64,000 nt of DNA from Kitasatospora kifunensis. Its GTDB lineage: Bacteria > Actinomycetota > Actinomycetes > Streptomycetales > Streptomycetaceae. The notes beneath the pieces are model-generated. The model did no database searches, was not told the origin of the DNA, and worked only from the letters and a program-made list of their open reading frames with translations. Where the stretch lies: assembly GCF_014203855.1 (NCBI RefSeq), contig NZ_JACHJV010000001.1, positions 3,038,001 through 3,102,000 of the forward strand, given 5' to 3'. Within the stretch, counting starts at the first letter, position 1. Every line of letters starts with the position of its first letter. Below, piece after piece: positions 1 to 64,000 of this stretch. The position numbers and the translations under genes were made by a program.

Positions 1-860
1 GACTGGTCGCTGGATCGCTCCAGCTTGTCGACCTCCTTGAGCGCCGCCTCGCGCACCTTCTCGGGCAGGTCGGCCGCCTCGACCCGGGCCCGGTAGTCAC
101 CCTCCTCGTCGGCGGCCTCGCCGTTCAGCTCGGCCAGCTCCTTGCGCACGGCCTCCAGCTGGCGGCGGAGCAGGAACTCCTTCTGCTGCTTGGCCACGCC
201 CTCCTCGACGTCCTTGCGGATGGTGTCGTTGACCTCCTCCTCGGCGAGGTGGTCGCGCAGCAGCTGCAGGGCGTACTCCAGGCGGGCCACCTGGTCGGCC
301 TCCAGCAGCACCTTGAGCTTCTGCTCGGCGGTGGCGAAGGGGGCGTAGCCGATGTTGTCGGCCAGCTCGCCGACGCCCTCGATGCCGGCCACCCGGTCCA
401 CGATCTGCCAGGCGCCGCGCTTGCGCAGCCACTGGGTGGAGACGGCCTTGTACTCCTTCACCAGCTCGGCGGCCCGGCCGCCGACCGGAATCCCGACCGA
501 GGACTCCTTGAACGGCGTGGTCTCCACCCAGAGGGCGGCGCCCGGCCCGGTGGTCCCGACCCCGATCCGCACCCGGCGAACCGCGCGGACCAGCGCGGCC
601 GGCTCGCCGTCGGCCAACCGGCCGACCTGCTCGACCGTGGCCAGTGCGCCGACCGCCGCGTAGGAGCCGTCGAGGCGCGGCACCAGCAGCACCTGCGGCT
701 TGCCACCGTCCACCGAGTCCCGCGCGGCGGCCCTGGCGGCCTCCACGGCGGCGCGCACCTCGGTGTCCTTGAGGTCCAGCGGCACCACCATGCCGGGCAG
801 CACAACCTCCTCATCGAGAGGCAGCACGGGCAGAGTGAGCGAAGCGGACGTCGATGCCAT
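1..860 (-). CDS. lon: Lon ATP-dependent protease, N-terminal part (cut by window edge)
   Basis: Cytoplasmic AAA+ serine protease that degrades misfolded and regulatory proteins. Only the first ~286 codons are visible; the AAA+ and Ser-Lys protease domains lie beyond position 1. The visible part shows the typical Lon N-domain opening (LPVLPLDEEVVLPGMVVPLD) and runs through the substrate-binding domain into a coiled-coil segment with QQKEFLLRRQLEAVRKEL, a Lon hallmark. The start at 860 is preceded on the minus strand by a GGGGAGAG ribosome site 3 nt upstream. A heat-shock-type operator lies just upstream (882-902). Family assignment is by direct recognition of the translated sequence. Confidence 0.95.
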   Translation of the reverse strand, partial: MASTSASLTLPVLPLDEEVVLPGMVVPLDLKDTEVRAAVEAARAAARDSVDGGKPQVLLVPRLDGSYAAVGALATVEQVGRLADGEPAALVRAVRRVRIGVGTTGPGAALWVETTPFKESSVGIPVGGRAAELVKEYKAVSTQWLRKRGAWQIVDRVAGIEGVGELADNIGYAPFATAEQKLKVLLEADQVARLEYALQLLRDHLAEEEVNDTIRKDVEEGVAKQQKEFLLRRQLEAVRKELAELNGEAADEEGDYRARVEAADLPEKVREAALKEVDKLERSSDQ

Positions 861-881
861 GATCTCTCCCCAGTCAGTGAA

Positions 882-902
882 CTTGAGTCGACATGACTAA
901 GG
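882..902. promoter_or_regulatory. HAIR-like operator (HspR site) upstream of lon
   Basis: CTTGAGT-N7-ACTAAGG, 22 bp upstream of the lon start. The HspR consensus is CTTGAGT-N7-ACTCAAG: the left arm is perfect, the right arm matches 5 of 7. HspR control of lon is established in Streptomyces; its action here is inferred from the motif and position. Confidence 0.75.
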
Positions 903-1010
903 CTTCGGGAAGGCTGGATGTTCCCGCGATTCTGTTCGCTCTGAGCGATCAGGCGTGCGCGACTGGGTGACCAGTCCGAGGCGCTCAGGCTGGGGACGAT
1001 GGAGAGGCGC

Positions 1011-1835
1011 TCAGGCCGAGTGCTCGGAGAGCGCGATCTGGCGCGGCACCCGTCGCGGCATCCACCGCGCCACCCGGCCGCGCCCACCGCCGGGCCGCCG
1101 CGGCGGGCGGCGCAGCAGGCCCCAGAGCCCGATCCCGACCAGCAGCGCCGTGGGGTGCCCGACACCGGTGATCAGGTCCTGGTCGGTCATGATCCCGTGC
1201 ACCACCAGCAGCACCGCGCCGCCCAGCGCCAGGTAGCGCCCGCGCGGCGGCAGCAGTCCCGCCAGGGCGCCCAGGCTGGCCAGCACCCCGTAGCTGACGC
1301 CGATGTCCAGCTCGTCCAGGATGCTCGGCCCGACCTTCCCGGTGGCCACCGCGATCGCCACCACCAGCTGGGAGAGCAGCGTGCCGACCACGTGCCCGGC
1401 GGCGAAGACGCCGGCCGCGCGCAGCGAGCCGACCCGTCGTTCCAGCGGGGCGACCGTGAAGGCGTAGGCCCACAGGTAGGGCATCCAGACCGGCCCGGCC
1501 ACCCAGAGCCCGCTCATCAGCAACGAGCGCAAGGGGGTGCGCAGCAGGTGGTGGCCGTCGGTGCTGGACATGGCCTGCAGCTGGTGCACCAGGTCCGGGT
1601 TGGCCACCTGGGCGAAGATCGTGGTGCTGGCCAGCACCACCAGGTAGCCGACCGCGAAAGGGTTGCGGCGCGGGGTGGGCAGCCGCTCCAGCACCCACCG
1701 CAGCGGCGCGTCGCGCAGCCCGAACCGCAGGCACGCCAACGGGGTGACCGGCAGACGCCGGCCGCCGGCCGGGCTCGGGGCCGGCGAGGTGCCCACCGGC
1801 GCACCCGCCGACGCACCGAACGACGCGTCCGCCAT
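1011..1835 (-). CDS. Rhomboid-like intramembrane protein
   Basis: Polytopic membrane protein of ~274 aa resembling actinobacterial rhomboid-like proteins. Hydrophobic segments include LAVGYLVVLASTTIFAQ-type, MPYLWAYAFTVAP and VGTLLSQLVVAIAVATG stretches. A possible catalytic serine sits in GVSYGVLASLGALAG, and a histidine in the last helix (GVGHPTALLVGIGLWGLL) could complete a Ser-His dyad. The ATG at 1835 is chosen because GGAGG lies 4 nt upstream; in-frame starts at 1892 and 1952 lack such a site. The Arg-rich tail (RRPPRRPGGGRGR) is presumably cytoplasmic. Substrate unknown; the protein may be an inactive pseudo-rhomboid. Confidence 0.7.
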   Translation of the reverse strand: MADASFGASAGAPVGTSPAPSPAGGRRLPVTPLACLRFGLRDAPLRWVLERLPTPRRNPFAVGYLVVLASTTIFAQVANPDLVHQLQAMSSTDGHHLLRTPLRSLLMSGLWVAGPVWMPYLWAYAFTVAPLERRVGSLRAAGVFAAGHVVGTLLSQLVVAIAVATGKVGPSILDELDIGVSYGVLASLGALAGLLPPRGRYLALGGAVLLVVHGIMTDQDLITGVGHPTALLVGIGLWGLLRRPPRRPGGGRGRVARWMPRRVPRQIALSEHSA

Positions 1836-2391
1836 GGCGCCTCCGTCCCTCACTCCTGATCCACCCGGCGGCACCGGGGCGGCCGATGCCATGGCCGCGC
1901 TCGGTGCGCCCCGGTGCGCGTAAGCACTAGCTGCGCGTGCACACCGTGCCATCGTTGGCTGATTTCGTCCACGGTAGGCGCCACGTCTGAGAGTCCGCTG
2001 AGGATCGCCTTGCCGTCCCCATCACGGCAGTTCAGGAGTTGGTACAGACCATCTGCCGCGAGAGCTCGGAGTCGGACCACCCGTCGCGGTTCGCGCATAC
2101 ACACCGTTACGGTGAGGCGACATGGACGGGTAAGGTAGCGGCCCGTACCGGGTCCCCGGGGCGCGTGTGACGGCCAGTGGTCCGGAAATCCGCGGACCAC
2201 CTGCCGGTGCTCGCCGGGTGTCCGTACGCTGCGAGGTATGCATGTCGGGCCGGCGGTCAAGCCGCGGTCCACCCGTGCTTGGCGGAGCCCGGGGCGACAG
2301 AACCGGTACGGGAAAAAATCGACGGAACAAGACTACGAGCGGTGCCCGCCACTCCCACAGGTGGCGGCCCGCAGGCCCTGGGGGCGGTGGC
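1836..2391. other. Intergenic region, 5' of rhomboid-like gene and response regulator
   Basis: Apart from the doubtful small frame at 1850-2098, no gene is supported. The region is less GC-biased than its flanks (for example the A-rich GGGAAAAAATCGACGG run near 2311-2326) and should hold the promoter of the two-component operon. No perfect hairpin or recognised operator was seen. Confidence 0.5.
1850..2098 (-). CDS. Possible small hypothetical protein
   Basis: An 82-codon frame beginning MREPRRVVRLRALAADGL on the minus strand, ending 14 nt before the rhomboid-like start. It reads as a plausible helical protein (LAADGLYQLLNCRDGDGKA), but its third-position GC is clearly lower than its neighbours and no ribosome site is evident. 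It could be an acquired small gene or chance. I do not recognise a family. Confidence 0.3.
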   Translation of the reverse strand: MREPRRVVRLRALAADGLYQLLNCRDGDGKAILSGLSDVAPTVDEISQRWHGVHAQLVLTRTGAHRARPWHRPPRCRRVDQE

Positions 2392-3129
2392 GTGACCGTG
2401 ACAGAAATTCAACAGGACACCAACGGCAGTGGTGTGATTGCCCAACGACGCGTTTTGGTGGTCGAGGACGAGCCCACCATCGCCGAGTCCATCGCGGCCC
2501 GGCTGGGCGCGGAGGGCTTCAAGGTCGCCGTGGCCCATGACGGGCCGGGCGCGGTGGACGGCTTCCACACCTGGCAACCGGACCTCGTGGTGCTCGACAT
2601 CATGCTGCCCGGCTTCGACGGACTGGAGGTCTGCCGCCGGATCCAGGCACAGCGCCCGGTCCCGGTGCTGATGCTGACCGCGCGCGACGACGAGACCGAC
2701 CTGCTGGTGGGCCTCGGCGTGGGCGCCGACGACTACATGACCAAGCCGTTCTCGATGCGCGAGCTCGCGGCCCGGGTCAACGTGCTGCTGCGCCGCGTCG
2801 AGCGCGCCCAGCAGGCGGCCAGAACCCCGGCGCTCGGCAGCCTGCGCTTCGGCGAGCTGGAGATCGACCACGTGCAGCGCCGGGTCAGGCTCGCCACCGG
2901 CGACGTGCACCTGACGCCGACCGAGTTCGACCTGCTGGCCTGCCTGGCCGCCCAGCCGCGCGCGGTGCTGACCCGCGAGCAGCTGCTGGCCGAGGTCTGG
3001 GACTGGACCGACGCCTCCGGCACCCGGACGGTGGACAGCCACGTCAAGGCACTGCGCCGGAAGATCGGCGCCACCTGGATCCGCACCGTGCACGGCGTGG
3101 GCTACGCGCTCGAGGCACCGGTGGGCTGA
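2392..3129 (+). CDS. OmpR/PhoB-family response regulator
   Basis: DNA-binding response regulator of ~245 aa. Receiver domain: acidic pocket VVEDEP, phospho-acceptor Asp in VVLDIMLPGFDGLEV, switch Thr in VLMLTARDD and conserved Lys in YMTKPFSMREL. The C-terminal winged helix (LRFGELEIDHVQRRV ... LTPTEFDLLACLA ... RTVDSHVKALRRKIG ... IRTVHGVGYALE) is PhoB-like. The GTG at 2392 gives a normal-length N-terminus; earlier in-frame ATGs would add an unrelated 75-residue leader. The histidine kinase follows 61 nt downstream, so the two form a cognate pair. The signal is unknown. Confidence 0.9.
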   Translation: MTVTEIQQDTNGSGVIAQRRVLVVEDEPTIAESIAARLGAEGFKVAVAHDGPGAVDGFHTWQPDLVVLDIMLPGFDGLEVCRRIQAQRPVPVLMLTARDDETDLLVGLGVGADDYMTKPFSMRELAARVNVLLRRVERAQQAARTPALGSLRFGELEIDHVQRRVRLATGDVHLTPTEFDLLACLAAQPRAVLTREQLLAEVWDWTDASGTRTVDSHVKALRRKIGATWIRTVHGVGYALEAPVG

Positions 3130-3190
3130 GCCGGGCGAGGTATCACCTGCGGGGGCCACGGGGGTACGGGAGTACGGGGACCAAGCACCG

Positions 3191-4321
3191 ATGAACACCT
3201 CACCACGGGCTCGCACCGAGCCCGACCCGATGCCGCCCGCGCAGCGGCTGCCGGGACGCGTGGCCGCGCGGATCTGGCGGGAGATACGCCCGTTCGACCC
3301 GCTGCGCTCGATCAAGGGCAAGCTCGGGCTCCTGGTCAGTGTGTCGGTGGTGGTCGCCACCGGCCTGGTGGTGATCGCGATCCGCTCGGAGACCCAGATC
3401 CGAGTGATCATGGCCTTCTCCATGATCGCGTCACTGCTCTTCATGCAGCTGCTGGCGCACACCCTGACCGCCCCGCTGCGCGAGATGACCGCGGCCGCCC
3501 GAGCCATGGCCGGCGGCGACTACAGCCGCCGGGTGACGGTCGGTTCCCGCGACGAGATCGGTGAACTGGCGGTGACCTTCAACAAGATGGCCGCCGACCT
3601 GGAGGCCGCCGACCGCCACCGGCGTGAGCTGGTGGCCAACGTCTCGCACGAGCTGCGCACGCCGATCGCCGCGCTGCAGGCGGTGCTGGAGAACATGGTG
3701 GACGGCGTGGTGCCACCGGAACAGGGCACCCTGGGCGCGGCACTGGAGCAGACCGAGCGGCTCGGCCGCCTGGTCTCCCACCTGCTGGACCTGTCCAAGC
3801 TGGACGACGGCGTGGTGCCGCTGGACGCCCGCGAGTTCGAGGTCGCCCCGTTCCTGGCCGGCGTGCTGCGCGGGCTGACGGTGGACGGTGCGACGGCGGG
3901 CGGCGCGTGGAGCCGGCGCGACGATCTCCAGCTGCGTCTGGACGTGCAGCCGCAGGGGCTGACCGGCCTGGCGGACACCGAACGGCTCCACCAGGTGGTG
4001 GCCAACCTGGTGGACAACGCCTGCAAGCACTCCCCGGCCGGCGGCACCGTCACCGTGCGGGCCAGGGCCGGCGAAGCGCCGCTGGCCCTGCTGCTGGAGG
4101 TCGAGGACCAGGGCCCCGGCATACCCGCCGAGGACCGCACCCGGGTCTTCGACCGGTTCAGCCGCGCGGGCACCGCGACCGCGCAGGGCCCCGGCAGTGA
4201 CGGGGGCACCGGCCTCGGCCTGGCCATCGCGCGCTGGGCGGTGGATCTGCACGGCGGACGGATCGAGGTGGCGGACGGCTCACGCGGCTGCCTGATCCAG
4301 GTCGCGCTGCCCGGCTACTGA
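3191..4321 (+). CDS. Sensor histidine kinase with very short external loop
   Basis: Membrane histidine kinase (376 aa) paired with the upstream regulator. Two transmembrane helices (~45-64 and ~72-90) are separated by only a handful of residues (RSETQIR), so there is no extracytoplasmic sensor domain. A HAMP domain follows (~90-145), then HisKA with phospho-acceptor His153 in VSHELRTP, and HATPase_c with N box VVANLVDNACKHS, G1 DQGPGIP and G2 GGTGLGLAIARW. This design suggests membrane-interface sensing or an accessory sensor; that is inference. Confidence 0.9.
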   Translation: MNTSPRARTEPDPMPPAQRLPGRVAARIWREIRPFDPLRSIKGKLGLLVSVSVVVATGLVVIAIRSETQIRVIMAFSMIASLLFMQLLAHTLTAPLREMTAAARAMAGGDYSRRVTVGSRDEIGELAVTFNKMAADLEAADRHRRELVANVSHELRTPIAALQAVLENMVDGVVPPEQGTLGAALEQTERLGRLVSHLLDLSKLDDGVVPLDAREFEVAPFLAGVLRGLTVDGATAGGAWSRRDDLQLRLDVQPQGLTGLADTERLHQVVANLVDNACKHSPAGGTVTVRARAGEAPLALLLEVEDQGPGIPAEDRTRVFDRFSRAGTATAQGPGSDGGTGLGLAIARWAVDLHGGRIEVADGSRGCLIQVALPGY

Positions 4322-4376
4322 GGCCGCATCCTCGTGCGCGCTGAACGTGCGCGCCGAACCGGCACGCCGAACGGGC

Positions 4377-4427
4377 GCCCTGGACGGGTGCCCTGGACCG
4401 GTGCCCTGGACGGGTGCCCTGGACGGG
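4377..4427. repeat. 13-bp tandem repeat, about four copies
   Basis: Four near-identical units of GCCCTGGACGGG spaced by one base (4377, 4390, 4403, 4416) just after the histidine kinase gene; the second copy has one C/G change. No function is evident. Confidence 0.85.
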
Positions 4428-4776
4428 CCACTGAACGGGAGGTGAACCGGCACACCGGATCACCACGTCCTGTCCACGTCGGCCAGCTTTGTCACAGAAT
4501 TGGGACAATCTGGTAGTCGACAGCCCCAGATCGGTCATAACCGGTCGATCCGGGACAGTTTTGTCTGGTTTGATACCGTTTGCTTCGGTGATCAAGAGCG
4601 CCTGTTTCCCCGTTCGGCCCCTCGGCTAACGTCTTTTTTCAGCCAATGTGGCCGACGGCACTGTGATCTGGACGACGCCGACCCCCCGGGGACTGCGCGA
4701 GGACTGGTCAGGGGCGTAGCCTTAATCCCCGCTGTCCAAACATCCCAAAAGGAAGCGGAAGAGGGCGGTTGCCGCC
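4428..4776. other. Intergenic/promoter region of kgd
   Basis: About 350 bp without a supportable gene. It is AT-richer than its surroundings, contains the palindrome-like stretch GGTCATAACCGG near 4534-4545, and a TAACGT element near 4627 resembling a Streptomyces -10 box. It should contain the kgd promoter(s); no classical terminator for the kinase gene was seen. Confidence 0.5.
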
Positions 4777-7700
4777 GTGTCGCCACAGTCCCCTGAAACC
4801 CCCAACAGCTCGGCAAGCTCCACAGGCTTCGGCCCCAATGAGTGGCTCGTCGACGAGATCTACCAGCAGTACCTCCAGGATCCCAACTCGGTCGACCGAG
4901 CCTGGTGGGACTTTTTCGCCGACTACAAGCCCGGTACCGAGGTGACCCCAGTGACCCAGGCCGCGACCCAGGCCGGCCCCACGCCGACCACCGTTGCTGC
5001 CCCTGCCCCTGCTGCGCCCGCTGCGGCGGTTGCGGCGGTTGCGCCTGCCCCCGTCGCCGCCCCGGTAGCCGCTGCTCCTGCAGCGCCTGCCGCCGCCGCG
5101 CCGCTGGCAGCCGTTCCCGCCGCGCCGCCGGCCCCCAAGGCGGCCGCCGCGCCCGCTGCCCCCGCGGCAGAGCTGAGCGCCGGCCCCGAGCTGGTCCCGC
5201 TGCGCGGCCCGGCCAAGGCCGTGGCCAGCAACATGGACGCCTCGCTCGAGGTGCCGACGGCCACCAGCGTGCGCGCCGTGCCGGCCAAGCTGTTGATCGA
5301 CAACCGCATCGTGATCAACAACCACCTGCAGCGCGCCCGCGGCGGCAAGGTCTCCTTCACCCACCTGATCGGCTACGCGCTGGTGCAGGCCCTGAAGGCG
5401 ACCCCGGGCATGAACCACAGCTACGCGGTCAAGGACGGCAAGTCCTTCCTGGTCAAGCCGGAGCACGTGAACCTGGGCCTGGCCATCGACCTGGTCAAGC
5501 CCAACGGTGACCGCCAGCTGGTCGTCGCGGCCATCAAGAAGGCCGAGACGCTCGACTTCTTCGGCTTCTGGCAGGCCTACGAGGACATCGTCCGCCGGGC
5601 TCGCGCCAACAAGCTGACGATGGATGACTTCACCGGTGTGACGGTCTCGCTGACCAACCCGGGCGGCATCGGCACCGTGCACTCCGTGCCGCGCCTGATG
5701 CAGGGTCAGGGCACCATCCTCGGTGTCGGCGCGATGGAGTACCCGGCCGAGTTCCAGGGCTCCAACCCGGACACCCTGGCCCGACTCGGCGTCTCCAAGA
5801 TCATGACGCTCACCTCGACCTACGACCACCGGGTCATCCAGGGCGCGGCGTCCGGCGAGTTCCTGCGCTCGATCCACCAGCTGCTGCTGGGCGAGCACGG
5901 TTTCTACGACGAGGTCTTCGAGTCGCTGCGGATCCCGTACGAGCCGGTCCGCTGGGCCACCGACGTCGCCACCACGCACGAGGACGACGTCAACAAGACC
6001 GCCCGCGTGATGGAGCTGATCCACTCCTACCGGGTCCGCGGCCACCTGATGGCCGACACCGACCCGCTGGAGTACAAGCAGCGCAAGCACCCCGACCTGG
6101 ACGTCGTGGAGCACGGGCTGACCCTGTGGGACCTGGAGCGCGAGTTCGCGGTCGGCGGCTTCGGCGGCCAGAAGATCATGAAGCTGCGCGACATCCTCGG
6201 GCTGCTGCGCAACTCGTACTGCCGCACCGTCGGCATCGAGTACATGCACATCCAGGACCCCAAGCAGCGCAAGTGGATCCAGGAGCGGGTCGAGAAGCCG
6301 TACACCAAGCCGGAGCGCGAGGAGCAGCTGCGCATCCTGCGCCGGCTGAACTCGGCGGAGGCCTTCGAGACCTTCCTGCAGACCAAGTACGTCGGCCAGA
6401 AGCGCTTCTCGCTGGAGGGCGGCGAGTCGCTCATCCCGCTGCTCGACGCGACGATCGACGCCGCCGCCGAGCACCGCCTGGACGAGGCCGTCATCGGCAT
6501 GGCCCACCGCGGCCGCCTCAACGTGCTGGCCAACATCGTCGGCAAGCCGTACGGCAAGATCTTCGGCGAGTTCGAGGGCAACCTCGACCCGAAGTCGATG
6601 CACGGCTCCGGCGACGTGAAGTACCACCTGGGCTCCGAGGGCACCTTCACCGGCCTGGACGGCGAGACGATCAAGGTCTCGCTGGCCGCCAACCCCTCCC
6701 ACCTGGAGACGGTCGACCCGATCGTCGAGGGCATCGTCCGCGCCAAGCAGGACGTCCTGGACCAGGGCGGCACCACCTACCCGGTGCTGCCGATCCAGAT
6801 CCACGGCGACGCGGCCTTCGCGGGCCAGGGCGTGGTCGCGGAGACCCTGAACATGTCGCAGCTGCGCGGCTACCGCACCGGCGGCACGATCCACCTGGTG
6901 GTCAACAACCAGGTCGGCTTCACCGCCGCCCCGGCCTCCAGCCGCTCCTCGATGTACTGCACCGACGTGGCCCGGATGATCGAGGCCCCGATCTTCCACG
7001 TCAACGGCGACGACCCGGAGGCCGTGGTCCGCGTCGCGCGCCTGGCCTTCGAGTTCCGCCAGGCGTTCCACAAGGACGTCGTGATCGACCTCATCTGCTA
7101 CCGCCGCCGCGGTCACAACGAGGCCGACAACCCGTCGTTCACCCAGCCGCTGATGTACGACCTGATCGACAAGAAGCGCTCGGTGCGCAAGCTCTACACC
7201 GAGGGCCTGATCGGTCGCGGCGACATCACCATGGAAGAGGCGGAGCAGGCGCTCCAGGACTTCCAGGGCCAGCTGGAGAAGGTCTTCGCCGAGGTCCGCG
7301 ACGCGGCCGGGGCGCAGCCCGAGGCGGCCGGTGCCCGTCCGATGGCCGACTTCCCGGTCAACATCCAGACCGGCATCTCCCAGGAGATGGTCAAGCGGAT
7401 CGCCGCCTCGCAGGTCAACCTGCCGGAGTGGCTGACCGTCCACCCGCGTCTGCTGCCGCAGCTGCAGCGCCGCGCCGCCTCGATCGAGGACGGCACGATC
7501 GACTGGGCCACCGGTGAGTGCCTGGCCATCGGCTCGCTGCTGATGGAGGGCCACCCGGTCCGCCTGGCCGGCCAGGACAGCCGCCGCGGCACCTTCGGCC
7601 AGCGCCACGCGGTGCTGATCGACCGGGTCACCGGCGAGGACTACACCCCGCTGCTGTACCTGACCGAGGACCAGGCCCGCTTCACCGTCTACGACAGCCT

Positions 7701-8544
7701 GCTGTCGGAGTACGCGGCGATGGGCTTCGAGTACGGCTACTCGCTGACCCGGCCCAACTCGCTGGTGATGTGGGAGGCGCAGTTCGGCGACTTCGTCAAC
7801 GGCGCGCAGACCGTGGTCGACGAGTACATCGCCTCGGCCGAGCAGAAGTGGGGCCAGCACTCCGGCGTCACCCTGCTGCTGCCGCACGGCTACGAGGGCC
7901 AGGGGCCGGACCACTCGTCCGCGCGTCCCGAGCGCTTCCTGCAGCTGTGCGCGCAGAACAACATGACGGTCGCCATGCCCACCTCGCCGTCGAACTACTT
8001 CCACCTGCTGCGCTGGCAGGTGCACAACCCGCACCACAAGCCGCTGGTCGTCTTCACCCCGAAGTCGATGCTGCGTCTGAAGGCCGCGGCCTCCTCGGCG
8101 GTGGAGTTCACCTCCGGCTCGTTCCGCCCGGTGATCGGCGACTCCACCGTCGACCCGGCGAACGTGCGCAAGGTGGTCATCACCGCGGGCAAGTTCTACT
8201 ACGACCTGGAGGCGGCCCGCACCGAGCGCGGCGTCACCGACACCGCGATCGTCCGGGTCGAGCGCCTCTACCCGCTGCCGATCGCCGAGCTCCAGGAGGA
8301 GCTGGCCCGCTACGGCGAGGACGTCCAGTTCATCTGGGCCCAGGAGGAGCCGGCCAACCAGGGTGCCTGGCCGTTCATCGCGATGAACCTGGTCGACCAC
8401 CTGGACGTCGTGGTCGGTCGCAAGGCCGGCGCCGCTCGCCTGCGCCGGGTGGCCCGTAGCGCCTCCTCGGCCCCGGCCGTGGGCTCGGCCAAGCGGCACG
8501 CCGCCGAGCAGCAGGCGCTGATCGAAGAGGTCTTCAGCCTCTGA
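4777..8544 (+). CDS. kgd: Multifunctional 2-oxoglutarate decarboxylase/dehydrogenase (E1o with fused E2-like domain)
   Basis: TCA-cycle enzyme of the actinobacterial KGD/OdhA type, 1255 aa. Order: short N-terminal E1 motif ([16 protein letters not shown]), a long Ala/Pro linker (~55-145), an E2 succinyltransferase-like domain with the His motif DHRVIQG around His351, then the thiamine-diphosphate E1o domain. The TPP/Mg signature is HGDAAF (677-681) with paired Asn in VVNNQVGF (~710). Mycobacterial homologues are inhibited by the FHA protein GarA/OdhI and activated by acetyl-CoA; the latter is known for the family, not visible here. GTG start at 4777 with a purine-rich ribosome site (GGAAGCGGAAGAGGG). 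The Ala/Pro linker is low-complexity and likely flexible. Confidence 0.96.
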
Positions 8545-8573
8545 CGTCTGCTCAGTTGAGCGCGTGAGCAGTT

Positions 8574-8609
8574 GGTCGGGCCCGGTCTCCCTGGAGGCCG
8601 GGCCCGACC
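8574..8609 (+). terminator. Hairpin terminator after kgd
   Basis: Perfect 12-bp arms (GGTCGGGCCCGG / CCGGGCCCGACC) with a 12-nt loop, followed by a short T-run (TTTGA). It begins 30 nt after the kgd stop. Confidence 0.8.
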
Positions 8610-8674
8610 GTTTGACCCCGTCAACCTTTTACATCGTCGACCGTCTGAAACCGTCTGAATCCGGAGAGCACACC

Positions 8675-8857
8675 GTGTACTTCACCGACCGCGGCATCGA
8701 GGAGCTGGAGAGCCGGCGCGGCGAGGAGGAGGTCAGCTTCGAGTGGCTGGCCGAGCGCCTGCGCGAGTTCGTGGACCTCAACCCCGACTTCGAGGTCCCC
8801 GTCGAGCGGCTGGCCACCTGGCTGGCCCGGCTGGACGACGACGAGGACGAGGACTGA
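8675..8857 (+). CDS. Small acidic protein, DUF6104-like
   Basis: Sixty-residue protein, MYFTDRGIEELESRRGEEEV at its start and a strongly acidic tail (LDDDEDED). From memory it matches a small conserved streptomycete family (DUF6104) found downstream of kgd. The GTG at 8675 is preferred to an in-frame GTG far upstream because CCGGAGAG lies 7-9 nt before it and because the upstream extension spans the kgd terminator. No known function; predicted soluble and helical. Confidence 0.8.
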   Translation: MYFTDRGIEELESRRGEEEVSFEWLAERLREFVDLNPDFEVPVERLATWLARLDDDEDED

Positions 8858-8895
8858 CCGCCCCTCGCGGACAACGGCAGCGCAGCACCACCACA

Positions 8896-8937
8896 GCGAC
8901 AGGGCCCGGCAAGCAACCGCTTGCCGGGCCCTGTCGC
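8896..8937. terminator. Strong hairpin terminator
   Basis: Perfect 19-bp inverted repeat (arms 8896-8914 and 8919-8937) with a 4-nt AACC loop. It ends transcription of the small acidic gene and insulates the DUF4097/padR promoter 20 bp downstream. Confidence 0.92.
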
Positions 8938-8958
8938 GTTCTCGGCGCGAAGAAGTAC

Positions 8959-9013
8959 TTGACTTCCCCGCTACGCGATATATCGTGTTTCTTGGAAGAC
9001 GCGATACATCGCG
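8959..9013 (+). promoter_or_regulatory. Promoter with twin palindromic operators for the DUF4097-padR operon
   Basis: A -35 TTGACT (8959-8964) and -10 TATCGT (8981-8986) are spaced by 16 bp. The -10 overlaps a perfect CGATATATCG palindrome (8976-8985); a second site CGCGAT-AC-ATCGCG lies at 9000-9013, near the transcript start. The arrangement is typical of PadR autoregulation, so the PadR protein encoded second in the operon is the likely binder (inference). Confidence 0.75.
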
Positions 9014-9074
9014 ACTCGCCGGATCGTCGCCTTTCCAGCGTACGACGGCGGCCGCCAGACGGGAGGACGAAGAG

Positions 9075-10004
9075 ATGAGCCAGTGGACAGTCAGCGAACC
9101 TGACCGCATCGCCATCGACGGGGCGGTCAACGCGCTGCACGTGCGGATCATGGGCGGGGCGGTCAACGTGGTGGCGGCCGAGGGCCCGGCCCGCCTGGAG
9201 GTCACCGAGCTCGAGGGCGAGCCGCTGCAGGTCACGCTGGTCGACGGCGTGCTGACGGTGACCTACCCCAACCTCAGCTGGGCCGACTTCAGCGAGCAGC
9301 TCAAGTCGGTCGAGGCGGTCAAGGGCCTCTTCGGCTCGCTGCGCCGCAAGCGCCGGGCCGTGGTCTCGCTGACCATCCCGGCCGAGGCCGAGGTCAAGGT
9401 CGGCACGGTCACCGCCGAGGCCACCGTCTCCGGCGTGCTGGGCGGCACCAGCGTCTACGGGGTGGCCGGCGGCATCACGCTGGTCGGCCTCGGCGGTCAG
9501 GTCAGCGCCAAGAGCGTGTCCGGCGACGTCGACGCCCAGTCGGTCACCGGCGAGCTGACGGTCAACAGCGTCTCCGGCGAACTGACCGTCATCTCCAGCA
9601 CGCCCGACTCGCTGCACGCCAACACGGTCGGCGGCGCGGTGACGCTGGACCTGGCGGGCACCGGGCCGGCCAAGGTGAAGATCAACACCGTCAGCGGGGA
9701 CGTCGCGGTCCGACTGCCGCAGCCGGCCGACACCACGGTCGAGGCGGGCAGCACCAACGGCCAGTTCTCCAGCGCCTTCGAGGAGCTGACGGTGGGCGGC
9801 AGTTGGGGCGCCAAGAAGCTCAGCGGCACGCTCGGCGCCGGCACCGGGCGGCTCCAGGTCGCCACCGTCTCCGGCGCGATCTCGGTGCTGCGCCGCCCGG
9901 AGACCGAGGACGAGGTGCCCAGCCTGGTCAAGGAGTTGACCAGCGCCGAGCCCAAGGACGCCGAGCCCAAGGACGCCGCACCCAAGGACGGTGAGCAGGC
10001 ATGA
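9075..10004 (+). CDS. DUF4097 beta-strand-repeat protein
   Basis: A 309-residue protein made of repeated short beta strands, with the motif VSG/VTG-(D/E)-(V/L) recurring (SVSGDVDAQSVTGELTVNSV and onwards), as in DUF4097/adhesin-like right-handed repeats. No signal peptide or membrane helix. The C-terminus carries a degenerate EPKDA repeat, probably disordered. The ATG at 9075 has GGGAGGACGAAGAG upstream. It shares an ATGA overlap with the padR gene, so the two are co-transcribed and translationally coupled. Function unknown; the pairing with PadR is common in actinobacteria. Confidence 0.85.
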   Translation: MSQWTVSEPDRIAIDGAVNALHVRIMGGAVNVVAAEGPARLEVTELEGEPLQVTLVDGVLTVTYPNLSWADFSEQLKSVEAVKGLFGSLRRKRRAVVSLTIPAEAEVKVGTVTAEATVSGVLGGTSVYGVAGGITLVGLGGQVSAKSVSGDVDAQSVTGELTVNSVSGELTVISSTPDSLHANTVGGAVTLDLAGTGPAKVKINTVSGDVAVRLPQPADTTVEAGSTNGQFSSAFEELTVGGSWGAKKLSGTLGAGTGRLQVATVSGAISVLRRPETEDEVPSLVKELTSAEPKDAEPKDAAPKDGEQA

Positions 10005-11035
10005 GCAGCGTCTTCGCGCACGGCCGACTGCGGCTCTACCTGCTGAAGCTGCTCGAGGAGTCACCCCGGCACGGCTACGAGGTGATCCGCCTGCTGGAGG
10101 AGCGCTTCCACGGCCTCTACGCGCCCTCGGCCGGCACCGTCTACCCGCGGCTGGCCAAGCTGGAGCAGGAGGGGCTGGTGGAGCACAGCACCGAGGGCGG
10201 TCGCAAGGTCTACCGGATCACCGACGTGGGCCGGGCCGAGCTGACCGAGCGTCAGGATGACCTCGCCGAGCTGGAGGTGGAGATCAGCGACTCGGTCTCC
10301 CAGCTGGCCGGAGCGATCCGCGATGACGTCCGGGACTCCGCCAAGGACCTGCGCGAAGAGCTGCGCGACGCCGTCCGCTCCGCGCGGCAGGCCGGCGCCG
10401 CCGCGAGCGGGGCGGCGGGCGCGGAGGAGGCCGAGGGCGGCCCCGCGGGTGCCTGGGCCGAGCGGCTGCTGGGCGATCCGGCCGGCTGGCAGCGCACCAA
10501 GGAGGAGTTCGCCGAGTTCAAGGCCCAGGCCAAGCGGGCCAAGGAGCAGGAGCGGGCCGCCAAGGAGCAGGCCAAGCGGGCCAAGGAGGAGGCCCGCAAG
10601 GCCCGCGAGCAGTCGCAGGCGGTGCGGCAGGCGGCCCAGCAGGAGGCGCTGCGGATCAAGCGCCGGGTGGAGCAGCAGGTCCGCGAGCACGTCAGCAAGG
10701 GTGACTGGCCCACCGGCCTGGCCGAGGGCCTGTCCGAGCTGACCCGGGGTCTGACGGGACTGGCGGACCCCAGCCGCTGGGACACCTCGGGTGCGGGCGC
10801 CGGTTCGGCCGCCAAGGTCGACCTGGAGAAGGAGGCCCCGGCCGACCTGCCCGACTGGGCCCGCAGCGAGCCGGGGGCCGACCCGGCCCGCGAGTTGGAG
10901 CGCCTGCTCGACCGGTTCCGCGACCAGGTCCGCGACGCCTCCCGGGACGGCGCTCCGGTGACCGCCGGTCAACTGGGCGAGGCCCAGGCCGTGCTGGCCG
11001 CCGCGGGCGAGCGGCTGCGGCGACTGCTCGGCTGA
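10001..11035 (+). CDS. PadR-family transcriptional regulator with long coiled-coil extension
   Basis: A 344-aa regulator. Residues ~5-80 form the PadR winged helix (LRLYLLKLLEESPRHGYEVI ... GTVYPRLAKLEQEGLVE). A long helical region follows, including a Lys/Ala/Glu-rich coiled coil (~155-225; repeated AKEQAKRAKEEARKAREQ). Typical PadR proteins are 110-190 aa, so the C-terminal half is an unusual extension that might mediate oligomerisation or contact with the DUF4097 partner. It probably represses its own operon through the palindromes at 8976-9013. Confidence 0.88.
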   Translation: MSSVFAHGRLRLYLLKLLEESPRHGYEVIRLLEERFHGLYAPSAGTVYPRLAKLEQEGLVEHSTEGGRKVYRITDVGRAELTERQDDLAELEVEISDSVSQLAGAIRDDVRDSAKDLREELRDAVRSARQAGAAASGAAGAEEAEGGPAGAWAERLLGDPAGWQRTKEEFAEFKAQAKRAKEQERAAKEQAKRAKEEARKAREQSQAVRQAAQQEALRIKRRVEQQVREHVSKGDWPTGLAEGLSELTRGLTGLADPSRWDTSGAGAGSAAKVDLEKEAPADLPDWARSEPGADPARELERLLDRFRDQVRDASRDGAPVTAGQLGEAQAVLAAAGERLRRLLG

Positions 11036-11048
11036 CTCCATAGCAGCG

Positions 11049-11091
11049 CGATGGCCTGGCTGTGCGCCCCCGGCGCACAGCCAGGCCATCG
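11049..11091 (+). terminator. Terminator of padR
   Basis: Perfect 20-bp stem (11049-11068 / 11072-11091) with a 3-nt loop, 13 nt after the padR stop. Confidence 0.9.
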
Positions 11092-11109
11092 GCGTACCAC
11101 CGCGCGCTC

Positions 11110-11150
11110 GTGAGAGGGTCCGCCAGCCCCCTACCGGCGGACCCTCTCAC
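11110..11150 (-). terminator. Terminator overlapping the oxidoreductase stop codon
   Basis: Perfect 15-bp arms (GTGAGAGGGTCCGCC and its complement) with an 11-nt loop. The right arm contains the stop codon of the minus-strand gene ending at 11147. Confidence 0.8.
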
Positions 11151-12109
11151 GGCTCCAGTGCGATCTTTCCGAACACGTCGCCCTTCGCGAGCCGCCCGAA
11201 CGCCTCGCGCGCCTCGGTCAGCGGCAGCACCGAGTCGAGCAGCGGCCGCACCCCCGCGTGGCCGCAGAGCGCCAGCAGTGCGGCCAGCTCCTCCTTGGTC
11301 CCCATGGTCGAGCCGACCACCTTCAGCTCGTGGTAGAAGATCCGGGTCAACTCGGCGTTCGACGGGCTCGAACCACTGGTCGCGCCGGAGATCACGATGG
11401 TCCCGCCGGGGCGCAGCGACTTCACCGAGTGCGACCAGGTGGCCGCGCCCACCGTCTCCATCACCGCGTCCACCCGGTCCGGCAGTCGGGCCCCGCTCTC
11501 GAAGGCGGCGTCGGCGCCGAGCCCGATCGCCCGGGCCCGCTTCTCCTCGTCCCGCCCGGTGACCCACATCCGCAGGCCCGCCGCCCTGCCCAGCACGATC
11601 AGCGCGGTGGCCACTCCCCCGCCGGCGCCCTGGACCAGCACGGTGTCCCCCGGGCGGACTCCGGCGTTGCTGAAGAGCATCCGGTAGGCCGTCAGCCAGG
11701 CCGTCGGCAGGCAGGCCGCCTCGGCGAAGGAGAGTCCGGCCGGCTTGGGCAGCAGGTTCCAGGTCGGCACCGCGAGCTTCTGGGCGAAGGTGCCGTGGTA
11801 GCGCTCGGTCAGGATCGAGCGTGCCTCCCCCGGCGGCACCCCCTGGCCGTGCCAGCCGACCACGGGGTAGACCACCACCTCATTGCCGTGCTCGTCGATC
11901 CCGGCCGCGTCGCAGCCCAGGATCATCGGCAGCCGCTCGGCCGGCAGCCCCACCCCGCGCAGCGACCACAGGTCGTGGTGGTTGAGGGTGGCGGCCTTGA
12001 CGGTCACCACGCTCCAGCCGGGCCGCGGTTCGGGCTCGGGTAGCTCCCCGAGCTCCAGCGCGCTCAGCGGGTCGTCGGCATCGATGCGGGCGGCGTAGGC
12101 GGCGAACAT
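11147..12109 (-). CDS. Zinc-type/quinone-oxidoreductase-like MDR dehydrogenase
   Basis: A 320-aa medium-chain dehydrogenase/reductase. The GroES-like half includes [19 protein letters not shown] and GCDAAGI. The Rossmann half contains [20 protein letters not shown] for NAD(P)H binding. Cysteines of a structural zinc lobe are not evident, so a quinone-oxidoreductase-like role is as likely as a zinc alcohol dehydrogenase. Substrate unknown. The start at 12109 has no Shine-Dalgarno sequence; TAGTGT lies exactly 7 nt upstream (12117-12122), which suggests a leaderless mRNA. Confidence 0.88.
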
Positions 12110-12268
12110 GGACCGGACACTAGCCGCAGAGCACCGGGGCCCGGAACCAGCGGCGGGTGTGACCTGCACCGCGTGGCCCCGGGCCCGACAATCGTCAACA
12201 CCGACAACCGTCAACACCGGCAACCGTCAACACCGACGACCCGCAGGCGCCGACGACCCGTCAACACC

Positions 12269-13465
12269 TCAGCGCCGGGCGACGCCTTCGCGCCGCGCCG
12301 CCTCGGCGACCGCCTTGGCGACCGCGGGGGCCACCCGCGGGTCGAACGGCGAGGGGATCACCTGCTGCGCCGTCAACTCCTCGGCCACCACCGCGGCCAG
12401 CGCCTTGGCGGCGGCCAGCTTCATGCCCTCGGTGATCCGCCGCGCCCGCACCTGGAGCGCGCCGGCGAAGATGCCGGGGAAGGCCAGCACGTTGTTGATC
12501 TGGTTGGGGAAGTCGGAGCGCCCGGTGGCCACCACGGCCGCGTACTTGCCCGCGACCTCGGGGTGGATCTCCGGGTTCGGGTTGGCCATCGCGAAGATCA
12601 GGCAGTCCTTGGCCATGGCGGCCACCGCCTCCTCCGGCACCGTGCCGCCGGAGACGCCGATGAAGACGTCCGCCCCGACCAGCGCCTGGGCCAGCGAGCC
12701 CTTGAGGCCTGCCTTGTTGGTGAGTTCGGCGATCTCGGCCTTGACCTCGGTCAGGTCCTCGCGCCCCTGGTGCACCACACCGCGCCGGTCGCAGAGCGAC
12801 ACGTCGCCGATCCCGGCCGCCACCAGCATCTTGGCGATCGCGATGCCGGCCGCGCCGGCCCCGGAGATGACCGCCCGCAGCGCGCCGATCTCCCGCCCGG
12901 TCACCTTGGCGGCGTTCCACAGCGCGGCGGTGGTGACGATCGCGGTGCCGTGCTGGTCGTCGTGGAAGACCGGGATGTCCAGCGCCTCCTGGAGCCGGCG
13001 CTCGATCTCGAAGCAGCGCGGGGCGGAGATGTCCTCCAGGTTGACGCCGCCGAAGGACGGCGCGAGGCGGACCACCGTCTCCACGATCTCGTCCACCGCG
13101 GTGCAGTCCAGCGCGATCGGGACCGCGTCCACCCCGCCGAACTGCTTGAACAGGATCGCCTTGCCCTCCATCACGGGCAGCGAGGCCTGCGGGCCGATGT
13201 CGCCCAGGCCCAGCACGGCGGTGCCGTCGGTGACCACCGCGACCGTGTTGGCCTTCCAGGTGTAGTCGTTGACCAGTTCGGGCTGTTCGGCGATGGCGGT
13301 GCAGACCCGCGCGACCCCGGGGGTGTAGGCGAGGGACAGGTCGTCCGCGTCGCGCACCGGCACCGTGGCGCGCACCTCCATCTTGCCGCCGCGGTGGAGC
13401 GCGAAGACGGCGTCGACGGGGTCGTCGGTGTCCTGGGTACGAGGGTGAATGATCTCCGCTGCCAC
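12269..13465 (-). CDS. NAD(P)-dependent malic enzyme
   Basis: Oxidative decarboxylation of malate to pyruvate, 398 aa. Short bacterial type without the phosphotransacetylase extension. Landmarks: [12 protein letters not shown] with the catalytic Tyr, [20 protein letters not shown] with the catalytic Lys, metal ligands in [14 protein letters not shown] and FHDDQHGTA, and the nucleotide fold [15 protein letters not shown]. The GTG at 13465 is preceded by GAAGAGG. It likely supplies NADPH or pyruvate; in Streptomyces malic enzymes feed acetyl-CoA pools for lipids and polyketides (family knowledge). Confidence 0.93.
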
Positions 13466-14214
13466 GATGACCTCTTCGTCATGATCGGTGAGGGCACGCG
13501 GTCGACAGCGGTCGACCTGCTCCGGGGATGCTGGAAGCGCCGGGCCCGCCACTGCGGGCCCGGATCCGGGAGGTCGGGGCGCGTCGAACTGCGCCCTCGG
13601 ATGAGGGTTTTGGAATGGTGCCTGCGCTGTGCATCAGGGCTGAGCCTAGGCCCGGGAAACGGCACCGCACCTGTGCCTTGTTTTCCTTGTTACGCACTGT
13701 TCACTCCGTGAGCCTGCGTGACAGCACTCGAGTTTCGGAAGAACCCGGGCACCAAGGGCATCAACGGCGATTCGGTACGCACACCCGCAGGGGTGAACAG
13801 GGACGCGGAGGGGGAGCTGGTGCTTCGGATACGGAGTCGGCGTCGTCGACTTCCGGCCCTGGGCACCCCGGATCTGTCTCGAACCGGTGGCCTCTGTTCG
13901 GTATCGGGGGTCGCCCGATACCAGATTCTGACACACCCGCCAGGCGGCGCGGCAGATGGCCGTGGCGCAGCTCACGTCGCGCGCTCACGGGCCGTCGCGT
14001 GCTCGGACCCCATCACCGGGCGGGAGCTGATCACCGGTGAGAACCTGAACTGCACGCGCAGCGGAGATCGCGTTATGGATTTTTGATCTGAATAGTGCTC
14101 CGCTCAACAGTTCGGTGATGGCAGGATTCCCCCACCACCTCGGCGGAGGGTGGGCCACCCAACCGGACCGACCCCGCGGCCTATCCGCTCACCTCTCAAC
14201 AGGAGGATCCCCCT
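13466..14214. other. Long divergent intergenic region
   Basis: About 750 bp between the divergent malic enzyme and ABC binding-protein genes. A GTG frame at 13718-14086 exists but its third-position GC is weak and no family is recognised. A 9-bp hairpin GGTATCGGG/CCCGATACC (13900-13922) stands out. Promoters for both flanking genes must lie here. Confidence 0.5.
13900..13922. repeat. Inverted repeat GGTATCGGG-N5-CCCGATACC
   Basis: Perfect 9-bp arms with a GGTCG loop inside the otherwise unassigned 13.5-14.2 kb region. It could be an operator or a transcript hairpin; nothing more can be said. Confidence 0.6.
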
Positions 14215-15138
14215 ATGCGCACCCGCACACGCCGCTCCGATCTCGCCGCCGTCGGCGCGCTGCTGATCGCCGGCACCCTGGTCGTCACCGGTTGCAGCAG
14301 TAGTAGCAGCGGCAAGAGCGGTTCGTCCGGCTCTTCGGCGATCCCCACCCCCAGCGCCGTCGCCTCGCTCACCGCGCAGCTGCCGGCCGACATCAAGTCG
14401 AGCGGCAAGCTCGTGGTCGCCACGGACGCCTCGTACGCGCCCAACGAGTTCAAGGACGCCGGCGGGAACATCGTCGGCATGGACGTCGACATGGCCAAGG
14501 CCATCGCGCAGACGCTGGGCCTGACCGCGCAGGTGCAGAACGCCGACTTCACCTCGATCATCCCCGGCATCACGGCGAACAAGTACCAGCTGGGCATGAG
14601 CTCCTTCACCGACACCAAGGAGCGCGAGGCCACCGTCGACATGGTGACCTACTTCTCCGCCGGCACCAGCACCGCGGTGAAGGCGGGCAACCCCGCCAAG
14701 ATCGACCCGAACGACCTGTGCGGCAAGAAGGTCGCGGTGCAGACCGGCACCACCCAGGCCGACGAGATCAAGAACGTCCTCAACCCCGCCTGCCAGAAGG
14801 CCGGCAAGCCGACCATCCCGAACGACGGTGACAAGTTCGACCTGCAGACGGACGTCACGCAGGCGCTGGTCGCCGGGCGGGACGACGTCATGCTGGCCGA
14901 CTCCCCGGTGGTCGACTACGCGATCCAGCAGACCGGCGGCCAGCTGGAGAAGATCGGGACCACCACGGACACCGCCCCCTACGGTGTCGTGGTCGCCAAG
15001 AACTCGCCGCTGACCAAGGCCGTCCAGGGCGCGGTCCAGTCCCTGATGGCGAACGGCATCTACAAGTCGATCCTGACCAAGTGGGGCGTCCAGGCCGGGG
15101 CCATCGACCAGCCCGTGATCAACGGCGCGACCAGCTGA
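14215..15138 (+). CDS. Amino-acid ABC transporter substrate-binding lipoprotein
   Basis: Extracytoplasmic binding protein of the polar amino-acid (PAAT, SBP_bac_3) type, 307 aa. Signal peptide with Arg-rich n-region and a lipobox LVVTGC, so it should be lipid-anchored; a Ser/Gly linker follows. Family features: SGKLVVATDASYAPNEF, VGMDVDMAKAIAQTLG, DFTSIIPGI, and KVAVQTGTTQ. Good AGGAGG ribosome site. It is the first gene of a binding protein-permease-ATPase operon. The specific amino acid cannot be told. Confidence 0.93.
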   Translation: MRTRTRRSDLAAVGALLIAGTLVVTGCSSSSSGKSGSSGSSAIPTPSAVASLTAQLPADIKSSGKLVVATDASYAPNEFKDAGGNIVGMDVDMAKAIAQTLGLTAQVQNADFTSIIPGITANKYQLGMSSFTDTKEREATVDMVTYFSAGTSTAVKAGNPAKIDPNDLCGKKVAVQTGTTQADEIKNVLNPACQKAGKPTIPNDGDKFDLQTDVTQALVAGRDDVMLADSPVVDYAIQQTGGQLEKIGTTTDTAPYGVVVAKNSPLTKAVQGAVQSLMANGIYKSILTKWGVQAGAIDQPVINGATS

Positions 15139-15169
15139 CCGACGTCCGTACTACTCCCCTGGGGCCACA

Positions 15170-16144
15170 GTGAACCCGTCCGATCAGGGGTCGGTGACCA
15201 GGACACGGCCAGCAGACATCAAGGCCGTCCCGGTCCGCCACCCCGGCCGTTGGGCCGGAGCCGTCGTCGTCGCGGTACTCGCGGCGATGCTGATCCACGC
15301 CCTGCTCTTCAACAAAGCCTTCCAATGGCACGTCGTAGGCACCTACCTGTTCGACTCGACCATCATGAGCGGCCTGGTCACCACCCTTGAGCTGACCGCG
15401 CTCGCGATGGTGATGGGTGTGGTCGGCGGGGTCATCCTGGCGATCATGCGGCTGTCGCCCAACCCGCTGCTGTCGGGCACCGCCTGGTGCTACATCTGGG
15501 TGTTCCGCGGCACGCCGGTGCTGGTCCAGCTGCTGTTCTGGGAGTTCATGGGCTCGCTGTGGCCCAACCTGTCGATCGGCATCCCGTTCGGCGCCAGCTT
15601 CTGGTCCGAGTCCACCAACACGCTGATCCCGGTCTTCACCGCCGCCCTGCTCGGGCTCGGCCTCAACGAGGCCGCCTACATGGCGGAGATCGTCCGCGGC
15701 GGCATCCAGTCCGTCGCGGTGGGCCAGACCGAGGCAGCGCACGCGCTCGGCATGAGCCAGGCCAGGACCATGCGGCGGATCATCCTGCCGCAGGCGATGC
15801 GCGTGATCATCCCGCCGACCGGCAACGAGACCATCTCGATGCTGAAGACCACCTCGCTGGCCTACTCGATCTCGCTGGTGGAACTGCTCGGCGCCGCGCA
15901 CGACATCTACTCGCGCACCTTCCAGACCATCCCGCTGCTGATCGTGGCGAGCCTCTGGTACCTGCTGATGACCTCGATCCTGACGGTCATCCAGTACTAC
16001 ATCGAACGCCACTACGCCCGGGGCGCCAACCGGGTGCTGCCCCCGACACCGCTGCAGCGGCTGCGCGGCCTGTTCCGCGGCCGCTCACCGCGCACCAGCG
16101 TGCCGGACGTGGTCCCCGGTCTCGAAGGAGGCGGTCACGTATGA
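15170..16144 (+). CDS. Amino-acid ABC transporter permease (HisM/GlnP type)
   Basis: Inner-membrane permease of 324 aa with about five membrane segments. The HisM signature is [13 protein letters not shown], and the coupling EAA-type loop is [23 protein letters not shown] start, 31 nt after the binding protein. The C-terminal tail is long and basic. Its stop overlaps the ATPase start (ATGA), indicating translational coupling. Because only one permease gene is present, it probably acts as a homodimer. Confidence 0.93.
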
Positions 16145-16935
16145 GCGACCTGACGAAGCCCGTGGCCGACTCCACCACGCTGATGGTCAAGGCCGAACAG
16201 GTGCACAAGTCCTATGGTCTGGTCGAGGTGCTCAAGGGCATCGACCTCCAGGTGCGCCAGGGCGAGGTGTTCGTCCTGGTGGGCCCCTCCGGCTCCGGCA
16301 AGTCCACCTTCCTGCGCTGCATCAACCACCTGGAGAAGATCAACGCCGGGCGGCTCTACGTCGACGGCAACCTGGTCGGCTACCGGCAGAAGGGCGACAA
16401 GCTGCACGAGCTGCGGGACCGCGAGGTCGCGCTGCAGCGCCGGGACATCGGCATGGTCTTCCAGCACTTCAACCTCTTCCCGCACATGACCGCGCTGGAG
16501 AACATCGTCGAGGCGCCGGTGCAGGTCAAGGGCGAGTCCAAGGCGAGCGCGCGGGAGCGGGCCCGAGCCCTGCTGGAGCGGGTGGGCCTGGCCGACAAGG
16601 CGGCCAGCTACCCCTCCCAGCTCTCCGGCGGCCAGCAGCAGCGGGTGGCGATCGCCCGGGCGCTGGCCATGGAGCCCAAGCTGATGCTCTTCGACGAGCC
16701 CACCTCGGCACTCGACCCCGAGCTGGTCGGCGAGGTGCTGGACGTGATGCGGGGCCTGGCCCAGGAGGGCATGACGATGATCGTGGTCACCCACGAGATG
16801 GGCTTCGCCCGCGAGGTGGGCGACGCGCTGGTCTTCCTGGACGGCGGCATGGTGGTCGAATCCGGCACTCCGCGCGAGGTGCTCAGCAATCCGCAGCACG
16901 ACCGCACCAAGGCGTTCCTGTCCAAGGTGCTCTGA
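16141..16935 (+). CDS. Amino-acid ABC transporter ATP-binding protein (GlnQ type)
   Basis: ATPase of the importer, 264 aa. Walker [11 protein letters not shown]-loop [15 protein letters not shown], signature LSGGQQQR, Walker [14 protein letters not shown]-loop VVTHEMGFA. Starts within the permease stop. An unusual 20-bp tandem repeat begins at its last codons and extends past the stop (16921-17000). Confidence 0.95.
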
Positions 16936-16994
16936 GCAGTTCCAAGGTGCTCTGAGCAGTTCCGGGGTGCCCTGAGCAGTTCCGGGGTGCCCTG
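16921..16994. repeat. 20-bp tandem repeat spanning the ATPase stop codon
   Basis: Nearly four units of 20 bp: two copies of TCCAAGGTGCTCTGAGCAGT, one of TCCGGGGTGCCCTGAGCAGT, and a partial fourth. The first unit encodes the last codons of the ATPase including its TGA; the others repeat the stop codon downstream. Confidence 0.9.
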
Positions 16995-17010
16995 CAGGCG
17001 CTCCGAGACC

Positions 17011-17040
17011 GAAGGCGTCGGCCCGGTGGTCGACGCCTTC
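17011..17040 (+). terminator. Terminator of the amino-acid ABC operon
   Basis: Perfect 10-bp arms GAAGGCGTCG / CGACGCCTTC with a 10-nt loop, followed by GTCATTTTCC. Confidence 0.8.
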
Positions 17041-17061
17041 GTCATTTTCCCGCCAAGGTAA

Positions 17062-17067
17062 TAGGCT
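17062..17067 (+). promoter_or_regulatory. -10 box TAGGCT before the CGNR-like gene
   Basis: TAGGCTGA 40 nt upstream of the GTG at 17107; identical to the -10 elements of the leaderless genes at 21953 and 39927, but here followed by a leader with a ribosome site. Confidence 0.4.
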
Positions 17068-17106
17068 GAAGGCTGGTTACCCGTTACGTCTGTCGGAGGA
17101 ATCCCG

Positions 17107-17778
17107 GTGGAGCTCGCCTTGTACGCCGACTTCGCCGTGCGGCTGGTGAACAGTGAAGAGCCGGAGCGCGGCACCGACACGCTGGTCAGCGTGGATGCGG
17201 TGCGCGCGCTGTTCGGCAGTTCGAACTCCCGCGGCGCCCAGCTGGCCGAACCCGCCGACCTGCCCCGGCTGCGGTCGGTGCGGGCCCGGCTGCGCGCGGT
17301 CTTCGAGGCGGCGGCGGCCGGCGACGAGGTGGGCGGCGTCGACCTGCTGAACGCGCTGATGATCGAGTTCCCGGTCAGCCCGCTGGTCTCGGGCCACGAC
17401 TACCTGGACGAGAGCGGCCGGCCGCGCTGGCACCTGCACCTGGCGGACAACGCGCCCAGCGCCACCGCGACCTTCACCGCGGTGGCCTGCATGGGCCTGG
17501 CGATCCACCTGACCGAGCTGGGCGCCGACCGGCTCGGCATCTGCCAGGCCGCGCCCTGCCGCAACGCCTATCTGGACACCTCGACCAACCGCTCGCGGCG
17601 CTACTGCTCCGACCGCTGCGCCACCCGGGCCAACGTGGCCGCCTACCGGGCCCGCAAGCGTCAGGAGGCCGCCGCGGCGGCGGCAGCCAACCCGACCACC
17701 CCGGCGACCGACCCGGCGATCGACCCGGCCGTCAGCCCTGTGGCCGAACCGGCTACAGCTCAGGACGCAGGCGCCTGA
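17107..17778 (+). CDS. CGNR zinc-finger (ABATE-type) putative regulator
   Basis: A 223-aa protein with the ABATE stress-associated domain (~1-140) and a C-terminal four-cysteine finger (CQAAPC ... RRYCSDRCATR, ~155-180). The usual CGNR tetrad is replaced by CATR, but spacing and flanking basic residues fit. Such proteins are presumed DNA-binding regulators. The GTG at 17107 has TCGGAGGAATCCC before it. The Ala/Pro-rich tail overlaps the convergent sodX gene by 26 bp. Confidence 0.85.
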   Translation: MELALYADFAVRLVNSEEPERGTDTLVSVDAVRALFGSSNSRGAQLAEPADLPRLRSVRARLRAVFEAAAAGDEVGGVDLLNALMIEFPVSPLVSGHDYLDESGRPRWHLHLADNAPSATATFTAVACMGLAIHLTELGADRLGICQAAPCRNAYLDTSTNRSRRYCSDRCATRANVAAYRARKRQEAAAAAAANPTTPATDPAIDPAVSPVAEPATAQDAGA

Positions 17779-18229
17779 AGACGCCGAACCGGGCGGCCAG
17801 GCCCGGCCAGCGGCCCAGCGGCCTGGTGCAGAGCAGTCGTTCCAGCCAGCCCGCCGGGGCCAGCCAGACCGGGTTCGGACTGATCCGCAGCAACACCCGA
17901 CCGAGCACCAGGTCGCCCGGTACCGCGCCGTACTCCCGGCTGTCGTTCTCGACGAACTGATTGTCCGACAACAGCCACCAGCCCTTGCTGCGCAACTCGG
18001 TGGCCCGTTTGACCACCAGCAGGTCCTGCCGCAGCGGGTGGCGCACCAGCACCACCGCGCCGGGCCGCACCCTGGCTCCGTAGCGCACCACCACCCGGTC
18101 GCCGTGGTAGAGGGTGGGGACCATCGACGGCCCGGCCACGTCCATCAGACCGACCGGCAACAGCCCACCTCCCGTACGCTCCACAGGTTCTGGGCCTGTG
18201 TCAGTGTCACGTTGCCGCCTCGCCGCCAT
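17753..18229 (-). CDS. sodX: Nickel-type superoxide dismutase maturation protease
   Basis: S24/S26-type peptidase (158 aa) that removes the short propeptide of Ni-SOD to expose the nickel hook. Catalytic Ser in GPSMVPTLYHGDRVVVRYG and Lys in LLVVKRATEL, spaced as in signal peptidase I-like enzymes; no clear membrane anchor. Start at 18229 chosen for AGGAGG 8 nt upstream. It diverges from sodN, its substrate gene, as is typical in actinobacteria. Its 3' end overlaps the convergent CGNR-like gene. Confidence 0.93.
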   Translation of the reverse strand: MAARRQRDTDTGPEPVERTGGGLLPVGLMDVAGPSMVPTLYHGDRVVVRYGARVRPGAVVLVRHPLRQDLLVVKRATELRSKGWWLLSDNQFVENDSREYGAVPGDLVLGRVLLRISPNPVWLAPAGWLERLLCTRPLGRWPGLAARFGVFRRLRPEL

Positions 18230-18429
18230 CGTGCCCGCCTCCTCGTCGCACCGGCTGAGCCCGCCGCTCGTCGGCAGGGCTCGGACCAGCATCCCGCATG
18301 AACAACGCGTGCCCGATATCGACCGGTTCCGACTCGGCCTTTTGCCCTAGGCCCCCGTCCCGACCGCGAGATCCGGTGCGCCGCGAGGTAATCTCAGCCC
18401 CGGGAAGACGATCTAAGGAAGGACTTTCC

Positions 18430-18825
18430 ATGCTCTCTCGTCTGTTCGCCCCGCGGGTCACCGCCCACGCTCACTGCGACCTTCCGTGCGGTGTCTACGA
18501 CCCCGCCCAGGCCCGCATCGAGGCCGAGTCGGTGAAGGCCACTCAGGAGAAGTACCAGGCCAACGAGGACGCGCACTTCCGCGCTCGCGCCATCATCATC
18601 AAGGAGCAGCGCGCCGAGGCCGTCAAGCACCACCTCTCGGTGCTGTGGAGCGACTACTTCAAGGCTCCGCACTTCGAGAAGTACCCGCAGCTGCACCAGC
18701 TCTTCAACGACGCCCTGAAGGCCGCCTCGGCCACCAAGGCCTCGACCGACCCGGCCACCGGCCAGGCGCTGCTCGACTACATCGCCCAGATCGACAAGAT
18801 CTTCTGGGAGACCAAGCAGGCCTGA
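18430..18825 (+). CDS. sodN: Nickel superoxide dismutase precursor
   Basis: Cytoplasmic Ni-SOD, 131 aa. A 14-residue propeptide (MLSRLFAPRVTAHA) precedes the mature N-terminus HCDLPCGVYDP, whose His1, Cys2 and Cys6 form the nickel hook. SodX is expected to cleave before the His. The rest is the four-helix fold with DLPCGVYDPAQARIEAESV. Ribosome site AAGGAAGGA. In Streptomyces the Ni/Fe SOD switch is governed by Nur, with an sRNA from sodF acting on sodN mRNA; those elements are not checked here. Confidence 0.97.
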   Translation: MLSRLFAPRVTAHAHCDLPCGVYDPAQARIEAESVKATQEKYQANEDAHFRARAIIIKEQRAEAVKHHLSVLWSDYFKAPHFEKYPQLHQLFNDALKAASATKASTDPATGQALLDYIAQIDKIFWETKQA

Positions 18826-18876
18826 TCGCCTGCCGGTCACGCCTCGGGGCCGCACCGGCCCGAAGCACCTGCCTCG

Positions 18877-18912
18877 CCGATGCCCCTCACTCTCCGGAGT
18901 GAGGGGCATCGG
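18877..18912 (+). terminator. Terminator of sodN
   Basis: Perfect 16-bp arms with a TCCG loop, 51 nt after the sodN stop. Confidence 0.9.
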
Positions 18913-18942
18913 TCGTTGCGGCGAACCCGTACGCTCGAAGGC

Positions 18943-19428
18943 ATGATCAGGAGCGCTGTCGTCGAGGACGTCCCCACCATCATCGAGCTGATCCGCGAAC
19001 TGGCGGACTACGAGAAGGCCCTGGACCAGGCCAAGGCCACCGAGGAGCAGTTGCGCCAGGCGCTGTTCGGCGAGCACCCGGCGGTCTTCGCGCTGATCGC
19101 CGAGGACGAGTCGACCGGCGCGAGCGTGGGTTTCGCGCTCTGGTTCCGCAACTTCTCCACCTGGACCGGGACTCACGGGATCCACCTGGAGGACCTCTAC
19201 GTGCGCCCGAGCGCGCGCGGTGGCGGGCACGGCAAGGCCCTGCTCGCCGAGTTGGCCAGGATCGCCGTCGAGCGCGGCTACAGCCGCCTGGAGTGGTCGG
19301 TGCTGGACTGGAACGAGCCCTCGATCGGCTTCTACAAGGCGCTCGGCGCCGAGCCGATGGACGAGTGGACGGTCTTCCGGTTGACCGGCGAGCCGCTGCG
19401 CGAGTTGGGTGCCGCCGGCGCCCGCTGA
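18943..19428 (+). CDS. GNAT-family N-acetyltransferase
   Basis: A 161-aa acetyltransferase. The acetyl-CoA loop is GIHLEDLYVRPSARGGGHGKALL (motif A), and the WSVLDWNEPSIGFYKALGA segment resembles spermidine/thialysine-type GNATs. Acceptor unknown. The ATG at 18943 has no Shine-Dalgarno sequence but carries TACGCT (18930-18935) exactly 7 nt upstream, so a leaderless transcript is likely. It starts only 30 nt after the sodN terminator. Confidence 0.88.
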   Translation: MIRSAVVEDVPTIIELIRELADYEKALDQAKATEEQLRQALFGEHPAVFALIAEDESTGASVGFALWFRNFSTWTGTHGIHLEDLYVRPSARGGGHGKALLAELARIAVERGYSRLEWSVLDWNEPSIGFYKALGAEPMDEWTVFRLTGEPLRELGAAGAR

Positions 19429-19691
19429 AGCCGTCGGCAGAGGTCATCGCAGGGTCATCACAGATGAAAACCCGCAGCCCGCGGGGTGAATCCGGTCCGA
19501 GGTCGCGACATCCGTCGGCCGATCGCGGTAACGTCTCGGCGGACGGCCCGCGTCCGGCGCCACCCGGCTGGGTAGGACTGGGACGTACCGCACCACCCCT
19601 CAAGACAGTTGGGGCGAAGCAGTTGAGCCAAGCAACAGAACGTGCAGCGGCCCTCGGGTCACCAGCACAGCGCGTCACCCAGGAGGTGAGG

Positions 19692-20141
19692 GTGTCCCAG
19701 ACCGACGGCGATCCCGGGAGCCTGGACGACCAGGCAAGCCAGGACGACCAGGCGGCCAAGGATTTCGTTGAGGTGCGGTTGCCCGCCCAGGGTGCCTACC
19801 TCTCGGTCCTGCGCACGGCCACGGCCGGTCTCGCGGCCCGCCTGGACTTCACCCTCGACGAGATCGAGGACCTACGGATCGCGGTGGACGAGGCCTGCGC
19901 CATCCTGCTCCAGCAGGCGGTGCCGGGTTCGGTGCTCAGCTGCGAGTTCCGGCTGGTCGGCGACGCACTGCGGGTGACCGTCTCGGCCCCCACCACCGAC
20001 GGGCGGGCACCCGAGCGGGACACCTTCGCCTGGACGGTGCTCTCCGCGCTGGCCGGCGAGGTGGAGTCCTCGGTGGCCGAGGACCGCACGGTCAGCATCA
20101 GCCTGCACAAGAAGCGCGGCGGGACGATCCTCCAGCCGTGA
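19692..20141 (+). CDS. rshA: Anti-sigma factor (RsbW/RshA type)
   Basis: Serine-kinase-type anti-sigma factor (149 aa) with a GHKL ATPase fold: VRLPAQGAYLSVLRTATAGL, N-box region DEIEDLRIAVDEACAILL, then VTVSAPTTDG. It would bind and inhibit the sigma factor encoded 138 nt downstream. The start is placed at GTG 19692 because GGAGG lies 5 nt upstream; an earlier TTG at 19624 would add a poorly conserved leader. Gene order matches the S. coelicolor rshA(prsH)-sigH pair involved in osmotic stress and aerial development. Confidence 0.85.
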   Translation: MSQTDGDPGSLDDQASQDDQAAKDFVEVRLPAQGAYLSVLRTATAGLAARLDFTLDEIEDLRIAVDEACAILLQQAVPGSVLSCEFRLVGDALRVTVSAPTTDGRAPERDTFAWTVLSALAGEVESSVAEDRTVSISLHKKRGGTILQP

Positions 20142-20171
20142 GCCGGCCGCCCGGCCGACCCACGGCCGCTT

Positions 20172-20197
20172 CCGGAGCGGAGTCGTTCCCGCTCCGG
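20172..20197. repeat. Hairpin between anti-sigma and sigma genes
   Basis: Perfect 9-bp arms CCGGAGCGG / CCGCTCCGG with an 8-nt loop in the 137-bp spacer. It lacks a T-run and may modulate read-through or RNA processing into sigH. Confidence 0.55.
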
Positions 20198-20278
20198 GGC
20201 CCGGTCGCGGTACAACCAATGTGATGGCCCGGCCGCGCCGGCGGCCCGGGCGCTCCCGGAACGGAACGGGGGATCGCC

Positions 20279-21424
20279 GTGAGTGATCTGGATCGCAACT
20301 CTGCCGCCGCACCGCGGCCCGTGGACGGCATGCCCACGGAAGCGGTACCGGGCCACGGGCCCACCGGTGGCTCCGCAGCACCCACGGGCGGCTCCACGGC
20401 TCCCACGGGCGGCCCGGCCGTACCCACGGGCGGCTCTGCCGCGGCGGCCCGCCGTCGTACCACCGTGCCCCCACCTGCCGCCGCCACCCACGACGCGTAC
20501 TCGAAGGACTCCCAGCGGATGAGCCAGCCGACCGACCCGACGCCGGAGCCGACGGCGCCCAGCCGCCCGCCGGCCGACGAGGACGCCCGGGGCGAGGGCG
20601 AGCAGGCACTGGCCGAGGTCGTACGGGCCTCGCTGCCGGCCCAGGGGGTCGCGCAGCACCGTACGGGCGCCCCGGACCGGGAGGCGGCTCGGGCGCTGTT
20701 CGTACGACTGGCCGCGCTGCCCGAGGGCTCGGCCGAACGGGTCGAGCTGCGCAACCAGCTGGTCCGGATGCACATCCCGCTGGTCGAGCACCTGGCCCGG
20801 CGGTTCCGCAACCGCGGCGAGCCGCTGGACGACCTGACCCAGGTGGCCACCATCGGGCTGATCAAGTCGGTGGACCGGTTCGACCACGAACGCGGGGTCG
20901 AGTTCTCCACCTACGCCACGCCGACCATCGTGGGCGAGATCAAGCGCCACTTCAGGGACAAGGGCTGGGCGGTGCGGGTGCCGCGCCGGCTGCAGGAGCT
21001 GCGGCTCTCGCTGACCACCGCCACCAGCGAGCTCTCCCAGCGGCACGGTCGCTCCCCCACGGTGCACGAGCTGGCCGAGCACCTCGGCATCTCCGAGGAG
21101 GACGTGCTGGAGGGCCTGGAGTCGGCCAACGCCTACTCCACGCTCTCGCTGGACGTCCCGGACAGCGACGACGAGTCGCCGGCCGTGGCGGACACCCTGG
21201 GCGCCACCGACGAGGCGCTGGAGGGGGTGGAGTACCGCGAGTCGCTCAAGCCGCTGCTGGCCCAACTGCCGCAGCGCGAGCAGAAGATCCTGGTGCTCCG
21301 GTTCTTCCGGAACATGACGCAGTCGCAGATCGCCGCCGAGGTGGGCATCTCGCAGATGCACGTCTCGCGGCTGCTCGCCCGCACCCTGGCCCAGCTGCGG
21401 GACAAGCTGCTGGTCGAGGAGTAG
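20279..21424 (+). CDS. sigH: SigB/SigF-type sigma factor with long N-terminal extension
   Basis: Alternative sigma factor (381 aa) of the SigB/F/G family. Region 2 (VRMHIPLVEHLARRF ... DDLTQVATIGLIKSVDRFD ... FSTYATPTIVGEIKRHFRD), region 3 and region 4 (QREQKILVLRFFRNMTQSQI ... GISQMHVSRLLARTLAQL) are intact. The first ~130 residues are an extra segment containing four PTGG repeats and low-complexity sequence. In-frame Met81 (20519) could give a shorter form; multiple N-terminal forms are known for S. coelicolor SigH. GTG start with GGAACGGGGGA upstream. Controlled post-translationally by the upstream anti-sigma factor. Confidence 0.9.
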   Translation: MSDLDRNSAAAPRPVDGMPTEAVPGHGPTGGSAAPTGGSTAPTGGPAVPTGGSAAAARRRTTVPPPAAATHDAYSKDSQRMSQPTDPTPEPTAPSRPPADEDARGEGEQALAEVVRASLPAQGVAQHRTGAPDREAARALFVRLAALPEGSAERVELRNQLVRMHIPLVEHLARRFRNRGEPLDDLTQVATIGLIKSVDRFDHERGVEFSTYATPTIVGEIKRHFRDKGWAVRVPRRLQELRLSLTTATSELSQRHGRSPTVHELAEHLGISEEDVLEGLESANAYSTLSLDVPDSDDESPAVADTLGATDEALEGVEYRESLKPLLAQLPQREQKILVLRFFRNMTQSQIAAEVGISQMHVSRLLARTLAQLRDKLLVEE

Positions 21425-21431
21425 GCGGCGT

Positions 21432-21478
21432 ACGACAGAGCTGAGCCGGGCCCGGTGGGCCCGGCTCAGCTCTGTCGT
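21432..21478. terminator. Strong bidirectional terminator after sigH
   Basis: Perfect 22-bp arms with a 3-nt loop; lies between convergent sigH and the small membrane-protein gene. Confidence 0.95.
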
Positions 21479-21493
21479 CAACGGGCTGCGGGC

Positions 21494-21901
21494 TCAGTCC
21501 TCGGTGCGGTAGAGCGCGGCGGTGACCGTCGGGTTGAGCAGCATCACCAGGCCGGCCACGCCCGCCACGCCCACCAGCGCGCCCAGGCCCGCCATCGCGC
21601 CGCCGCTCTGCCACATGTAGTAGGCCACCGGCAGGCAGGTCGTCTGGGTCAGCACCGCCGGGCTGCGCCCCCAGCGCCGCAGCTTCAGCAGCGCCCGGGC
21701 GGCCAGCAGCGGCAGCAGCCCGAGCAGCAGGATCACCACACCGCCGTACTCGACCAGTCCTTGGTTCCTGGTGCTCTCGACCAGCCCGGCCACGATCATG
21801 TAGCCGCCCCAGACGGCCAGCGCGGCGCCCTCGACGGCGGTCAGCGCCACGGCGGCGAACAGCTTGGCGGGTCGGGCGGCGGTGGAGGTCTCTGCGGTCA
21901 C
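21494..21901 (-). CDS. Small four-helix membrane protein
   Basis: A 135-aa hypothetical membrane protein with about four hydrophobic helices (AAVALTAVEGAALAVWGGYM, GGVVILLLGLLPLLAARALL, LPVAYYMW and GLGALVGVAGVAGLVMLL). No catalytic motif seen. The GTG at 21901 lacks a ribosome site; TACCCT (21908-21913) lies 6 nt upstream, suggesting leaderless translation. It diverges from the lipid-kinase gene across only 51 bp. Confidence 0.8.
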   Translation of the reverse strand: MTAETSTAARPAKLFAAVALTAVEGAALAVWGGYMIVAGLVESTRNQGLVEYGGVVILLLGLLPLLAARALLKLRRWGRSPAVLTQTTCLPVAYYMWQSGGAMAGLGALVGVAGVAGLVMLLNPTVTAALYRTED

Positions 21902-21952
21902 TCCAGCAGGGTAGCCGCCGCCCGGGCACCGGCGAGCCGTAGGCTGATCCTC

Positions 21953-22924
21953 ATGCGCGCGCTCCTGGTCGTGAACCCGAAAGCCACCACCACAAGTGGC
22001 CGAACGAGGGATGTCCTGACCCACGCGCTGCGCAGCGATCTCAAGCTGGACGTGGCGGTCACCGACCGCCGCGGCCACGCCCGCGAGCTGGCCCAGCAGG
22101 CGGCGGCGGACGGCACGGTCGACCTGGTGGTCGCGCTGGGCGGGGACGGCACCGTCAACGAGGTCGTCAACGGACTGCTCGCGCACGGGCCCTCCGATCG
22201 GGTGCCACGGCTGGCGGTGGTGCCGGGGGGCAGCACCAACGTCTTCGCCCGCGCGCTCGGCCTGCCCAACCATCCGGTGGAGGCCACCGGTGTGCTGCTG
22301 GACGCGCTGGAGAACCAGCGCGAGCGGGCGATCTCACTGGGCAAGGCGATGACGGAGGGGCTGCCGGACCGCTGGTTCACCTTCACCGCGGGGCTCGGCT
22401 TCGACGCCGGGGTGGTGGGCCGGGTGGAGGAGCAGCGCCGATCGGGGCGCAAGTCCACGCACGCGCTCTACGTCAGAGAGGCGCTCCGGCACTACGTCAC
22501 CGAGCGTGAGCACCGCAGGTCGGGCCCCGTGACCCTGGAACTTCCGGGCCGCGCACCGGAACCAGGGCTGGTGATGACCATAGTCTCGAACACCTCGCCG
22601 TGGACTTTTCTCGGAAATCGCCCGGTGCTGCCATCTCCTGCGGCTTCCTTCGAGACCGACCTCGACGTCTTCGGCATCACTCGAATGACGGCGTTCGGAA
22701 CCGCTCGTACGGTCCGTCAGATTCTGCGGCCGCACACTCCTTCGGAGCAATCCCAGAAGGCCGTTGGACCTTCTGGGAAGCACGTTGTCTCTTATCACGA
22801 CGTCAGACACTTCACCTTGGTTTCCCAGGAACCGGCCCCATTTCAGGTCGACGGGGACCACCTTGGAGAGAGGAGTCGCGTCAGTTTCACAGGCGTACGC
22901 CGGGCACTGCGTGTGATTGTGTGA
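21953..22924 (+). CDS. Diacylglycerol/sphingosine-kinase-like lipid kinase
   Basis: DagK-type protein of 323 aa. The catalytic domain has VVNPKATTTSG at the N-terminus, the nucleotide motif VALGGDGTVNEVVNGLL and PGGSTNVFARALGLP. It probably phosphorylates a lipid alcohol. The last ~150 residues have visibly lower third-position GC than the first half, from about 22540 onward. The ATG at 21953 is leaderless by inspection: TAGGCT (21940-21945) then 7 nt. Confidence 0.9.
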   Translation: MRALLVVNPKATTTSGRTRDVLTHALRSDLKLDVAVTDRRGHARELAQQAAADGTVDLVVALGGDGTVNEVVNGLLAHGPSDRVPRLAVVPGGSTNVFARALGLPNHPVEATGVLLDALENQRERAISLGKAMTEGLPDRWFTFTAGLGFDAGVVGRVEEQRRSGRKSTHALYVREALRHYVTEREHRRSGPVTLELPGRAPEPGLVMTIVSNTSPWTFLGNRPVLPSPAASFETDLDVFGITRMTAFGTARTVRQILRPHTPSEQSQKAVGPSGKHVVSYHDVRHFTLVSQEPAPFQVDGDHLGERSRVSFTGVRRALRVIV

Positions 22925-22926
22925 CC

Positions 22927-22947
22927 AGAAGGGGGTCCCGCCCTTCT
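22927..22947 (+). terminator. Hairpin after the lipid-kinase gene
   Basis: Arms AGAAGGG / CCCTTCT with a 7-nt loop starting 2 nt after the stop, followed by TCTCG. Confidence 0.6.
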
Positions 22948-23308
22948 TCTCGAACGCGCTAGCCCCCTTCACCCCATAGAAGTACGGCCTGTGAGGTAGG
23001 CGACACCGAAGAATCAAAAATTCCTCCTCGAAGGGGGTTGTATCCGAGCCCGAGGTTTGCGAACCTCTACATGGCGAACGGGACGCGTCGCAGCGGGACA
23101 AGCGAGGCGGCCCCACTGAGCATCCCCTGGCACCTATGGCTGCCGGGAGCCCTCAGGATCCGCCCGAACCCCCCTCTGCACAGACTGACGGGCCGCGAAG
23201 GCCTTAGGTCCCTTTTGCCGTTGCGGGATTCGTGAAAGCGTTCACATTCACAAGCCATCGATTGTGCCGGCCGGGCCACCGCCTGCCGGCAGGAGGAGTT
23301 GGACGACC
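22948..23308. other. wblE upstream region
   Basis: About 360 bp without a supportable gene; lower GC than its surroundings. It should hold the wblE promoter(s) and carries a CRP-like palindrome near its 3' end (23231-23246). Confidence 0.6.
23231..23246. promoter_or_regulatory. CRP-like palindrome upstream of wblE
   Basis: CGTGA-AAGCGT-TCACA matches the classical CRP site TGTGA-N6-TCACA at 9 of 10 positions, 63 bp upstream of the wblE start. The mycobacterial orthologue whiB1 is known to be controlled by CRP, which supports the call. Confidence 0.6.
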
Positions 23309-23560
23309 ATGGACTGGCGCCACCGCGCTGTCTGCCGCGAAGAGGACCCGGAGCTGTTCTTCCCGATCGGGAACACCGGTCCTGCTCTGCTGCAGATCGA
23401 GGAAGCCAAGGCCGTGTGCCGCCGCTGTCCCGTCATGGAGCAGTGTCTGCAGTGGGCTCTGGAGACCGGCCAGGACGCCGGCGTCTGGGGCGGCATGAGC
23501 GAGGACGAGCGTCGTGCGATGAAGCGTCGCGCCGCCCGCAACCGCGCCCGCACCGCCTGA
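23309..23560 (+). CDS. wblE: WhiB-family iron-sulfur regulator WblE
   Basis: Small redox-active transcription factor (83 aa). Four cysteines (AVCREED, AVCRRCPVMEQC) ligate a [4Fe-4S] cluster; the GVWGG beta-turn and basic tail (RRAMKRRAARNRARTA) contact sigma factor and DNA. It is the WhiB1/WblE type judged by sequence and by its neighbour, a PdtaS-like kinase, as in mycobacteria. Ribosome site AGGAGGAGTTGGACGACC before the ATG. A CRP-like site lies upstream. Confidence 0.95.
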   Translation: MDWRHRAVCREEDPELFFPIGNTGPALLQIEEAKAVCRRCPVMEQCLQWALETGQDAGVWGGMSEDERRAMKRRAARNRARTA

Positions 23561-23742
23561 GCGAGTGCCTCGCGCACCGCACCTGAAGTACTGATCAACT
23601 GAAGTACCGATCAACACATGATCACAGGCTTCGACCGCCACTCCGTCGAAGCCTTCCGCAGGAGCCGTCGCCCACCGGCACTCGACCGAGCAGTCGACCG
23701 GCAGAGCGACCCCGACACTTCGGCACAGCTCGGTCAGGACAC

Positions 23743-23771
23743 TTGATACTGTTCACTCAGAGCAATATCGT
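23743..23771 (+). promoter_or_regulatory. Housekeeping-type promoter of the sRNA
   Basis: -35 TTGATA (23743-23748), 17-bp spacer, -10 TATCGT (23766-23771). The best sigma-70-like promoter seen in the window; predicted transcript start near 23778. Confidence 0.75.
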
Positions 23772-23806
23772 GGACCTGGGACGCTCACCGTACGCAATAT
23801 GACGCG

Positions 23807-23905
23807 ATGGGCAGCCCGGCAGTGACCGCCGCCCATGCCGACGGTGTCACGCACCAACAGAGCCCCCGTTCCGACCGACTCCCCCCGACGGCCGGAACGG
23901 GTTGA
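23807..23905 (+). CDS. Possible 32-aa peptide frame inside the sRNA
   Basis: ATG frame MGSPAVTAAHADGVTHQQSP onward, with its TGA directly abutting the terminator stem. No ribosome site precedes it. It may be accidental; the precise fit between promoter and terminator is the only support for coding. Confidence 0.2.
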   Translation: MGSPAVTAAHADGVTHQQSPRSDRLPPTAGTG

Positions 23906-23945
23906 GAGGCCCTGTCGACCCTCCCCCCCCGGTCGACAGGGCCTC
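23906..23945 (+). terminator. Intrinsic terminator of the sRNA
   Basis: Perfect 15-bp arms GAGGCCCTGTCGACC / GGTCGACAGGGCCTC, loop of C-rich bases, then GTTTCTTCT. Confidence 0.92.
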
Positions 23946-24023
23946 GTTTCTTCTCCCACTCTTCCTGCTGCGCGGCTGCCGATCTGCCGTGCCGCGCAGC
24001 AGAGTTGACGTCATCCAGTGCTC

Positions 24024-25541
24024 TTATCGCACCGGGATCTCCAGCACCACCTTGGTGCCGCCACCGGGCGCCGCGACCATGTCGAAGCTGCCGCCCAGCT
24101 CCCCGGTCGCCAGTGTGCGCACGATCTGCAGCCCGAGGTTGCCGCCCTGCTGCGGGTCGAAGCCCTCGGGCATCCCCCGACCGTCGTCCTGCACGGTGAT
24201 CATCAGGTACTCCTCCGGCTTCGATCCTCCGGTCCAACTATCCGACCAGCCCATCCCGTTGACCGGAGCCCGGCCGCGCAGCGCGCTGACGAAGACAGTG
24301 CCGGCCGCCCTGGACCCGAAGGCGTGCTCCAGCGCGTTCTGCAGCAGCTCGGTGAGGACCATCGCCAGCGGGGTGGCCACCTCCGCCGACAGGATGCCGA
24401 AGCTGCCGCTGCGCCTGGTGGTCACCTGCCCGTCCTGGGACAGCTCCATCACCATCGCCAGCACCCGGTCCGCGATCTCGTCGAAGGCCACCTGCTCGTC
24501 CAGCGTCTGCGAGAGCGTCTCGTGCACGATGGCGATCGAACCGACCCGGCGCACCGCCTCGTCCAGCGCGGCCCGCGCCGCCTCGGAGTCCATCCGGCGG
24601 GACTGCAGGCGCAGCAGCGCGGCCACCGTCTGCAGGTTGTTCTTCACCCGGTGATGAATCTCCCGGATGGTGGCGTCCTTGGTCATCAGCTCCCGCTCGC
24701 GGCGGCGCAGCTCGGTGACATCGCGGGCCAGCACCAGCGAGCCGGTGTGCACGCCCTTGGGCTTGAGCGGGATCGCGCGCAGGGTCACCACGCCGCCCTG
24801 CGCCTCCACCTCGGACTGCCGCGGCGCCCAGCCGCTGGCCAGCTTCACCAGCGCCTCGTGCACCGCGCCGCGCGACGGGGGCGCCAACTCGGCCGTCGTG
24901 CGCCCCAGGTGACCGCCCACCAGATCGGTGGTCAGACCCAGGCGGTGGTAGGCGGAGAGCGCGTTGGGGCTGGCGTAGGTGACGATGCCCTCGGCGTCCA
25001 GGCGGATCAGGCCGTCACCGACCCGGGGGGCCGCGTCCATGTCGACCTGCTCGCCGGCGTAGGGAAACGTTCCGGCGGCGATCATCTGGGCCAGGTCGGA
25101 GGCGCTCTGCAGATAGGTGAGCTCCAGCCGGCTGGGCGTGCGCACGGTCAGCAGGTTGGTGTTGCGGGCGATCACCCCGAGCACCCGGCCCTCGCGCCGG
25201 ACCGGGATCGACTCGACCCGCACCGGCACCTCCTCGCGCCACTCCGGGTCGCCCTCGCGCACGATCCGCCCCTCGTCGAAGGCGGCGTCCAGCAGTGGGC
25301 GGCGCCCGCGCGGGACCAGGTGGCCGACCATGTCGTCCTGGTAGGAGGTCGGCCCGGTGTTGGGCCGCATCTGGGCCACCGAGACGTACCGGATGCCGTC
25401 CCAGGTGGGGATCCACAGCACCAGGTCGGCGAAGGAGAGGTCGGAGAGCAGCTGCCACTCCGAGACCAGCAGGTGGAGCCACTCCACATCGGCACCGGTG
25501 AGGGTGGTGTGGCGGCGGACGAGTTCGTTCAACGAGGGCAC
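24024..25541 (-). CDS. PdtaS-type cytosolic sensor histidine kinase
   Basis: Soluble kinase (505 aa). An N-terminal GAF-like H_kinase_N domain (~1-150, LVSEWQLLSDLSFADLVLWIP), a PAS domain (~170-290, IRLDAEGIVTYASPNALSAYHRLG), HisKA_2 with phospho-His in REIHHRVKNNLQTVAALLRL, and HATPase_c with ELLQNALEHAFG and DDGRGMPEGFD. This is the layout of mycobacterial PdtaS, which signals to an ANTAR-domain antiterminator and also neighbours WhiB1. No partner regulator is adjacent here. GTG start at 25541 with TACCCT 6 nt upstream and no ribosome site, consistent with a leaderless message. Confidence 0.9.
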   Translation of the reverse strand: MPSLNELVRRHTTLTGADVEWLHLLVSEWQLLSDLSFADLVLWIPTWDGIRYVSVAQMRPNTGPTSYQDDMVGHLVPRGRRPLLDAAFDEGRIVREGDPEWREEVPVRVESIPVRREGRVLGVIARNTNLLTVRTPSRLELTYLQSASDLAQMIAAGTFPYAGEQVDMDAAPRVGDGLIRLDAEGIVTYASPNALSAYHRLGLTTDLVGGHLGRTTAELAPPSRGAVHEALVKLASGWAPRQSEVEAQGGVVTLRAIPLKPKGVHTGSLVLARDVTELRRRERELMTKDATIREIHHRVKNNLQTVAALLRLQSRRMDSEAARAALDEAVRRVGSIAIVHETLSQTLDEQVAFDEIADRVLAMVMELSQDGQVTTRRSGSFGILSAEVATPLAMVLTELLQNALEHAFGSRAAGTVFVSALRGRAPVNGMGWSDSWTGGSKPEEYLMITVQDDGRGMPEGFDPQQGGNLGLQIVRTLATGELGGSFDMVAAPGGGTKVVLEIPVR

Positions 25542-25675
25542 ACCGCGAGGGTAGCCCGCGGACGCCGAAAGCGGCCGACCGAGGCCGACCGAGGCCGGGC
25601 AGTGGGCGGGCGGTGGGCGGTGGCCTGGCGGTGGCCAGGGCGCGGGCTGCCGCCGATGATCAACGATGGGCGCCC

Positions 25676-25732
25676 AGTTGTCCAGACCAATCTGGGGCAT
25701 CTCCTGGACAACCCAGATTGGTCTAGTCCACA
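25676..25732. promoter_or_regulatory. Orphan pair of dre-like operators with nested inverted repeats
   Basis: Two DasR-like sites, AGTTGTCCAGACCAAT (25676-25691) and ATTGGTCTAGTCCACA (25717-25732), each 12 of 16 to ACTGGTCTAGACCAGT. They are embedded in a perfect 13-bp inverted repeat (25684-25696 / 25712-25724) and an overlapping 8-bp one, TTGTCCAG (25678-25685) / CTGGACAA (25704-25711). Confidence 0.6.
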
Positions 25733-25885
25733 ATGGAAGAGCACCAAGGAGAGGCCCCCGCGCAAACTGCCCTGACCGCGCGCGGCCGCTCCTCGGTCGG
25801 CCGCCGCGATTCCGGGACCCCGCACAGTTCCGGACCGCACCAGGTGGCCGACGACAGCTCCGGGCTACGGTGCCGCACAGGTTGA
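25733..25885 (+). CDS. Doubtful 50-aa frame after the dre cluster
   Basis: Begins MEEHQGEAPAQTALTARGRS directly after the dre-like cluster. No ribosome site, no recognised family, arginine- and serine-rich. Listed only because of its position behind a regulated-looking promoter region. Confidence 0.15.
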   Translation: MEEHQGEAPAQTALTARGRSSVGRRDSGTPHSSGPHQVADDSSGLRCRTG

Positions 25886-26055
25886 GGGTCCTGTGTCGGC
25901 GCCGTGGCCCGTAGTGCTTTCCCGGGCCGGTGCGAGACCGTCCGCACCCCGCCCGCGCCGCCGGTCCAGGACCGGCGCGAGCCCCTCTCCCCCCTTGCCG
26001 TCCGGGACGATCGCGATCACCGGCGAGACGTTGTCCACCCTGTGTCGGACGGTCC

Positions 26056-27357
26056 TCAGGACGGGTTGTTGATCAACTGGTTGATCTGCGCGTCGGCCGC
26101 CTTGCTCGCCTGGTCCACCGACTGGCCGCCCAGGATCGCGCCGAGCATGTTGCCCAGCACGTTCTGCTTCTCCACCGCGCCCCAGCCGGGGGCCACCGGG
26201 GTGAACCAGGCGTCCGGCACCGAGTTGGCCACGGCCGCGGTCTCCGGCTTGTAGCGCAGCGGGTCCAACTGGGTCAGGTTGTTCGGCAGGATGTTCTTAC
26301 TCGCCAGCAGCGCCTCGGACTTGGCGCTGGTGAAGAGCTTCACCCAGGCCGTGGCCAGGTCGTTCACCTGGCTCTTGGCGGTGATCGCCAGGTCTGAGCC
26401 ACCGATGAAGCTGGGCAGCGGCTTGCCGTTCGGGCCGGGGAAGGCGGCCACCTTGAGCGAGTCCTTGAGCGAGGCGTCGCCGCCCGGGGGCGTGGCGGCA
26501 CTGGTCGCCTCCCAGGCGTTGCCGTAGATCACCGCGGCCTGCTGCTTGCCCAGCACATCGGACTGGTGCAGCTCATTGACCGTCAGATCACCGTGGTTGT
26601 ACCGCTTCACCAGGTCGATGAAGTGCGAGATGCCCTGCTCGGACTTCGGATCCTCCAGGGTGCCGTGCCAGTTGCCGGCGGAGTCGAAGCGGGCGATCGT
26701 GCCGCCGTACGCGGCGACGTAGGACATCGCGGCGTACCAGTACGGGCCCGGCAGGTAGAGCGGGGAGAACGTCCGGTCGCCCTTGTGCGCCGCCTGGAGC
26801 TTGTCGAGGGCCGCCGTCAGGTCGTCCTCGGTCTTGGGGAGGTCCGCGCTTCCGGTGGCCTGCTGGAACATCGCCGAGTTGTAGACACCGACCCGGGCAC
26901 CCGCGTAGTACGGCACGCAGAACAGCTTCCCGTTGTATGTACAGGTGTTCTCAAGACCGCGGATCCAACTGTCCGAGTTCTCGTAGTCGCCCTTGTTCAC
27001 CTGCGCCAGCGAGCCGTTCAGGATGTACTTCATGGTCTCGGTGTTGCCCAGTTCGACCACGTCCGGTGCCTTGCCCGAACCGATCGCGGCGTCCAGGTTG
27101 TTCACCTTGTCCGCCCAGGTCTGGTAGCTCAACTTGAGGGTGACATTCGGGTACTGGGCGCCGAACTCGTCGTTGACCTGCTGCACCAGGTCCGGCCAGC
27201 TGGTCTGCGCGTCGTTCATCAGCCAGACGGTCAGCGTGCCGGTGGCCGCCTTGGGATCCGCGGACTGCCTGACCTGCGGACCACCCGTGGCACCGCAGGC
27301 TGCCGAGCCCGCGAGGAGCACGGTCACAACGGACGCGGTGATGAACTGACGCTTCAC
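26056..27357 (-). CDS. Second DasA-like sugar-binding lipoprotein
   Basis: Family 1 solute-binding protein (433 aa) with signal peptide and lipobox LAGSAACG. It resembles DasA in its opening (MKRQFITA versus MKRQLIAA), in TLTVWLMNDAQTSW, DVVELGNTETMKYILNGSL, and APGWGAVEKQNVLGNMLGAIL. GTG start with AGGAGG upstream, as in dasA. It has no permease of its own and lies beyond the dasD terminator, with its own two dre-like sites (27385-27425), so it probably delivers a related aminosugar oligomer to DasBC (inference). The ATPase would be MsiK, encoded elsewhere. Confidence 0.88.
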   Translation of the reverse strand: MKRQFITASVVTVLLAGSAACGATGGPQVRQSADPKAATGTLTVWLMNDAQTSWPDLVQQVNDEFGAQYPNVTLKLSYQTWADKVNNLDAAIGSGKAPDVVELGNTETMKYILNGSLAQVNKGDYENSDSWIRGLENTCTYNGKLFCVPYYAGARVGVYNSAMFQQATGSADLPKTEDDLTAALDKLQAAHKGDRTFSPLYLPGPYWYAAMSYVAAYGGTIARFDSAGNWHGTLEDPKSEQGISHFIDLVKRYNHGDLTVNELHQSDVLGKQQAAVIYGNAWEATSAATPPGGDASLKDSLKVAAFPGPNGKPLPSFIGGSDLAITAKSQVNDLATAWVKLFTSAKSEALLASKNILPNNLTQLDPLRYKPETAAVANSVPDAWFTPVAPGWGAVEKQNVLGNMLGAILGGQSVDQASKAADAQINQLINNPS

Positions 27358-27384
27358 GCAAGCCTCCTGGAACGGTCTGCCGCC

Positions 27385-27425
27385 ATTGGTTCAGACCAGA
27401 TTTCTGGAGCCTGGCCCAGACCAAT
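27385..27425 (-). promoter_or_regulatory. Pair of dre-like sites for the second binding-protein gene
   Basis: ATTGGTTCAGACCAGA (27385-27400) and CCTGGCCCAGACCAAT (27410-27425), each 12 of 16 to the DasR consensus. Start-to-start spacing is 25 bp, identical to the pair upstream of dasA. Confidence 0.7.
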
Positions 27426-27546
27426 CCGACTGTCAATGCTCTCCAGGAAGCTCCCGGCCCGCCGTTGTGAATTCGTGTCTTAATGCTTGCTTAAGGCATG
27501 ACAATTGACGATCGATCAGCAGACTGGGAAAGAAGAACAGAAGAGA

Positions 27547-27591
27547 CAGAGAGGCCCCGCGGAGGAGTAATTCCTCCACGGGGCCTCTCTG
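27547..27591 (-). terminator. Terminator of the das operon
   Basis: A 13-bp perfect outer stem (CAGAGAGGCCCCG and complement), one mismatch, and a 6-bp inner stem. It lies 22 nt after the dasD stop on the minus strand. Confidence 0.88.
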
Positions 27592-27612
27592 TTGAGCGGC
27601 GGTCAGAAAGTT

Positions 27613-29187
27613 CTAGGAACGCACCGTCGGCTGGCCGGTGAGCACCTCGACGGCAGCCAGTCCGCAGACCCGGGCGGCGCCGTGGGTGGCGATGTGCAGC
27701 GCGCCGACCGGTGCGGCCTGCGGCACACCCATCTCCACCACCAGGGCGTCCGGACGGGCCGTCAGCAACTGGCGCACCGTCTGCGCCATCCAGGCGTGCC
27801 GGTGCAGGTCGCGCACCACCAGCACCAGGCGGCGCTCCTCGGCCTCGCCCAGTACCCGGGCGACCAGCGCGTCCAGCTGCGGCCCGTCCGCCGCGTCCGC
27901 GGGGCCGGCGCTCAGCGTCCGGGTGCCCGGGAAGCGCTCGGCCAGCATGCCGGCCACGCCCCACGGGGTCTCGTCGCCCACCGCGATGTTGGCCTCGGGC
28001 GAGAACGAGGCGACGTACGGACGGTCGGTCACCGGCGTGAACGGCTGCGCCGGGTCGACGGTCACCAGCAGCGCCCGGCGGGCGGCCCGCAGGCCGATCG
28101 ACAGGTCCGGCTCGGTGGGCGCGGCCTGCGCTGCCCCTCCATAGCGAGCATGTCGCGCCCACGAGCCCAGCGAGCGCACCCGAGCGGCGGCGTCGGCCAG
28201 CCGCTCCTCGGGCAGCCGCCCGGAGCGGACCGCCTCGACGATCGCGTCCCGCAGGCGCAGCACGGTCTCCTCGTCACAGAGCCCGCCGCCCACGCAGATC
28301 GCGTCGGCACCGGCCGCGATCGCCAGCACCGTCCCGTCCGCGATGCCGTAGGTGTTGGCGATCGCGCCCATCTCGATGGCGTCGGTGACGATCAGGCCCT
28401 GGTAGCCGAGCCCGCCGTCCTCGGGACCGCCGCGCAGCAGCCCGCCCAGCACGGCCGGGCTGAGCGTGGCCGGCCACACCGGGTCCACCGCCGGGAGCAT
28501 GATGTGCGCGCTCATCAGGGCCTTGGCGCCGGCCTCGACGGCGGCCCGGAACGGCACCAGGTCGCGCGAGCGCAGCAGGTCCTCGTCCACGCTGATCATC
28601 GGCAGGCCGTGGTGCGAGTCGATGGCCGTGTCGCCGTGGCCGGGGAAGTGCTTGGCGCAGGCGGCGACGCCCGCCGACTGCAGGCCCTCGACCCAGGCGG
28701 CGGTGTGCCGGGCGCACAGCTCGGGGTCGGCGCCGAAGGAGCGCACACCGATGATCGGGTTGCCCGGGTTGGAGTTGACGTCCGCCGAGGGCGCCCAGTT
28801 GTAGTTGATGCCGCAGGCGGCCAGCGCCCGGCCCAGCTCGCGGGCCACGTCGCGGGTCAGCGCCGGGTCGTCGATCTCACCGAGGGCCAGGTTGCCCGGC
28901 CAGGAGGAGCCGGAGCCCACCTCCAGGCGGGTGACGTCGCCGCCCTCCTCGTCGATCGCGATCAGCAGGTCGGGGTTCTCCTGGCGCAGCTGGGCGGTGA
29001 GCGCCGCCAGCTGGGCCTGGTCGGTGACGTTGCGCCCGAAGAGCGCCACCGAGCCGAGGCCGGCCGCCAGGTGGCGGCGGACCCACTCGGGCGGGGTGGT
29101 GGTGCCCTCGAAGCCGGGCTGCAGGACGGTCATCGCGTCGCGGTGCAGCTGGTCGCTGTCCGGGATGCTCGGGATGAGGATGCTCAT
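27613..29187 (-). CDS. dasD: GH3 beta-N-acetylglucosaminidase
   Basis: Family 3 glycoside hydrolase (524 aa) without signal peptide, so cytoplasmic. It should cleave imported chitobiose to GlcNAc. The NagZ-type signature KHFPGHGDTAIDSHHGLP contains the His acid/base loop, and the nucleophile Asp is in LIVTDAIEMGAI. Early motifs LLIAIDEEGGDVTRLE and GINYNWAPSADVNSNPGNPIIGVRSFG are standard. Last gene of the dasABC operon, 9 nt after dasC. In S. coelicolor the equivalent gene, dasD, encodes a major intracellular GlcNAcase. Confidence 0.92.
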   Translation of the reverse strand: MSILIPSIPDSDQLHRDAMTVLQPGFEGTTTPPEWVRRHLAAGLGSVALFGRNVTDQAQLAALTAQLRQENPDLLIAIDEEGGDVTRLEVGSGSSWPGNLALGEIDDPALTRDVARELGRALAACGINYNWAPSADVNSNPGNPIIGVRSFGADPELCARHTAAWVEGLQSAGVAACAKHFPGHGDTAIDSHHGLPMISVDEDLLRSRDLVPFRAAVEAGAKALMSAHIMLPAVDPVWPATLSPAVLGGLLRGGPEDGGLGYQGLIVTDAIEMGAIANTYGIADGTVLAIAAGADAICVGGGLCDEETVLRLRDAIVEAVRSGRLPEERLADAAARVRSLGSWARHARYGGAAQAAPTEPDLSIGLRAARRALLVTVDPAQPFTPVTDRPYVASFSPEANIAVGDETPWGVAGMLAERFPGTRTLSAGPADAADGPQLDALVARVLGEAEERRLVLVVRDLHRHAWMAQTVRQLLTARPDALVVEMGVPQAAPVGALHIATHGAARVCGLAAVEVLTGQPTVRS

Positions 29188-29196
29188 GGCGGCCGA

Positions 29197-30036
29197 TCAA
29201 CCCTTCACTGCGCCGGCGGTCATCCCGCCGACAGCCTTGCGTTGGAGGAACAGGAAAATGATCAGCACCGGGATGGCGAACAAGGTGGAGGCGGCCATGG
29301 TGGCGCCCCAGTCGTCGCCGAAGACGCTCTGGAAGGAGGTCAGCCAGAGCGGCAGGGTCTGCGCGGTGCCGGGACCGGTGGCCTTCTCGAGGACCAGCGC
29401 GAGCGGCAGCTCGTTCCAGGCGGTGATGAAGCCGAACAGCGAGGTCGACATCAGGCCCGGGGCGAGCAGCGGGAAGACCACCTTCACGAAGGCCTGGAAG
29501 CGGGTGCAGCCGTCCACCATCGCCGACTCCTCCAGCTCCTTGGGCACCGCGGCGATGAAGCCGCGCAGCGTCCAGATCGTGAAGGGCAGCACCATCATCA
29601 TGTAGAAGAGGGTCAGCGGAACCAGGCTGTCGAGCATGGACTGGTCGCGGACGATCATGTAGGCCGAGATCGTCATGACCTCCCAGGGCGCCATCTGGGC
29701 CAGCAGGATCACCAGGACGAAGGCCTTGCGGCCGCGGAACCTCATCCGGGCGACGGCGAAGGAGGCGAGGGTGGCGATCACCAGCGAGGCCAGCACCGCG
29801 ACGATCGTCACGGTGAAGCTGTTGCCGACCATCTCCCAGAACTGCGCGGCGCCGGTGGCGGCCTTGAAGTGGTCCAGCGTGCCGCTCAGCGGTACGAAGA
29901 CCGGGGTCTTGCTGATGATGTCCTTGTTCTGCTTGAAGGCCGTACTGAGCATCCAGTAGACCGGGAAGGCGAAGAAGACGAAGAGGACGACCGCGACGAG
30001 GTTCGGCCAGATCCGTCCGATCGATGAGCGCCTCAC
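29197..30036 (-). CDS. dasC: Chitobiose ABC transporter permease DasC
   Basis: MalG-type permease (279 aa), six membrane helices; the coupling EAA loop is EESAMVDGCTRFQAFVKVVFP-like (ELEESAMVDGCTRFQ). It overlaps dasB by 4 bp. It works with DasB as the membrane pore for N,N'-diacetylchitobiose uptake. Confidence 0.92.
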   Translation of the reverse strand: MRRSSIGRIWPNLVAVVLFVFFAFPVYWMLSTAFKQNKDIISKTPVFVPLSGTLDHFKAATGAAQFWEMVGNSFTVTIVAVLASLVIATLASFAVARMRFRGRKAFVLVILLAQMAPWEVMTISAYMIVRDQSMLDSLVPLTLFYMMMVLPFTIWTLRGFIAAVPKELEESAMVDGCTRFQAFVKVVFPLLAPGLMSTSLFGFITAWNELPLALVLEKATGPGTAQTLPLWLTSFQSVFGDDWGATMAASTLFAIPVLIIFLFLQRKAVGGMTAGAVKG

Positions 30037-31034
30037 AGCTCGTCCTCCTGCTTCAGAATGATCCGGAAGTAGTACGCCATCATCACGCCGAGCATCACGA
30101 TGGTCAGCACCGCGATGGTCGCGGCGATGCCGTAGTGCTGGTTGCCGGTGCCCTGGATGTAGGCGTAGAGCGGCAGCGTGGCGGTGAGGCCGCCGGGGCC
30201 GCCCGCGTTGATGGCGAGCACCTGGGTGAAGGCCTTGAAGACCCAGATGACCTCAAGGAACGTGGTGCTGAGGAAGAACGGCTTGAGACTGGGGAAGACC
30301 ACGCACTGGAAGATCTTCCACGAGCCGGCGCCGTCCATCCGGGCCGCCTCGTAGAGCTCGGAGGGGATGGTGGTCAGCCCGGCGTACATGTTGAAGGCCA
30401 CGAACGGGATCGAGCCCCAGACGATCAGCAGGATGATCACGAAGAACGTGCCGGTCTGCGTGCTGTACCAGTTGTAGTCGGCCATGCTGTGCCAACCCAG
30501 CTTGTCCAGCATCCAGTTGACCACGCCGTAGCGGGAGTCGAAGAGCCAGCTGAAGACGGTGGCGCTGGCCACGATCGGCATCGCCCAGGCGAGGATGAGG
30601 CCGGCCTGGAGCAGGATCCGCATCTTCTTGCCGAGGCGGTTGAGCAGCATGCCGACCAGCGTGCCGCCGACCATGATCGCCACCACGTTGATCGCGGTGA
30701 AGACGACCGAACGGCCGGTGGTGTGCCAGAAGTCGGGGTCGGTCAGCTGGTCCTTGTAGTTGTCGAACCCGTTCCACTCGGTCAGGTGCAGGATCAGCTG
30801 ACGCTTGTTCAGGTTCTGGAACGACAACTCGAAGGTCTTGACCAGCGGCCAGCCGAGCAGGGCCAGAGTGGCCACGATGGCGGGCAGGAGCAGCAGATAG
30901 GGGGTGCTGCGCGCCAGCAGGGTCGGACCGACTGGCGGTCTGATCCCACTGACGACAGCATCGGCCGTGGCGCCCCCGGCGCCGCTGCCTGGCTTCGGGG
31001 ATCGAGTGGGCACCCGCTCCGATTGCACAGCCAT
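30033..31034 (-). CDS. dasB: Chitobiose ABC transporter permease DasB
   Basis: MalF-type permease (333 aa) with six to seven helices (YLLLLPAIVATLALLGWPLV first). EAA loop: LYEAARMDGAGSWKIFQCVV. Long disordered N-terminus (~25 residues). It begins 103 bp after dasA, beyond a large stem-loop. Confidence 0.92.
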   Translation of the reverse strand: MAVQSERVPTRSPKPGSGAGGATADAVVSGIRPPVGPTLLARSTPYLLLLPAIVATLALLGWPLVKTFELSFQNLNKRQLILHLTEWNGFDNYKDQLTDPDFWHTTGRSVVFTAINVVAIMVGGTLVGMLLNRLGKKMRILLQAGLILAWAMPIVASATVFSWLFDSRYGVVNWMLDKLGWHSMADYNWYSTQTGTFFVIILLIVWGSIPFVAFNMYAGLTTIPSELYEAARMDGAGSWKIFQCVVFPSLKPFFLSTTFLEVIWVFKAFTQVLAINAGGPGGLTATLPLYAYIQGTGNQHYGIAATIAVLTIVMLGVMMAYYFRIILKQEDEL

Positions 31035-31084
31035 CGTTCTCTCTTCCTCACACCTGGCCCGACAAGTGGCCTACAGACAGGGCG

Positions 31085-31131
31085 GCGGCGCCGCCCACCG
31101 CCTGCGTGGGGCAGGCGGTGGGCGGCGCCGC
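31085..31131 (-). repeat. Perfect 21-bp stem-loop between dasA and dasB
   Basis: Arms 31085-31105 and 31111-31131 with a 5-nt loop, all G/C-rich, 7 nt after the dasA stop. Either a partial terminator or an mRNA 3' stabiliser; it would raise dasA expression relative to dasBCD. Confidence 0.9.
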
Positions 31132-31137
31132 TCGGGA

Positions 31138-32406
31138 CTACTGCTTCTGGCCGAGAAGCTTCGTCATCGTGTCGTCGTACTTCTTGGCGGTGGAGTCGTA
31201 GTCCGCACCCTGCAGGACCGCGGCCAGGAAGTCCTTGATCGGGTTCGGGGTGTTCTCCACGTTGGCCCAGTTCGGCGTGTTGGGGGTGGTGGAGCCGTTG
31301 GCCGAGGCCGGGATGGCCGCCTGCGCGAACGGGGTGGTGGCCAGCGAGTCCAGCGAGGCCTTGTTCGGGATCAGGCCGGCGGTGGCCATCTGGCCCTCGT
31401 ACTTGTCCGACAGCATGATCTTCAGCAGGCCCTTGGCCAGGTCGGGGTTCTTCGTGTCCTGGGCGACGGCCAGGTTCGAGCCACCGAGGAAGACGCCGGA
31501 CGGCTTGTCCGCGGTCTTGCCGGGGAGCGGGAAGTAGCCGATCTGGTCGGCCGGGATGTCCTTGGGGTCCGGGGCCTCCCAGCCCAGGCCGATCATGGCG
31601 CCCACGTCACCCTTGGAGAAGACGGTGGTCTGCTCCGGGGTGGCCTCGTCCTTGTCCTTCGGGGCGGTCGAGTAGCTCTGCAGCTTCTGGTAGGTCGCGA
31701 AGGCGTCCTTGGCCTCCGGCGACTCCAGGTTGCCGACCCAGGTCGAGCCGTTCTGCTTGGCGATCTGGCCGCCCTGGCCGGCGATCAGGCCGAAGTAGGT
31801 GTACCACTCCTGGCCCGGCAGGTAGATCGGCTGGCTGACGCCCTGGGTGGTCTTCAGCTTGTCGAGGTCGGCGTAGAAGTCGTCCAGCGTCTTCGGGGTG
31901 CCGGTGATGCCGGCCTTGGTCCACAGCGCCTTGTTGTAGATGACCACGCGGTTGGTGAAGTACCACGGGGCGGCGTACTGCTTGCCGTCCAGCACCGAGG
32001 AGGCGTTCAGGTTGGCGGCCCAGTCGTTGCCGCCGAGGTCGGCCTTGGCGGAGGTGAGGTCCATCAGGCCGCCGCTCGCGGCGTAGCCGGCCGTCTGGGT
32101 GTTGCCGACCTCCAGCACGTCCACCGAGTTGTCGGACAGACCGGTGGTGACCTTGGCCCCGATGCCGTCCCACTTCTGGATCTGGATGTCGAGCTTGGCA
32201 CCCGGGAACTGCGACTCGAAGTCGGTCTTCACGCCGTCCTGCCAGGCCTGCGAGGCAGAGCCGGACATGAGCCACGCGGTGATGGTCTTGCCGTTGTAGT
32301 TGGCCGGCTTGCCCGCGTTGTCGTCCTTCTTGCTGGACGAGCTACACGCCGCGACGCCGACGACCATTGCCGCGACGCCGACCGCCGCGATGAGCTGACG
32401 CTTCAC
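31138..32406 (-). CDS. dasA: Chitobiose-binding lipoprotein DasA
   Basis: Family 1 binding protein (422 aa). Signal peptide with lipobox MVVGVAAC; NGKTITAWLMSGSASQAWQ at the start of the mature domain, DVLEVGNTQTAGYAASGGL, and PNWANVENTPNPIKDFLAAVL near the end. GTG start with AGGAGG. Two DasR-type sites upstream (32529-32569). DasA binds chitobiose and is needed for normal development in S. coelicolor. Confidence 0.93.
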   Translation of the reverse strand: MKRQLIAAVGVAAMVVGVAACSSSSKKDDNAGKPANYNGKTITAWLMSGSASQAWQDGVKTDFESQFPGAKLDIQIQKWDGIGAKVTTGLSDNSVDVLEVGNTQTAGYAASGGLMDLTSAKADLGGNDWAANLNASSVLDGKQYAAPWYFTNRVVIYNKALWTKAGITGTPKTLDDFYADLDKLKTTQGVSQPIYLPGQEWYTYFGLIAGQGGQIAKQNGSTWVGNLESPEAKDAFATYQKLQSYSTAPKDKDEATPEQTTVFSKGDVGAMIGLGWEAPDPKDIPADQIGYFPLPGKTADKPSGVFLGGSNLAVAQDTKNPDLAKGLLKIMLSDKYEGQMATAGLIPNKASLDSLATTPFAQAAIPASANGSTTPNTPNWANVENTPNPIKDFLAAVLQGADYDSTAKKYDDTMTKLLGQKQ

Positions 32407-32528
32407 GCCATCCTCCTGAGGGATGCCCGGGTGCCCCCCACTCGATGGCCGGCGGCATACCCCCGCATACCGGTAGGAAGTGGTGCCGCGAACCCTGAGA
32501 TGGTCTGGGGATTCATGAGTTGGCCTGC

Positions 32529-32569
32529 AGTGGTGTAGACCAGATGCCTGGAGCTTGGCCTAGACCAAT
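32529..32569 (-). promoter_or_regulatory. Two dre sites between dasA and dasR
   Basis: AGTGGTGTAGACCAGA (32529-32544), 14 of 16 to the DasR consensus, and CTTGGCCTAGACCAAT (32554-32569), 12 of 16. A further half-site AGACCAA follows at 32589. They fit DasR repression of dasA and autoregulation of dasR. Confidence 0.85.
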
Positions 32570-32740
32570 GGGTGTGTCAACGGGCCCAAGACCAATCCGG
32601 ACGAGCCGTTACCAAGCCGACACCGCTCATCGTTCATCGCGTGATGCGCTCCCCGTCGCCCAGGCATACGTGCAACGATGTGTGCCGTTAACGAGGAAGT
32701 GAGGGCCAGGAGGGCCTCACGAGGAGCGGAGAAGCGGCCC

Positions 32741-33544
32741 ATGAGCAGCGACGGGGGCACCACGGCCCAGCTTCGGGCGAACCAGCCCCAGGCGGAACCG
32801 TCCGCCCAGGCGCCGGCGGGCGACCCCGCGGCCGCTCGGGTGCCCAAGTACTACGGGCTGAAGCGCCATCTGCTCCAGCTCACCGAGACCCAGCCGGCCG
32901 GCACCCCGGTGCCGCCGGAGCGCGCACTGGCCGCCCAGTTCGACACCTCGCGCACCACCGTCCGCCAGGCCCTGCAGGAACTGGTGGTGGAGGGCCGACT
33001 CGAACGGATCCAGGGCAAGGGCACCTTCGTGGCCAAGCCCAAGGTCGCGCAGGCGCTCCAGCTCACCTCCTATACGGAGGACATGCGCGCCCAGGGCCTG
33101 GAGCCCACCTCCCGCCTGATCGAGGTCGGCTACGTCAGCGCCGACGAGCACCTCGCCCCGCTGCTCGACATCAAGCCCGGCAGCCGGGTGCTGCGGATCG
33201 AGCGCCTGCGACTGGCCAACGGCGACCCGATGGCCATCGAGGTGGCGCACCTGTCCGCCAAGCGCTTCCCCGCGCTGCGCCGCAACCTGGTCAAGCACAA
33301 CTCGCTGTACGCCGCGCTGCGCGAGGTCTACGACGTGGTGGTGGCCGAGGCCGAGGAGACCATCGAGACCACGCTGGCCAACCCGCGCGAGGCCGGGCTG
33401 CTCGGCTCGGACCTCGGGCTGCCGATGCTGCAGCTGTCGCGGCACTCCTTCGACGCGCAGGGGGCGCCGGTGGAGTGGGTGCGGTCGATCTACCGGGGGG
33501 ACCGGTACAAGTTCATCACCCGGCTGCAGCGGCCGGGGCAGTAA
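32741..33544 (+). CDS. dasR: GntR/HutC-family aminosugar regulator DasR
   Basis: Global regulator of GlcNAc metabolism and development (267 aa). N-terminal winged helix ([20 protein letters not shown] ... [16 protein letters not shown]) and a UTRA effector domain ([22 protein letters not shown] ... [15 protein letters not shown]) that binds GlcN-6-P/GlcNAc-6-P. The ATG at 32741 gives a leader similar in size to known DasR; an in-frame ATG at 32678 would add 21 residues. Divergent from dasA with shared dre sites. Confidence 0.95.
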
Positions 33545-33724
33545 GAGCTTTGCGGCGGGCGGCGGCCTGGTGTGCCGGGCCGCCTTCGTCGCAAGCGTCA
33601 AGTCCGGTGTTCTCAGCGCCTCCTGAGGCGACGCTGCGACCCTCGTGCGCCCCTTGACCGCGCCTGCGCCCCGAGGGACGGTGACGCGAGACCGGGCGTA
33701 CTCCGGACTCCGAGGGGGCTTGCG

Positions 33725-34174
33725 ATGCCATTGAGAGCGCCGGACTTCGCGACGCTGTTGAGGGGCGCACGGCGCACAGCGGCGCACCTTGAGTTGCGTG
33801 ACAGCTACAACTACACCTGCGATGCGCCCACGGTTCCCCTGATCCGCGAGACCGTGGACCGGGGCGTGGTGCTGCGCCGCGCCCGGATCGTCGCCGAGCC
33901 GTTGGCGGACGCGATGCTGTCCGCGTACTGCGCGGCCGGCGAGTCGGTCCGCTGGCTGCCGAGAAGCCAGGCGTCCGGTATCGCCTTGCCAGGAAAGGAC
34001 TTCTGGTTGATCGACAATCGCTTGGTGCTCTTCCACTGGTACACCGACAACGGCGCCTGGGCCGGCCACCACTTCACCGGCGACCCCGGCGCGGTGAAGC
34101 TCTGCAGCGCGGCCTTCGAAGCGGTCTGGACACGTAGCCTCCCGCACCGGAGTCTCCTGGCCCGGCCCTCTTGA
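33725..34174 (+). CDS. DUF6879 family protein
   Basis: A 149-aa protein with family landmarks LELRDSYNYTCDAPTVPL, RIVAEPLADAMLSAYCAAGE and FWLIDNRLVLFHWYTDNG. Such proteins often sit beside XRE/DUF397 regulators in streptomycetes; no such partner is here, so this is an isolated copy. Shorter than the usual ~180 aa. Start chosen at ATG 33725 after GAGGGGGCTTGCG. Function unknown. Confidence 0.75.
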   Translation: MPLRAPDFATLLRGARRTAAHLELRDSYNYTCDAPTVPLIRETVDRGVVLRRARIVAEPLADAMLSAYCAAGESVRWLPRSQASGIALPGKDFWLIDNRLVLFHWYTDNGAWAGHHFTGDPGAVKLCSAAFEAVWTRSLPHRSLLARPS

Positions 34175-34283
34175 CCGACTCCGGCCGCTGGGCCGACGGT
34201 TGGTGCGTATCGCCGCAGCCGGCGCAGGTAGGAGCGGATGAACTCGGCAGGGTTGCCCCTCCCTGCGACGTATAGTGCGTCAC

Positions 34284-34562
34284 GTGTCCAGCAAGTGGAG
34301 AGAGCCGAAAGCTCCCAAGAGCGCGAAGCCAGCGACCTACGAGAACGCGCTTGCCGAAATCCTGGTCTCGCTCGACTACGCCAACCTGGACATGGACTTC
34401 CCCCGCATCGTGCACTGGCTGAGGCAGTTGCCCACGGGTGACCGCGATCGCCTCCTGGGCGAGCTGGAAGCAATCGCCGCGACTGATGCGATCCGCCGGG
34501 ACGACGCGACGTACCTGCTGGACGGCCTGGGGCTGCGCCGCATCCACTGGGAGCAGCCCTAA
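34284..34562 (+). CDS. Small hypothetical protein
   Basis: A 92-aa protein of no recognised family, mixed helical with MDFPRIVHWLRQLPTGDRDR and a WEQP end. A perfect -10 TATAGT (34271-34276) lies 7 nt before the GTG at 34284, implying leaderless translation; a GTG at 34275 overlaps the -10 and is unlikely. Lower third-position GC than neighbours hints at acquisition. Confidence 0.6.
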   Translation: MSSKWREPKAPKSAKPATYENALAEILVSLDYANLDMDFPRIVHWLRQLPTGDRDRLLGELEAIAATDAIRRDDATYLLDGLGLRRIHWEQP

Positions 34563-34593
34563 AGAGTCATCTTTTCGCGCCTGGAAAGCGAAG

Positions 34594-34623
34594 CGGGCCG
34601 CCCTCGCGATCGAGGGCGGCCCG
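34594..34623. terminator. Bidirectional terminator
   Basis: Perfect 13-bp arms (CGGGCCGCCCTCG and complement) with a CGAT loop between two convergent genes. Confidence 0.9.
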
Positions 34624-34650
34624 AGCCTTCCGACAGCTCCCAGCGGCCGC

Positions 34651-35226
34651 TCAGCAGTTCTTGATGAACCAGACCGGCGCCCAGTTCCCGTGCGGGTCGC
34701 CGGAGGGGGCCTTCGGGGTCGTGTAGACCCACTGCATGTTCTTGCCGTACATCACCGCCTGGATGCCCCGCGTCTGGTTGTTGAACCAGGACCCGCCGCT
34801 GCCCCAGCCGCTGCCGGGCAGCCCCCAGGTCCGGCACTTCCACATGGTGAACTCGTAGCCGGTGTAGTTGGCGCCCTTGTACGCGCAGAAGTTCCCCGAC
34901 CCGCAGTTGCCCGGCGCGAGCTTGCCCAAGTGCCCGTCGGCCAGGTCCCGCACCCGGCTCTCGCCGGGGACCGTCAGCACCATGGCGGAACCATCGGACA
35001 GGGCGACCGTGTTGAGCGCGACCTGTCGGCCGCCCGAGGTCGCGACGAAGTCGTTCACCTCCTTCTGCAGCCCGGTGATCTGCGTGCCGGTGAGGCCCGC
35101 ACGCTGCCCCTGGGCCACGAAGGGGCTCTGCGGAGCGGCGGAGGCGGTGCCGGCACCGGCGACCAGTCCGGTCAGGCCGACTACCGCTGCGGCCAGGGTG
35201 AGGCCGGTCCTGCGGAACGTTCGCAT
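34651..35226 (-). CDS. Secreted peptidase inhibitor-like protein (family I36)
   Basis: A 191-aa secreted protein. Signal peptide: RTFRRTGLTLAAAVVGLTG, with cleavage likely after ASA. The C-terminal part has the SMPI-like Cys-rich fold: NFCAYKGANYTGYEFTMWKC, then SGGSWFNNQTRG. The ~60-residue segment between the two (TGTQITGLQKEVNDFVAT) may be a prodomain. ATG at 35226 with AGGAGG 9 nt upstream. Likely inhibits a metalloprotease (family inference). Confidence 0.8.
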   Translation of the reverse strand: MRTFRRTGLTLAAAVVGLTGLVAGAGTASAAPQSPFVAQGQRAGLTGTQITGLQKEVNDFVATSGGRQVALNTVALSDGSAMVLTVPGESRVRDLADGHLGKLAPGNCGSGNFCAYKGANYTGYEFTMWKCRTWGLPGSGWGSGGSWFNNQTRGIQAVMYGKNMQWVYTTPKAPSGDPHGNWAPVWFIKNC

Positions 35227-35769
35227 AATCAGGTACCTCCTGTGGGGAGTCCGGGTGCGATCTACCCAAGACGCTACAGTCGGTGACCGATGCGACACAT
35301 TGAGCGGCGGGATGAGTCCAAGGCCCCCCGTTCGACGGGGAGTCGGGTAAACCCCTGAGGTAGTCCGTTTGCCGACAAACAATCAACCGTGCTCCGCCGC
35401 CCGGGAAGTACGGTCAGCCCGGTCGCAACGGATCGCGCCGCATGGCGAGTTCACCGTACTCGCGAGTCCTTTCCAAGCTGTGATGAACGGGCGGGTTTTC
35501 AGCGGCGCGTAGCCCGACAGTCACCAAATTGGTCTGGACCATGCCGCTCTCGCCCGGTTAGGGTCCTTATTGGATGCAGCGCTGAAGCGCGGCTCCACTC
35601 TCCCAACCTGCCCAACGGCACCCGTCCGTGCTCGATCTCGCGGTGGCGCAGCTCTCCTCGCGTTCATCACACTCCCGCTCCGCGACTGCGGCGCCGGCCC
35701 CTGCCCGAGCACGGCTGCGGAGCGGTGGAGCCGCCCAGCCACAGCACCTTCGAGCCTTGGAGTGATTGC
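35227..35769. other. Divergent intergenic region with dre-like site
   Basis: About 540 bp between the I36 gene and the dioxygenase operon. It contains a short palindrome GTTTG-CCGA-CAAAC (35367-35380) and a dre-like palindrome at 35528-35543. The long ~200-nt leader between the predicted promoter and the first gene holds no supportable frame. Confidence 0.6.
35528..35564 (+). promoter_or_regulatory. dre-like operator and predicted promoter of the dioxygenase operon
   Basis: ATTGGTCTGGACCATG (35528-35543) matches the DasR consensus at 12 of 16, with perfect TGGTC/GACCA arms. It overlaps TGGACC (35535-35540), a possible -35 placed 18 bp before a -10-like TAGGGT (35559-35564), so a bound repressor would block the promoter. 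Confidence 0.6.
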
Positions 35770-36849
35770 ATGCCGACGCCTGACCCCTACCTGCACCGCG
35801 CTCCCACCGCCCGCCCGTACTTCAGCGCCGACACCGAGGCCTACCTGGCGCAGACCCCGCTGCGGGAGATCGAGAAGGCACTCCCGCTGCGCGTGCTGTC
35901 CGAGGAGGACTACGCCTTCTGGCAGACGTACGGGTACGTCGTGGTCAAGGAGGCGATCCCGGCCGAGGCGGCCAAGCAACTGCTGGACTTCGCCTGGGAC
36001 TTCCAGGGGCTCGACCCGACCAAGCCCGAGACCTGGTACGAGGAGCAGAGCTTCCGCTCCGAGCTGGACCAGGAGTTGCACGTCTACGGCTTCGTCGAGG
36101 CGTACCACCACCAGCTGATCTGGGACAGCCGCCAGGCCCAGCGCGTCTACGACGCGTTCGTGGACGTCTGGGACTGCGAGGAACTGTGGGTGACGCTGGA
36201 CCGGCTCAACCTGAACCCGCCCAATGTCAGGACCCGGGACCGCGCGCTGATCGCGCCCACCGACAAGGGCTTTGACATCGAGCTGCACTGGGACGTGGAC
36301 ACCACGCTCGGGGTGCTGCCGCAGCGGGTGCAGGGGATCATCGCGCTGAACGACACTCAGGCGGACCACGGCGGCTTCCAGTGCAACCCGGAGCTGTTCC
36401 GCCGCTTCGAGGAGTGGAAGCTCGCCCAGCCGGCCGACCGGGACCCGATCCGGCCCGACGTCGACCGCAGCGAGTTCCCGGTGGTGCGGCCCGAGTTGAA
36501 GGCCGGCGACCTGCTGATCTGGAACGGACTGCTGGCGCACGGGGTGGCCCGCAACACCTCGGAGCGCGGTGTCCGCTCGGTGCAGTACCTCTCCATGATG
36601 CCCGCGCTGGAGGAGGCCGAGGAGCTGCGCCGCTCCCGGGTCGAGTCCTGGCGGGACCTCTCCACGCCGACCTGGAACAGGACGCTGGTCGGCGACGCGA
36701 AGCGGCACGAGTCGCTGCGCTACGGCACCGCCGAGCTGAACGGGCTCGGCGAGAAGCTGCTGGGGCTCAGGTCCTGGCACGGGATCGCCGCCCAGGCATC
36801 GAACTCCGAGGCATCGAGCGAGGGACGGTCATGCGCCGCATCTGCCTGA
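35770..36849 (+). CDS. Phytanoyl-CoA-dioxygenase-family Fe(II)/2-oxoglutarate oxygenase
   Basis: A 359-aa PhyH-like oxygenase. Iron facial triad: His173 and Asp175 in ELHWDVDTTL, and His257 in LLAHGVARNTSERGVRS, with Arg266 or Arg269 for 2-oxoglutarate. The N-terminal half contains YAFWQTYGYVVVKEAIPAEA, the usual PhyH opening. ATG at 35770 with TTGGAG 8 nt upstream. First of four tightly packed genes; it overlaps the next by 19 bp. Probably hydroxylates a product made by this operon; substrate unknown. Confidence 0.85.
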   Translation: MPTPDPYLHRAPTARPYFSADTEAYLAQTPLREIEKALPLRVLSEEDYAFWQTYGYVVVKEAIPAEAAKQLLDFAWDFQGLDPTKPETWYEEQSFRSELDQELHVYGFVEAYHHQLIWDSRQAQRVYDAFVDVWDCEELWVTLDRLNLNPPNVRTRDRALIAPTDKGFDIELHWDVDTTLGVLPQRVQGIIALNDTQADHGGFQCNPELFRRFEEWKLAQPADRDPIRPDVDRSEFPVVRPELKAGDLLIWNGLLAHGVARNTSERGVRSVQYLSMMPALEEAEELRRSRVESWRDLSTPTWNRTLVGDAKRHESLRYGTAELNGLGEKLLGLRSWHGIAAQASNSEASSEGRSCAASA

Positions 36850-38141
36850 CTCTGCCCACCAACCGGGCCTGCGGCGCGACGATCTCGGCGATCCGTGAGG
36901 AAGCCCGGTACGCGGTGGAGCACTTCGACGTCGAGGTGCACCTGCTGATCCTGGACTCCTGCGACGAGGCCGCCTTCGCCGTGCACGCCAAGGTCGTCGA
37001 GGAGGCGGACGAGATACCTGGCGTGGTCGTGCACCACCTGGACGAGGCGGCGCAGCGGGACTTCCTGCGGCGGGCGATCGATCGCTCCGGCCTCGCCGAG
37101 CCCGAACGGCTGCTCGACCTGATGCTGCCGGACGACGTCTCCTACGGCGCCTGCACCAACCGCGCGTTCCTGATCGCCGGCGCGCTGGGCTGCGCGTCGG
37201 TGCACCGCAGGGACTCGGACAGCGACTACCAAGTCCTGGACGGGGAGCCGGTCTTCCCGATCCACCACGAACTGCTCTCGCTCGGCAAGCGCGCGGCCGA
37301 CGCGGTCGGCGGCGTCACCGAGACCGTGCTGGAGCAGGCGCACCAGCACAAGCCCGTGGTGCTGGTGGGCAGTTCCTTCATCGGCGAGCTCTCGGTGGAC
37401 ATCGGCGAGATCCAGCAGCTGGACCCCGAGGTCTACCACGACGTGGTCAGTCTGTGGGCGCCGGCCCACTGGTCGGCCGAGCAGAAGCGGGAGTTGGTCG
37501 AGGAGTCGTTCCGCGGCGCCGGCACCGATCCGTTTCTCCAGGACCTCTCCACGCTGACGGTCGTCGACCCGATGCGGCTGGACATGTGCAACATCAGCTT
37601 CGCGCAGGTGCAGGAGCTGGTGCCGCTGCCGCCCGCGACCGACACCATCGGCAGCGACTACTTCCTCATGCACCTGGTGCAGGACGCGAAGCTGCCGGGC
37701 GTGCTGCACAACCGCCACATCGTGAACTTCTACACCAACGAACGGCGCACCGACGCCGGCTTCATGGCCTACCAGCTGCGGTTCACCAAGTTCTTCCTGT
37801 CGATGCTCTACTTCAACTTCATCTACGAGCGGATGGCCGCCGCAGGCGTTGCCCTGCTCGACGGGGAAGCGCGCGTGCGCCCGGCCGCGGTGGCCGCGAT
37901 CGTGCGGGAGAGCGCCGGCCTGGACCGGGCGGAGAACCTGCGACGGCTGATCGTCATCGACGGCTCCTACCGCAGACTCGGCGGCCGGTACGCCGAGTTC
38001 GCCGATCTGATCGCGCCCCGCCGCCATCAGCTGCTCGACGAAGCGCAGCTGGACATCGAGAACTTCGCCCTGCTGATCGAAGCATGGGACCCGCTGATGC
38101 GGGCGAGCAAGGCCACGAGCGTCCACCAGCTACCTCGGTAG
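36831..38141 (+). CDS. DUF6271 family protein, GT-A-like
   Basis: A 436-aa protein recognised as DUF6271. The N-terminal part looks like a nucleotide-sugar transferase fold: strand CLTLPTNRA, VHLLILDSCDE, a predicted acceptor loop, and a DxD-like acidic cluster HRRDSDSDYQ after NRAFLIAGALGCASV. A second conserved stretch IGSDYFLMHLVQ and RHIVNFYTNERR follows. No signal peptide. Glycosyltransferase activity is inference. It overlaps the upstream oxygenase gene and is 24 nt from the decarboxylase. Confidence 0.75.
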   Translation: MRRICLTLPTNRACGATISAIREEARYAVEHFDVEVHLLILDSCDEAAFAVHAKVVEEADEIPGVVVHHLDEAAQRDFLRRAIDRSGLAEPERLLDLMLPDDVSYGACTNRAFLIAGALGCASVHRRDSDSDYQVLDGEPVFPIHHELLSLGKRAADAVGGVTETVLEQAHQHKPVVLVGSSFIGELSVDIGEIQQLDPEVYHDVVSLWAPAHWSAEQKRELVEESFRGAGTDPFLQDLSTLTVVDPMRLDMCNISFAQVQELVPLPPATDTIGSDYFLMHLVQDAKLPGVLHNRHIVNFYTNERRTDAGFMAYQLRFTKFFLSMLYFNFIYERMAAAGVALLDGEARVRPAAVAAIVRESAGLDRAENLRRLIVIDGSYRRLGGRYAEFADLIAPRRHQLLDEAQLDIENFALLIEAWDPLMRASKATSVHQLPR

Positions 38142-38165
38142 CCAGAGCCGGACCCGGACCCCACC

Positions 38166-39356
38166 ATGACGCACACCAATGCCAGACTGCGCGCCGCCCT
38201 GGCGGCCGCCACCGAGGACCAGCTGGTCTACGATCTCGCCGGAATCGAGGGACAGTACGCGAGCCTGCAACGGGAGTTGCCCGGCGTGTCGGTCCGATTC
38301 GCCATGAAGGCCTGCCCGGTTGACGAGGTGCTGGCCGCACTGGCGGAGCAGGGCGCCGGCTTCGACGCGGCGAGCCCCAGCGAGATCGAGCAGGCGATCG
38401 CCACCGGCGTGCCGGTCGAGCGGATCCACTACGGCAACACCATCAAGTCCGACCGGAACATCGCGGCTGCCTACCGGCTCGGGATACGGGACTTCGCGAC
38501 CGACAGCCTGCCGGACGTGACGGCGATCGCCGCGCACGCGCCCGGTGCCCGGGTGTTCTGCCGACTGGCCACCAGCGGGGCGGGGGCGCTCTGGGGCCTG
38601 AGCCGGAAGTTCGGCTGCTCGGCCGAGGACGCGGTACTCGTGCTGGAGGCGGCGCGAGCGGCGGGCCTGACGCCCTCGGGGCTGTCCGTCCACGTCGGCT
38701 CGCAGCAGATGACGGCCGAGGCCTGGCGGGACACCTTCGACCAACTCGCGGACGTGCTGGTGGAGCTGGGCCGGCGCGGCCTGCGGCTGAACCACGTCAA
38801 CCTCGGCGGCGGCCTGCCCGCCCTGGGCTACCTCGACCGGCGCGGCCTGCCACTGGACCCGCCGCTGGAGAAGATCTTCACGGCGATCCGCGAGGGCATG
38901 CAGCGCCTGGAGGCGGTGGCAGGGCCGGGGCTGGGCTTCCTGATAGAGCCGGGCCGCTACCTGGTCGCCGACCACGGCGCGATCCGGGCGCACGTCTACC
39001 GGCTGTCCGCGCGCGAGCAACTCAGCGGGGAACGGCAGCACTGGCTCTACCTGAGCTGCGGGAAGTTCAACGGCCTCTACGAGATGGACCAGTTGCAGTA
39101 CCGGCTGGTCTTCCCCTCACACGCGGGCGCCGACACCGAGTACGTGCCCGCCGTGGTCGCCGGACCCACCTGCGACAGCGATGACGCCTACGCCCACGAG
39201 GACAACCTGATGCCGGTGCCCAGGGCCGCCGAATCCGGCGATCCGGTCTGGATACTCTCCTGCGGCGCCTACGCCACCAGCTACATGACCGAGGGCTTCA
39301 ACGGCTTCAGCCCGGTTCCCTACACCCTGATCCCCGGCGAAGGTCCCGACCGATGA
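38166..39356 (+). CDS. Type III PLP-dependent decarboxylase-like enzyme
   Basis: Alanine-racemase-fold amino acid decarboxylase (396 aa), related to ornithine/DAP decarboxylases and BtrK. PLP Lys48 in RFAMKACP, HVGSQ, the phosphate loop LGGGLPA, EPGRYLVADHG, and the substrate motif GPTCDSDD with its catalytic Cys. SCGAYATSYMTEGFNGF near the C-terminus matches the family. It likely decarboxylates a basic or carrier-bound amino acid as one step of the operon's pathway. Four-base overlap with the downstream GNAT gene. Confidence 0.88.
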   Translation: MTHTNARLRAALAAATEDQLVYDLAGIEGQYASLQRELPGVSVRFAMKACPVDEVLAALAEQGAGFDAASPSEIEQAIATGVPVERIHYGNTIKSDRNIAAAYRLGIRDFATDSLPDVTAIAAHAPGARVFCRLATSGAGALWGLSRKFGCSAEDAVLVLEAARAAGLTPSGLSVHVGSQQMTAEAWRDTFDQLADVLVELGRRGLRLNHVNLGGGLPALGYLDRRGLPLDPPLEKIFTAIREGMQRLEAVAGPGLGFLIEPGRYLVADHGAIRAHVYRLSAREQLSGERQHWLYLSCGKFNGLYEMDQLQYRLVFPSHAGADTEYVPAVVAGPTCDSDDAYAHEDNLMPVPRAAESGDPVWILSCGAYATSYMTEGFNGFSPVPYTLIPGEGPDR

Positions 39357-39916
39357 ACCAGGACATCCACATCCGGCCGATCCACGACGGCGACTGGGAC
39401 GCGGTCGTCGCGCTGGAGGCAGCCGCCTACACCGACGGCGAACTGTCGGAGGAACGGGCCGCGTTGGAGTCCCGGGGGCGGGTCTCACCCGGCACCAGCT
39501 TCGTGCTGGAGTACGAACGGCGGGTGGTGGGCTACGTGTTGGCGCTGCCCTACCCGCCTTACCGCTACCCGGACCTGAGCCGGGCGGAGCAGTGCGCCCG
39601 CCCGTCGCGCAACCTGCATCTGCACGACCTGGTGATCGCCGAGCGGCTTCGCGGCAGCGGTCTTGGCACGCGGCTGCTGAGCCACCTCACCGAGACGGCC
39701 ACCGCCGGGGCGTACGAGCGGATCTCGCTGGTCGCCGTCGGCGGCGCCGACACCTTCTGGGCCGCACACGGGTTCACCGCCCACCCCGAGGTCGCACTCC
39801 CACCGAGCTACGGCACGGACGCGCTCTACATGTCCAGAGCGGTGCCCGAGCACCGGAGTGAGGAGTCGAAGCCCATCAACGACCTGTGCCACCGGTCACC
39901 CTCAGTAGCGAAGTAG
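39353..39916 (+). CDS. GNAT-family acetyltransferase of the operon
   Basis: A 187-aa N-acetyltransferase. CoA-binding motif LVIAERLRGSGLGTRLLSHL; later ISLVAVGGADTFWAAHGFTA. The ATGA overlap with the decarboxylase gene indicates coupled translation, so the amine product of the decarboxylase is a likely acceptor (inference). The last 20 residues diverge from the fold. Confidence 0.85.
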   Translation: MNQDIHIRPIHDGDWDAVVALEAAAYTDGELSEERAALESRGRVSPGTSFVLEYERRVVGYVLALPYPPYRYPDLSRAEQCARPSRNLHLHDLVIAERLRGSGLGTRLLSHLTETATAGAYERISLVAVGGADTFWAAHGFTAHPEVALPPSYGTDALYMSRAVPEHRSEESKPINDLCHRSPSVAK

Positions 39917-39926
39917 GCTGATTCAG

Positions 39927-41132
39927 ATGTTCCGCGCCCGCGATCCCTTCCGCCGGTCCCAACTGGCGATCGCCGCCCTGTTCTGCTTTCTCGGGTTCCA
40001 GTACGGCACCTGGGCATCGCGGATTCCCACGATCAAGGCGCACCTGGGCCTGAGCGCGGCGGAGGTGGGCCTGCTGCTGATGGCCACCGGCGTGGGCGCG
40101 GCGGCCTCCTTCCCCCTGGTGGCCCTGCTGATGAAGCGCCTGGGCTCCCGGCGGCTGTCCGTCCTGGCGGCGCTCTGCCTGGGCGTGATCCTGCTCCTGA
40201 TGGCCGAGCTGCCGAACTACCCGGTCGCGCTGCTGGTCATGCTCTGCGACGGCGTCGCCGTCGGGGCCCTGAACGTCGCCATGAACGCCCAAGGGGCGGC
40301 GCTCGAAGTCGAGTTCGAGCGGACCGCGATGGCCAAGCTGCACGCGACCTTCAGCGCGGGATCGCTCTGCGCCGCGCTGCTCGCCTCCGCGATGAACGCC
40401 TTCACCTCGACCCTGCTGGCGCACTTCGCGGTGGCGGCCGTCCTGCTGCTCCTGCTGATCGGCTACGCCCGGGCCGATCTGCTGACGCAGGATCAGCAGC
40501 CTGCCAAGGAAGCGGAGAAGGAGAAGAAGAGCCGCCGCAAGCTGGCCCTGCCCGCACGCCTGACGCTGTGGATGGGCCTGGCGATGGCGTTCGGCACCAT
40601 CACCGAGGGCGCGATGAACGACTGGTCGGCGCTCTACCTGCGGGACGTGGCCAAGGCGGCCTCGGAGCTGGCGCCCATGGGCATCGCCGTCGTCTCGGTG
40701 ATGATGGTGCTGGCCCGGATCTTCGCCGACGGCTGGCGCAACCGGGTGGGCGATGCCCGGATCGTCCGGGTGGGCAGCGCGGTGGCCGGGGTCGGGCTGG
40801 CGCTCTCGCTGCTCGTCGGTGGCGTGGTGCCGGCGCTGATCGGGTTCGCCTGCGTCGGGCTGGGCATCGCGGCCGTCACGCCGTGCGTCTACGTGGCCGC
40901 CGCCCGGCAGGGCTCCGACTCGCTGACTCTGGTCGCCACCATGGGAACCGTGGGGCTGCTGGCCGGGCCGGCGGTGATCGGCTTCGTCGCGAACGCCAGC
41001 GGCCTGGTCTGGGGCATGGGCGCCGTCGCCGGTTCGGCGCTGCTGGTCTCCCTGTGCACCACGCAGATCCGCTGGCCGGCCAGGGCCGAGACGCCCGCCG
41101 AGGTTGTGGCCGAGGCAGCCGCCGCGGCCTGA
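39927..41132 (+). CDS. MFS transporter
   Basis: Twelve-helix major facilitator (401 aa) beginning DPFRRSQLAIAALFCFLGFQ; cytoplasmic loop rich in Lys/Glu (~195-210). Similar to YbjJ/FucP-like MFS proteins: WASRIPTIKAHLGLSAAEVG and EGAMNDWSALYLRD. It follows the four-gene operon by 10 nt but has its own leaderless-type signal, TAGGCT (39914-39919) plus 7 nt. Possible exporter of the operon product; equally a sugar transporter. Confidence 0.88.
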   Translation: MFRARDPFRRSQLAIAALFCFLGFQYGTWASRIPTIKAHLGLSAAEVGLLLMATGVGAAASFPLVALLMKRLGSRRLSVLAALCLGVILLLMAELPNYPVALLVMLCDGVAVGALNVAMNAQGAALEVEFERTAMAKLHATFSAGSLCAALLASAMNAFTSTLLAHFAVAAVLLLLLIGYARADLLTQDQQPAKEAEKEKKSRRKLALPARLTLWMGLAMAFGTITEGAMNDWSALYLRDVAKAASELAPMGIAVVSVMMVLARIFADGWRNRVGDARIVRVGSAVAGVGLALSLLVGGVVPALIGFACVGLGIAAVTPCVYVAAARQGSDSLTLVATMGTVGLLAGPAVIGFVANASGLVWGMGAVAGSALLVSLCTTQIRWPARAETPAEVVAEAAAAA

Positions 41133-41138
41133 CCGATC

Positions 41139-41191
41139 CTGGAAGGCCAGTGTCGGCTGCACCCCCGTGGCAGCCGACACCGGCCTTCCAG
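41139..41191 (+). terminator. Terminator of the MFS gene
   Basis: A 10-bp plus 11-bp stem separated by one mismatch (A49/C81), with a 9-nt loop, just after the stop. Confidence 0.9.
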
Positions 41192-41206
41192 AGCCTGTCC
41201 GGCGCG

Positions 41207-41242
41207 GCTGAGGCCGACCGGCACGTGCCGGTCGGCCTCAGC
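41207..41242 (-). terminator. 36-bp perfect palindrome at the end of the second MFS gene
   Basis: Two 18-bp arms meet with no spacer (41207-41224 / 41225-41242) and include the stop codon of the minus-strand MFS gene. It would fold as a strong hairpin. Confidence 0.85.
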
Positions 41243-42590
41243 CCGCCACCGGCTGCTCGCCGTTGGCCACCGAGGCCAGGGCCTGCTCGATCCGCCGGTT
41301 GCTGGTGAGCGTCAGGCTGACCAGCGCGGTGGCCGCCAGCATCAGCGCGCCCACCAGGAACGGCGCCCGCAGCCCCTCGGAGCGGGCCAGCAGACCACCG
41401 AGCAACCCGCCCAGCGGGGCCGCGCCGACGGACAGCAGCCGCCGGGCCGCGCCGACCCGCCCGGCCAACTCGGCTGGGATCAGGGCCTGTCCGACGGACG
41501 GGCCCAGCACCATGGTGGCCGCCATCGCGGCGCCCAGCAGCGCCAGTGCCAGACCGGCCAGGAACGGGTTGCCGGACAGGCCGAAGCCGAGCAGCGCCGC
41601 CCCTTCGAGCAACGCGGTCGCGGTCAGCGCGCCACCGGTGCCCAGCAGCGCGCCCAGCCGACCGGCCAGGCCTGCACCGAGCAGGCCGCCGACCGCCTGG
41701 CTGGCGAGCAGCAGGCCGAAGCCGAAGTCGCCCAGGTGCAGCAGCTGGTGGGCGAAGAGGACCAGCACCGCGTCCGCGCCGACGAAGGCGAGGTTGCCGA
41801 CCGCCGGGCGCAGCGCCAGGCCGAGCAGCACCTTGTGCCGGACCAGGTAGCCGACCCCGGCCTTGGCCTCGGCCCAGAGCGAGGGGCCGTCCGCGGTCTT
41901 CTCGCGCACCACCGGCGGCTGGGCCGGCGTGCTGCGGATGAGCAGCGAGCTGGCCAGGAAGGAGAGCGCGTCCAGGCCGAACGGCAGCGCGCGACCCAGC
42001 GCGAAGAGCAGGCTGCCGGTCGGCGGACCGGCGAAGTTGGCGAAGACCGTGTTGGCGCCCTGCTGGCGGGCGTTGGCCTTCTGCAGCAGCGTCAGGTCCC
42101 GTCCCAGCAGCTGCGGCAGGAAGGCCATCCCGGCGGTGTCGAACAGGATCTGGCCGATGCCGAGCAGGAAGGCCACCGCTATCAGCAGCGGAATGCTCGC
42201 CAGGTGCAGCGCGGCGGCCCCGAACGGGACGGCGAGCAACACGGCCCGGCCCAGGTCGGTCAGCCACATGGTGCGCCGGCGGTCCCAGCGGTCCACCAGG
42301 GCGCCGCCGAGCAGGCCGAAGCAGAACCAGGGCAGCAGCGCGGCCGAGGTCACCAGGCCCAGCTCGACCGGGTCGTGGGTCATCGTGGCGGCCAGCAACG
42401 GCAGGGCGGCGAAGTAGACGCCGTCGCCGAGCGAGGAGACGGCGGAGGCGGCCCACATGCGATGGAAGGCGGCCGGCAGTTTCGGCGCGGCGGGCCCGCT
42501 CACGGCGGCCTGGCTCTCGGCAGGCCGACTCGAAGAGCCGTCGGTGCTCGAAGCGCCGTCGGTGTCCGGTCTCGGCTCGGTGATGCTCAC
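41238..42590 (-). CDS. MFS exporter (MDR type)
   Basis: A 450-aa MFS_3/enterobactin-exporter-like protein with 10-12 helices. Hallmarks: WAASAVSSLGDGVYFAALPL, the loop GGALVDRWDRRRTMWLTDLG and IPAELAGRVGAARRLLSVGA. A long Ser/Ala-rich N-terminus precedes helix 1. GTG start overlaps the stop of the upstream regulator gene (GTGA), so the pair is one operon: a regulator-controlled efflux system. Confidence 0.9.
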   Translation of the reverse strand: MSITEPRPDTDGASSTDGSSSRPAESQAAVSGPAAPKLPAAFHRMWAASAVSSLGDGVYFAALPLLAATMTHDPVELGLVTSAALLPWFCFGLLGGALVDRWDRRRTMWLTDLGRAVLLAVPFGAAALHLASIPLLIAVAFLLGIGQILFDTAGMAFLPQLLGRDLTLLQKANARQQGANTVFANFAGPPTGSLLFALGRALPFGLDALSFLASSLLIRSTPAQPPVVREKTADGPSLWAEAKAGVGYLVRHKVLLGLALRPAVGNLAFVGADAVLVLFAHQLLHLGDFGFGLLLASQAVGGLLGAGLAGRLGALLGTGGALTATALLEGAALLGFGLSGNPFLAGLALALLGAAMAATMVLGPSVGQALIPAELAGRVGAARRLLSVGAAPLGGLLGGLLARSEGLRAPFLVGALMLAATALVSLTLTSNRRIEQALASVANGEQPVAG

Positions 42591-43195
42591 TTGGGGTCCC
42601 CCGGTCTGAAGAAGGCGATGGCAAGAGCGGCGTCCGACTCGGCCGGGTCGCCGGCGGCGCGCAGTTCCTCGACGAGCGCGGTGAGCCGGGCGGCGAACTC
42701 GTCGTAGACCGCCTCGCTGATCCGCACGTGGGTCAGCCCGACCAGGCGCGGCCCGGGCGGGGCGGCCTCCAGGTCGGCGACCATGTGGCGCATCAGGATG
42801 TCCGGCTCGCCCGGAGCGGGATCGGGCAGCTCGATGCCGCGCGAGGTGCGGCCGTAGTACCGCTCGGTGACTCCGCGCACCTTGTTGGTGCTGACCACCT
42901 CGACCAGCCCGGCCCGCTCCAGCAGCCGCAGGTGGTAGCTGGAGCTGCCCTTGGCCAGCTCCAGCCGCTGGGCCACCTGGGTGATCGTGGCCGGACCGTC
43001 GCGCAGCAGGCCGAGGATCCGGTGGCGCACCACGCTGTTGATCGCGCGCAGTTGCTCGTCGGTGGAGAGCTGGACCGTGCCCTCGGGGATGGCCGGGAAA
43101 GACTCCGAGGCCGGAGAGGGCTCCGAGGCCGGAGAGGGCTCAGTGGCCGGGGAGAACTCGGCGGCGGGCTGGTCGGCCGTATGGTCGTCGCTCAT
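42587..43195 (-). CDS. ArsR-type winged-helix repressor
   Basis: A 202-aa regulator: AINSVVRHRILGLLRDGPATITQVAQRLELAKGSSSYHL and ERAGLVEVV form an ArsR-like DNA-binding domain, without obvious metal-site cysteines. A degenerate EPSPASEPSPASE stretch lies near the N-terminus. The ATG at 43195 is preferred; an upstream ATG at 43249 would place the operator inside the gene. It probably represses itself and the downstream MFS gene through the palindrome at 43202-43225. Confidence 0.85.
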   Translation of the reverse strand: MSDDHTADQPAAEFSPATEPSPASEPSPASESFPAIPEGTVQLSTDEQLRAINSVVRHRILGLLRDGPATITQVAQRLELAKGSSSYHLRLLERAGLVEVVSTNKVRGVTERYYGRTSRGIELPDPAPGEPDILMRHMVADLEAAPPGPRLVGLTHVRISEAVYDEFAARLTALVEELRAAGDPAESDAALAIAFFRPGDPK

Positions 43196-43201
43196 GGGCT
43201 C

Positions 43202-43225
43202 TATGGTCAAGGGTCCTTGACCATA
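43202..43225 (-). promoter_or_regulatory. Perfect operator palindrome of the ArsR-MFS operon
   Basis: TATGGTCAAGG-GT-CCTTGACCATA, 11-bp perfect arms, 6 bp upstream of the ArsR start. A further TTGACCAT half-site occurs at 43238-43245. Confidence 0.8.
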
Positions 43226-43447
43226 AGTCAACAGTTCTTGACCATTCATCGGCCCGAGCGGTCACCACTGCACCCGACCACCGGTCCACTCACCGAGATT
43301 GCCCGATTTTCCTGGTGACACAGGGGTGCTCCGTGCCCTACATTCCGGTCCAAGCCGATCACCAGAGGCGCTGCTCGGCGGGCGGGGCGGCCACGGGTCG
43401 GCGCGCGCGGCGCCGCTGGGGATCCCTGCCACCGCCGGAGTCGCCGC

Positions 43448-43729
43448 ATGTCCACCGAAACTGACGCTCCGCCAGCGCCCCCGGGGCCGCTGCCGGTCGT
43501 CACCCCCGCCCGCGTCCTGGCCGGGGTCAGCCTGGCCGTGCCGGTCGTCGCGCTGCTGTGGGTCTCCTCCTACGCATCGCTGACACCCAGGCTCGGCGGA
43601 GTGCCGTTCTTCTACTGGTACCAGATCGTCTGGATCCCGGTCTCGGCCCTCTTCACCACCGCCGCCTACCTGTTGTTGAACCACGACGCGCGCCGGCGCA
43701 AGGCCCTGCGGGGAGGTGCGGCGCGATGA
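43448..43729 (+). CDS. DUF3311 small membrane subunit
   Basis: A 93-aa protein with two helices (VLAGVSLAVPVVALLWVSSY and FFYWYQIVWIPVSALFTTAA). DUF3311 proteins accompany solute:sodium symporters. Translation is coupled to the next gene by a 4-bp ATGA overlap. Confidence 0.88.
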   Translation: MSTETDAPPAPPGPLPVVTPARVLAGVSLAVPVVALLWVSSYASLTPRLGGVPFFYWYQIVWIPVSALFTTAAYLLLNHDARRRKALRGGAAR

Positions 43730-45357
43730 ACCACGGCGTCAACACCGTTGCCCTGCTGGTGTTCGTGCTCTTCTTCCTGCTGGTCACCGTGATGGGCTTC
43801 CTGGCCTCGCGCTGGCGGCGGGCGGGCAGCGCGCAGCACCTGGACGAGTGGGGCCTGGGCGGCCGCAGCTTCGGGACCTGGATCACCTGGTTCCTGCTCG
43901 GCGGCGACCTCTACACCGCGTACACCTTCATCGCGGTGCCGGCCGCGGTCTACGGCGCGGGCGCGGCGGGCTTCTTCGCGGTGCCGTACACGATCATCGC
44001 CTACCCGCTGGTCTTCCTCTTCCTGCCCCGGCTCTGGTCGGTGGCCCGGGTGCACGGCTACGTCACCCCCGCCGACTTCGTGCGCGGCCGCTACGGCTCG
44101 CGGGCGCTGTCGCTGGCCGTCGCGCTGACCGGGATCCTGGCCACCATGCCGTACATCGCGCTGCAGCTGGTCGGCATCCAGGCGGTGCTCGACACCCTCG
44201 GGGTGGGCGGCGGGGCGAACGCCAACTGGTTCGTCAAGGACCTGCCGCTCTTCATCGCCTTCGCGGTGCTGGCCGCCTACACCTACTCCTCCGGGCTGCG
44301 CGCGCCCGCGCTGATCGCCTTCGTCAAGGACACCCTGGTCTACATCGTGATCATCGTCGCGGTGATCTACCTGCCGATGCGGCTGGGCGGCTACGGCCAC
44401 ATCTTCGACGAGGCCGCGAAGAAGATGAGCACCGTCAATCCCGCCACCAAGCAGCCGGTCGGCGCGATGGTCAGCGGACCGAAGGCGCAGTGGGCCTACG
44501 CGACGCTGGCGCTCGGCTCCGCGCTGGCGCTGTTCATGTACCCGCACACCGTCACCGGCGTGCTGGCCGCCAAGTCGCGCAACACGGTGCGCCGCAACAT
44601 GGCGATCCTGCCCGCGTACTCGCTGATGCTCGGGCTGCTGGCGCTGCTCGGCTTCCTGGCCATCGCGGCCGGGGTGGGCAAGGGCGTCAAGGGCTACAAC
44701 CCGCAGCTGGCGGTGCCGCAGCTGTTCGCCGGCCTGTTCCCCGACTGGTTCACCGGGGTCGCCTTCGCGGCGATCGGGATCGGGGCGCTGGTGCCGGCCG
44801 CGATCATGTCGATCGCGGCGGCCAACCTGTTCACCCGCAACATCTACAAGGAGTTCCTGCGCCCCGAGGCCACCCCGGCGCAGGAGACCAAGGTGGCCAA
44901 GCTGGTCTCGCTGCTGGTCAAGGTCGGCGCGCTGGTCTTCGTGCTCGGCATGGACAAGCAGCTGGCGATCAACCTGCAGCTGCTGGGCGGCATCTGGATC
45001 CTGCAGACCTTCGTCTCGGTGGTCAGCGGGCTCTTCACCCGCTGGTTCCACCGCTGGGCACTGCTGGCCGGCTGGCTGGTCGGCATGGTCTACGGCACCT
45101 GGAAGGCGTACGGGATCGCCTCCCCCGCCACCAAGCACTTCGGCGGCAGCAACGCGGCGATCCCCGGGATCGGCGAGATCGGCTACATCGGGCTGACCGC
45201 GTTCGTGCTCAACCTGCTGGTCGCGGTGGTGCTCACGCTGGTGTTCCGGGCCACCAAGACCCCCAACGGCGTGGACGAGACCTCCCCGGCGGACTACAGC
45301 GCGGAGGAGGGCGACCCCGAGCTTGCCGGTGCGCCCCTGGCAGTGGCAGCGCATTAA
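43726..45357 (+). CDS. mctP: Sodium:solute symporter (MctP-like monocarboxylate permease)
   Basis: SSS-family permease (543 aa) with about 13 helices. Family signs: LDEWGLGGRSFGTWITWFLL, the VHGYVTPADFVRGRYGSRAL loop and AFAAIGIGALVPAAIMSIAAA. With its DUF3311 partner it resembles MctP/MctC-type importers of short monocarboxylates (pyruvate, acetate, propionate) (family inference). Confidence 0.87.
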   Translation: MNHGVNTVALLVFVLFFLLVTVMGFLASRWRRAGSAQHLDEWGLGGRSFGTWITWFLLGGDLYTAYTFIAVPAAVYGAGAAGFFAVPYTIIAYPLVFLFLPRLWSVARVHGYVTPADFVRGRYGSRALSLAVALTGILATMPYIALQLVGIQAVLDTLGVGGGANANWFVKDLPLFIAFAVLAAYTYSSGLRAPALIAFVKDTLVYIVIIVAVIYLPMRLGGYGHIFDEAAKKMSTVNPATKQPVGAMVSGPKAQWAYATLALGSALALFMYPHTVTGVLAAKSRNTVRRNMAILPAYSLMLGLLALLGFLAIAAGVGKGVKGYNPQLAVPQLFAGLFPDWFTGVAFAAIGIGALVPAAIMSIAAANLFTRNIYKEFLRPEATPAQETKVAKLVSLLVKVGALVFVLGMDKQLAINLQLLGGIWILQTFVSVVSGLFTRWFHRWALLAGWLVGMVYGTWKAYGIASPATKHFGGSNAAIPGIGEIGYIGLTAFVLNLLVAVVLTLVFRATKTPNGVDETSPADYSAEEGDPELAGAPLAVAAH

Positions 45358-45377
45358 GCGCCTCATCGTGCGCCCTG

Positions 45378-45426
45378 TGATCGCGCCACCACCTCGCTCA
45401 ACACTGAGGGGGTGGTGGCGCGATCA
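45378..45426 (+). terminator. Terminator of the symporter operon
   Basis: Perfect 16-bp arms (TGATCGCGCCACCACC and complement), 17-nt loop. Confidence 0.9.
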
Positions 45427-45528
45427 TATGAATGAGGGGGGAACGGTCCGCAGCCGCCCCACCGCCGTCACCCCGCCCCCACGCCCTTGCCGCCCCCACA
45501 CCCTTGACACTCACGGGGAGCAGTCGCC

Positions 45529-46278
45529 ATGCCAGAGCTGAGCACCATCCTCAACGGCCACCAGCGCCAGGAGGCCGCCGCCGCGCTGCCGTCCCTCCTG
45601 ATCGCCACCCGGCACGGCGAGAGCACCGCCAACGTCGAGTTCCAGCTGGCCGAGGCGAAGGGCGCGCTGACCGTGCCGATCACCTGCCGCGACGCCGACA
45701 TACCGCTCTCCATCCACGGGCAGTCGCAGGCCCAGGCGCTGGGCCGGTGGTGGGCCGACCTGCCCAGCGACGACCGGCCGCGCTCCGTCTGGTGCTCCCC
45801 CTACCTGCGCACCGTCGAGACCGCACGGATCGCGATCGCCCAGGCGGCCGGCCTCGGCGCGGTGCCGGTGGGCCTGCCGGTCCGCTACGACGAACGGCTG
45901 CGCGACCGCGAGTTGGGCATCCTGGAGATGCTCACCGCGGCCGCGATCGACAAGCAGCACCCGCAGGAGGCGGCCCGCCGGCGCAAGATGGGCGAGCTGT
46001 ACTACCGGCCGCCCGGCGGCGAGAGCTGGGCGGACGTCGCACTGCGGGTCCGCGACTGCCTGCGTGACCTGTACGCCGCGCACACCGGGCGGCCGGTGCT
46101 GGTGGTGGCGCACGACAACGTGGTGCTGATGCTGCGCTACGTGCTGGAGCAGCTCACCGAACAGGAGCTGCTGGCCCTGACGCCGGTGCGCAACTGCTCG
46201 GTGAGCGTGTGGCGTTCGAACGCCGGCGGACTGCACCCCGAGCAGTGGAACGCGACCGGACACCTGGTGCACGTCTGA
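45529..46278 (+). CDS. Histidine phosphatase superfamily protein
   Basis: A 249-aa phosphoglycerate-mutase-like phosphatase. RHG motif with His29 in LLIATRHGESTANVEF, second His in LVVAHDNVVLMLRYV, and the PYLRTVETARIAI arginine. Ser-rich ISIHGQSQAQALG-type turn (PLSIHGQSQAQALGRWW) is standard. Substrate unknown. Stand-alone gene. Confidence 0.9.
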   Translation: MPELSTILNGHQRQEAAAALPSLLIATRHGESTANVEFQLAEAKGALTVPITCRDADIPLSIHGQSQAQALGRWWADLPSDDRPRSVWCSPYLRTVETARIAIAQAAGLGAVPVGLPVRYDERLRDRELGILEMLTAAAIDKQHPQEAARRRKMGELYYRPPGGESWADVALRVRDCLRDLYAAHTGRPVLVVAHDNVVLMLRYVLEQLTEQELLALTPVRNCSVSVWRSNAGGLHPEQWNATGHLVHV

Positions 46279-46306
46279 CACTCCATCACTCCACCGACCC
46301 TCGCGG

Positions 46307-46645
46307 CTAGTCGGCCGCCGCCGCGCGCGCGTGTGCCACGATCGCCTGGAGCGCGCTCAGGTGCGCCTCCAGCGCCTGGCGGCCGACCGCGGTGAGCGAG
46401 AGCCAGGTGCGCGGACGCTTGCCGACGTAGCCCTTGCGGACCTTCACGTAGTCGGCCGCCTCCAGCGCGGCCACGATCCGGCTCACGCTGGCGTCCGAGA
46501 TCCGGCAGTAGTCCCGGACCGCGCCGAACTCCGCCTCGTGGCAGCCGGAGAGGAAGCCCATCAGCGCGAGCCTGGTCGGATGGTGGATCACCTCGTCCAC
46601 GGCGGGCTGCGGCGGCGGCCCCGCGACGGGCGGAGGGGTGCTCAC
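46307..46645 (-). CDS. Winged-helix regulator (HTH_34/MarR-like)
   Basis: A 112-aa DNA-binding protein: HHPTRLALMGFLSGCHEAEF, then ISDASVSRIVAALEAADYVK and a beta-wing GYVGKRPRTWLSLTAVG. Such proteins typically pair with a small membrane protein, as here: its GTG overlaps the stop of the upstream membrane gene (GTGA). It may repress the operon via the inverted repeat at 47171-47211. Confidence 0.87.
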   Translation of the reverse strand: MSTPPPVAGPPPQPAVDEVIHHPTRLALMGFLSGCHEAEFGAVRDYCRISDASVSRIVAALEAADYVKVRKGYVGKRPRTWLSLTAVGRQALEAHLSALQAIVAHARAAAAD

Positions 46646-47139
46646 GCCTGGCCCGCCTCGAGCACCAGGCGCCGCTCGCGCGCGCTGCTCCACCACAGGT
46701 GGACGCCGAGCGCCAGCGAGGAGGTCACCGCACCCACCCGCAGGCCGAGGAGGGCATCCCCCGCGCACAGGCCGACGACGGCCCCGGGGAGCCAGCCCAG
46801 CGGCCAGACCAGCATGCTCCACCAGTGCGCGCGCAGCTTGGCCTGCCGACGCGGGTCGTTCTTGGGCAGCACCAACACGCCACCGGGCCGCACCGCCGCG
46901 GCGTGCACACCCAGGAACGCGAGGACGGCCACCAGAGACAGGACGGCCTCCCAGGGGGCCGGATGCCGGGTGAGGATCGTGGTGAAGGTGAGCCCGTAGC
47001 TGACGGCCGCGAGCCCGCCGCGAGCCGCCGGGTACCAGGCGGGGGTGGGCCGCGGCCCGACCGCGGCGCCGCGCGCCCGTTCATAGGCCTGAAGTGCGGC
47101 TGCCGCGGACTCGACTGACGGTTGGTCGGAGAAAGACAC
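46642..47139 (-). CDS. Small membrane protein of the wHTH operon
   Basis: A 165-aa membrane protein with about four helices (AAVSYGLTFTTILTR, VLSLVAVLAFLGVHAAAV, SMLVWPLGWLPGAVVGLCAG, GLRVGAVTSSLALGVHLWW). The loop LPKNDPRRQAKLRAHWW is basic. GTG start at 47139. Function unknown; it may sense and relay to the coupled wHTH. Confidence 0.8.
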   Translation of the reverse strand: MSFSDQPSVESAAAALQAYERARGAAVGPRPTPAWYPAARGGLAAVSYGLTFTTILTRHPAPWEAVLSLVAVLAFLGVHAAAVRPGGVLVLPKNDPRRQAKLRAHWWSMLVWPLGWLPGAVVGLCAGDALLGLRVGAVTSSLALGVHLWWSSARERRLVLEAGQA

Positions 47140-47170
47140 GGTGATCCCCCTGGGCTGTTGATCGCCTGAC

Positions 47171-47211
47171 GTACTTTCATCATGCCATCTACTTTTGTGG
47201 TGCGAAAGTAC
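47171..47211 (-). promoter_or_regulatory. Operator-like inverted repeat for the wHTH/membrane operon
   Basis: GTACTTTC (47171-47178) and GAAAGTAC (47204-47211), perfect 8-bp arms 25 bp apart, with another ACTTTT copy between. It lies 32 bp upstream of the operon start. Confidence 0.6.
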
Positions 47212-47394
47212 TTCTGCTGCATCGAGAGCATGTGCGCATTCCTGCGCACTTTGACGGCTCTATTGACAGAAATGAGCGTCAACGCTGCACTGGTTGCGCA
47301 CGCCGTGCCAAGCGCCCCGCACCGCACCGCTCCGCCCCGCACCCCCGCACAGCTCCGCGTTCCCCCCGCCCCCCACGCTCGGAAGGAGCTCGTC

Positions 47395-49116
47395 GTGCCA
47401 TCGGTCCGCCGTACCCTCGGCCACCTGCTGACCGCCACCACGCTCTTCGCCCTCCCCCTGGCCGGCGCCGCCGCTGCCAACGCGACCCCCGTCCCGGCCG
47501 GTTCCGCCGCCACATCAGCCAGTTCAGCCGCCGCCCCGGTGCTGGCCGCCACGCCGCCGATGGGCTGGAACGACTGGGCGCACTACCAGTGCGGCATCAC
47601 CGAGCAGACCATCACCGGCAACGCCGACGCCCTGGTCAGCAGCGGCCTGGCCGCCAAGGGCTACAACACCGTGACGGTGGACGACTGCTGGATGGCCGCC
47701 CAGCGCGACAGCGCCGGCAACCTGGTCGCCGACCCGGTCAAGTTCCCCCACGGAATGGCCTGGCTGGGCAGCTACCTGCACAGCCGGGGCCTGAAGTTCG
47801 GCATCTACGAGGACGCCGGCTCCAGCACCTGCGGCGGCTACCCCGGCAGCGGCCAGCCCCAGGGCGGCGGGGCCGACCACTTCGCCCAGGACGCCGCCTC
47901 GTTCGCCGCCTGGGGCGTGGACTACCTCAAGCTGGACGGCTGCAACGTGTGGAGCGCCGCCGGCCAGAGCCAGGAGCAGGCCTACCGCCAGGCCTACGAC
48001 GCCCAGGCGGCCGCCCTGCGCGGCAGCGGCCGGGCGATCACCTTCTCGGAGTCCGCGCCCGCCTACTTCCAGAGCGGCGAGTGGGGCAACCCGAGCTGGT
48101 TCTCGGTCCTCGGCTGGGTCGGCCAGGACGGCCAACTCTGGCGCGAGGGCTATGACATCGCCACCTATGACGCCTCGAACCCGAACGCCTCGCGGTGGTC
48201 CTCGGTCATGTCGAACTACGGCTACAACCGCTGGATCGGCCGCTACGCCAAGCCCGGCAACTGGAACGACCCGGACTTCCTGATCGCCGGGGACGGCGGC
48301 CTGAGTGACGAGGAGTCCCGCAGCCAGGTCGCGCTCTGGTCGATGATGGCCGCCCCGATGATCCTCTCCTCCGACGTCGCCCAGCTCTCCCCCACCGCGC
48401 TGAGCGCGCTCGGCAACACCGACCTGATCGCACTCGACCAGGACAGCGCGGGCCGGCAGGCCGCCGTGGTCTCCAGCAACGGCAGCACTGACGTACTGGC
48501 CCGGCCGCTGGCGAACGGCGACCGCGCGGTGGCCGTGCTCAACCGCGGCGGCAGCGCCCGGTCGATCACCACCACGCTCGCCTCGATCGGCCTGCCGGGC
48601 TGCTCGGTGAGCGCCAAGGACCTGTGGACCGGCGCGAGTTCGACCACCGACTCGGCGCTGACCGCCACCGTGCCCGCGCACGGCACCGCGATCTGGCGGC
48701 TCACCCCCGACGGCTGCGCCGCCCCGACACCCACCGGACAGCTGACCGGCAACGGCGCCAAGTGCGCGGACGACTCCAACAGTTCGACGGCAGACGGCAA
48801 CCCGGTGATCCTCTACAGCTGCACCGGCAACACCAACCAGCGCTGGACCCGGAACACCGACGGGACCATCGGCACCCTCGGCAAGTGCCTGACCGCATCC
48901 GGAAGTTCGCCCGGATCCTGGGTGACGCTGAACACCTGCGGGGCGAACGGCGCGGGCAACCAGCAGTGGACGCCCAATAGTGACGGCACCCTGGTGGCCG
49001 CCGACTCGGGCCTGTGCCTGGACGTCTACGGCGGCGGCACGGCGGACGGGACCAGGCTGGACGTCTGGACCTGCGGCGCCAACCAGGCGAACCAGGCCTG
49101 GTCACTGCCGGTCTGA
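47395..49116 (+). CDS. Secreted GH27 alpha-galactosidase with ricin-type CBM13
   Basis: A 573-aa secreted hydrolase. Signal peptide (RTLGHLLTATTLFALPLAGA, cleaved after an Ala motif). The GH27 domain starts TPPMGWNDWAHYQCGITEQ; nucleophile Asp181 in YLKLDGCN, acid/base Asp254 in LWREGYDIATYD. A beta-sandwich follows, then a C-terminal ricin B-type lectin with QxW repeats (NQRWT, NQQWT, NQAWS). The GTG at 47395 has GGAAGGAG 8 nt upstream; longer frames start inside the promoter area. It acts outside the cell on galactomannan or galacto-oligosaccharide side chains. Confidence 0.92.
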   Translation: MPSVRRTLGHLLTATTLFALPLAGAAAANATPVPAGSAATSASSAAAPVLAATPPMGWNDWAHYQCGITEQTITGNADALVSSGLAAKGYNTVTVDDCWMAAQRDSAGNLVADPVKFPHGMAWLGSYLHSRGLKFGIYEDAGSSTCGGYPGSGQPQGGGADHFAQDAASFAAWGVDYLKLDGCNVWSAAGQSQEQAYRQAYDAQAAALRGSGRAITFSESAPAYFQSGEWGNPSWFSVLGWVGQDGQLWREGYDIATYDASNPNASRWSSVMSNYGYNRWIGRYAKPGNWNDPDFLIAGDGGLSDEESRSQVALWSMMAAPMILSSDVAQLSPTALSALGNTDLIALDQDSAGRQAAVVSSNGSTDVLARPLANGDRAVAVLNRGGSARSITTTLASIGLPGCSVSAKDLWTGASSTTDSALTATVPAHGTAIWRLTPDGCAAPTPTGQLTGNGAKCADDSNSSTADGNPVILYSCTGNTNQRWTRNTDGTIGTLGKCLTASGSSPGSWVTLNTCGANGAGNQQWTPNSDGTLVAADSGLCLDVYGGGTADGTRLDVWTCGANQANQAWSLPV

Positions 49117-49196
49117 CGAATCGTCCTCAGCGTCGTGCGCCGTCCTCCCCCGGGTGGGCGGCGCACGGCTGTCTCGCGGTGCGCGGACGCGGCCCG

Positions 49197-49931
49197 CTAT
49201 CCGCGCGCCTGCGGAAGGCCGAGGAAGTCCGCCATCTGCTCGACCGCGTAGCCGAAGAACTCCTCCTCCGGCTGGGCCGGGCCGCTCAGCCGGCCGAAGA
49301 GCTCGAAGCTGACCATGCCGAACAACTGCGTCCAGGCCACCATCACCCGGGCCACCACGGCCTGCGGCAGCTCCGGCGCGTACTGGGCGACCAGCCTGGC
49401 GAGTTGGGCGGCGTACTGCGGCCCCGGCGGGCGCCCTGACCCGGCCTCCAGGTGGCCGGCGGCCGTGCGGACCACCCCGAGCAGCGCGCTCGGAATCCGC
49501 AGGGCCGCGGCGACGGTCTGCTCCGGCGCGCGGTAGCCGGGGACCGGGGCGCCGTAGAGCAGTGCGTACTCGTGCGGGTTCGCCTGGCCCCAGCGGCGCA
49601 CCGCCAGGCAGGCCGCCCGCCAGCGCGGCCGAGCACCGAACGCCTGCTCGGCACGGCCGCCACCGGCCACCGCCGGGACCGCCGCCGCCACCGCCCGTTC
49701 GACCGCCTCCGCCAGCTCCGTGTAGGCGTCGACGATGAGCGCCGTCAACAGCTCGTCACGGCTGGGGAAGTAGCGGTACAGCGCGGAGGAGGCCATGCCG
49801 AGCTCGCGTGCGACGGCCCGCAACGAGAGCTGCTGAGCGCCGGCCGACGCGAGTTGGCGCCGGGCCTCCCGCTTGATCTCCTGGGTCAGTTCCGCGCGCG
49901 CCCGCTCCCGGGCCCCTCGAATCGCCGCCAT
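49197..49931 (-). CDS. TetR-family regulator with WHG domain
   Basis: A 244-aa TetR protein: HTH LSLRAVARELGMASSALYRYFPSRDELLTALI, and a C-terminal WHG-type domain (WRAACLAVRRWGQANPHEYALLYGAPVPGY). It follows the GlxA-type regulator gene by 42 nt on the same strand and may be co-transcribed with it. Ligand unknown. Confidence 0.87.
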   Translation of the reverse strand: MAAIRGARERARAELTQEIKREARRQLASAGAQQLSLRAVARELGMASSALYRYFPSRDELLTALIVDAYTELAEAVERAVAAAVPAVAGGGRAEQAFGARPRWRAACLAVRRWGQANPHEYALLYGAPVPGYRAPEQTVAAALRIPSALLGVVRTAAGHLEAGSGRPPGPQYAAQLARLVAQYAPELPQAVVARVMVAWTQLFGMVSFELFGRLSGPAQPEEEFFGYAVEQMADFLGLPQARG

Positions 49932-49973
49932 GGCGGCCAGCCTGCCACAGGCCGCAGCGGCAGCCCCGAAGCC

Positions 49974-51005
49974 TCACCCACCCACGAGGCCACCCGCGAT
50001 GCCGCCGCCGAAGCCACTCGCGGGGCCACCCCCGACACCGTCCCCGGACCCGCCCGCGTCCGCACACCCGAACGCCCGCCGGTAGGCCTGCGGCGTGGTC
50101 CCCAGCCAGCGCCCGAAGTGGTGCCGCAAGGCCGCCGCATTGCCGAAGCCGACCCGCACCGCGACCGCCTCCACCGACTCACCGGTCTCCTCCAGCAGCC
50201 GCTGCGCGAGCAGCACCCGCTGCCCGATCAGCCAGCGCAGCGGCGTGGTCCCGGTCTCCTGCTGGAACCGCCGGGCGAAGGTGCGCGGCGTCATGTGCGC
50301 GCGGGCGGCGAGCTGATCGACCGTCCAGTCCCGCTCCAACTCCTCACGCATCCATTCGAGGACCGTGCCGAAGGAGGTGCACTCCACGCTGGCCAGCGGC
50401 CGGTTGACGTACTGCGCCTGCCCGCCCTCACGGTGCGGGGCCACCACCATCCGCTGGGCGATCCCGCGCGCCACCTCGACCCCCTGCACCTTGCGCACCA
50501 GATACAGGCAGGCGTCGATCCCGGCCGCCGTGCCCGCCGAGGTGATCACCGGGTCCTCGTCCACGTAGAGCACGTCCGGCTCGACCCGGGTCAGCGGGAA
50601 CCGCTCGGCCAGTCGGTGCGCGTTGCGCCAGTGCGCGGCGCTGCGCCGCCCGTCCAGCAGCCCGGCCGCACCCAGCAGGAAGCTGCCTGTGCAGATCGAC
50701 AGCACCCGCGCGCCACGCGCGACCACCGCGCGCAGCGCCTCGATCAGCTCGGCCGGATAGCTCTCCCGGATGCCGGTGGCGGCGGCGATCACCAGATCCG
50801 CCTCGGCCAGCCGCTCGACGCCGTGCGGCACGTTCACCGTGAACCCGGCGTGCGTGCGCAGCTCGCCCGGCCGGTGCGAGGCGAGCGCGAAGTCGTACAC
50901 CGGCAGGCCCTGCTCGCTGCGGTCCAGCCCGAAGACCTCGCAGGCCACCCCGAGTTCGAACGGATGGACCTCTTCGAGCACCAGTGCGACGACGTTCTTC
51001 AGCAT
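49974..51005 (-). CDS. GlxA/AdpA-like regulator (DJ-1/PfpI + AraC)
   Basis: A 343-aa transcription regulator: DJ-1/PfpI-like N-domain (LVLEEVHPFELGVACEVFG, VLSICTGSFLLGAAGLLDGR with the nucleophile-elbow Cys) and a C-terminal AraC domain (WTVDQLAARAHMTPRTFARR, VAVRVGFGNAAALRHHFGRW). A ~30-residue Gly/Ser-rich tail (SGDGVGGGPASGFGGGIAGG) is unusual. The ATG at 51005 lacks a ribosome site; TACGCT (51013-51018) lies 7 nt upstream, so it is probably leaderless. Confidence 0.9.
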   Translation of the reverse strand: MLKNVVALVLEEVHPFELGVACEVFGLDRSEQGLPVYDFALASHRPGELRTHAGFTVNVPHGVERLAEADLVIAAATGIRESYPAELIEALRAVVARGARVLSICTGSFLLGAAGLLDGRRSAAHWRNAHRLAERFPLTRVEPDVLYVDEDPVITSAGTAAGIDACLYLVRKVQGVEVARGIAQRMVVAPHREGGQAQYVNRPLASVECTSFGTVLEWMREELERDWTVDQLAARAHMTPRTFARRFQQETGTTPLRWLIGQRVLLAQRLLEETGESVEAVAVRVGFGNAAALRHHFGRWLGTTPQAYRRAFGCADAGGSGDGVGGGPASGFGGGIAGGLVGG

Positions 51006-51316
51006 GCGGGCCAGCGTAGCGACTGCACGTGGCAGTAATTCGACGAAGAGAGTCATTCCTGCCACTCGTCCCGGGGCGAACCGATCGCCAGGGTTGAGGC
51101 CATGACCTCCACCTCCCACTGGGCGAGCATCACCGCGACCACCCTCGGCGCGATCGGGGTGAGCGGCGGCATCGCACTGCTCAAGCTGCTGGTCAGCGAC
51201 CCCGCCTCGACCGCACCGCACGCCCTCGCCGAACCCGCCAGGCCCGCCGACCCCGCCGACTGCCTGCGCGGTACCCTCCCCGCCGCCTCTGACCTGCGCC
51301 TTGGCACACTGTTCGA
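51006..51316. other. Divergent region with inverted repeat and doubtful short frame
   Basis: Holds GTGGCAG (51029-51035) and CTGCCAC (51059-51065), a perfect 7-bp inverted repeat next to the GlxA-type promoter. A possible small frame (51102-51374) runs through to the next gene. Confidence 0.5.
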
Positions 51317-51374
51317 ATGGACCTCATCATCCGCCGTGCCCACGAAGCAGATCTCGATCCCGCGGGCGAGGTGA
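51102..51374 (+). CDS. Possible small membrane protein
   Basis: A 90-codon frame with good third-position GC and one hydrophobic helix (ITATTLGAIGVSGGIALLKL). It overlaps the GNAT gene by 58 bp, and its last ~25 codons look non-coding. It might be a real short protein, a remnant, or chance. Confidence 0.3.
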   Translation: MTSTSHWASITATTLGAIGVSGGIALLKLLVSDPASTAPHALAEPARPADPADCLRGTLPAASDLRLGTLFEWTSSSAVPTKQISIPRAR

Positions 51375-51829
51375 CGGTCGAGGCCTTCGTCGGCGACGGC
51401 CACACCAATCCGGCGGCCGACTACGTCCAGCTGCTGCGCGATGCCCGCCGCCGCGCCGCCGAGGCCGAACTGCTGGTCGCCGTCGACCCCGCCGACCTCT
51501 CCCAGGGCCCGAGCGGTCGGGTACTCGGCTGCGTGACCTTCGCGGTCGGCGGTCAGCCCTGGGCCGACATCGCCACCCCCGAGGAGGGTGAGATCCGGAT
51601 GCTGGCCGCCGCGGCGAGCGCGCGCGGTCGCGGCGTCGGCGAGGCCCTGGTGCGCGCCTGCGTGGCCCGCTCCCGCGAGCTGGGCCTGGCCGGGATGGCC
51701 TTCTCCACCCGCCCCGCCATGACCGCCGCGCACCGGATATACGAGCGGGTCGGCTTCCGCCGCACCCCCGAGCGCGACTGGTACGCGCGCCCCGAGGTCG
51801 AACTCCTGGTCTACACCATGCAGTTCTGA
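51317..51829 (+). CDS. GNAT-family N-acetyltransferase
   Basis: A 170-aa acetyltransferase: EIRMLAAAASARGRGVGEAL is the CoA loop, AAHRIYERVGFRRTPERDWY closes the fold. The start has no Shine-Dalgarno sequence; a weak CACACT lies 6 nt upstream. Acceptor unknown. Confidence 0.88.
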   Translation: MDLIIRRAHEADLDPAGEVTVEAFVGDGHTNPAADYVQLLRDARRRAAEAELLVAVDPADLSQGPSGRVLGCVTFAVGGQPWADIATPEEGEIRMLAAAASARGRGVGEALVRACVARSRELGLAGMAFSTRPAMTAAHRIYERVGFRRTPERDWYARPEVELLVYTMQF

Positions 51830-52039
51830 TACATCATCAGGCCGTGGCCGGACCGGCGCCGGGCTTCCAGCGGGTGGCCCGCCGACCCACCGCGAGCTGA
51901 TATCAGCCTATGATCGAGCGTTCAGCTCAACCTCACAGGCGTCCCCGTCGGCCGACGCGCCGGCGCCGAAGCACGGCCCGGCCCGGTGGACGGGGAGGCA
52001 CGGCAGCGCGTAGCCGTCCCGACTCAGGAGAATGACCTC

Positions 52040-54148
52040 ATGCAGGAAGCGCCCACCGAGCGCCGCCGGCCATCGGCATCGGGACCGACGCTGCAGCAGA
52101 TGCGTGAGGCACGCGAGGCCTCGGTGGCGGCAGGGCGCCTGCCACCGCGACCGGACGTCAGTTTCAAGGTCGCCGACCCGGTGCCCGTCCCGGCGCCCAG
52201 GACCGCCGAGCGGTCGGGCCGCACGCCCTCGTTCCGCTACGCCGCGGTGGACGGCCTGCGCGGCATCGCCATCATCTCCGTCCTGCTGTACCACACGAAC
52301 TGGTTCGAGAACGGCCTGTTCGGCGTCGACGCCTTCTTCGTGCTCTCCGGCTTCCTGGTCACGCTGATCCTGATCCGCGAGCTCGACCGCAGCGGCCGGA
52401 TCGCGCTCGGCCGCTTCTACCGGCGCCGGGCCAAGCGCCTGCTGCCCGGACTGCTGCTGACCCTGGTCGCGGTGCTCGCGCTGGCCGCCACCTTCAGCTC
52501 GCTGCGGGACGCCCAGGCCCTCAAGCCGCAGGCGCTGGCCACCCTGCTGCAGTACGCGAACTGGGCGCAGATCGCCAACGGCAGCGCCTACTGGGAGCAC
52601 TTCGCGAGCATCACCCCGCTCGCGGCGATGTGGTCGCTCAGCATCACCGAGCAGTTCTACCTGGTCTGGCCGCTGCTGCTCGGCCTGCTCTTCGTTCTCC
52701 TGCGGCGCTCGATGCGGGCCACCGCCGTGGCCGCCTTCGTCCTCTTCGGGGCGGCGGCCGCCGTCGCGCCGCTGCTGTGGAACGGCAGCAACAGCGACCG
52801 CCTCTACCTGGGCACCGAGAGCCGCGCGGTCGGCTTCGCGGCCGGCGCCGTGGCCGCCTTCGTCGTCCACCTGCTCGTCAAGCGGTCCGCCGACAAGGCC
52901 CGCAGCAGCGGCAGGACCGCCGAGGCCGACGGCGCCCAGGGCCGGTCAGGGCGGCGCCGCCGCGCGGCCGAGCCCGCCGCACCGGCCTCGGGCGGGCTCG
53001 GCACCACCGTGCTGCTCAACCTGCTCGGCACCGGCGCGCTGGCCTCGGTGGTCTGGCTGAGCCTCAAGGTGACCACCTACCACAGCGCCTGGCTCTACCA
53101 GGGCGGTCTGGCCGTGGTCGCGACCCTGGTGGCGGTGCTGGCCGCCACGCTCTGCCACCCGCGCGGGCCGCTGGTGCGGATCCTCTCCTTCGGCCCGCTG
53201 GTCCAGACCGGGCGGATCTCCTACAGCCTCTACCTGCTGCACCTGCCGGTCTACTGGATGATGCAGCAGCACATCGACGACGTCTCACCGGCGCTGCTGT
53301 TCGGCGTCGGCGGCAGCATCACCTGGGTGCTCGCCTTCTTCCTGCACCACGGCACCGAGGCGCTGCGCCGCCGCGACTGGCGGGTGAGCCGGGCGGTGCC
53401 GCTGCTGACGGCGACCGCACTCGCCGTCGGCGCGGCCTCCTGGTACCTGCCGTCCTTCATCGAGTACCGGATGCGCCCGGCCGGCAAGCCGCTGGTCGTC
53501 TCGCTCGGCGACTCGTTCGCCGGGGACCTGGCCACCGGCCTCTACCAGCAGGGCGGTCGCTTCGCGGTGGTGGACGGCAGCGTGAGCGGCTGCGGGGTCT
53601 TCGACCCCGAGAAGGTCCGCGGGACCTCGCAGGTCGAGTTCGACACCACCGCCGACTGCCAGCAGCGCTCGGCGTACTGGACCAAGCAGCTCCACGTCGC
53701 CAAGCCGCAGGCGGTCCTCATCCATCTGGGCTGGGACGCCGCCGAGCAGTACCTGGACGGCGGCTGGCTCTCGCCCTGCGACGCCGCCTACCAGTCGCGC
53801 TACCGCACCCAGTTGACCTCCGCGATCGACCAGGTGAAGCAGCAGGCGCCCGGCGCGCGGATCCTGCTGATGAACGAGCGGCTGGAGAACGGCGCGATCA
53901 ACCGCAAGTGGGGCACCTGCTACGACCAGCAGATCGACGGCTTCGTCAAGGCCGCCGCCGGCTCGGTCCAGCTCGTCGACCTGAACGACTTCCTGTGCCC
54001 GCAGGGCGCCTGCCGCTGGGAGGACGACAAGGGCAACTCGATCTACCCCACGGGGGATGGCGTCCACCTGACGCCGGCCGGCATGCGGCTGGTCACCCCC
54101 TGGCTGCAGGACCAGATCAGCGCGGCGCTGGCCGCCCCGCAGCACTAG
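52040..54148 (+). CDS. OafA/YrhL-type membrane acyltransferase with SGNH domain
   Basis: A 702-aa integral-membrane O-acyltransferase. Cytoplasmic N-terminus of ~65 residues; acyltransferase_3 domain with about ten helices (FRYAAVDGLRGIAIISVLLYHTNWF-type opening, FGVDAFFVLSGFL, SLSITEQFYLVWPLL). The extracytoplasmic C-terminal SGNH domain carries VSLGDSFAGDLATG (Ser-Asp region) and GVHLTPAGMRLV (catalytic His). It transfers acetyl or similar groups to a cell-surface polysaccharide or peptidoglycan. ATG at 52040 with CAGGAG upstream. Convergent with the glycan operon. Confidence 0.9.
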   Translation: MQEAPTERRRPSASGPTLQQMREAREASVAAGRLPPRPDVSFKVADPVPVPAPRTAERSGRTPSFRYAAVDGLRGIAIISVLLYHTNWFENGLFGVDAFFVLSGFLVTLILIRELDRSGRIALGRFYRRRAKRLLPGLLLTLVAVLALAATFSSLRDAQALKPQALATLLQYANWAQIANGSAYWEHFASITPLAAMWSLSITEQFYLVWPLLLGLLFVLLRRSMRATAVAAFVLFGAAAAVAPLLWNGSNSDRLYLGTESRAVGFAAGAVAAFVVHLLVKRSADKARSSGRTAEADGAQGRSGRRRRAAEPAAPASGGLGTTVLLNLLGTGALASVVWLSLKVTTYHSAWLYQGGLAVVATLVAVLAATLCHPRGPLVRILSFGPLVQTGRISYSLYLLHLPVYWMMQQHIDDVSPALLFGVGGSITWVLAFFLHHGTEALRRRDWRVSRAVPLLTATALAVGAASWYLPSFIEYRMRPAGKPLVVSLGDSFAGDLATGLYQQGGRFAVVDGSVSGCGVFDPEKVRGTSQVEFDTTADCQQRSAYWTKQLHVAKPQAVLIHLGWDAAEQYLDGGWLSPCDAAYQSRYRTQLTSAIDQVKQQAPGARILLMNERLENGAINRKWGTCYDQQIDGFVKAAAGSVQLVDLNDFLCPQGACRWEDDKGNSIYPTGDGVHLTPAGMRLVTPWLQDQISAALAAPQH

Positions 54149-54150
54149 GG

Positions 54151-54191
54151 CCGGTCGGTTGGGGCCGCTCTGAGCGGCCCTAACCGACCGG
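54151..54191. terminator. Bidirectional terminator between acyltransferase and GH genes
   Basis: A 19-bp stem with one G-U pair and a 3-nt loop; the right half includes the stop codon of the minus-strand GH gene. Confidence 0.92.
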
Positions 54192-55394
54192 GGGCACCTG
54201 GTAGGTGCCCGCGAAGCACTGGCGGATCGCCGCCTCCGACTGCGGCCGCCCCGCGAAGTCCATCCGCGGGGTGTTGTCGTCCACCGGCAGGGTGGGGTCG
54301 GTACCGAAGTAGAGCGACCAGTAGTACAGCCCGTTCAGCTGTCGCTGGGCGGCGACCTGGCAGACCGCGGTGAACCACTGAGCCTGGACGGTCTCGTTCA
54401 GCGGCCGCTTGGTGTAGAAGTCGCCCGGCTTGCTGAAGGCCCCCTGCTGCGCGGGGATGCCCACCTCGGAGAGCGTGACGGCCGGCAGCGGCCCCTTGCC
54501 CTTCTTGTCCAGCCAGGTGTTCCAGCTGCTGACCAGGGTGCTGACCGGCGAGTCGTCGGTGGCCGACTTGGCCGGGAAGTAGGCGTCCACGCCCTGCGAC
54601 TCGGCCGGCACCGCGATGTCGCCCTTGGCGAAGTTGTCCCAGTTGGCGTCGTAGCCCACGTCACCGTGGAAGTACTGCTTGGCGTCGTCGATCACGCCCT
54701 GCCAGTGCGGGTCGCCCTCCAGCGAGTTGAACTCGGTGCCGATGGTGAACACCGCCGCGCCGTGCTTCTGCGCGCTCTTCAGGTACGGCTGCAGGAAGGA
54801 CTCGTAACTGGCGAACCAGGCGGCGCGGTCGGTCGGGGCGATGGTCCCCCGCCAGTCACCGGCGGCGTCGGTCAGCGAGGTCTCGTCCAGGGTGGGACGG
54901 ACCGTCACCTTCAGGCCCGCGCGCCGGGCGGTGTCCACCAGGATGGCCAGCCGGTCCGGCGAGGGCGTGGTGGGGTGGGCGGTGACCGAGTTGGCGTTCA
55001 GCCCTGCGGTGTAGAAGGGGAAGGTGATCGCCAGCGAGTTGGCGTTCAGCCCCACCACGTACTTGACGATGCGGTCGGCCTTGCCCTGGACGTAGTCGTC
55101 CGCGTCCGCCGGGTCGTCCAGCCAGTAGACCTGGATGCCCCACTCCGGCCCGCCGGCCTGCCAGGGGTGGGCCACCTTGGGGCCCTGGTCCACCGGCTGG
55201 GCCGAGGCCGGCGCGGTCGGCTGGCCGGTCCCGGTCGGCTGCGCGGTGGTGGTCGGCCCGCTCACCGGCCGGGCGGCGGGTGCCGTGGCGCGCACCCGGT
55301 CGAAGTTGATCGGCCGGTTCCCGTAGAGCAGCGGGACGGTCACGGTGGCGGCGACCACCGCGATGGGCAGGACGAAGACGATGTAGCGCTTCAC
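54180..55394 (-). CDS. Membrane-anchored GH113-like glycoside hydrolase
   Basis: A 404-aa protein with one N-terminal signal-anchor helix (KRYIVFVLPIAVVAATVTVP) and a Thr/Pro linker, then a TIM barrel. EWGIQVYWLDDPADADDYV begins the domain; likely acid/base Glu in FTIGTEFNSLEGD and nucleophile Glu in LSEVGIPAQQGAF, as in GH113 beta-mannanase-type clan A enzymes. GTG at 55394. Gene follows the GT2 gene by 26 nt. Extracytoplasmic trimming or release of the polymer is inferred. Confidence 0.75.
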   Translation of the reverse strand: MKRYIVFVLPIAVVAATVTVPLLYGNRPINFDRVRATAPAARPVSGPTTTAQPTGTGQPTAPASAQPVDQGPKVAHPWQAGGPEWGIQVYWLDDPADADDYVQGKADRIVKYVVGLNANSLAITFPFYTAGLNANSVTAHPTTPSPDRLAILVDTARRAGLKVTVRPTLDETSLTDAAGDWRGTIAPTDRAAWFASYESFLQPYLKSAQKHGAAVFTIGTEFNSLEGDPHWQGVIDDAKQYFHGDVGYDANWDNFAKGDIAVPAESQGVDAYFPAKSATDDSPVSTLVSSWNTWLDKKGKGPLPAVTLSEVGIPAQQGAFSKPGDFYTKRPLNETVQAQWFTAVCQVAAQRQLNGLYYWSLYFGTDPTLPVDDNTPRMDFAGRPQSEAAIRQCFAGTYQVPPVG

Positions 55395-55420
55395 GAGGGC
55401 GATTCCCGTTTCGGGGGGGG

Positions 55421-56875
55421 TCAGGCCGGCTTGGCGATGACGACGAACTTGTTCTCCTCGCGGCGGAGGAACTTGATCAGGCCGCGCAGCCCGCCCAGCC
55501 CCTCGATGAACGAGAACACCGGGATGGCCGCCACCACGACGATCGGCTCCCACCACTTGCGGCGGTGCTGCACGGAGCCGACCACGTTGAGCCGCAACCC
55601 CTCCCAGTACGTCCAGATCACGTAGGCGAAGTTGATCGCCCAGATGAAGGTGACCGACTGGGTCACCGGGGAGGTGTTCATGCTGCCGGTGAACCAGGCG
55701 ACGATCAGCACGAGACCGACGTGCTGGAGCGGGCCCATCACCCAACTGACCAGGCCCATGCCGATGAAGAGCCGGAACCGCAGCGGGATCGTCGGGTTGA
55801 AGCAGAGCGCCACCAGACCCCAGGCCCAGCGCTCGCGCTGCTTGACGAAGTCCCGGATCCCGGCCGGCGAGGCGCCGTAGCAGCGGCCGTTGAACCAGTC
55901 GCTGCGCCCCGGGTAGCGCAGGCAGAAGTTCAGCGCCAGCTGGGCGTCCTCGACGATGGTGTCCGGACCGAAGTCCCAGCCGATCGAGGCCTCGACCGAG
56001 GAGCGCACCAGCAGCAGTTCGCCGTGCACCCCCGCGACCGGGGTGCCGGTGCCGGTCATCGCGCGGAACCGGGCGATGTCGTCGGCCGGGCGGATCGCGT
56101 CGGCGAGCCAGGTGAACCTGCTGACCGCGTTCTCCCGTGGATAGGTGAGGATGCCCTGCGCCATGTGCTTGGCGTCCTCGCCGGCCCGGCGCTGGCGGTT
56201 GATGAACTGGGCCGTGGCGGCCGCGGTATCGGGGCCGACCCCGGTGTCATCGTCCATGTGCAGGACCCAGACGTCATCCTCCGCCTCGCCTTCCTCGATG
56301 CGAAGTTCGTGCGAGTAGTGGTTGGCCCGGGCCTTGAACTTGGTGCCGTTGGGCGTCTGGTAGGCCTTGGGCACGGTCACCACCCGGAGCAACTCGCTGC
56401 GGGCCGCGAGGTCGTCGATCTGCTGCGCCGCGGCGCAGCCCTCCTCGGTCAGGATGTCGATACGGATCCACGGGAAGTAGGACGGCAGGTGCTCGACGTA
56501 CGACAGCACCGAGCGCTCCAGCGCCGGATAGGTGTCATGCCGTCCGATCGTCGGCACCAGCACGATCAGGAAGTCGTCCTCCGCCGGCGCCGGCGGGACC
56601 ATCTCGTCCACCTTGCGCAGGCGCCGGCGCACCATCAACACGCCCTGGAAACCGATCAGCACCCCCACCACCGGGAGCGACCAGACGATGGTCAGCGCCC
56701 ACCCGAGCGGTGAGGGGTTGGGTTTGAACGACCAGAGCGAGAACCCGAAGATCACCAGGAAGGCCAGGTAGAACGGGGTCAGTCGGGGCTTCCAGGCCCG
56801 CTGCCGCGCGGCGAGCCGGGCAGCCTCACGCGAGGTGGTCAGCGGCTTGTGCGCCGAAGCAGAAGCTGTGGTCAT
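55421..56875 (-). CDS. Family 2 glycosyltransferase, Egghead-like (candidate mannan synthase)
   Basis: A 484-aa processive-type GT2 with two N-terminal and about four C-terminal membrane helices. Catalytic features: VLHMDDDTGVGPDTAAATAQ (DxD), IVEDAQLALNF (general base), KQRERWAWGLVALC (QRxRW). The overall sequence is closest, from memory, to the Egghead/beta-mannosyltransferase group. It sits between two membrane/hydrolase genes and upstream of a GH113-like gene. The nature of the polymer is inference. Confidence 0.82.
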   Translation of the reverse strand: MTTASASAHKPLTTSREAARLAARQRAWKPRLTPFYLAFLVIFGFSLWSFKPNPSPLGWALTIVWSLPVVGVLIGFQGVLMVRRRLRKVDEMVPPAPAEDDFLIVLVPTIGRHDTYPALERSVLSYVEHLPSYFPWIRIDILTEEGCAAAQQIDDLAARSELLRVVTVPKAYQTPNGTKFKARANHYSHELRIEEGEAEDDVWVLHMDDDTGVGPDTAAATAQFINRQRRAGEDAKHMAQGILTYPRENAVSRFTWLADAIRPADDIARFRAMTGTGTPVAGVHGELLLVRSSVEASIGWDFGPDTIVEDAQLALNFCLRYPGRSDWFNGRCYGASPAGIRDFVKQRERWAWGLVALCFNPTIPLRFRLFIGMGLVSWVMGPLQHVGLVLIVAWFTGSMNTSPVTQSVTFIWAINFAYVIWTYWEGLRLNVVGSVQHRRKWWEPIVVVAAIPVFSFIEGLGGLRGLIKFLRREENKFVVIAKPA

Positions 56876-57005
56876 GGCAGTTGTCGGTCCTCGTCAAGAC
56901 GGTCGGGGAACCAGTTCCCTCCCGCGTCGAAGCACGGTGGCGCCGTGCGCACCGCCTGGCAGGGCATGGCGCGACCACGCAGCGCTTCTGTGGGGTTACC
57001 GCAGC

Positions 57006-57821
57006 CTACCCTTGGGCGGCCGGGCCGCCCTCCCCGGGGGGGCGCAGCAGGAATGAGGTCTGCTCGGACTGCCCGGAAGCGGGCGGCGGCACCACCGGCC
57101 CGGGCTGCGGGGCAGCGGGGGCGGGCTGCTGGGCGGGCTGCTGCTGCGGGACGCCGGGCGGCGGCACCTGCTGGTAGGGCGGAACCGGCCCGCCCCACTG
57201 CTGCTGCGGCTGCACCGGCCCCGGCTGCCAGCCGACCGGCGGCTGCGGCTGCGCGCCCCACGGTGCCTGCGGCACGGCCTGCGCCGGCGGCGCGAACTGC
57301 TGCTGCGCGAGCGCGGGTTGCTGGGCCTGCTGGCCCGCCCACGGCGAAGGGGCCGGCGCCCACGGCGCCACCGACCGGTCGCCGAGCAGCGACCGCACCA
57401 GCACGACCACCAGCAGGGTCGTGACGACCACGCCGAGCGAGAAGGTCGCCAGCTTGAGCACGCCCTCGGTGGTGCCGGTGAACCAGACCCGCTGCGGCTT
57501 GTCGAACAGCGCGCCGGTCAGGCTCCGCACCCGGTTGTACCCCTCCACCAGCGCCACCCCGACCACGACCCCGCGCGCCCAGTCCCGGCCACGCAGCATC
57601 AGGAAGGCCCCGGCGCAGTAGACCACCGCGTAGTTCAGGTTCCCGGTCTCCGCCTTGGTGGCGTTCCCGCCGTAGTAGAAGACGCCTTCCAGGAAGGTCA
57701 GGAACCCCGTCTCGGCGAAGCAGTTGTAGGCCGACCAGCCGAGCAGGACCACGCCCCAGGCCGCGGCGACCCACGCTGCCAGCCGTACCGAACCCGCCGG
57801 TGCCAGCTCCCCCGAACGCAC
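57006..57821 (-). CDS. Four-helix membrane protein with Pro/Gln-rich tail
   Basis: A 271-aa membrane protein: four helices in the first ~150 residues (AAWVAAAWGVVLLGWSAY, YAVVYCAGAFLMLRG, GVVVGVALVEGYNRV, LGVVVTTLLVVVLVRSLL), then ~115 residues of Gln/Pro-rich low complexity (QQQFAPPAQAVPQAP and similar), presumably cytoplasmic. GTG at 57821 with GGGAGG 5 nt upstream. First visible gene of the GT2 operon; function unknown. Confidence 0.75.
   Translation of the reverse strand: MRSGELAPAGSVRLAAWVAAAWGVVLLGWSAYNCFAETGFLTFLEGVFYYGGNATKAETGNLNYAVVYCAGAFLMLRGRDWARGVVVGVALVEGYNRVRSLTGALFDKPQRVWFTGTTEGVLKLATFSLGVVVTTLLVVVLVRSLLGDRSVAPWAPAPSPWAGQQAQQPALAQQQFAPPAQAVPQAPWGAQPQPPVGWQPGPVQPQQQWGGPVPPYQQVPPPGVPQQQPAQQPAPAAPQPGPVVPPPASGQSEQTSFLLRPPGEGGPAAQG
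57014..57030 (-). terminator. Short hairpin at the end of the Pro/Gln-rich gene
   Basis: Arms GGGCGGC / GCCGCCC with a CGG loop just inside the gene end; may limit read-through into the GT2 gene. Confidence 0.4.
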
Positions 57822-57966
57822 GTCAGCCTCCCAGCCGTCGACCCCACCCTGCACCAGTCGGCAGAATTTCACGGCACAGACTGCCACAGGACCGCTTCGC
57901 CGGGCGGCCCGGGACCGCGATGGACGGGCGATCGTTACCCAAGTCACCGCCCGCGCGTGACCCGGA

Positions 57967-59418
57967 TCACCGTACGTGCAGGGCCGACCAGTCGGTTGAC
58001 GGATCGTATTTCCCCGACCCACCGGTGATCGCCTGCGGGGAGTTGTACGTCGCCTTGACGTCCGCGTTCGAGTTCGTGATCGCGTCCGGGTGGATGTTCC
58101 CCGAGGTCAGCGACTGCCCCCAGACCGTCCAGAGCGTCCACGGGGTGCGCTTGAGGGTGTCCGGCTGCCGGGAGTTGACCGGGACGGCGAAGGACTCCGC
58201 CAGGATCCGGGGCTTGTCGTACGCGGCGAGACCGTCGTAGTAGCGCTTGGTCCAGACCTCGCCGGTACCGATCGGATGGGCCGGGCTGCCGCTGTAGTCG
58301 TCCACCCCGACCAGGTCGACGTACTGGTCCCCCGGGTAGTAGTCCCACGGGTCGACCCCGGGCGCCCCGTCCCAGGAGACCGGCGTCCAGGCGAAGATCA
58401 GGTTGTGCAGGCCCCGGGTCTGCACCAGGTAGGTGTACATGGTGCGCCACAGCGCCTGGTAGTCCGCCGGCTTCTGCCCCGACCACCAGAAGCCGCCGTC
58501 GCAGCCGGCCGAGTTCATCTCGTGGTACGGCCGGAAGATCACCGGTATGTCGTGCTGGGCGAAGTACTCCAGGTGGTCCGCCACGTAGGACAGGTCCTTC
58601 ATCAGCGCCTGGTGCTCCGGGGGGTTCCCGGTGCCGTCCACCACCCGGCTGAACCACTTCGGGTCGGTGGCGGCCGGCGAGTTGCGGCACAGCACCTCGT
58701 CGAAGGACTTGACGGGGGCTCCGGGGTAGGGCTCGTGGAAGGACATCCCGACGATCCCGGCCGGCGCACCGCCGTTGTCCGGCACGGTCGTGGTGGAGCC
58801 GTCGCAGTTGAGCTGCGTCCCGCTGGTCCCGTAGGTGCCGTCCTGCGCCCGGGGGTGGCCGGACCAGACGGCCGCCAGCAGGTCGACCTCGTCGTCGGTG
58901 TACTGCCACTTGGGCGAGCAACTGGGCCACTTGTTCTGGGAGTAGCTGCGCGGGTTGCCCACCCCCCAGTCGCTCTGCCCGTAGCCGGGGCCCAGGTCGG
59001 TCTCGACGAAGCCCGGCAGCTTGCCGGTGATGTCGGCGGCCTTCTCGTAGTAGTAACCGACCGGCTTGACGCCCTTGAAGTCGCCGTAGTCGGGGTTGTA
59101 GAGCTCGTTCTGCGCCTCGATGTGCTGGCCGATCACGGTGCCCGGCAGTTTGCCGGCCCGGGCGCCGGCCTCCAGGTCGGCCAGGTACTGGTAGACCGCC
59201 CTGGCCTGCGGGCTGGCCTTGGGGTCGCGCTTGAGCAGCGCCGCCCCCGTGCCGGGCGCCAGCGTCGGCCCGGGGCTGCGCGGGGCCCCGGCAGCCGTCC
59301 AGGTGGCCGGGTGGCCGGCTCCCGCCTGGACACTGCACGCGGTGGGCACGACCACCAGCAGGACCAGAGCGCTCAGCGCGGCCGCCCAGGCGCGCGGCAG
59401 GCGTGGCAGGACCACCAT
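57967..59418 (-). CDS. Secreted or lipid-anchored GH26 beta-mannanase-like enzyme
   Basis: A 483-aa exported GH26 enzyme. Hydrophobic signal ALSALVLLVVVPTAC with a possible lipobox Cys (Pro at -3 is atypical). Catalytic acid/base Glu in VIFRPYHEMNSAGCDGGFWW and nucleophile Glu in RILAESFAVPVN; also VGMSFHEPYPG. The ATG at 59418 is preferred over 59445 because GGAGGAG lies 3-4 nt upstream. GH26 enzymes mostly cleave beta-1,4-mannans, which agrees with the GT2 and GH113-like neighbours. Confidence 0.87.
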   Translation of the reverse strand: MVVLPRLPRAWAAALSALVLLVVVPTACSVQAGAGHPATWTAAGAPRSPGPTLAPGTGAALLKRDPKASPQARAVYQYLADLEAGARAGKLPGTVIGQHIEAQNELYNPDYGDFKGVKPVGYYYEKAADITGKLPGFVETDLGPGYGQSDWGVGNPRSYSQNKWPSCSPKWQYTDDEVDLLAAVWSGHPRAQDGTYGTSGTQLNCDGSTTTVPDNGGAPAGIVGMSFHEPYPGAPVKSFDEVLCRNSPAATDPKWFSRVVDGTGNPPEHQALMKDLSYVADHLEYFAQHDIPVIFRPYHEMNSAGCDGGFWWSGQKPADYQALWRTMYTYLVQTRGLHNLIFAWTPVSWDGAPGVDPWDYYPGDQYVDLVGVDDYSGSPAHPIGTGEVWTKRYYDGLAAYDKPRILAESFAVPVNSRQPDTLKRTPWTLWTVWGQSLTSGNIHPDAITNSNADVKATYNSPQAITGGSGKYDPSTDWSALHVR

Positions 59419-59534
59419 GGACTCCTCCGGAGTTGTCTTCGGCACCGACGGCTTGGCGCACCGCCGGGCGCGATCCGGGGAAGCATCTCAGGCAAGATCT
59501 GAAGCCGACGCGCAGGGCCTCGGCTGAGCCGCCG

Positions 59535-60551
59535 TCACCGCGTGGCGGAGGACTCCGCCTTGGCCCGCTGCAGCAGCTGGCCCTTGATGTAGTCGTCGAA
59601 GCCCGGCGCGGCCGCGGTGGCGGCGGCGTCCTGGGCGATGCCGCCCTGCTTGGCGGACCCCTCGACCGTCAGGTACCCGTACCGGCCCAGCGTGCCGTGC
59701 GTGCTGGCGCACCCGACGGCGTTGCAGAACTGCGGCGCACCCGGGGCGCTCAGCCCGAGGATGTGGCCCTTGTAGTTCTTCAGCGAGTTCTCCGCCTGGA
59801 TCTGGTGGTCGAAGACCGCAACGCCCAAGGTGACCGCGCTGTCGCCGGACACGTAGGTGACCCGGATCACCTGACGGCAGGTCTGGTCGCCGAGGACCGA
59901 GCCCAGCCCGCCGGTGGTGGCGTCCCAGCACGGGTCGGTCACCGTGTCGATCGTCCTGGTCCAGGTCGCGCCGTTGACGGTGACCGTCTGGGCCGGGAAG
60001 AGGCCGGTCGCCGAGAGCGGCGCGGTGTCGGTGGTGGCCTCCCAGAGCGGCTTGCTCGGGTCGCCGCCCGGCCCGCCACTGCCGGACGCGGCCGGCGAGG
60101 GCGCGGCGGACCCGGAGGCGGGCGCGCTGGGGGAGGCGGTCGGCCCCGCGACGGTCTTGCCCGACTTCTTGGAGCCGGAGAGCACCATCGCGGTCGCGAC
60201 CACGCCGCCGAGCACCAGGGCACCGGCCAGTGACCAGACGACGATCTTCATCCGGGTCCGCCGACGGTGCACCGCCTCGTTCCGGTCGGCCAGCGCCTCC
60301 CAGTCGGGCCGGTCCCCGTCCGGCGCCCCACCCTGCGCTCCGCCCCCGAAGGCGGCCGGCGCCTGGGCCTGCGTCGGATACGGTGTGGCACCGAGCGGCG
60401 CGGAAGCCGTCGGCTGCTGCGGCACCGACGAACCGTACGATGCCGGCGGCGGGCCGAACCCGCCCTGCGGCGGCACCGGCGCCGCTCCCGGCTGCCCCGG
60501 CTGCGCGGGCTGTCGAGTCCACTCAGCAGGTATGTCGGTTCCCTCGCTCAT
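59535..60551 (-). CDS. Single-pass membrane protein with Pro-rich cytoplasmic region
   Basis: A 338-aa protein: ~95 residues Pro/Gln/Ala-rich, then a basic stretch (HRRRTRMKIVVWSLAGALVL) leading into one helix, then an extracytoplasmic domain with paired cysteines (DPCWDATTGG, DQTCRQVI, FCNAVGCAST). No family recognised with certainty. ATG at 60551. It ends 116 nt before the GH26 gene; possibly part of the same cell-surface locus. Confidence 0.75.
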   Translation of the reverse strand: MSEGTDIPAEWTRQPAQPGQPGAAPVPPQGGFGPPPASYGSSVPQQPTASAPLGATPYPTQAQAPAAFGGGAQGGAPDGDRPDWEALADRNEAVHRRRTRMKIVVWSLAGALVLGGVVATAMVLSGSKKSGKTVAGPTASPSAPASGSAAPSPAASGSGGPGGDPSKPLWEATTDTAPLSATGLFPAQTVTVNGATWTRTIDTVTDPCWDATTGGLGSVLGDQTCRQVIRVTYVSGDSAVTLGVAVFDHQIQAENSLKNYKGHILGLSAPGAPQFCNAVGCASTHGTLGRYGYLTVEGSAKQGGIAQDAAATAAAPGFDDYIKGQLLQRAKAESSATR

Positions 60552-60707
60552 AAGGCGAGATCGTAGGCCATGGCACCTCCGGTGGGACCATCCGGTGGGC
60601 ATTGCGTGCCCGGGCGCGTCACCAACCAGTCCACCTCCGTCACCGCTCCGACACGCCACGCCTTACTACATCTGGTGCTCAACTCAGAAGCCACCACAAC
60701 ATGTATG
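60552..60707. other. Promoter region of nrdAB
   Basis: About 150 bp between the divergent membrane-protein gene and the riboswitch; holds the nrdA promoter. No clear -10/-35 pair could be fixed. Confidence 0.4.
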
Positions 60708-60835
60708 CTCACTCTCGCTGTCGAAGCAGGGGAACCCGGTGCGAGTCCGGGACTGCCCCGCAACGGTGAGCGGCCGTCCCCCACGGGTGCCCGCGAGTCC
60801 GGGTACCTGCCGACGGTGTGCCACCAGGCTTCCCC
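60708..60835 (+). promoter_or_regulatory. Cobalamin (B12) riboswitch upstream of nrdA
   Basis: Unmistakable adenosylcobalamin-aptamer core: GCGAGTCCGGGACTGCCCCG (from 60741) running into CAACGGTGAG, with the closing GAGTCCGGGTACCTGCCGAC (60795-60814). Outer boundaries are approximate. In S. coelicolor a B12 riboswitch represses the class Ia nrdABS operon when B12 is present and class II reductase can serve. The expression platform lies in 60836-60987. Confidence 0.95.
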
Positions 60836-60944
60836 GCAGACGCCTTCAAGCACAGCTGTACCGTCCGGCCTCGCGGGCAGGCCAGGGTGGAATCTCGCGC
60901 GCCGGATGGGTTTCGGCGTGCCGTTCTGCCCTGCCGCGCGCAGG

Positions 60945-60967
60945 CCACGGACTCCGCTAGTCCGTCG
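60945..60967 (+). repeat. Hairpin before the nrdA ribosome site
   Basis: ACGGACT-CCGCT-AGTCCGT, 7-bp arms, about 10 nt before the AGGAGAG ribosome site; a plausible part of the riboswitch expression platform. Confidence 0.5.
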
Positions 60968-60987
60968 CCGCCACAGGAGAGAGCGCC

Positions 60988-63399
60988 TTGACCGTCGTTG
61001 CCTCAGTTGCCCTGCCCTCACAGGGTTCTGCCGACGCCGCCCAGACCGACCCCGGCACTGCGCTGCTTCGGCTGCTCACCGACCGAAGCACCGACCTCCC
61101 CCAGGTGGACCCCGGCCACGTCGCCGCCGCCGCGCTGCGCGGCCGCCATGCCGGTTCGGACTTCGCCGAACTGCGCGGGCTGGCCGTGGACGCCGCAGCC
61201 TCGATGATCGCCGAGGACCCCCAGTACTCGAAGCTGGCCGCCCGCCTGCTCGCCCAGGAGATCGCCGACGAGGCGCTCGGCCAGGGCGCCCTGTCCTTCG
61301 CCGCCTCGATCGCCGTCGGTCACACCGAGGGCCTGATCGGCGACACCACCGCCGCCTTCGTGGCCAAGCACGCCGACGCCCTGGACGCGCTGATCGACGC
61401 TCAGGGCGACGACCGCTTCGAGTACTTCGGCCTGCGCACCGTGCAGTCCCGCTACCTGCTGCGCCACCCGATCACCCGCAAGGTGATCGAGACCCCGCAG
61501 CACTTCCTGCTCCGGGTCGCCTGCGGCCTGGCGGTCGGCGACAGCGAGCAGTCGGTGCGCGAGGTGGCCGAGCTCTACACCCTGATGAGCCGGCTGGAGT
61601 ACCTGACCTCCTCGCCGACCCTGTTCAACTCCGGCACCCGGCACCCGCAGATGTCCAGCTGCTACCTGCTGGACTCGCCGCTGGACAACCTGGACTCGAT
61701 CTACTCCCGGTACGCCCAGATCGCCCGGCTCTCCAAGCACGCCGGCGGTATCGGCCTGTCCTACTCCCGGATCCGCTCGCGCGGCAGCCTGATCCGCGGC
61801 ACCAACGGCAAGTCCAACGGGATCGTGCCGTTCCTGCGCACCCTGGACTCCTCGGTCGCCGCCGTCAACCAGGGCGGCCGCCGCAAGGGCGCGGCCTGCG
61901 TCTACCTGGAGACCTGGCACGCGGACATCGAGGAGTTCCTCGAGCTGCGCGACAACACCGGCGAGGAGGCCCGCCGCACCCACAACCTCAACCTGGCGCA
62001 CTGGATCCCGGACGAGTTCATGCGCCGGGTCAACGCCAACGCCGACTGGTCGCTCTTCTCCCCCGCCGACGTCCCCGAGCTGGTCGACCTGTGGGGCGCG
62101 GAGTTCGACGAGGCGTACCTGAAGGCCGAGGCCCAGGGCAAGGCCGTGCGCACCATCCCGGCCCAGACCCTGTACGCCCGGATGATGCGCACCCTGGCGC
62201 AGACCGGCAACGGCTGGATGACCTTCAAGGACGCCTCCAACCGGGCCGCCAACCAGACCGCGCTGCCCGGCCGCACGGTGCACTCCTCCAACCTGTGCAC
62301 CGAGATCCTGGAGGTCACCGACGACTCCGAGACCGCGGTCTGCAACCTGGGCTCGGTCAACCTCGGCGCCCACGTGGCCGATGGCGCCACCGCCGCCGAC
62401 CTGCTGGAGGCGATGGACTGGGCGCGCCTGGACGCCACCGTGCGCACCGCGGTGACCTTCCTGGACCGCGTGGTGGACATCAACTTCTACCCGACCACCG
62501 AGGCCGGCACCTCCAACTCGCGCTGGCGCCCGGTGGGCCTGGGCGTGATGGGCCTGCAGGACGTCTTCTTCAAGCTCCAGCTGGACTTCGACTCCGCCGA
62601 GGCCAAGCGGCTCTCCACGCTGATCGCCGAGCGGATCATGCTCACCGCCTACGAGCGCTCCAGCGAGCTGGCCGAGCAGTTCGGGCAGCACCCGGCCTAC
62701 GCGGAGACCCGCGCGGCCCGCGGCGAGCTGCACATCGACCACTTCGACACCGCCCCGCACTGGCAGGACCGCTGGGACGCGCTGCGCACGAAGATCGCCG
62801 CCACCGGCCTGCGCAACTCGCTGCTGCTGGCGATCGCCCCGACCGCGACCATCGCCTCGATCGCCGGCGTGTACGAGTGCATCGAGCCGCAGGTCTCCAA
62901 CCTCTTCAAGCGCGAGACCCTCTCCGGTGAGTTCCTCCAGGTCAACCCCTACCTGGTCCGCGAGCTCAAGGAGCTGGGCGTCTGGGACCAGCAGACCCGG
63001 GACGCGCTGCGCGACGCCAACGGCTCGGTGCAGGAGCTCGGTTGGCTGCCCGCCGAGCTGCGCTCGCGCTACCGCACCGCCTGGGAGCTGCCGCAGCGCG
63101 CGCTGATCGACCTGGCCGCCGCCCGCCAGCCCTTCATCGACCAGAGCCAGTCGCTGAACCTCTTCATGGCCGCGCCGACCATCGGCAAGCTCAGCTCGAT
63201 GTACGCCTACGCCTGGAAGGTGGGGCTGAAGACCACCTACTACCTGCGTTCGCGCCCGGCCACCCGGATCGCCCAGGCGGCCAGTGGCGCAGCCCGCCCG
63301 GCGGTGAGTGTGCCGTCCCCCACCCTGACCGCTGAGGAGCAGGCCGCCGCCATCGCCTGCTCCCTGGAGAACCCCGAGTCCTGCGAGGCCTGCCAGTGA
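60988..63399 (+). CDS. nrdA: Ribonucleoside-diphosphate reductase class Ia, alpha subunit
   Basis: Catalytic subunit making deoxynucleotides (803 aa). Active-site set: first Cys in HPQMSSCYLLDSP, the Asn-x-Cys-x-Glu triad in SSNLCTEILE, the radical-transfer tyrosine pair in TTYYLRSRP, and the C-terminal redox pair ENPESCEACQ. No classical ATP-cone motif is visible in the first 100 residues, so allosteric activity control may be absent or divergent. Starts with TTG at 60988, 5-8 nt after AGGAGAG. Preceded by a B12 riboswitch; overlaps nrdB by 4 bp (GTGA). Confidence 0.96.
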   Translation: MTVVASVALPSQGSADAAQTDPGTALLRLLTDRSTDLPQVDPGHVAAAALRGRHAGSDFAELRGLAVDAAASMIAEDPQYSKLAARLLAQEIADEALGQGALSFAASIAVGHTEGLIGDTTAAFVAKHADALDALIDAQGDDRFEYFGLRTVQSRYLLRHPITRKVIETPQHFLLRVACGLAVGDSEQSVREVAELYTLMSRLEYLTSSPTLFNSGTRHPQMSSCYLLDSPLDNLDSIYSRYAQIARLSKHAGGIGLSYSRIRSRGSLIRGTNGKSNGIVPFLRTLDSSVAAVNQGGRRKGAACVYLETWHADIEEFLELRDNTGEEARRTHNLNLAHWIPDEFMRRVNANADWSLFSPADVPELVDLWGAEFDEAYLKAEAQGKAVRTIPAQTLYARMMRTLAQTGNGWMTFKDASNRAANQTALPGRTVHSSNLCTEILEVTDDSETAVCNLGSVNLGAHVADGATAADLLEAMDWARLDATVRTAVTFLDRVVDINFYPTTEAGTSNSRWRPVGLGVMGLQDVFFKLQLDFDSAEAKRLSTLIAERIMLTAYERSSELAEQFGQHPAYAETRAARGELHIDHFDTAPHWQDRWDALRTKIAATGLRNSLLLAIAPTATIASIAGVYECIEPQVSNLFKRETLSGEFLQVNPYLVRELKELGVWDQQTRDALRDANGSVQELGWLPAELRSRYRTAWELPQRALIDLAAARQPFIDQSQSLNLFMAAPTIGKLSSMYAYAWKVGLKTTYYLRSRPATRIAQAASGAARPAVSVPSPTLTAEEQAAAIACSLENPESCEACQ

Positions 63400-64000
63400 G
63401 TACCCCCGCTCGCGACAAGATGCTGCTCGACCCCGGCTTCGAGCTGACGCTGCGTCCGATGCGCTACCCGTCGTTCTACGACCGGTACCGCGACGCGATC
63501 AAGAACACCTGGACCGTCGAGGAGGTGGACCTGCACTCCGACGTCGCCGACCTCGCCAAGCTGAGCGAGGGCGAGCGGCACCTGATCGGCCGACTGGTCG
63601 CCTTCTTCGCCACCGGTGACTCGATCGTCGCCAACAACGTGGTGCTGAGCCTCTACAAGCACATCAACTCGCCCGAGGCGCGGCTCTACCTGTCCCGGCA
63701 GCTCTTCGAGGAGGCCGTGCACGTCCAGTTCTATCTGACGCTGCTCGACACCTACCTGCCCGACCCCGAGGACCGCAACGCGGCCTTCGCCGCGGTGGAG
63801 AACATCCCCTCCATCCACCAGAAGGCCCAGTTCTGCTTCAAGTACATGAACGCGGTCGACCACCTCGACTCGCTGCAGAGCAAGGACGACCGCCGCGCCT
63901 TCCTGCTCAACCTGATCTGCTTCGCCGCCTGCGTCGAGGGCCTCTTCTTCTACGGCGCCTTCGCCTACGTGTACTGGTTCCGCAGCCGCGGCCTGCTGCA
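63396..64000 (+). CDS. nrdB: Ribonucleotide reductase class Ia, beta subunit (partial)
   Basis: Radical-generating di-iron subunit; first ~201 residues visible, cut by the window end. Helices carrying metal ligands: FFATGDSIVANN, RQLFEEAVHVQFYLTLLDTY (Glu, Glu, His and the radical Tyr region) and ICFAACVEGLFFYGAFAYVY. GTG start overlapping the nrdA stop, so the two are co-translated. A regulator gene (nrdS) usually follows in Streptomyces but lies outside. Confidence 0.95.
   Translation, partial: MSTPARDKMLLDPGFELTLRPMRYPSFYDRYRDAIKNTWTVEEVDLHSDVADLAKLSEGERHLIGRLVAFFATGDSIVANNVVLSLYKHINSPEARLYLSRQLFEEAVHVQFYLTLLDTYLPDPEDRNAAFAAVENIPSIHQKAQFCFKYMNAVDHLDSLQSKDDRRAFLLNLICFAACVEGLFFYGAFAYVYWFRSRGLL

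Follow-up and report, generated by a model that had tools for sequence, protein, structure and literature searches.

A conserved operon behind a candidate DasR site

The window, that is the whole stretch of 64,000 nucleotides of Kitasatospora kifunensis DNA that was analysed, contains five tightly spaced plus-strand genes preceded by a das-type gene neighbourhood and by a palindrome resembling a DasR-responsive element (dre). The features are as follows.

27613-29187, minus strand: dasD-type GH3 enzyme (PF00933)
32678-33544, plus strand: dasR, a GntR/HutC regulator (PF00392 and PF07702, GntR and UTRA) and presumed repressor of the operon; the start may be 32741
35528-35543, no strand assigned: candidate dre, ATTGGTCTGGACCATG (PWM score 20.0)
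35559-35564, plus strand: TAGGGT, a conserved block that may act as a -10 box; 18 bp separate it from TGGACC (35535-35540) within the dre
35770-36849, plus strand: PhyH-family Fe(II)/2-oxoglutarate oxygenase (PF05721, 43.6 bits)
36831-38141, plus strand: DUF6271, a GT75-like GT-A fold protein by predicted fold and probable glycosyltransferase (PF19787, 779 bits)
38166-39356, plus strand: type III PLP decarboxylase (PF02784, Orn_Arg_deC_N, 148 bits; 2plj at E 5.4e-40)
39353-39916, plus strand: GNAT N-acetyltransferase (PF00583, Acetyltransf_1, 48.2 bits)
39927-41132, plus strand: MFS transporter, the final gene of the operon (PF07690, MFS_1, 85.7 bits)

Open reading frames and Pfam matches confirm the gene set and the overlaps described in an earlier sequence-only reading of this DNA: PhyH and DUF6271 overlap by 19 bp, DUF6271 and the decarboxylase are separated by 24 bp, the decarboxylase and GNAT genes overlap by 4 bp, and the MFS gene follows after 10 bp. 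Paralogues of the MFS and PhyH proteins occur in the same genome. We assign the gene at 32678-33544 to dasR because it encodes GntR and UTRA domains and has a das-type context, with a solute-binding protein, two ABC permeases and the GH3 enzyme encoded on the minus strand at 27613-32406. The palindrome lies 2 kb from this gene, as had been noted, and the PWM places dre sites at 32529 and 32554 in the dasA-dasR gap.

The arms of the palindrome occupy 35530-35534 and 35537-35541. Its score of 20.0 falls inside the range of 16.4-24.6 given by the 40 published S. coelicolor sites from which the matrix was built, a range that represents the matrix scored on itself, and the earlier description of the palindrome as dre-like thus holds. 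It agrees at 14 of 16 bases with the chiB site (attggtctggaccaaa), which is listed as DasR-bound in S. coelicolor. Among PWM hits in the 64 kb it ranks fourth, behind those at 25717, 32529 and 25676, and under a Markov background sites scoring at least 15 are expected 0.06 times per 64 kb. The 9.57-Mb genome has the exact core TGGTCTRGACCA in 10 different positions, against 3 occurrences per strand for the pattern read backwards; taken by itself, then, the core is just mildly rarer than chance would allow.

The dre is located at -242 relative to the PhyH ATG, beside the conserved TAGGGT block. In Kitasatospora relatives the dre and the TAGGGT box form conserved blocks while much of the leader does not: AATTGGTCTGGACCA is identical in L035, L079 and L082, and the block CCCGGTTAGGGT is conserved in the window and in the same three loci. 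This conservation suggests that TGGACC, the 18-bp spacer and TAGGGT could constitute a -35/-10 promoter. The sequence-only reading had the palindrome overlap a predicted -35; TGGACC does lie within the dre and is followed by the conserved TAGGGT, but no promoter emerged when 35300-41300 was scanned with a strict sigma-70 consensus.

Recurrence of the gene set

All five genes recur together in 27 of 29 loci of a first set and throughout a second set of 40, with the MFS gene inverted in L081; the sets partly overlap, at least 5 of the 40 repeating members of the first. The gene order is conserved as well. An MFS gene lies downstream in 28 of the 29 loci (it is absent from L060) and in all 40. 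Gene calls in the relatives came from a simple codon-usage caller. The search of DUF6271 neighbourhoods thus clearly contradicts the absence of a conserved neighbourhood that would have counted against the sequence-only reading. A literature search for DUF6271, with most subscription journals outside its reach, found no description, in agreement with the operon having been called undescribed, and none was found for this enzyme set together with DasR. What we describe is a five-gene operon of no known product that many Streptomyces-like bacteria have in common.

PF19787 is matched in 131 of 297 genomes of the family. Other gene contexts were sampled through 60 places (L066-L125) hand-picked among the PF19787 matches listed, comprising 40 of the top 42 (the genome's own locus and one place at a contig edge were omitted) and 20 lower matches taken for other contexts; because the places were hand-picked, shares of architectures among them are not frequencies, and several lie on the same contigs as L035-L063. 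Sister architectures contain condensation domains, carrier proteins, AMP-binding enzymes, a PPTase, a KASIII-type enzyme and a SARP-type regulator, and the condensation fusion was confirmed, as were several domains assigned by inspection. An amine-acylating partner recurs, either a GNAT or a condensation domain with a carrier protein. DUF6271 is also found beside transketolase and aminotransferase genes on plasmids of honeybee Apilactobacillus, a set that suggested an anisomycin-type pathway; a literature search on such a pathway yielded nothing useful. The word 'transketolase' is absent from the Apilactobacillus paper (PMC9648514).

Conservation of the dre ahead of DUF6271 operons

After removal of near-identical loci at 95% identity or more (91 reduced to 84) and exclusion of L065 (Apilactobacillus), a dre scoring at least 14 was found within 1 kb upstream of the operon in 73 of 84 loci and ahead of the next gene upstream in 6 more, giving 79 of 84 with a dre ahead of the operon; since the loci are related, they do not represent 84 independent events. 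The control stretch 1.5-2.5 kb upstream held a dre in 7 of the 84 loci, and 40 column-permuted matrices found a mean of 0.7 loci and a maximum of 6. Five loci (L060, L061, L106, L110 and L115) have no upstream dre. Regulation of the operon by DasR, as predicted from these sites, is well supported in silico, and the candidate sites in relatives extend the earlier proposal of DasR control beyond what one sequence could reveal.

The position of the operon in other genomes also speaks for a link with DasR: in several separate places it lies beside das genes (the tree label 'das' takes in L072, 39% DasR-like and probably another GntR protein, and L100, 62%), and in many genomes a paralogue related to the dasD-type GH3 gene is its neighbour. 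Such neighbours offer another origin for the site. The dre could be a property of the das genes or of a divergent GH3 gene, with the operon a mere passenger, consistent with the 2 kb between dasR and the operon in the window and with the GH3 genes that lie divergent to the operon and share an intergenic dre in 25 of 71 PhyH loci (all 25 with a dre within 1 kb) or just upstream on the same strand in 12 of 71 (dre in 10 of the 12). However, the site persists across different neighbours and operon types. It is present within 1 kb in 22 of the 26 type A loci that have neither the GH3 gene nor dasR as the adjacent upstream gene, in 6 of 7 PhyH-DUF6271 loci lacking the decarboxylase, in 9 of 13 loci lacking PhyH (by difference) and in most DUF6271-GNAT loci. 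In the window the product of the divergent gene is I36 inhibitor-like, and the conserved TAGGGT is oriented towards the operon. We accordingly regard the passenger explanation as highly improbable.

The enzymes and the predicted fold of DUF6271

The iron triad of PhyH (H173, D175, H257) is invariant in 22 type A rows that average 81% column identity, and all 78 family members, a count that includes duplicates, have the motif H[WFY]D. The alignment omits 8 of 29 loci: L060 and L061 (no PhyH), L046, L051 and L057 (no clean frame), and L042, L054 and L062. All 22 members match Pfam PhyH, and the C-terminal part matches Gig2-like PF07350 in all 22 at E of 0.01 or less. The predicted model is of low confidence (pLDDT 32.6), and a PhyH profile found nothing in the PDB below E 0.2. 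The decarboxylase has lysine and ornithine decarboxylases as its nearest solved relatives (2plj, 141 bits over 363 residues); the active-site Cys-Asp motif GP.C[DE] is found in 72 of 72 family members and GPTCDS in 68 of them.

The AF2 model of DUF6271 (pLDDT 92.1, pTM 0.92) confidently predicts a GT75-like GT-A fold. Its best fold match is MtdL (7xps; Z 23.8, rmsd 3.3, 311 aligned residues, 12% identity), followed by rice UAM2 (Z 20.8), mannosyl-3-phosphoglycerate synthase (Z 17.2) and glucosyl-3-phosphoglycerate synthase (about 14). By sequence nothing significant was found among solved structures (best E 0.017, a designed protein), so the activity assigned to DUF6271 is read from the predicted fold. 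At E of 0.001 or less DUF6271 matches only its own Pfam family and not RGP (PF03214). RGP genes were too rare in the phylum for a profile (1 of 198 genomes; 1 of 3), and an hhalign comparison with a single actinobacterial RGP protein was not significant, covering just 42 columns (probability 0.3%).

MtdL and Hyg20, from the A201A and hygromycin pathways, are GT75 NDP-pyranose mutases, and bacterial GT75 enzymes occur in antibiotic pathways (PMC9937993). By analogy DUF6271 might be a sugar-nucleotide mutase or other NDP-sugar-modifying enzyme that supplies a furanose donor, the product being assembled elsewhere. The two nearest folds, well above mannosyl-3-phosphoglycerate synthase, point this way, as does the resemblance of H293-x-R295 to His287-x-Arg289 of MtdL. 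R249 is invariant in an alignment of 29 rows, mostly of type A, and could be a group-specific catalytic arginine; the alignment covers 28 of the 29 loci, L057 being omitted for its interrupted frame. However, no arginine at positions 131-292 is invariant or 90% conserved in 22 diverse rows, and the equivalent of the self-glycosylated Arg159 of MtdL therefore seems to be missing, with residues mapped by eye. The type A operon also lacks a second glycosyltransferase that could draw on a furanose donor, and the missing RGP match adds to the case against a mutase. We consider this assignment unlikely, and favor sugar transfer.

Discussion

On balance we think it probable that operons built around DUF6271 form a DasR-repressed, GlcNAc-inducible biosynthetic family that makes a small exported compound. 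DasR would sit on the dre over the promoter and block transcription, and accumulation of GlcN-6-P, an amino-sugar phosphate, would release DasR and allow expression. PhyH may hydroxylate a basic amino acid or a derivative, and DUF6271, as a metal-dependent GT-A-fold enzyme, may attach a sugar, for which UDP-GlcNAc is the most attractive donor in view of the regulatory context, the one ground for naming it. The PLP decarboxylase would remove the carboxyl group, the GNAT would acetylate an amine, and the MFS transporter would export the product, perhaps for competition on chitin or lysed mycelium. Because the operon stands behind a conserved candidate DasR site, it probably makes a small compound when GlcNAc is available. 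The sequence-only reading had suggested a decarboxylated, acetylated and hydroxylated amine, perhaps glycosylated; the enzymes and the GT-A-type fold fit this idea, and from them we infer a hydroxylated, glycosylated, N-acylated small amine.

The same genes could instead serve metabolic housekeeping, either detoxification or salvage of GlcNAc-derived intermediates or synthesis of a compatible solute. The wide occurrence of PF19787 and the unusually strong conservation of PhyH are in keeping with such a role, and so is the Gig2-like match, given that Candida GIG2 is, by the title of its report, a GlcNAc-inducible gene of GlcNAc metabolism; a GlcNAc-6-P toxicity pathway acting via NagS exists in Streptomycetaceae (PMC12680351). 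However, the distribution is patchy (166 of the 297 genomes have no PF19787 match), the window's PhyH scores 25.6 bits against the Gig2-like family, under the Pfam gathering cut-off of 27, and the partners in the sister architectures are typical of specialised metabolism. We judge a housekeeping role to be improbable and retain a biosynthetic pathway as the preferred reading.

A broader and rather doubtful proposal, offered tentatively, is that DUF6271 marks a class of GlcNAc-gated natural products that has so far gone unrecognised. An enzyme of GT75-like fold, having lost the self-glycosylating arginine, would place GlcNAc, the sugar sensed by DasR, on a hydroxylated amine, N-acylation would be accomplished by GNAT or by carrier-protein and condensation chemistry, and a dedicated GH3 glucosaminidase would trim or activate the conjugate. 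The module would appear in several architectures and, distantly, on the Apilactobacillus plasmids. More generally, a textbook dre precedes this uncharacterised family at most of the loci sampled, across several gene contexts. It offers a directly testable, predicted GlcNAc-inducible pathway to what may be a new compound class, a culture condition that would probably activate the pathway, and an enzyme family of GT75-like predicted fold with no known activity.

The C-terminal part of PhyH resembles Gig2-like (DUF1479) proteins such as Candida GIG2 (6akz), but the window protein falls under the family cut-off and 6akz is reached only at E 0.97. The decarboxylase shares GPTCDS with 2plj, which we take to be the Vibrio vulnificus lysine/ornithine decarboxylase, while 5gjm, presumably the Selenomonas enzyme, has GPSCDG; the match to 2plj is nonetheless distant, the window protein lies under the NCBIfam equivalog cut-offs, and the substrate may be modified. 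Mannosyl- and glucosyl-3-phosphoglycerate synthases are retaining GT-A enzymes whose acceptor is likewise small and hydroxylated, and they match DUF6271 in fold but at 8-15% identity. The DXD-type Asp, the HxR motif and a candidate base Asp appear common to DUF6271 and MtdL/Hyg20, whereas the equivalents of both Arg159 and Arg257 appear by eye to be absent. DasR ties chitin and cell-wall sugars to antibiotic production. Like act, red, cpk and cda of S. coelicolor (PMC4398421), the DUF6271 operon would place biosynthetic genes under this GlcNAc-responsive repressor, here by prediction. However, the DasR sites listed for those clusters are low-scoring (7.15-12.44) or none is given (Table 1, PMC4398421), whereas the DUF6271 operon has a canonical dre upstream that is conserved across genera.

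Organization of the operon and its das neighborhood

Domain searches place five consecutive genes on the plus strand of the window downstream of the das locus, and the overlaps and gaps that the sequence-only reading had reported between them match the ORF coordinates exactly.

35770-36849, plus strand, PhyH
36831-38141, plus strand, DUF6271 (Pfam PF19787)
38166-39356, plus strand, type III PLP decarboxylase
39353-39916, plus strand, GNAT
39927-41132, plus strand, MFS
32678-33544, dasR, in the das locus upstream of the operon

After dasR the das locus continues with minus-strand genes for a solute-binding protein, two ABC permeases, a GH3 enzyme (dasD) and a second solute-binding protein. This last gene (26056-27400) adjoins the das genes and has its own candidate DasR-responsive element (dre) at 27385 (score 19.7). 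A dasABCD operon with an intracellular glucosaminidase is described in PMC12370203. Window positions 43448-45357 encode a small membrane protein and a sodium:solute symporter, families found close to operon or das genes in seven of the compared loci, two of them on the same contig.

A candidate dre ahead of the operon

The palindrome ATTGGTCTGGACCATG at 35528-35543, previously proposed to be a dre-like DasR site, holds up as a candidate: it scores 20.0 with a weight matrix derived from the 40 dre sites in Table 1 of PMC4398421, inside the 16.4-24.6 range of the training sites themselves. Only three candidate dre in the window, those at 25717, 32529 and 25676, have higher scores, and a Markov background predicts 0.06 sites per 64 kb at scores of at least 15. 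Taken alone, the exact core TGGTCTRGACCA is no rarity, occurring at 10 distinct places in the 9.57-Mb genome, where the pattern read backwards as a control gives 3 matches per strand. The block AATTGGTCTGGACCA, followed by CCCGGTTAGGGT, is identical in the window and in loci L035, L079 and L082, and the Kitasatospora-group locus L089 carries the variant TTGGTCTAGTCCA. Much of the leader has diverged in Kitasatospora-group relatives, leaving the dre as a conserved island. Since TGGACC lies inside the dre, 18 bp from TAGGGT, bound DasR would overlie the -35 region. No promoter emerged from a strict sigma-70 scan.

A separate candidate dre pair at 25676-25732 (scores 21.4 and 23.4) lies upstream of a PdtaS-type histidine kinase gene (24024-25541, minus strand). 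Its core TGGTCTAGTCCA equals the published core of the S. coelicolor scr5239 sRNA region, and so this sRNA may be conserved in the window.

Conservation of the operon and of its dre

Of 297 genomes of the family, 131 have a PF19787 match. All five genes are present in 27 of 29 loci from a related-locus search, the exceptions being L060 and L061, which lack PhyH, and L060 also MFS. They are likewise present in 40/40 loci from the top of the PF19787 match list, a set that has some contigs in common with the 29 and in which MFS is inverted once (L081). Of 20 additional loci taken from further down that list, 3 have the full set of five genes and 17 lack it. Removal of DUF6271 sequences at least 95% identical reduced 91 loci to 84, of which 64 combine PhyH, decarboxylase and GNAT; of these three partners, 7 loci have only PhyH, 11 only GNAT, and 2 decarboxylase and GNAT without PhyH. 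The DUF6271 and MFS matches of the beewolf symbiont Streptomyces philanthi (L057, 10101-14376) each fall into two pieces in different frames, which suggests operon decay.

Measured from PhyH, or from DUF6271 in loci lacking PhyH, the 1000 bp upstream contain a dre scoring at least 14 in 73/84 loci, a number that does not count independent events because the loci are related. A control region 1.5-2.5 kb upstream gives 7/84, and with forty column-permuted matrices the average is 0.7 loci and the highest count 6. Six more loci have a dre ahead of the next gene upstream, which encodes a helix-turn-helix protein in L036, L039, L048 and L077 (domain confirmed in L077) and a GH3 enzyme in L040 and L097; no upstream dre was found in the remaining 5/84 (L060, L061, L106, L110, L115). 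Under a stricter 500-bp limit the dre precedes 53/71 PhyH loci versus 62/735 other upstream regions, some of the latter being neighbors that share the operon's dre. More than 6 kb from the operons there are 39 sites in 682 kb, das and other known-type dre among them.

A maximum-likelihood tree implies several changes of operon type and of das linkage. The window clade and L119 adjoin dasR, the L047 clade lies downstream of dasD, and in many other loci the neighbor is a GH3 paralogue sharing 51-56% identity with the dasD of the window. The dre lies within 1 kb at 25/25 loci with a divergent GH3 neighbor, 10/12 with a co-directional one, 1/1 with dasR, 22/26 with other neighbors, and 6/7 PhyH loci without the decarboxylase. 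Its retention despite differing neighbors is hard to explain unless the dre serves the operon genes.

Alternative settings of DUF6271

In five loci (L064, L109, L112, L113, L117) PhyH-DUF6271 is joined by the same alternative partner families, typed in L109 as a tRNA-synthetase-like protein and a condensation protein, and by inspection by a small carrier-like protein and MFS. On the S. clavuligerus plasmid (L064, 11797-21650) a candidate dre of score 22.2 precedes PhyH-DUF6271, the carrier-like and tRNA-synthetase-like families, the condensation protein and MFS, and two transketolase parts follow. A single 996-residue frame in L113 (9998-12988) encodes a fusion of DUF6271 (562 bits) with a condensation domain (70.5 bits). 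PhyH-DUF6271 adjoins AMP-binding, carrier and condensation domains in L106; L120 contains an AMP-binding enzyme, a carrier protein, an ATP-grasp-like protein, another PLP decarboxylase, another glycosyltransferase and a GH3 gene. In a third group DUF6271 is paired with GNAT and PhyH is absent; part of this group lies near a SARP-type (BTAD) regulator, a PPTase, carrier proteins, a KASIII-type enzyme and a UDPGT-like glycosyltransferase, each neighbor being typed from one representative. A partner able to acylate an amine, either GNAT or a carrier protein with a condensation domain, recurs, which suggests that the common PhyH/DUF6271 intermediate bears an amine.

A distant DUF6271 (19% identity, PF19787 96.6 bits) occurs on six plasmid records of Apilactobacillus kunkeei, a honeybee lactobacillus. 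In the one record examined (L065, 8912-19310) it lies in a small pathway beside a tRNA-synthetase-like gene and a carrier protein, with ATP-grasp enzymes, an aminotransferase, a methyltransferase and two genes whose annotation is transketolase subunit.

Predicted enzyme functions

The decarboxylase is closest to Lys/Orn decarboxylases. PhyH has the iron-binding motif and a steady weak match to the Gig2-like family (22/22 rows at E <= 0.01, the window protein just below the Pfam cut-off), whose Candida namesake is reportedly GlcNAc-inducible.

A DUF6271 model from 29 sequences is confident (pLDDT 92.1, pTM 0.92). Structure searches, Foldseek among them, give as nearest solved folds the GT75-type MtdL (Z 23.8) and rice UDP-arabinopyranose mutase (Z 20.8), followed by mannosyl-3-phosphoglycerate synthase (Z 17.2). 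In MtdL, Asp111 and His287 hold Mn2+, Arg289 binds the diphosphate, and Arg159 and Asp260 are the proposed nucleophile and base (PMC9937993). D130 (within HRRDSD in most rows), D276 and H293 of DUF6271 are kept in 22/22 rows of a diverse alignment, and R295 in at least 90%, being unaligned in Apilactobacillus. Matched by eye from MtdL segments, a pairing for which hhalign gave no supporting alignment, D130, D276, H293 and R295 compare with Asp111, Asp260, His287 and Arg289. In the 22 rows the stretch between positions 131 and 292 has no Arg that is invariant or reaches 90% conservation, although R249 is invariant in the narrower alignment of mostly five-gene loci. We therefore tentatively favor a transferase with an external acceptor over a mutase.

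Proposed mechanism and relation to known systems

The analysis documents the gene set and order, the candidate dre, their conservation and one confident fold model. We propose that DasR would repress the operon and GlcN-6-P would relieve this repression, the product being a putative hydroxylated, glycosylated and N-acetylated amine that MFS would export. We found no published description of the operon family with its dre, no paper using the term DUF6271, and no relevant paper joining PhyH, decarboxylase, glycosyltransferase and DasR in a Streptomyces gene cluster; the literature searched leaves most subscription journals outside, and these negative results are thus weak evidence that no description is in print. 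DasR control of antibiotic clusters is already known (PMC4398421), and the operon family, as judged from sequence, would represent DasR-controlled specialized metabolism with an uncharacterized enzyme family at its core.
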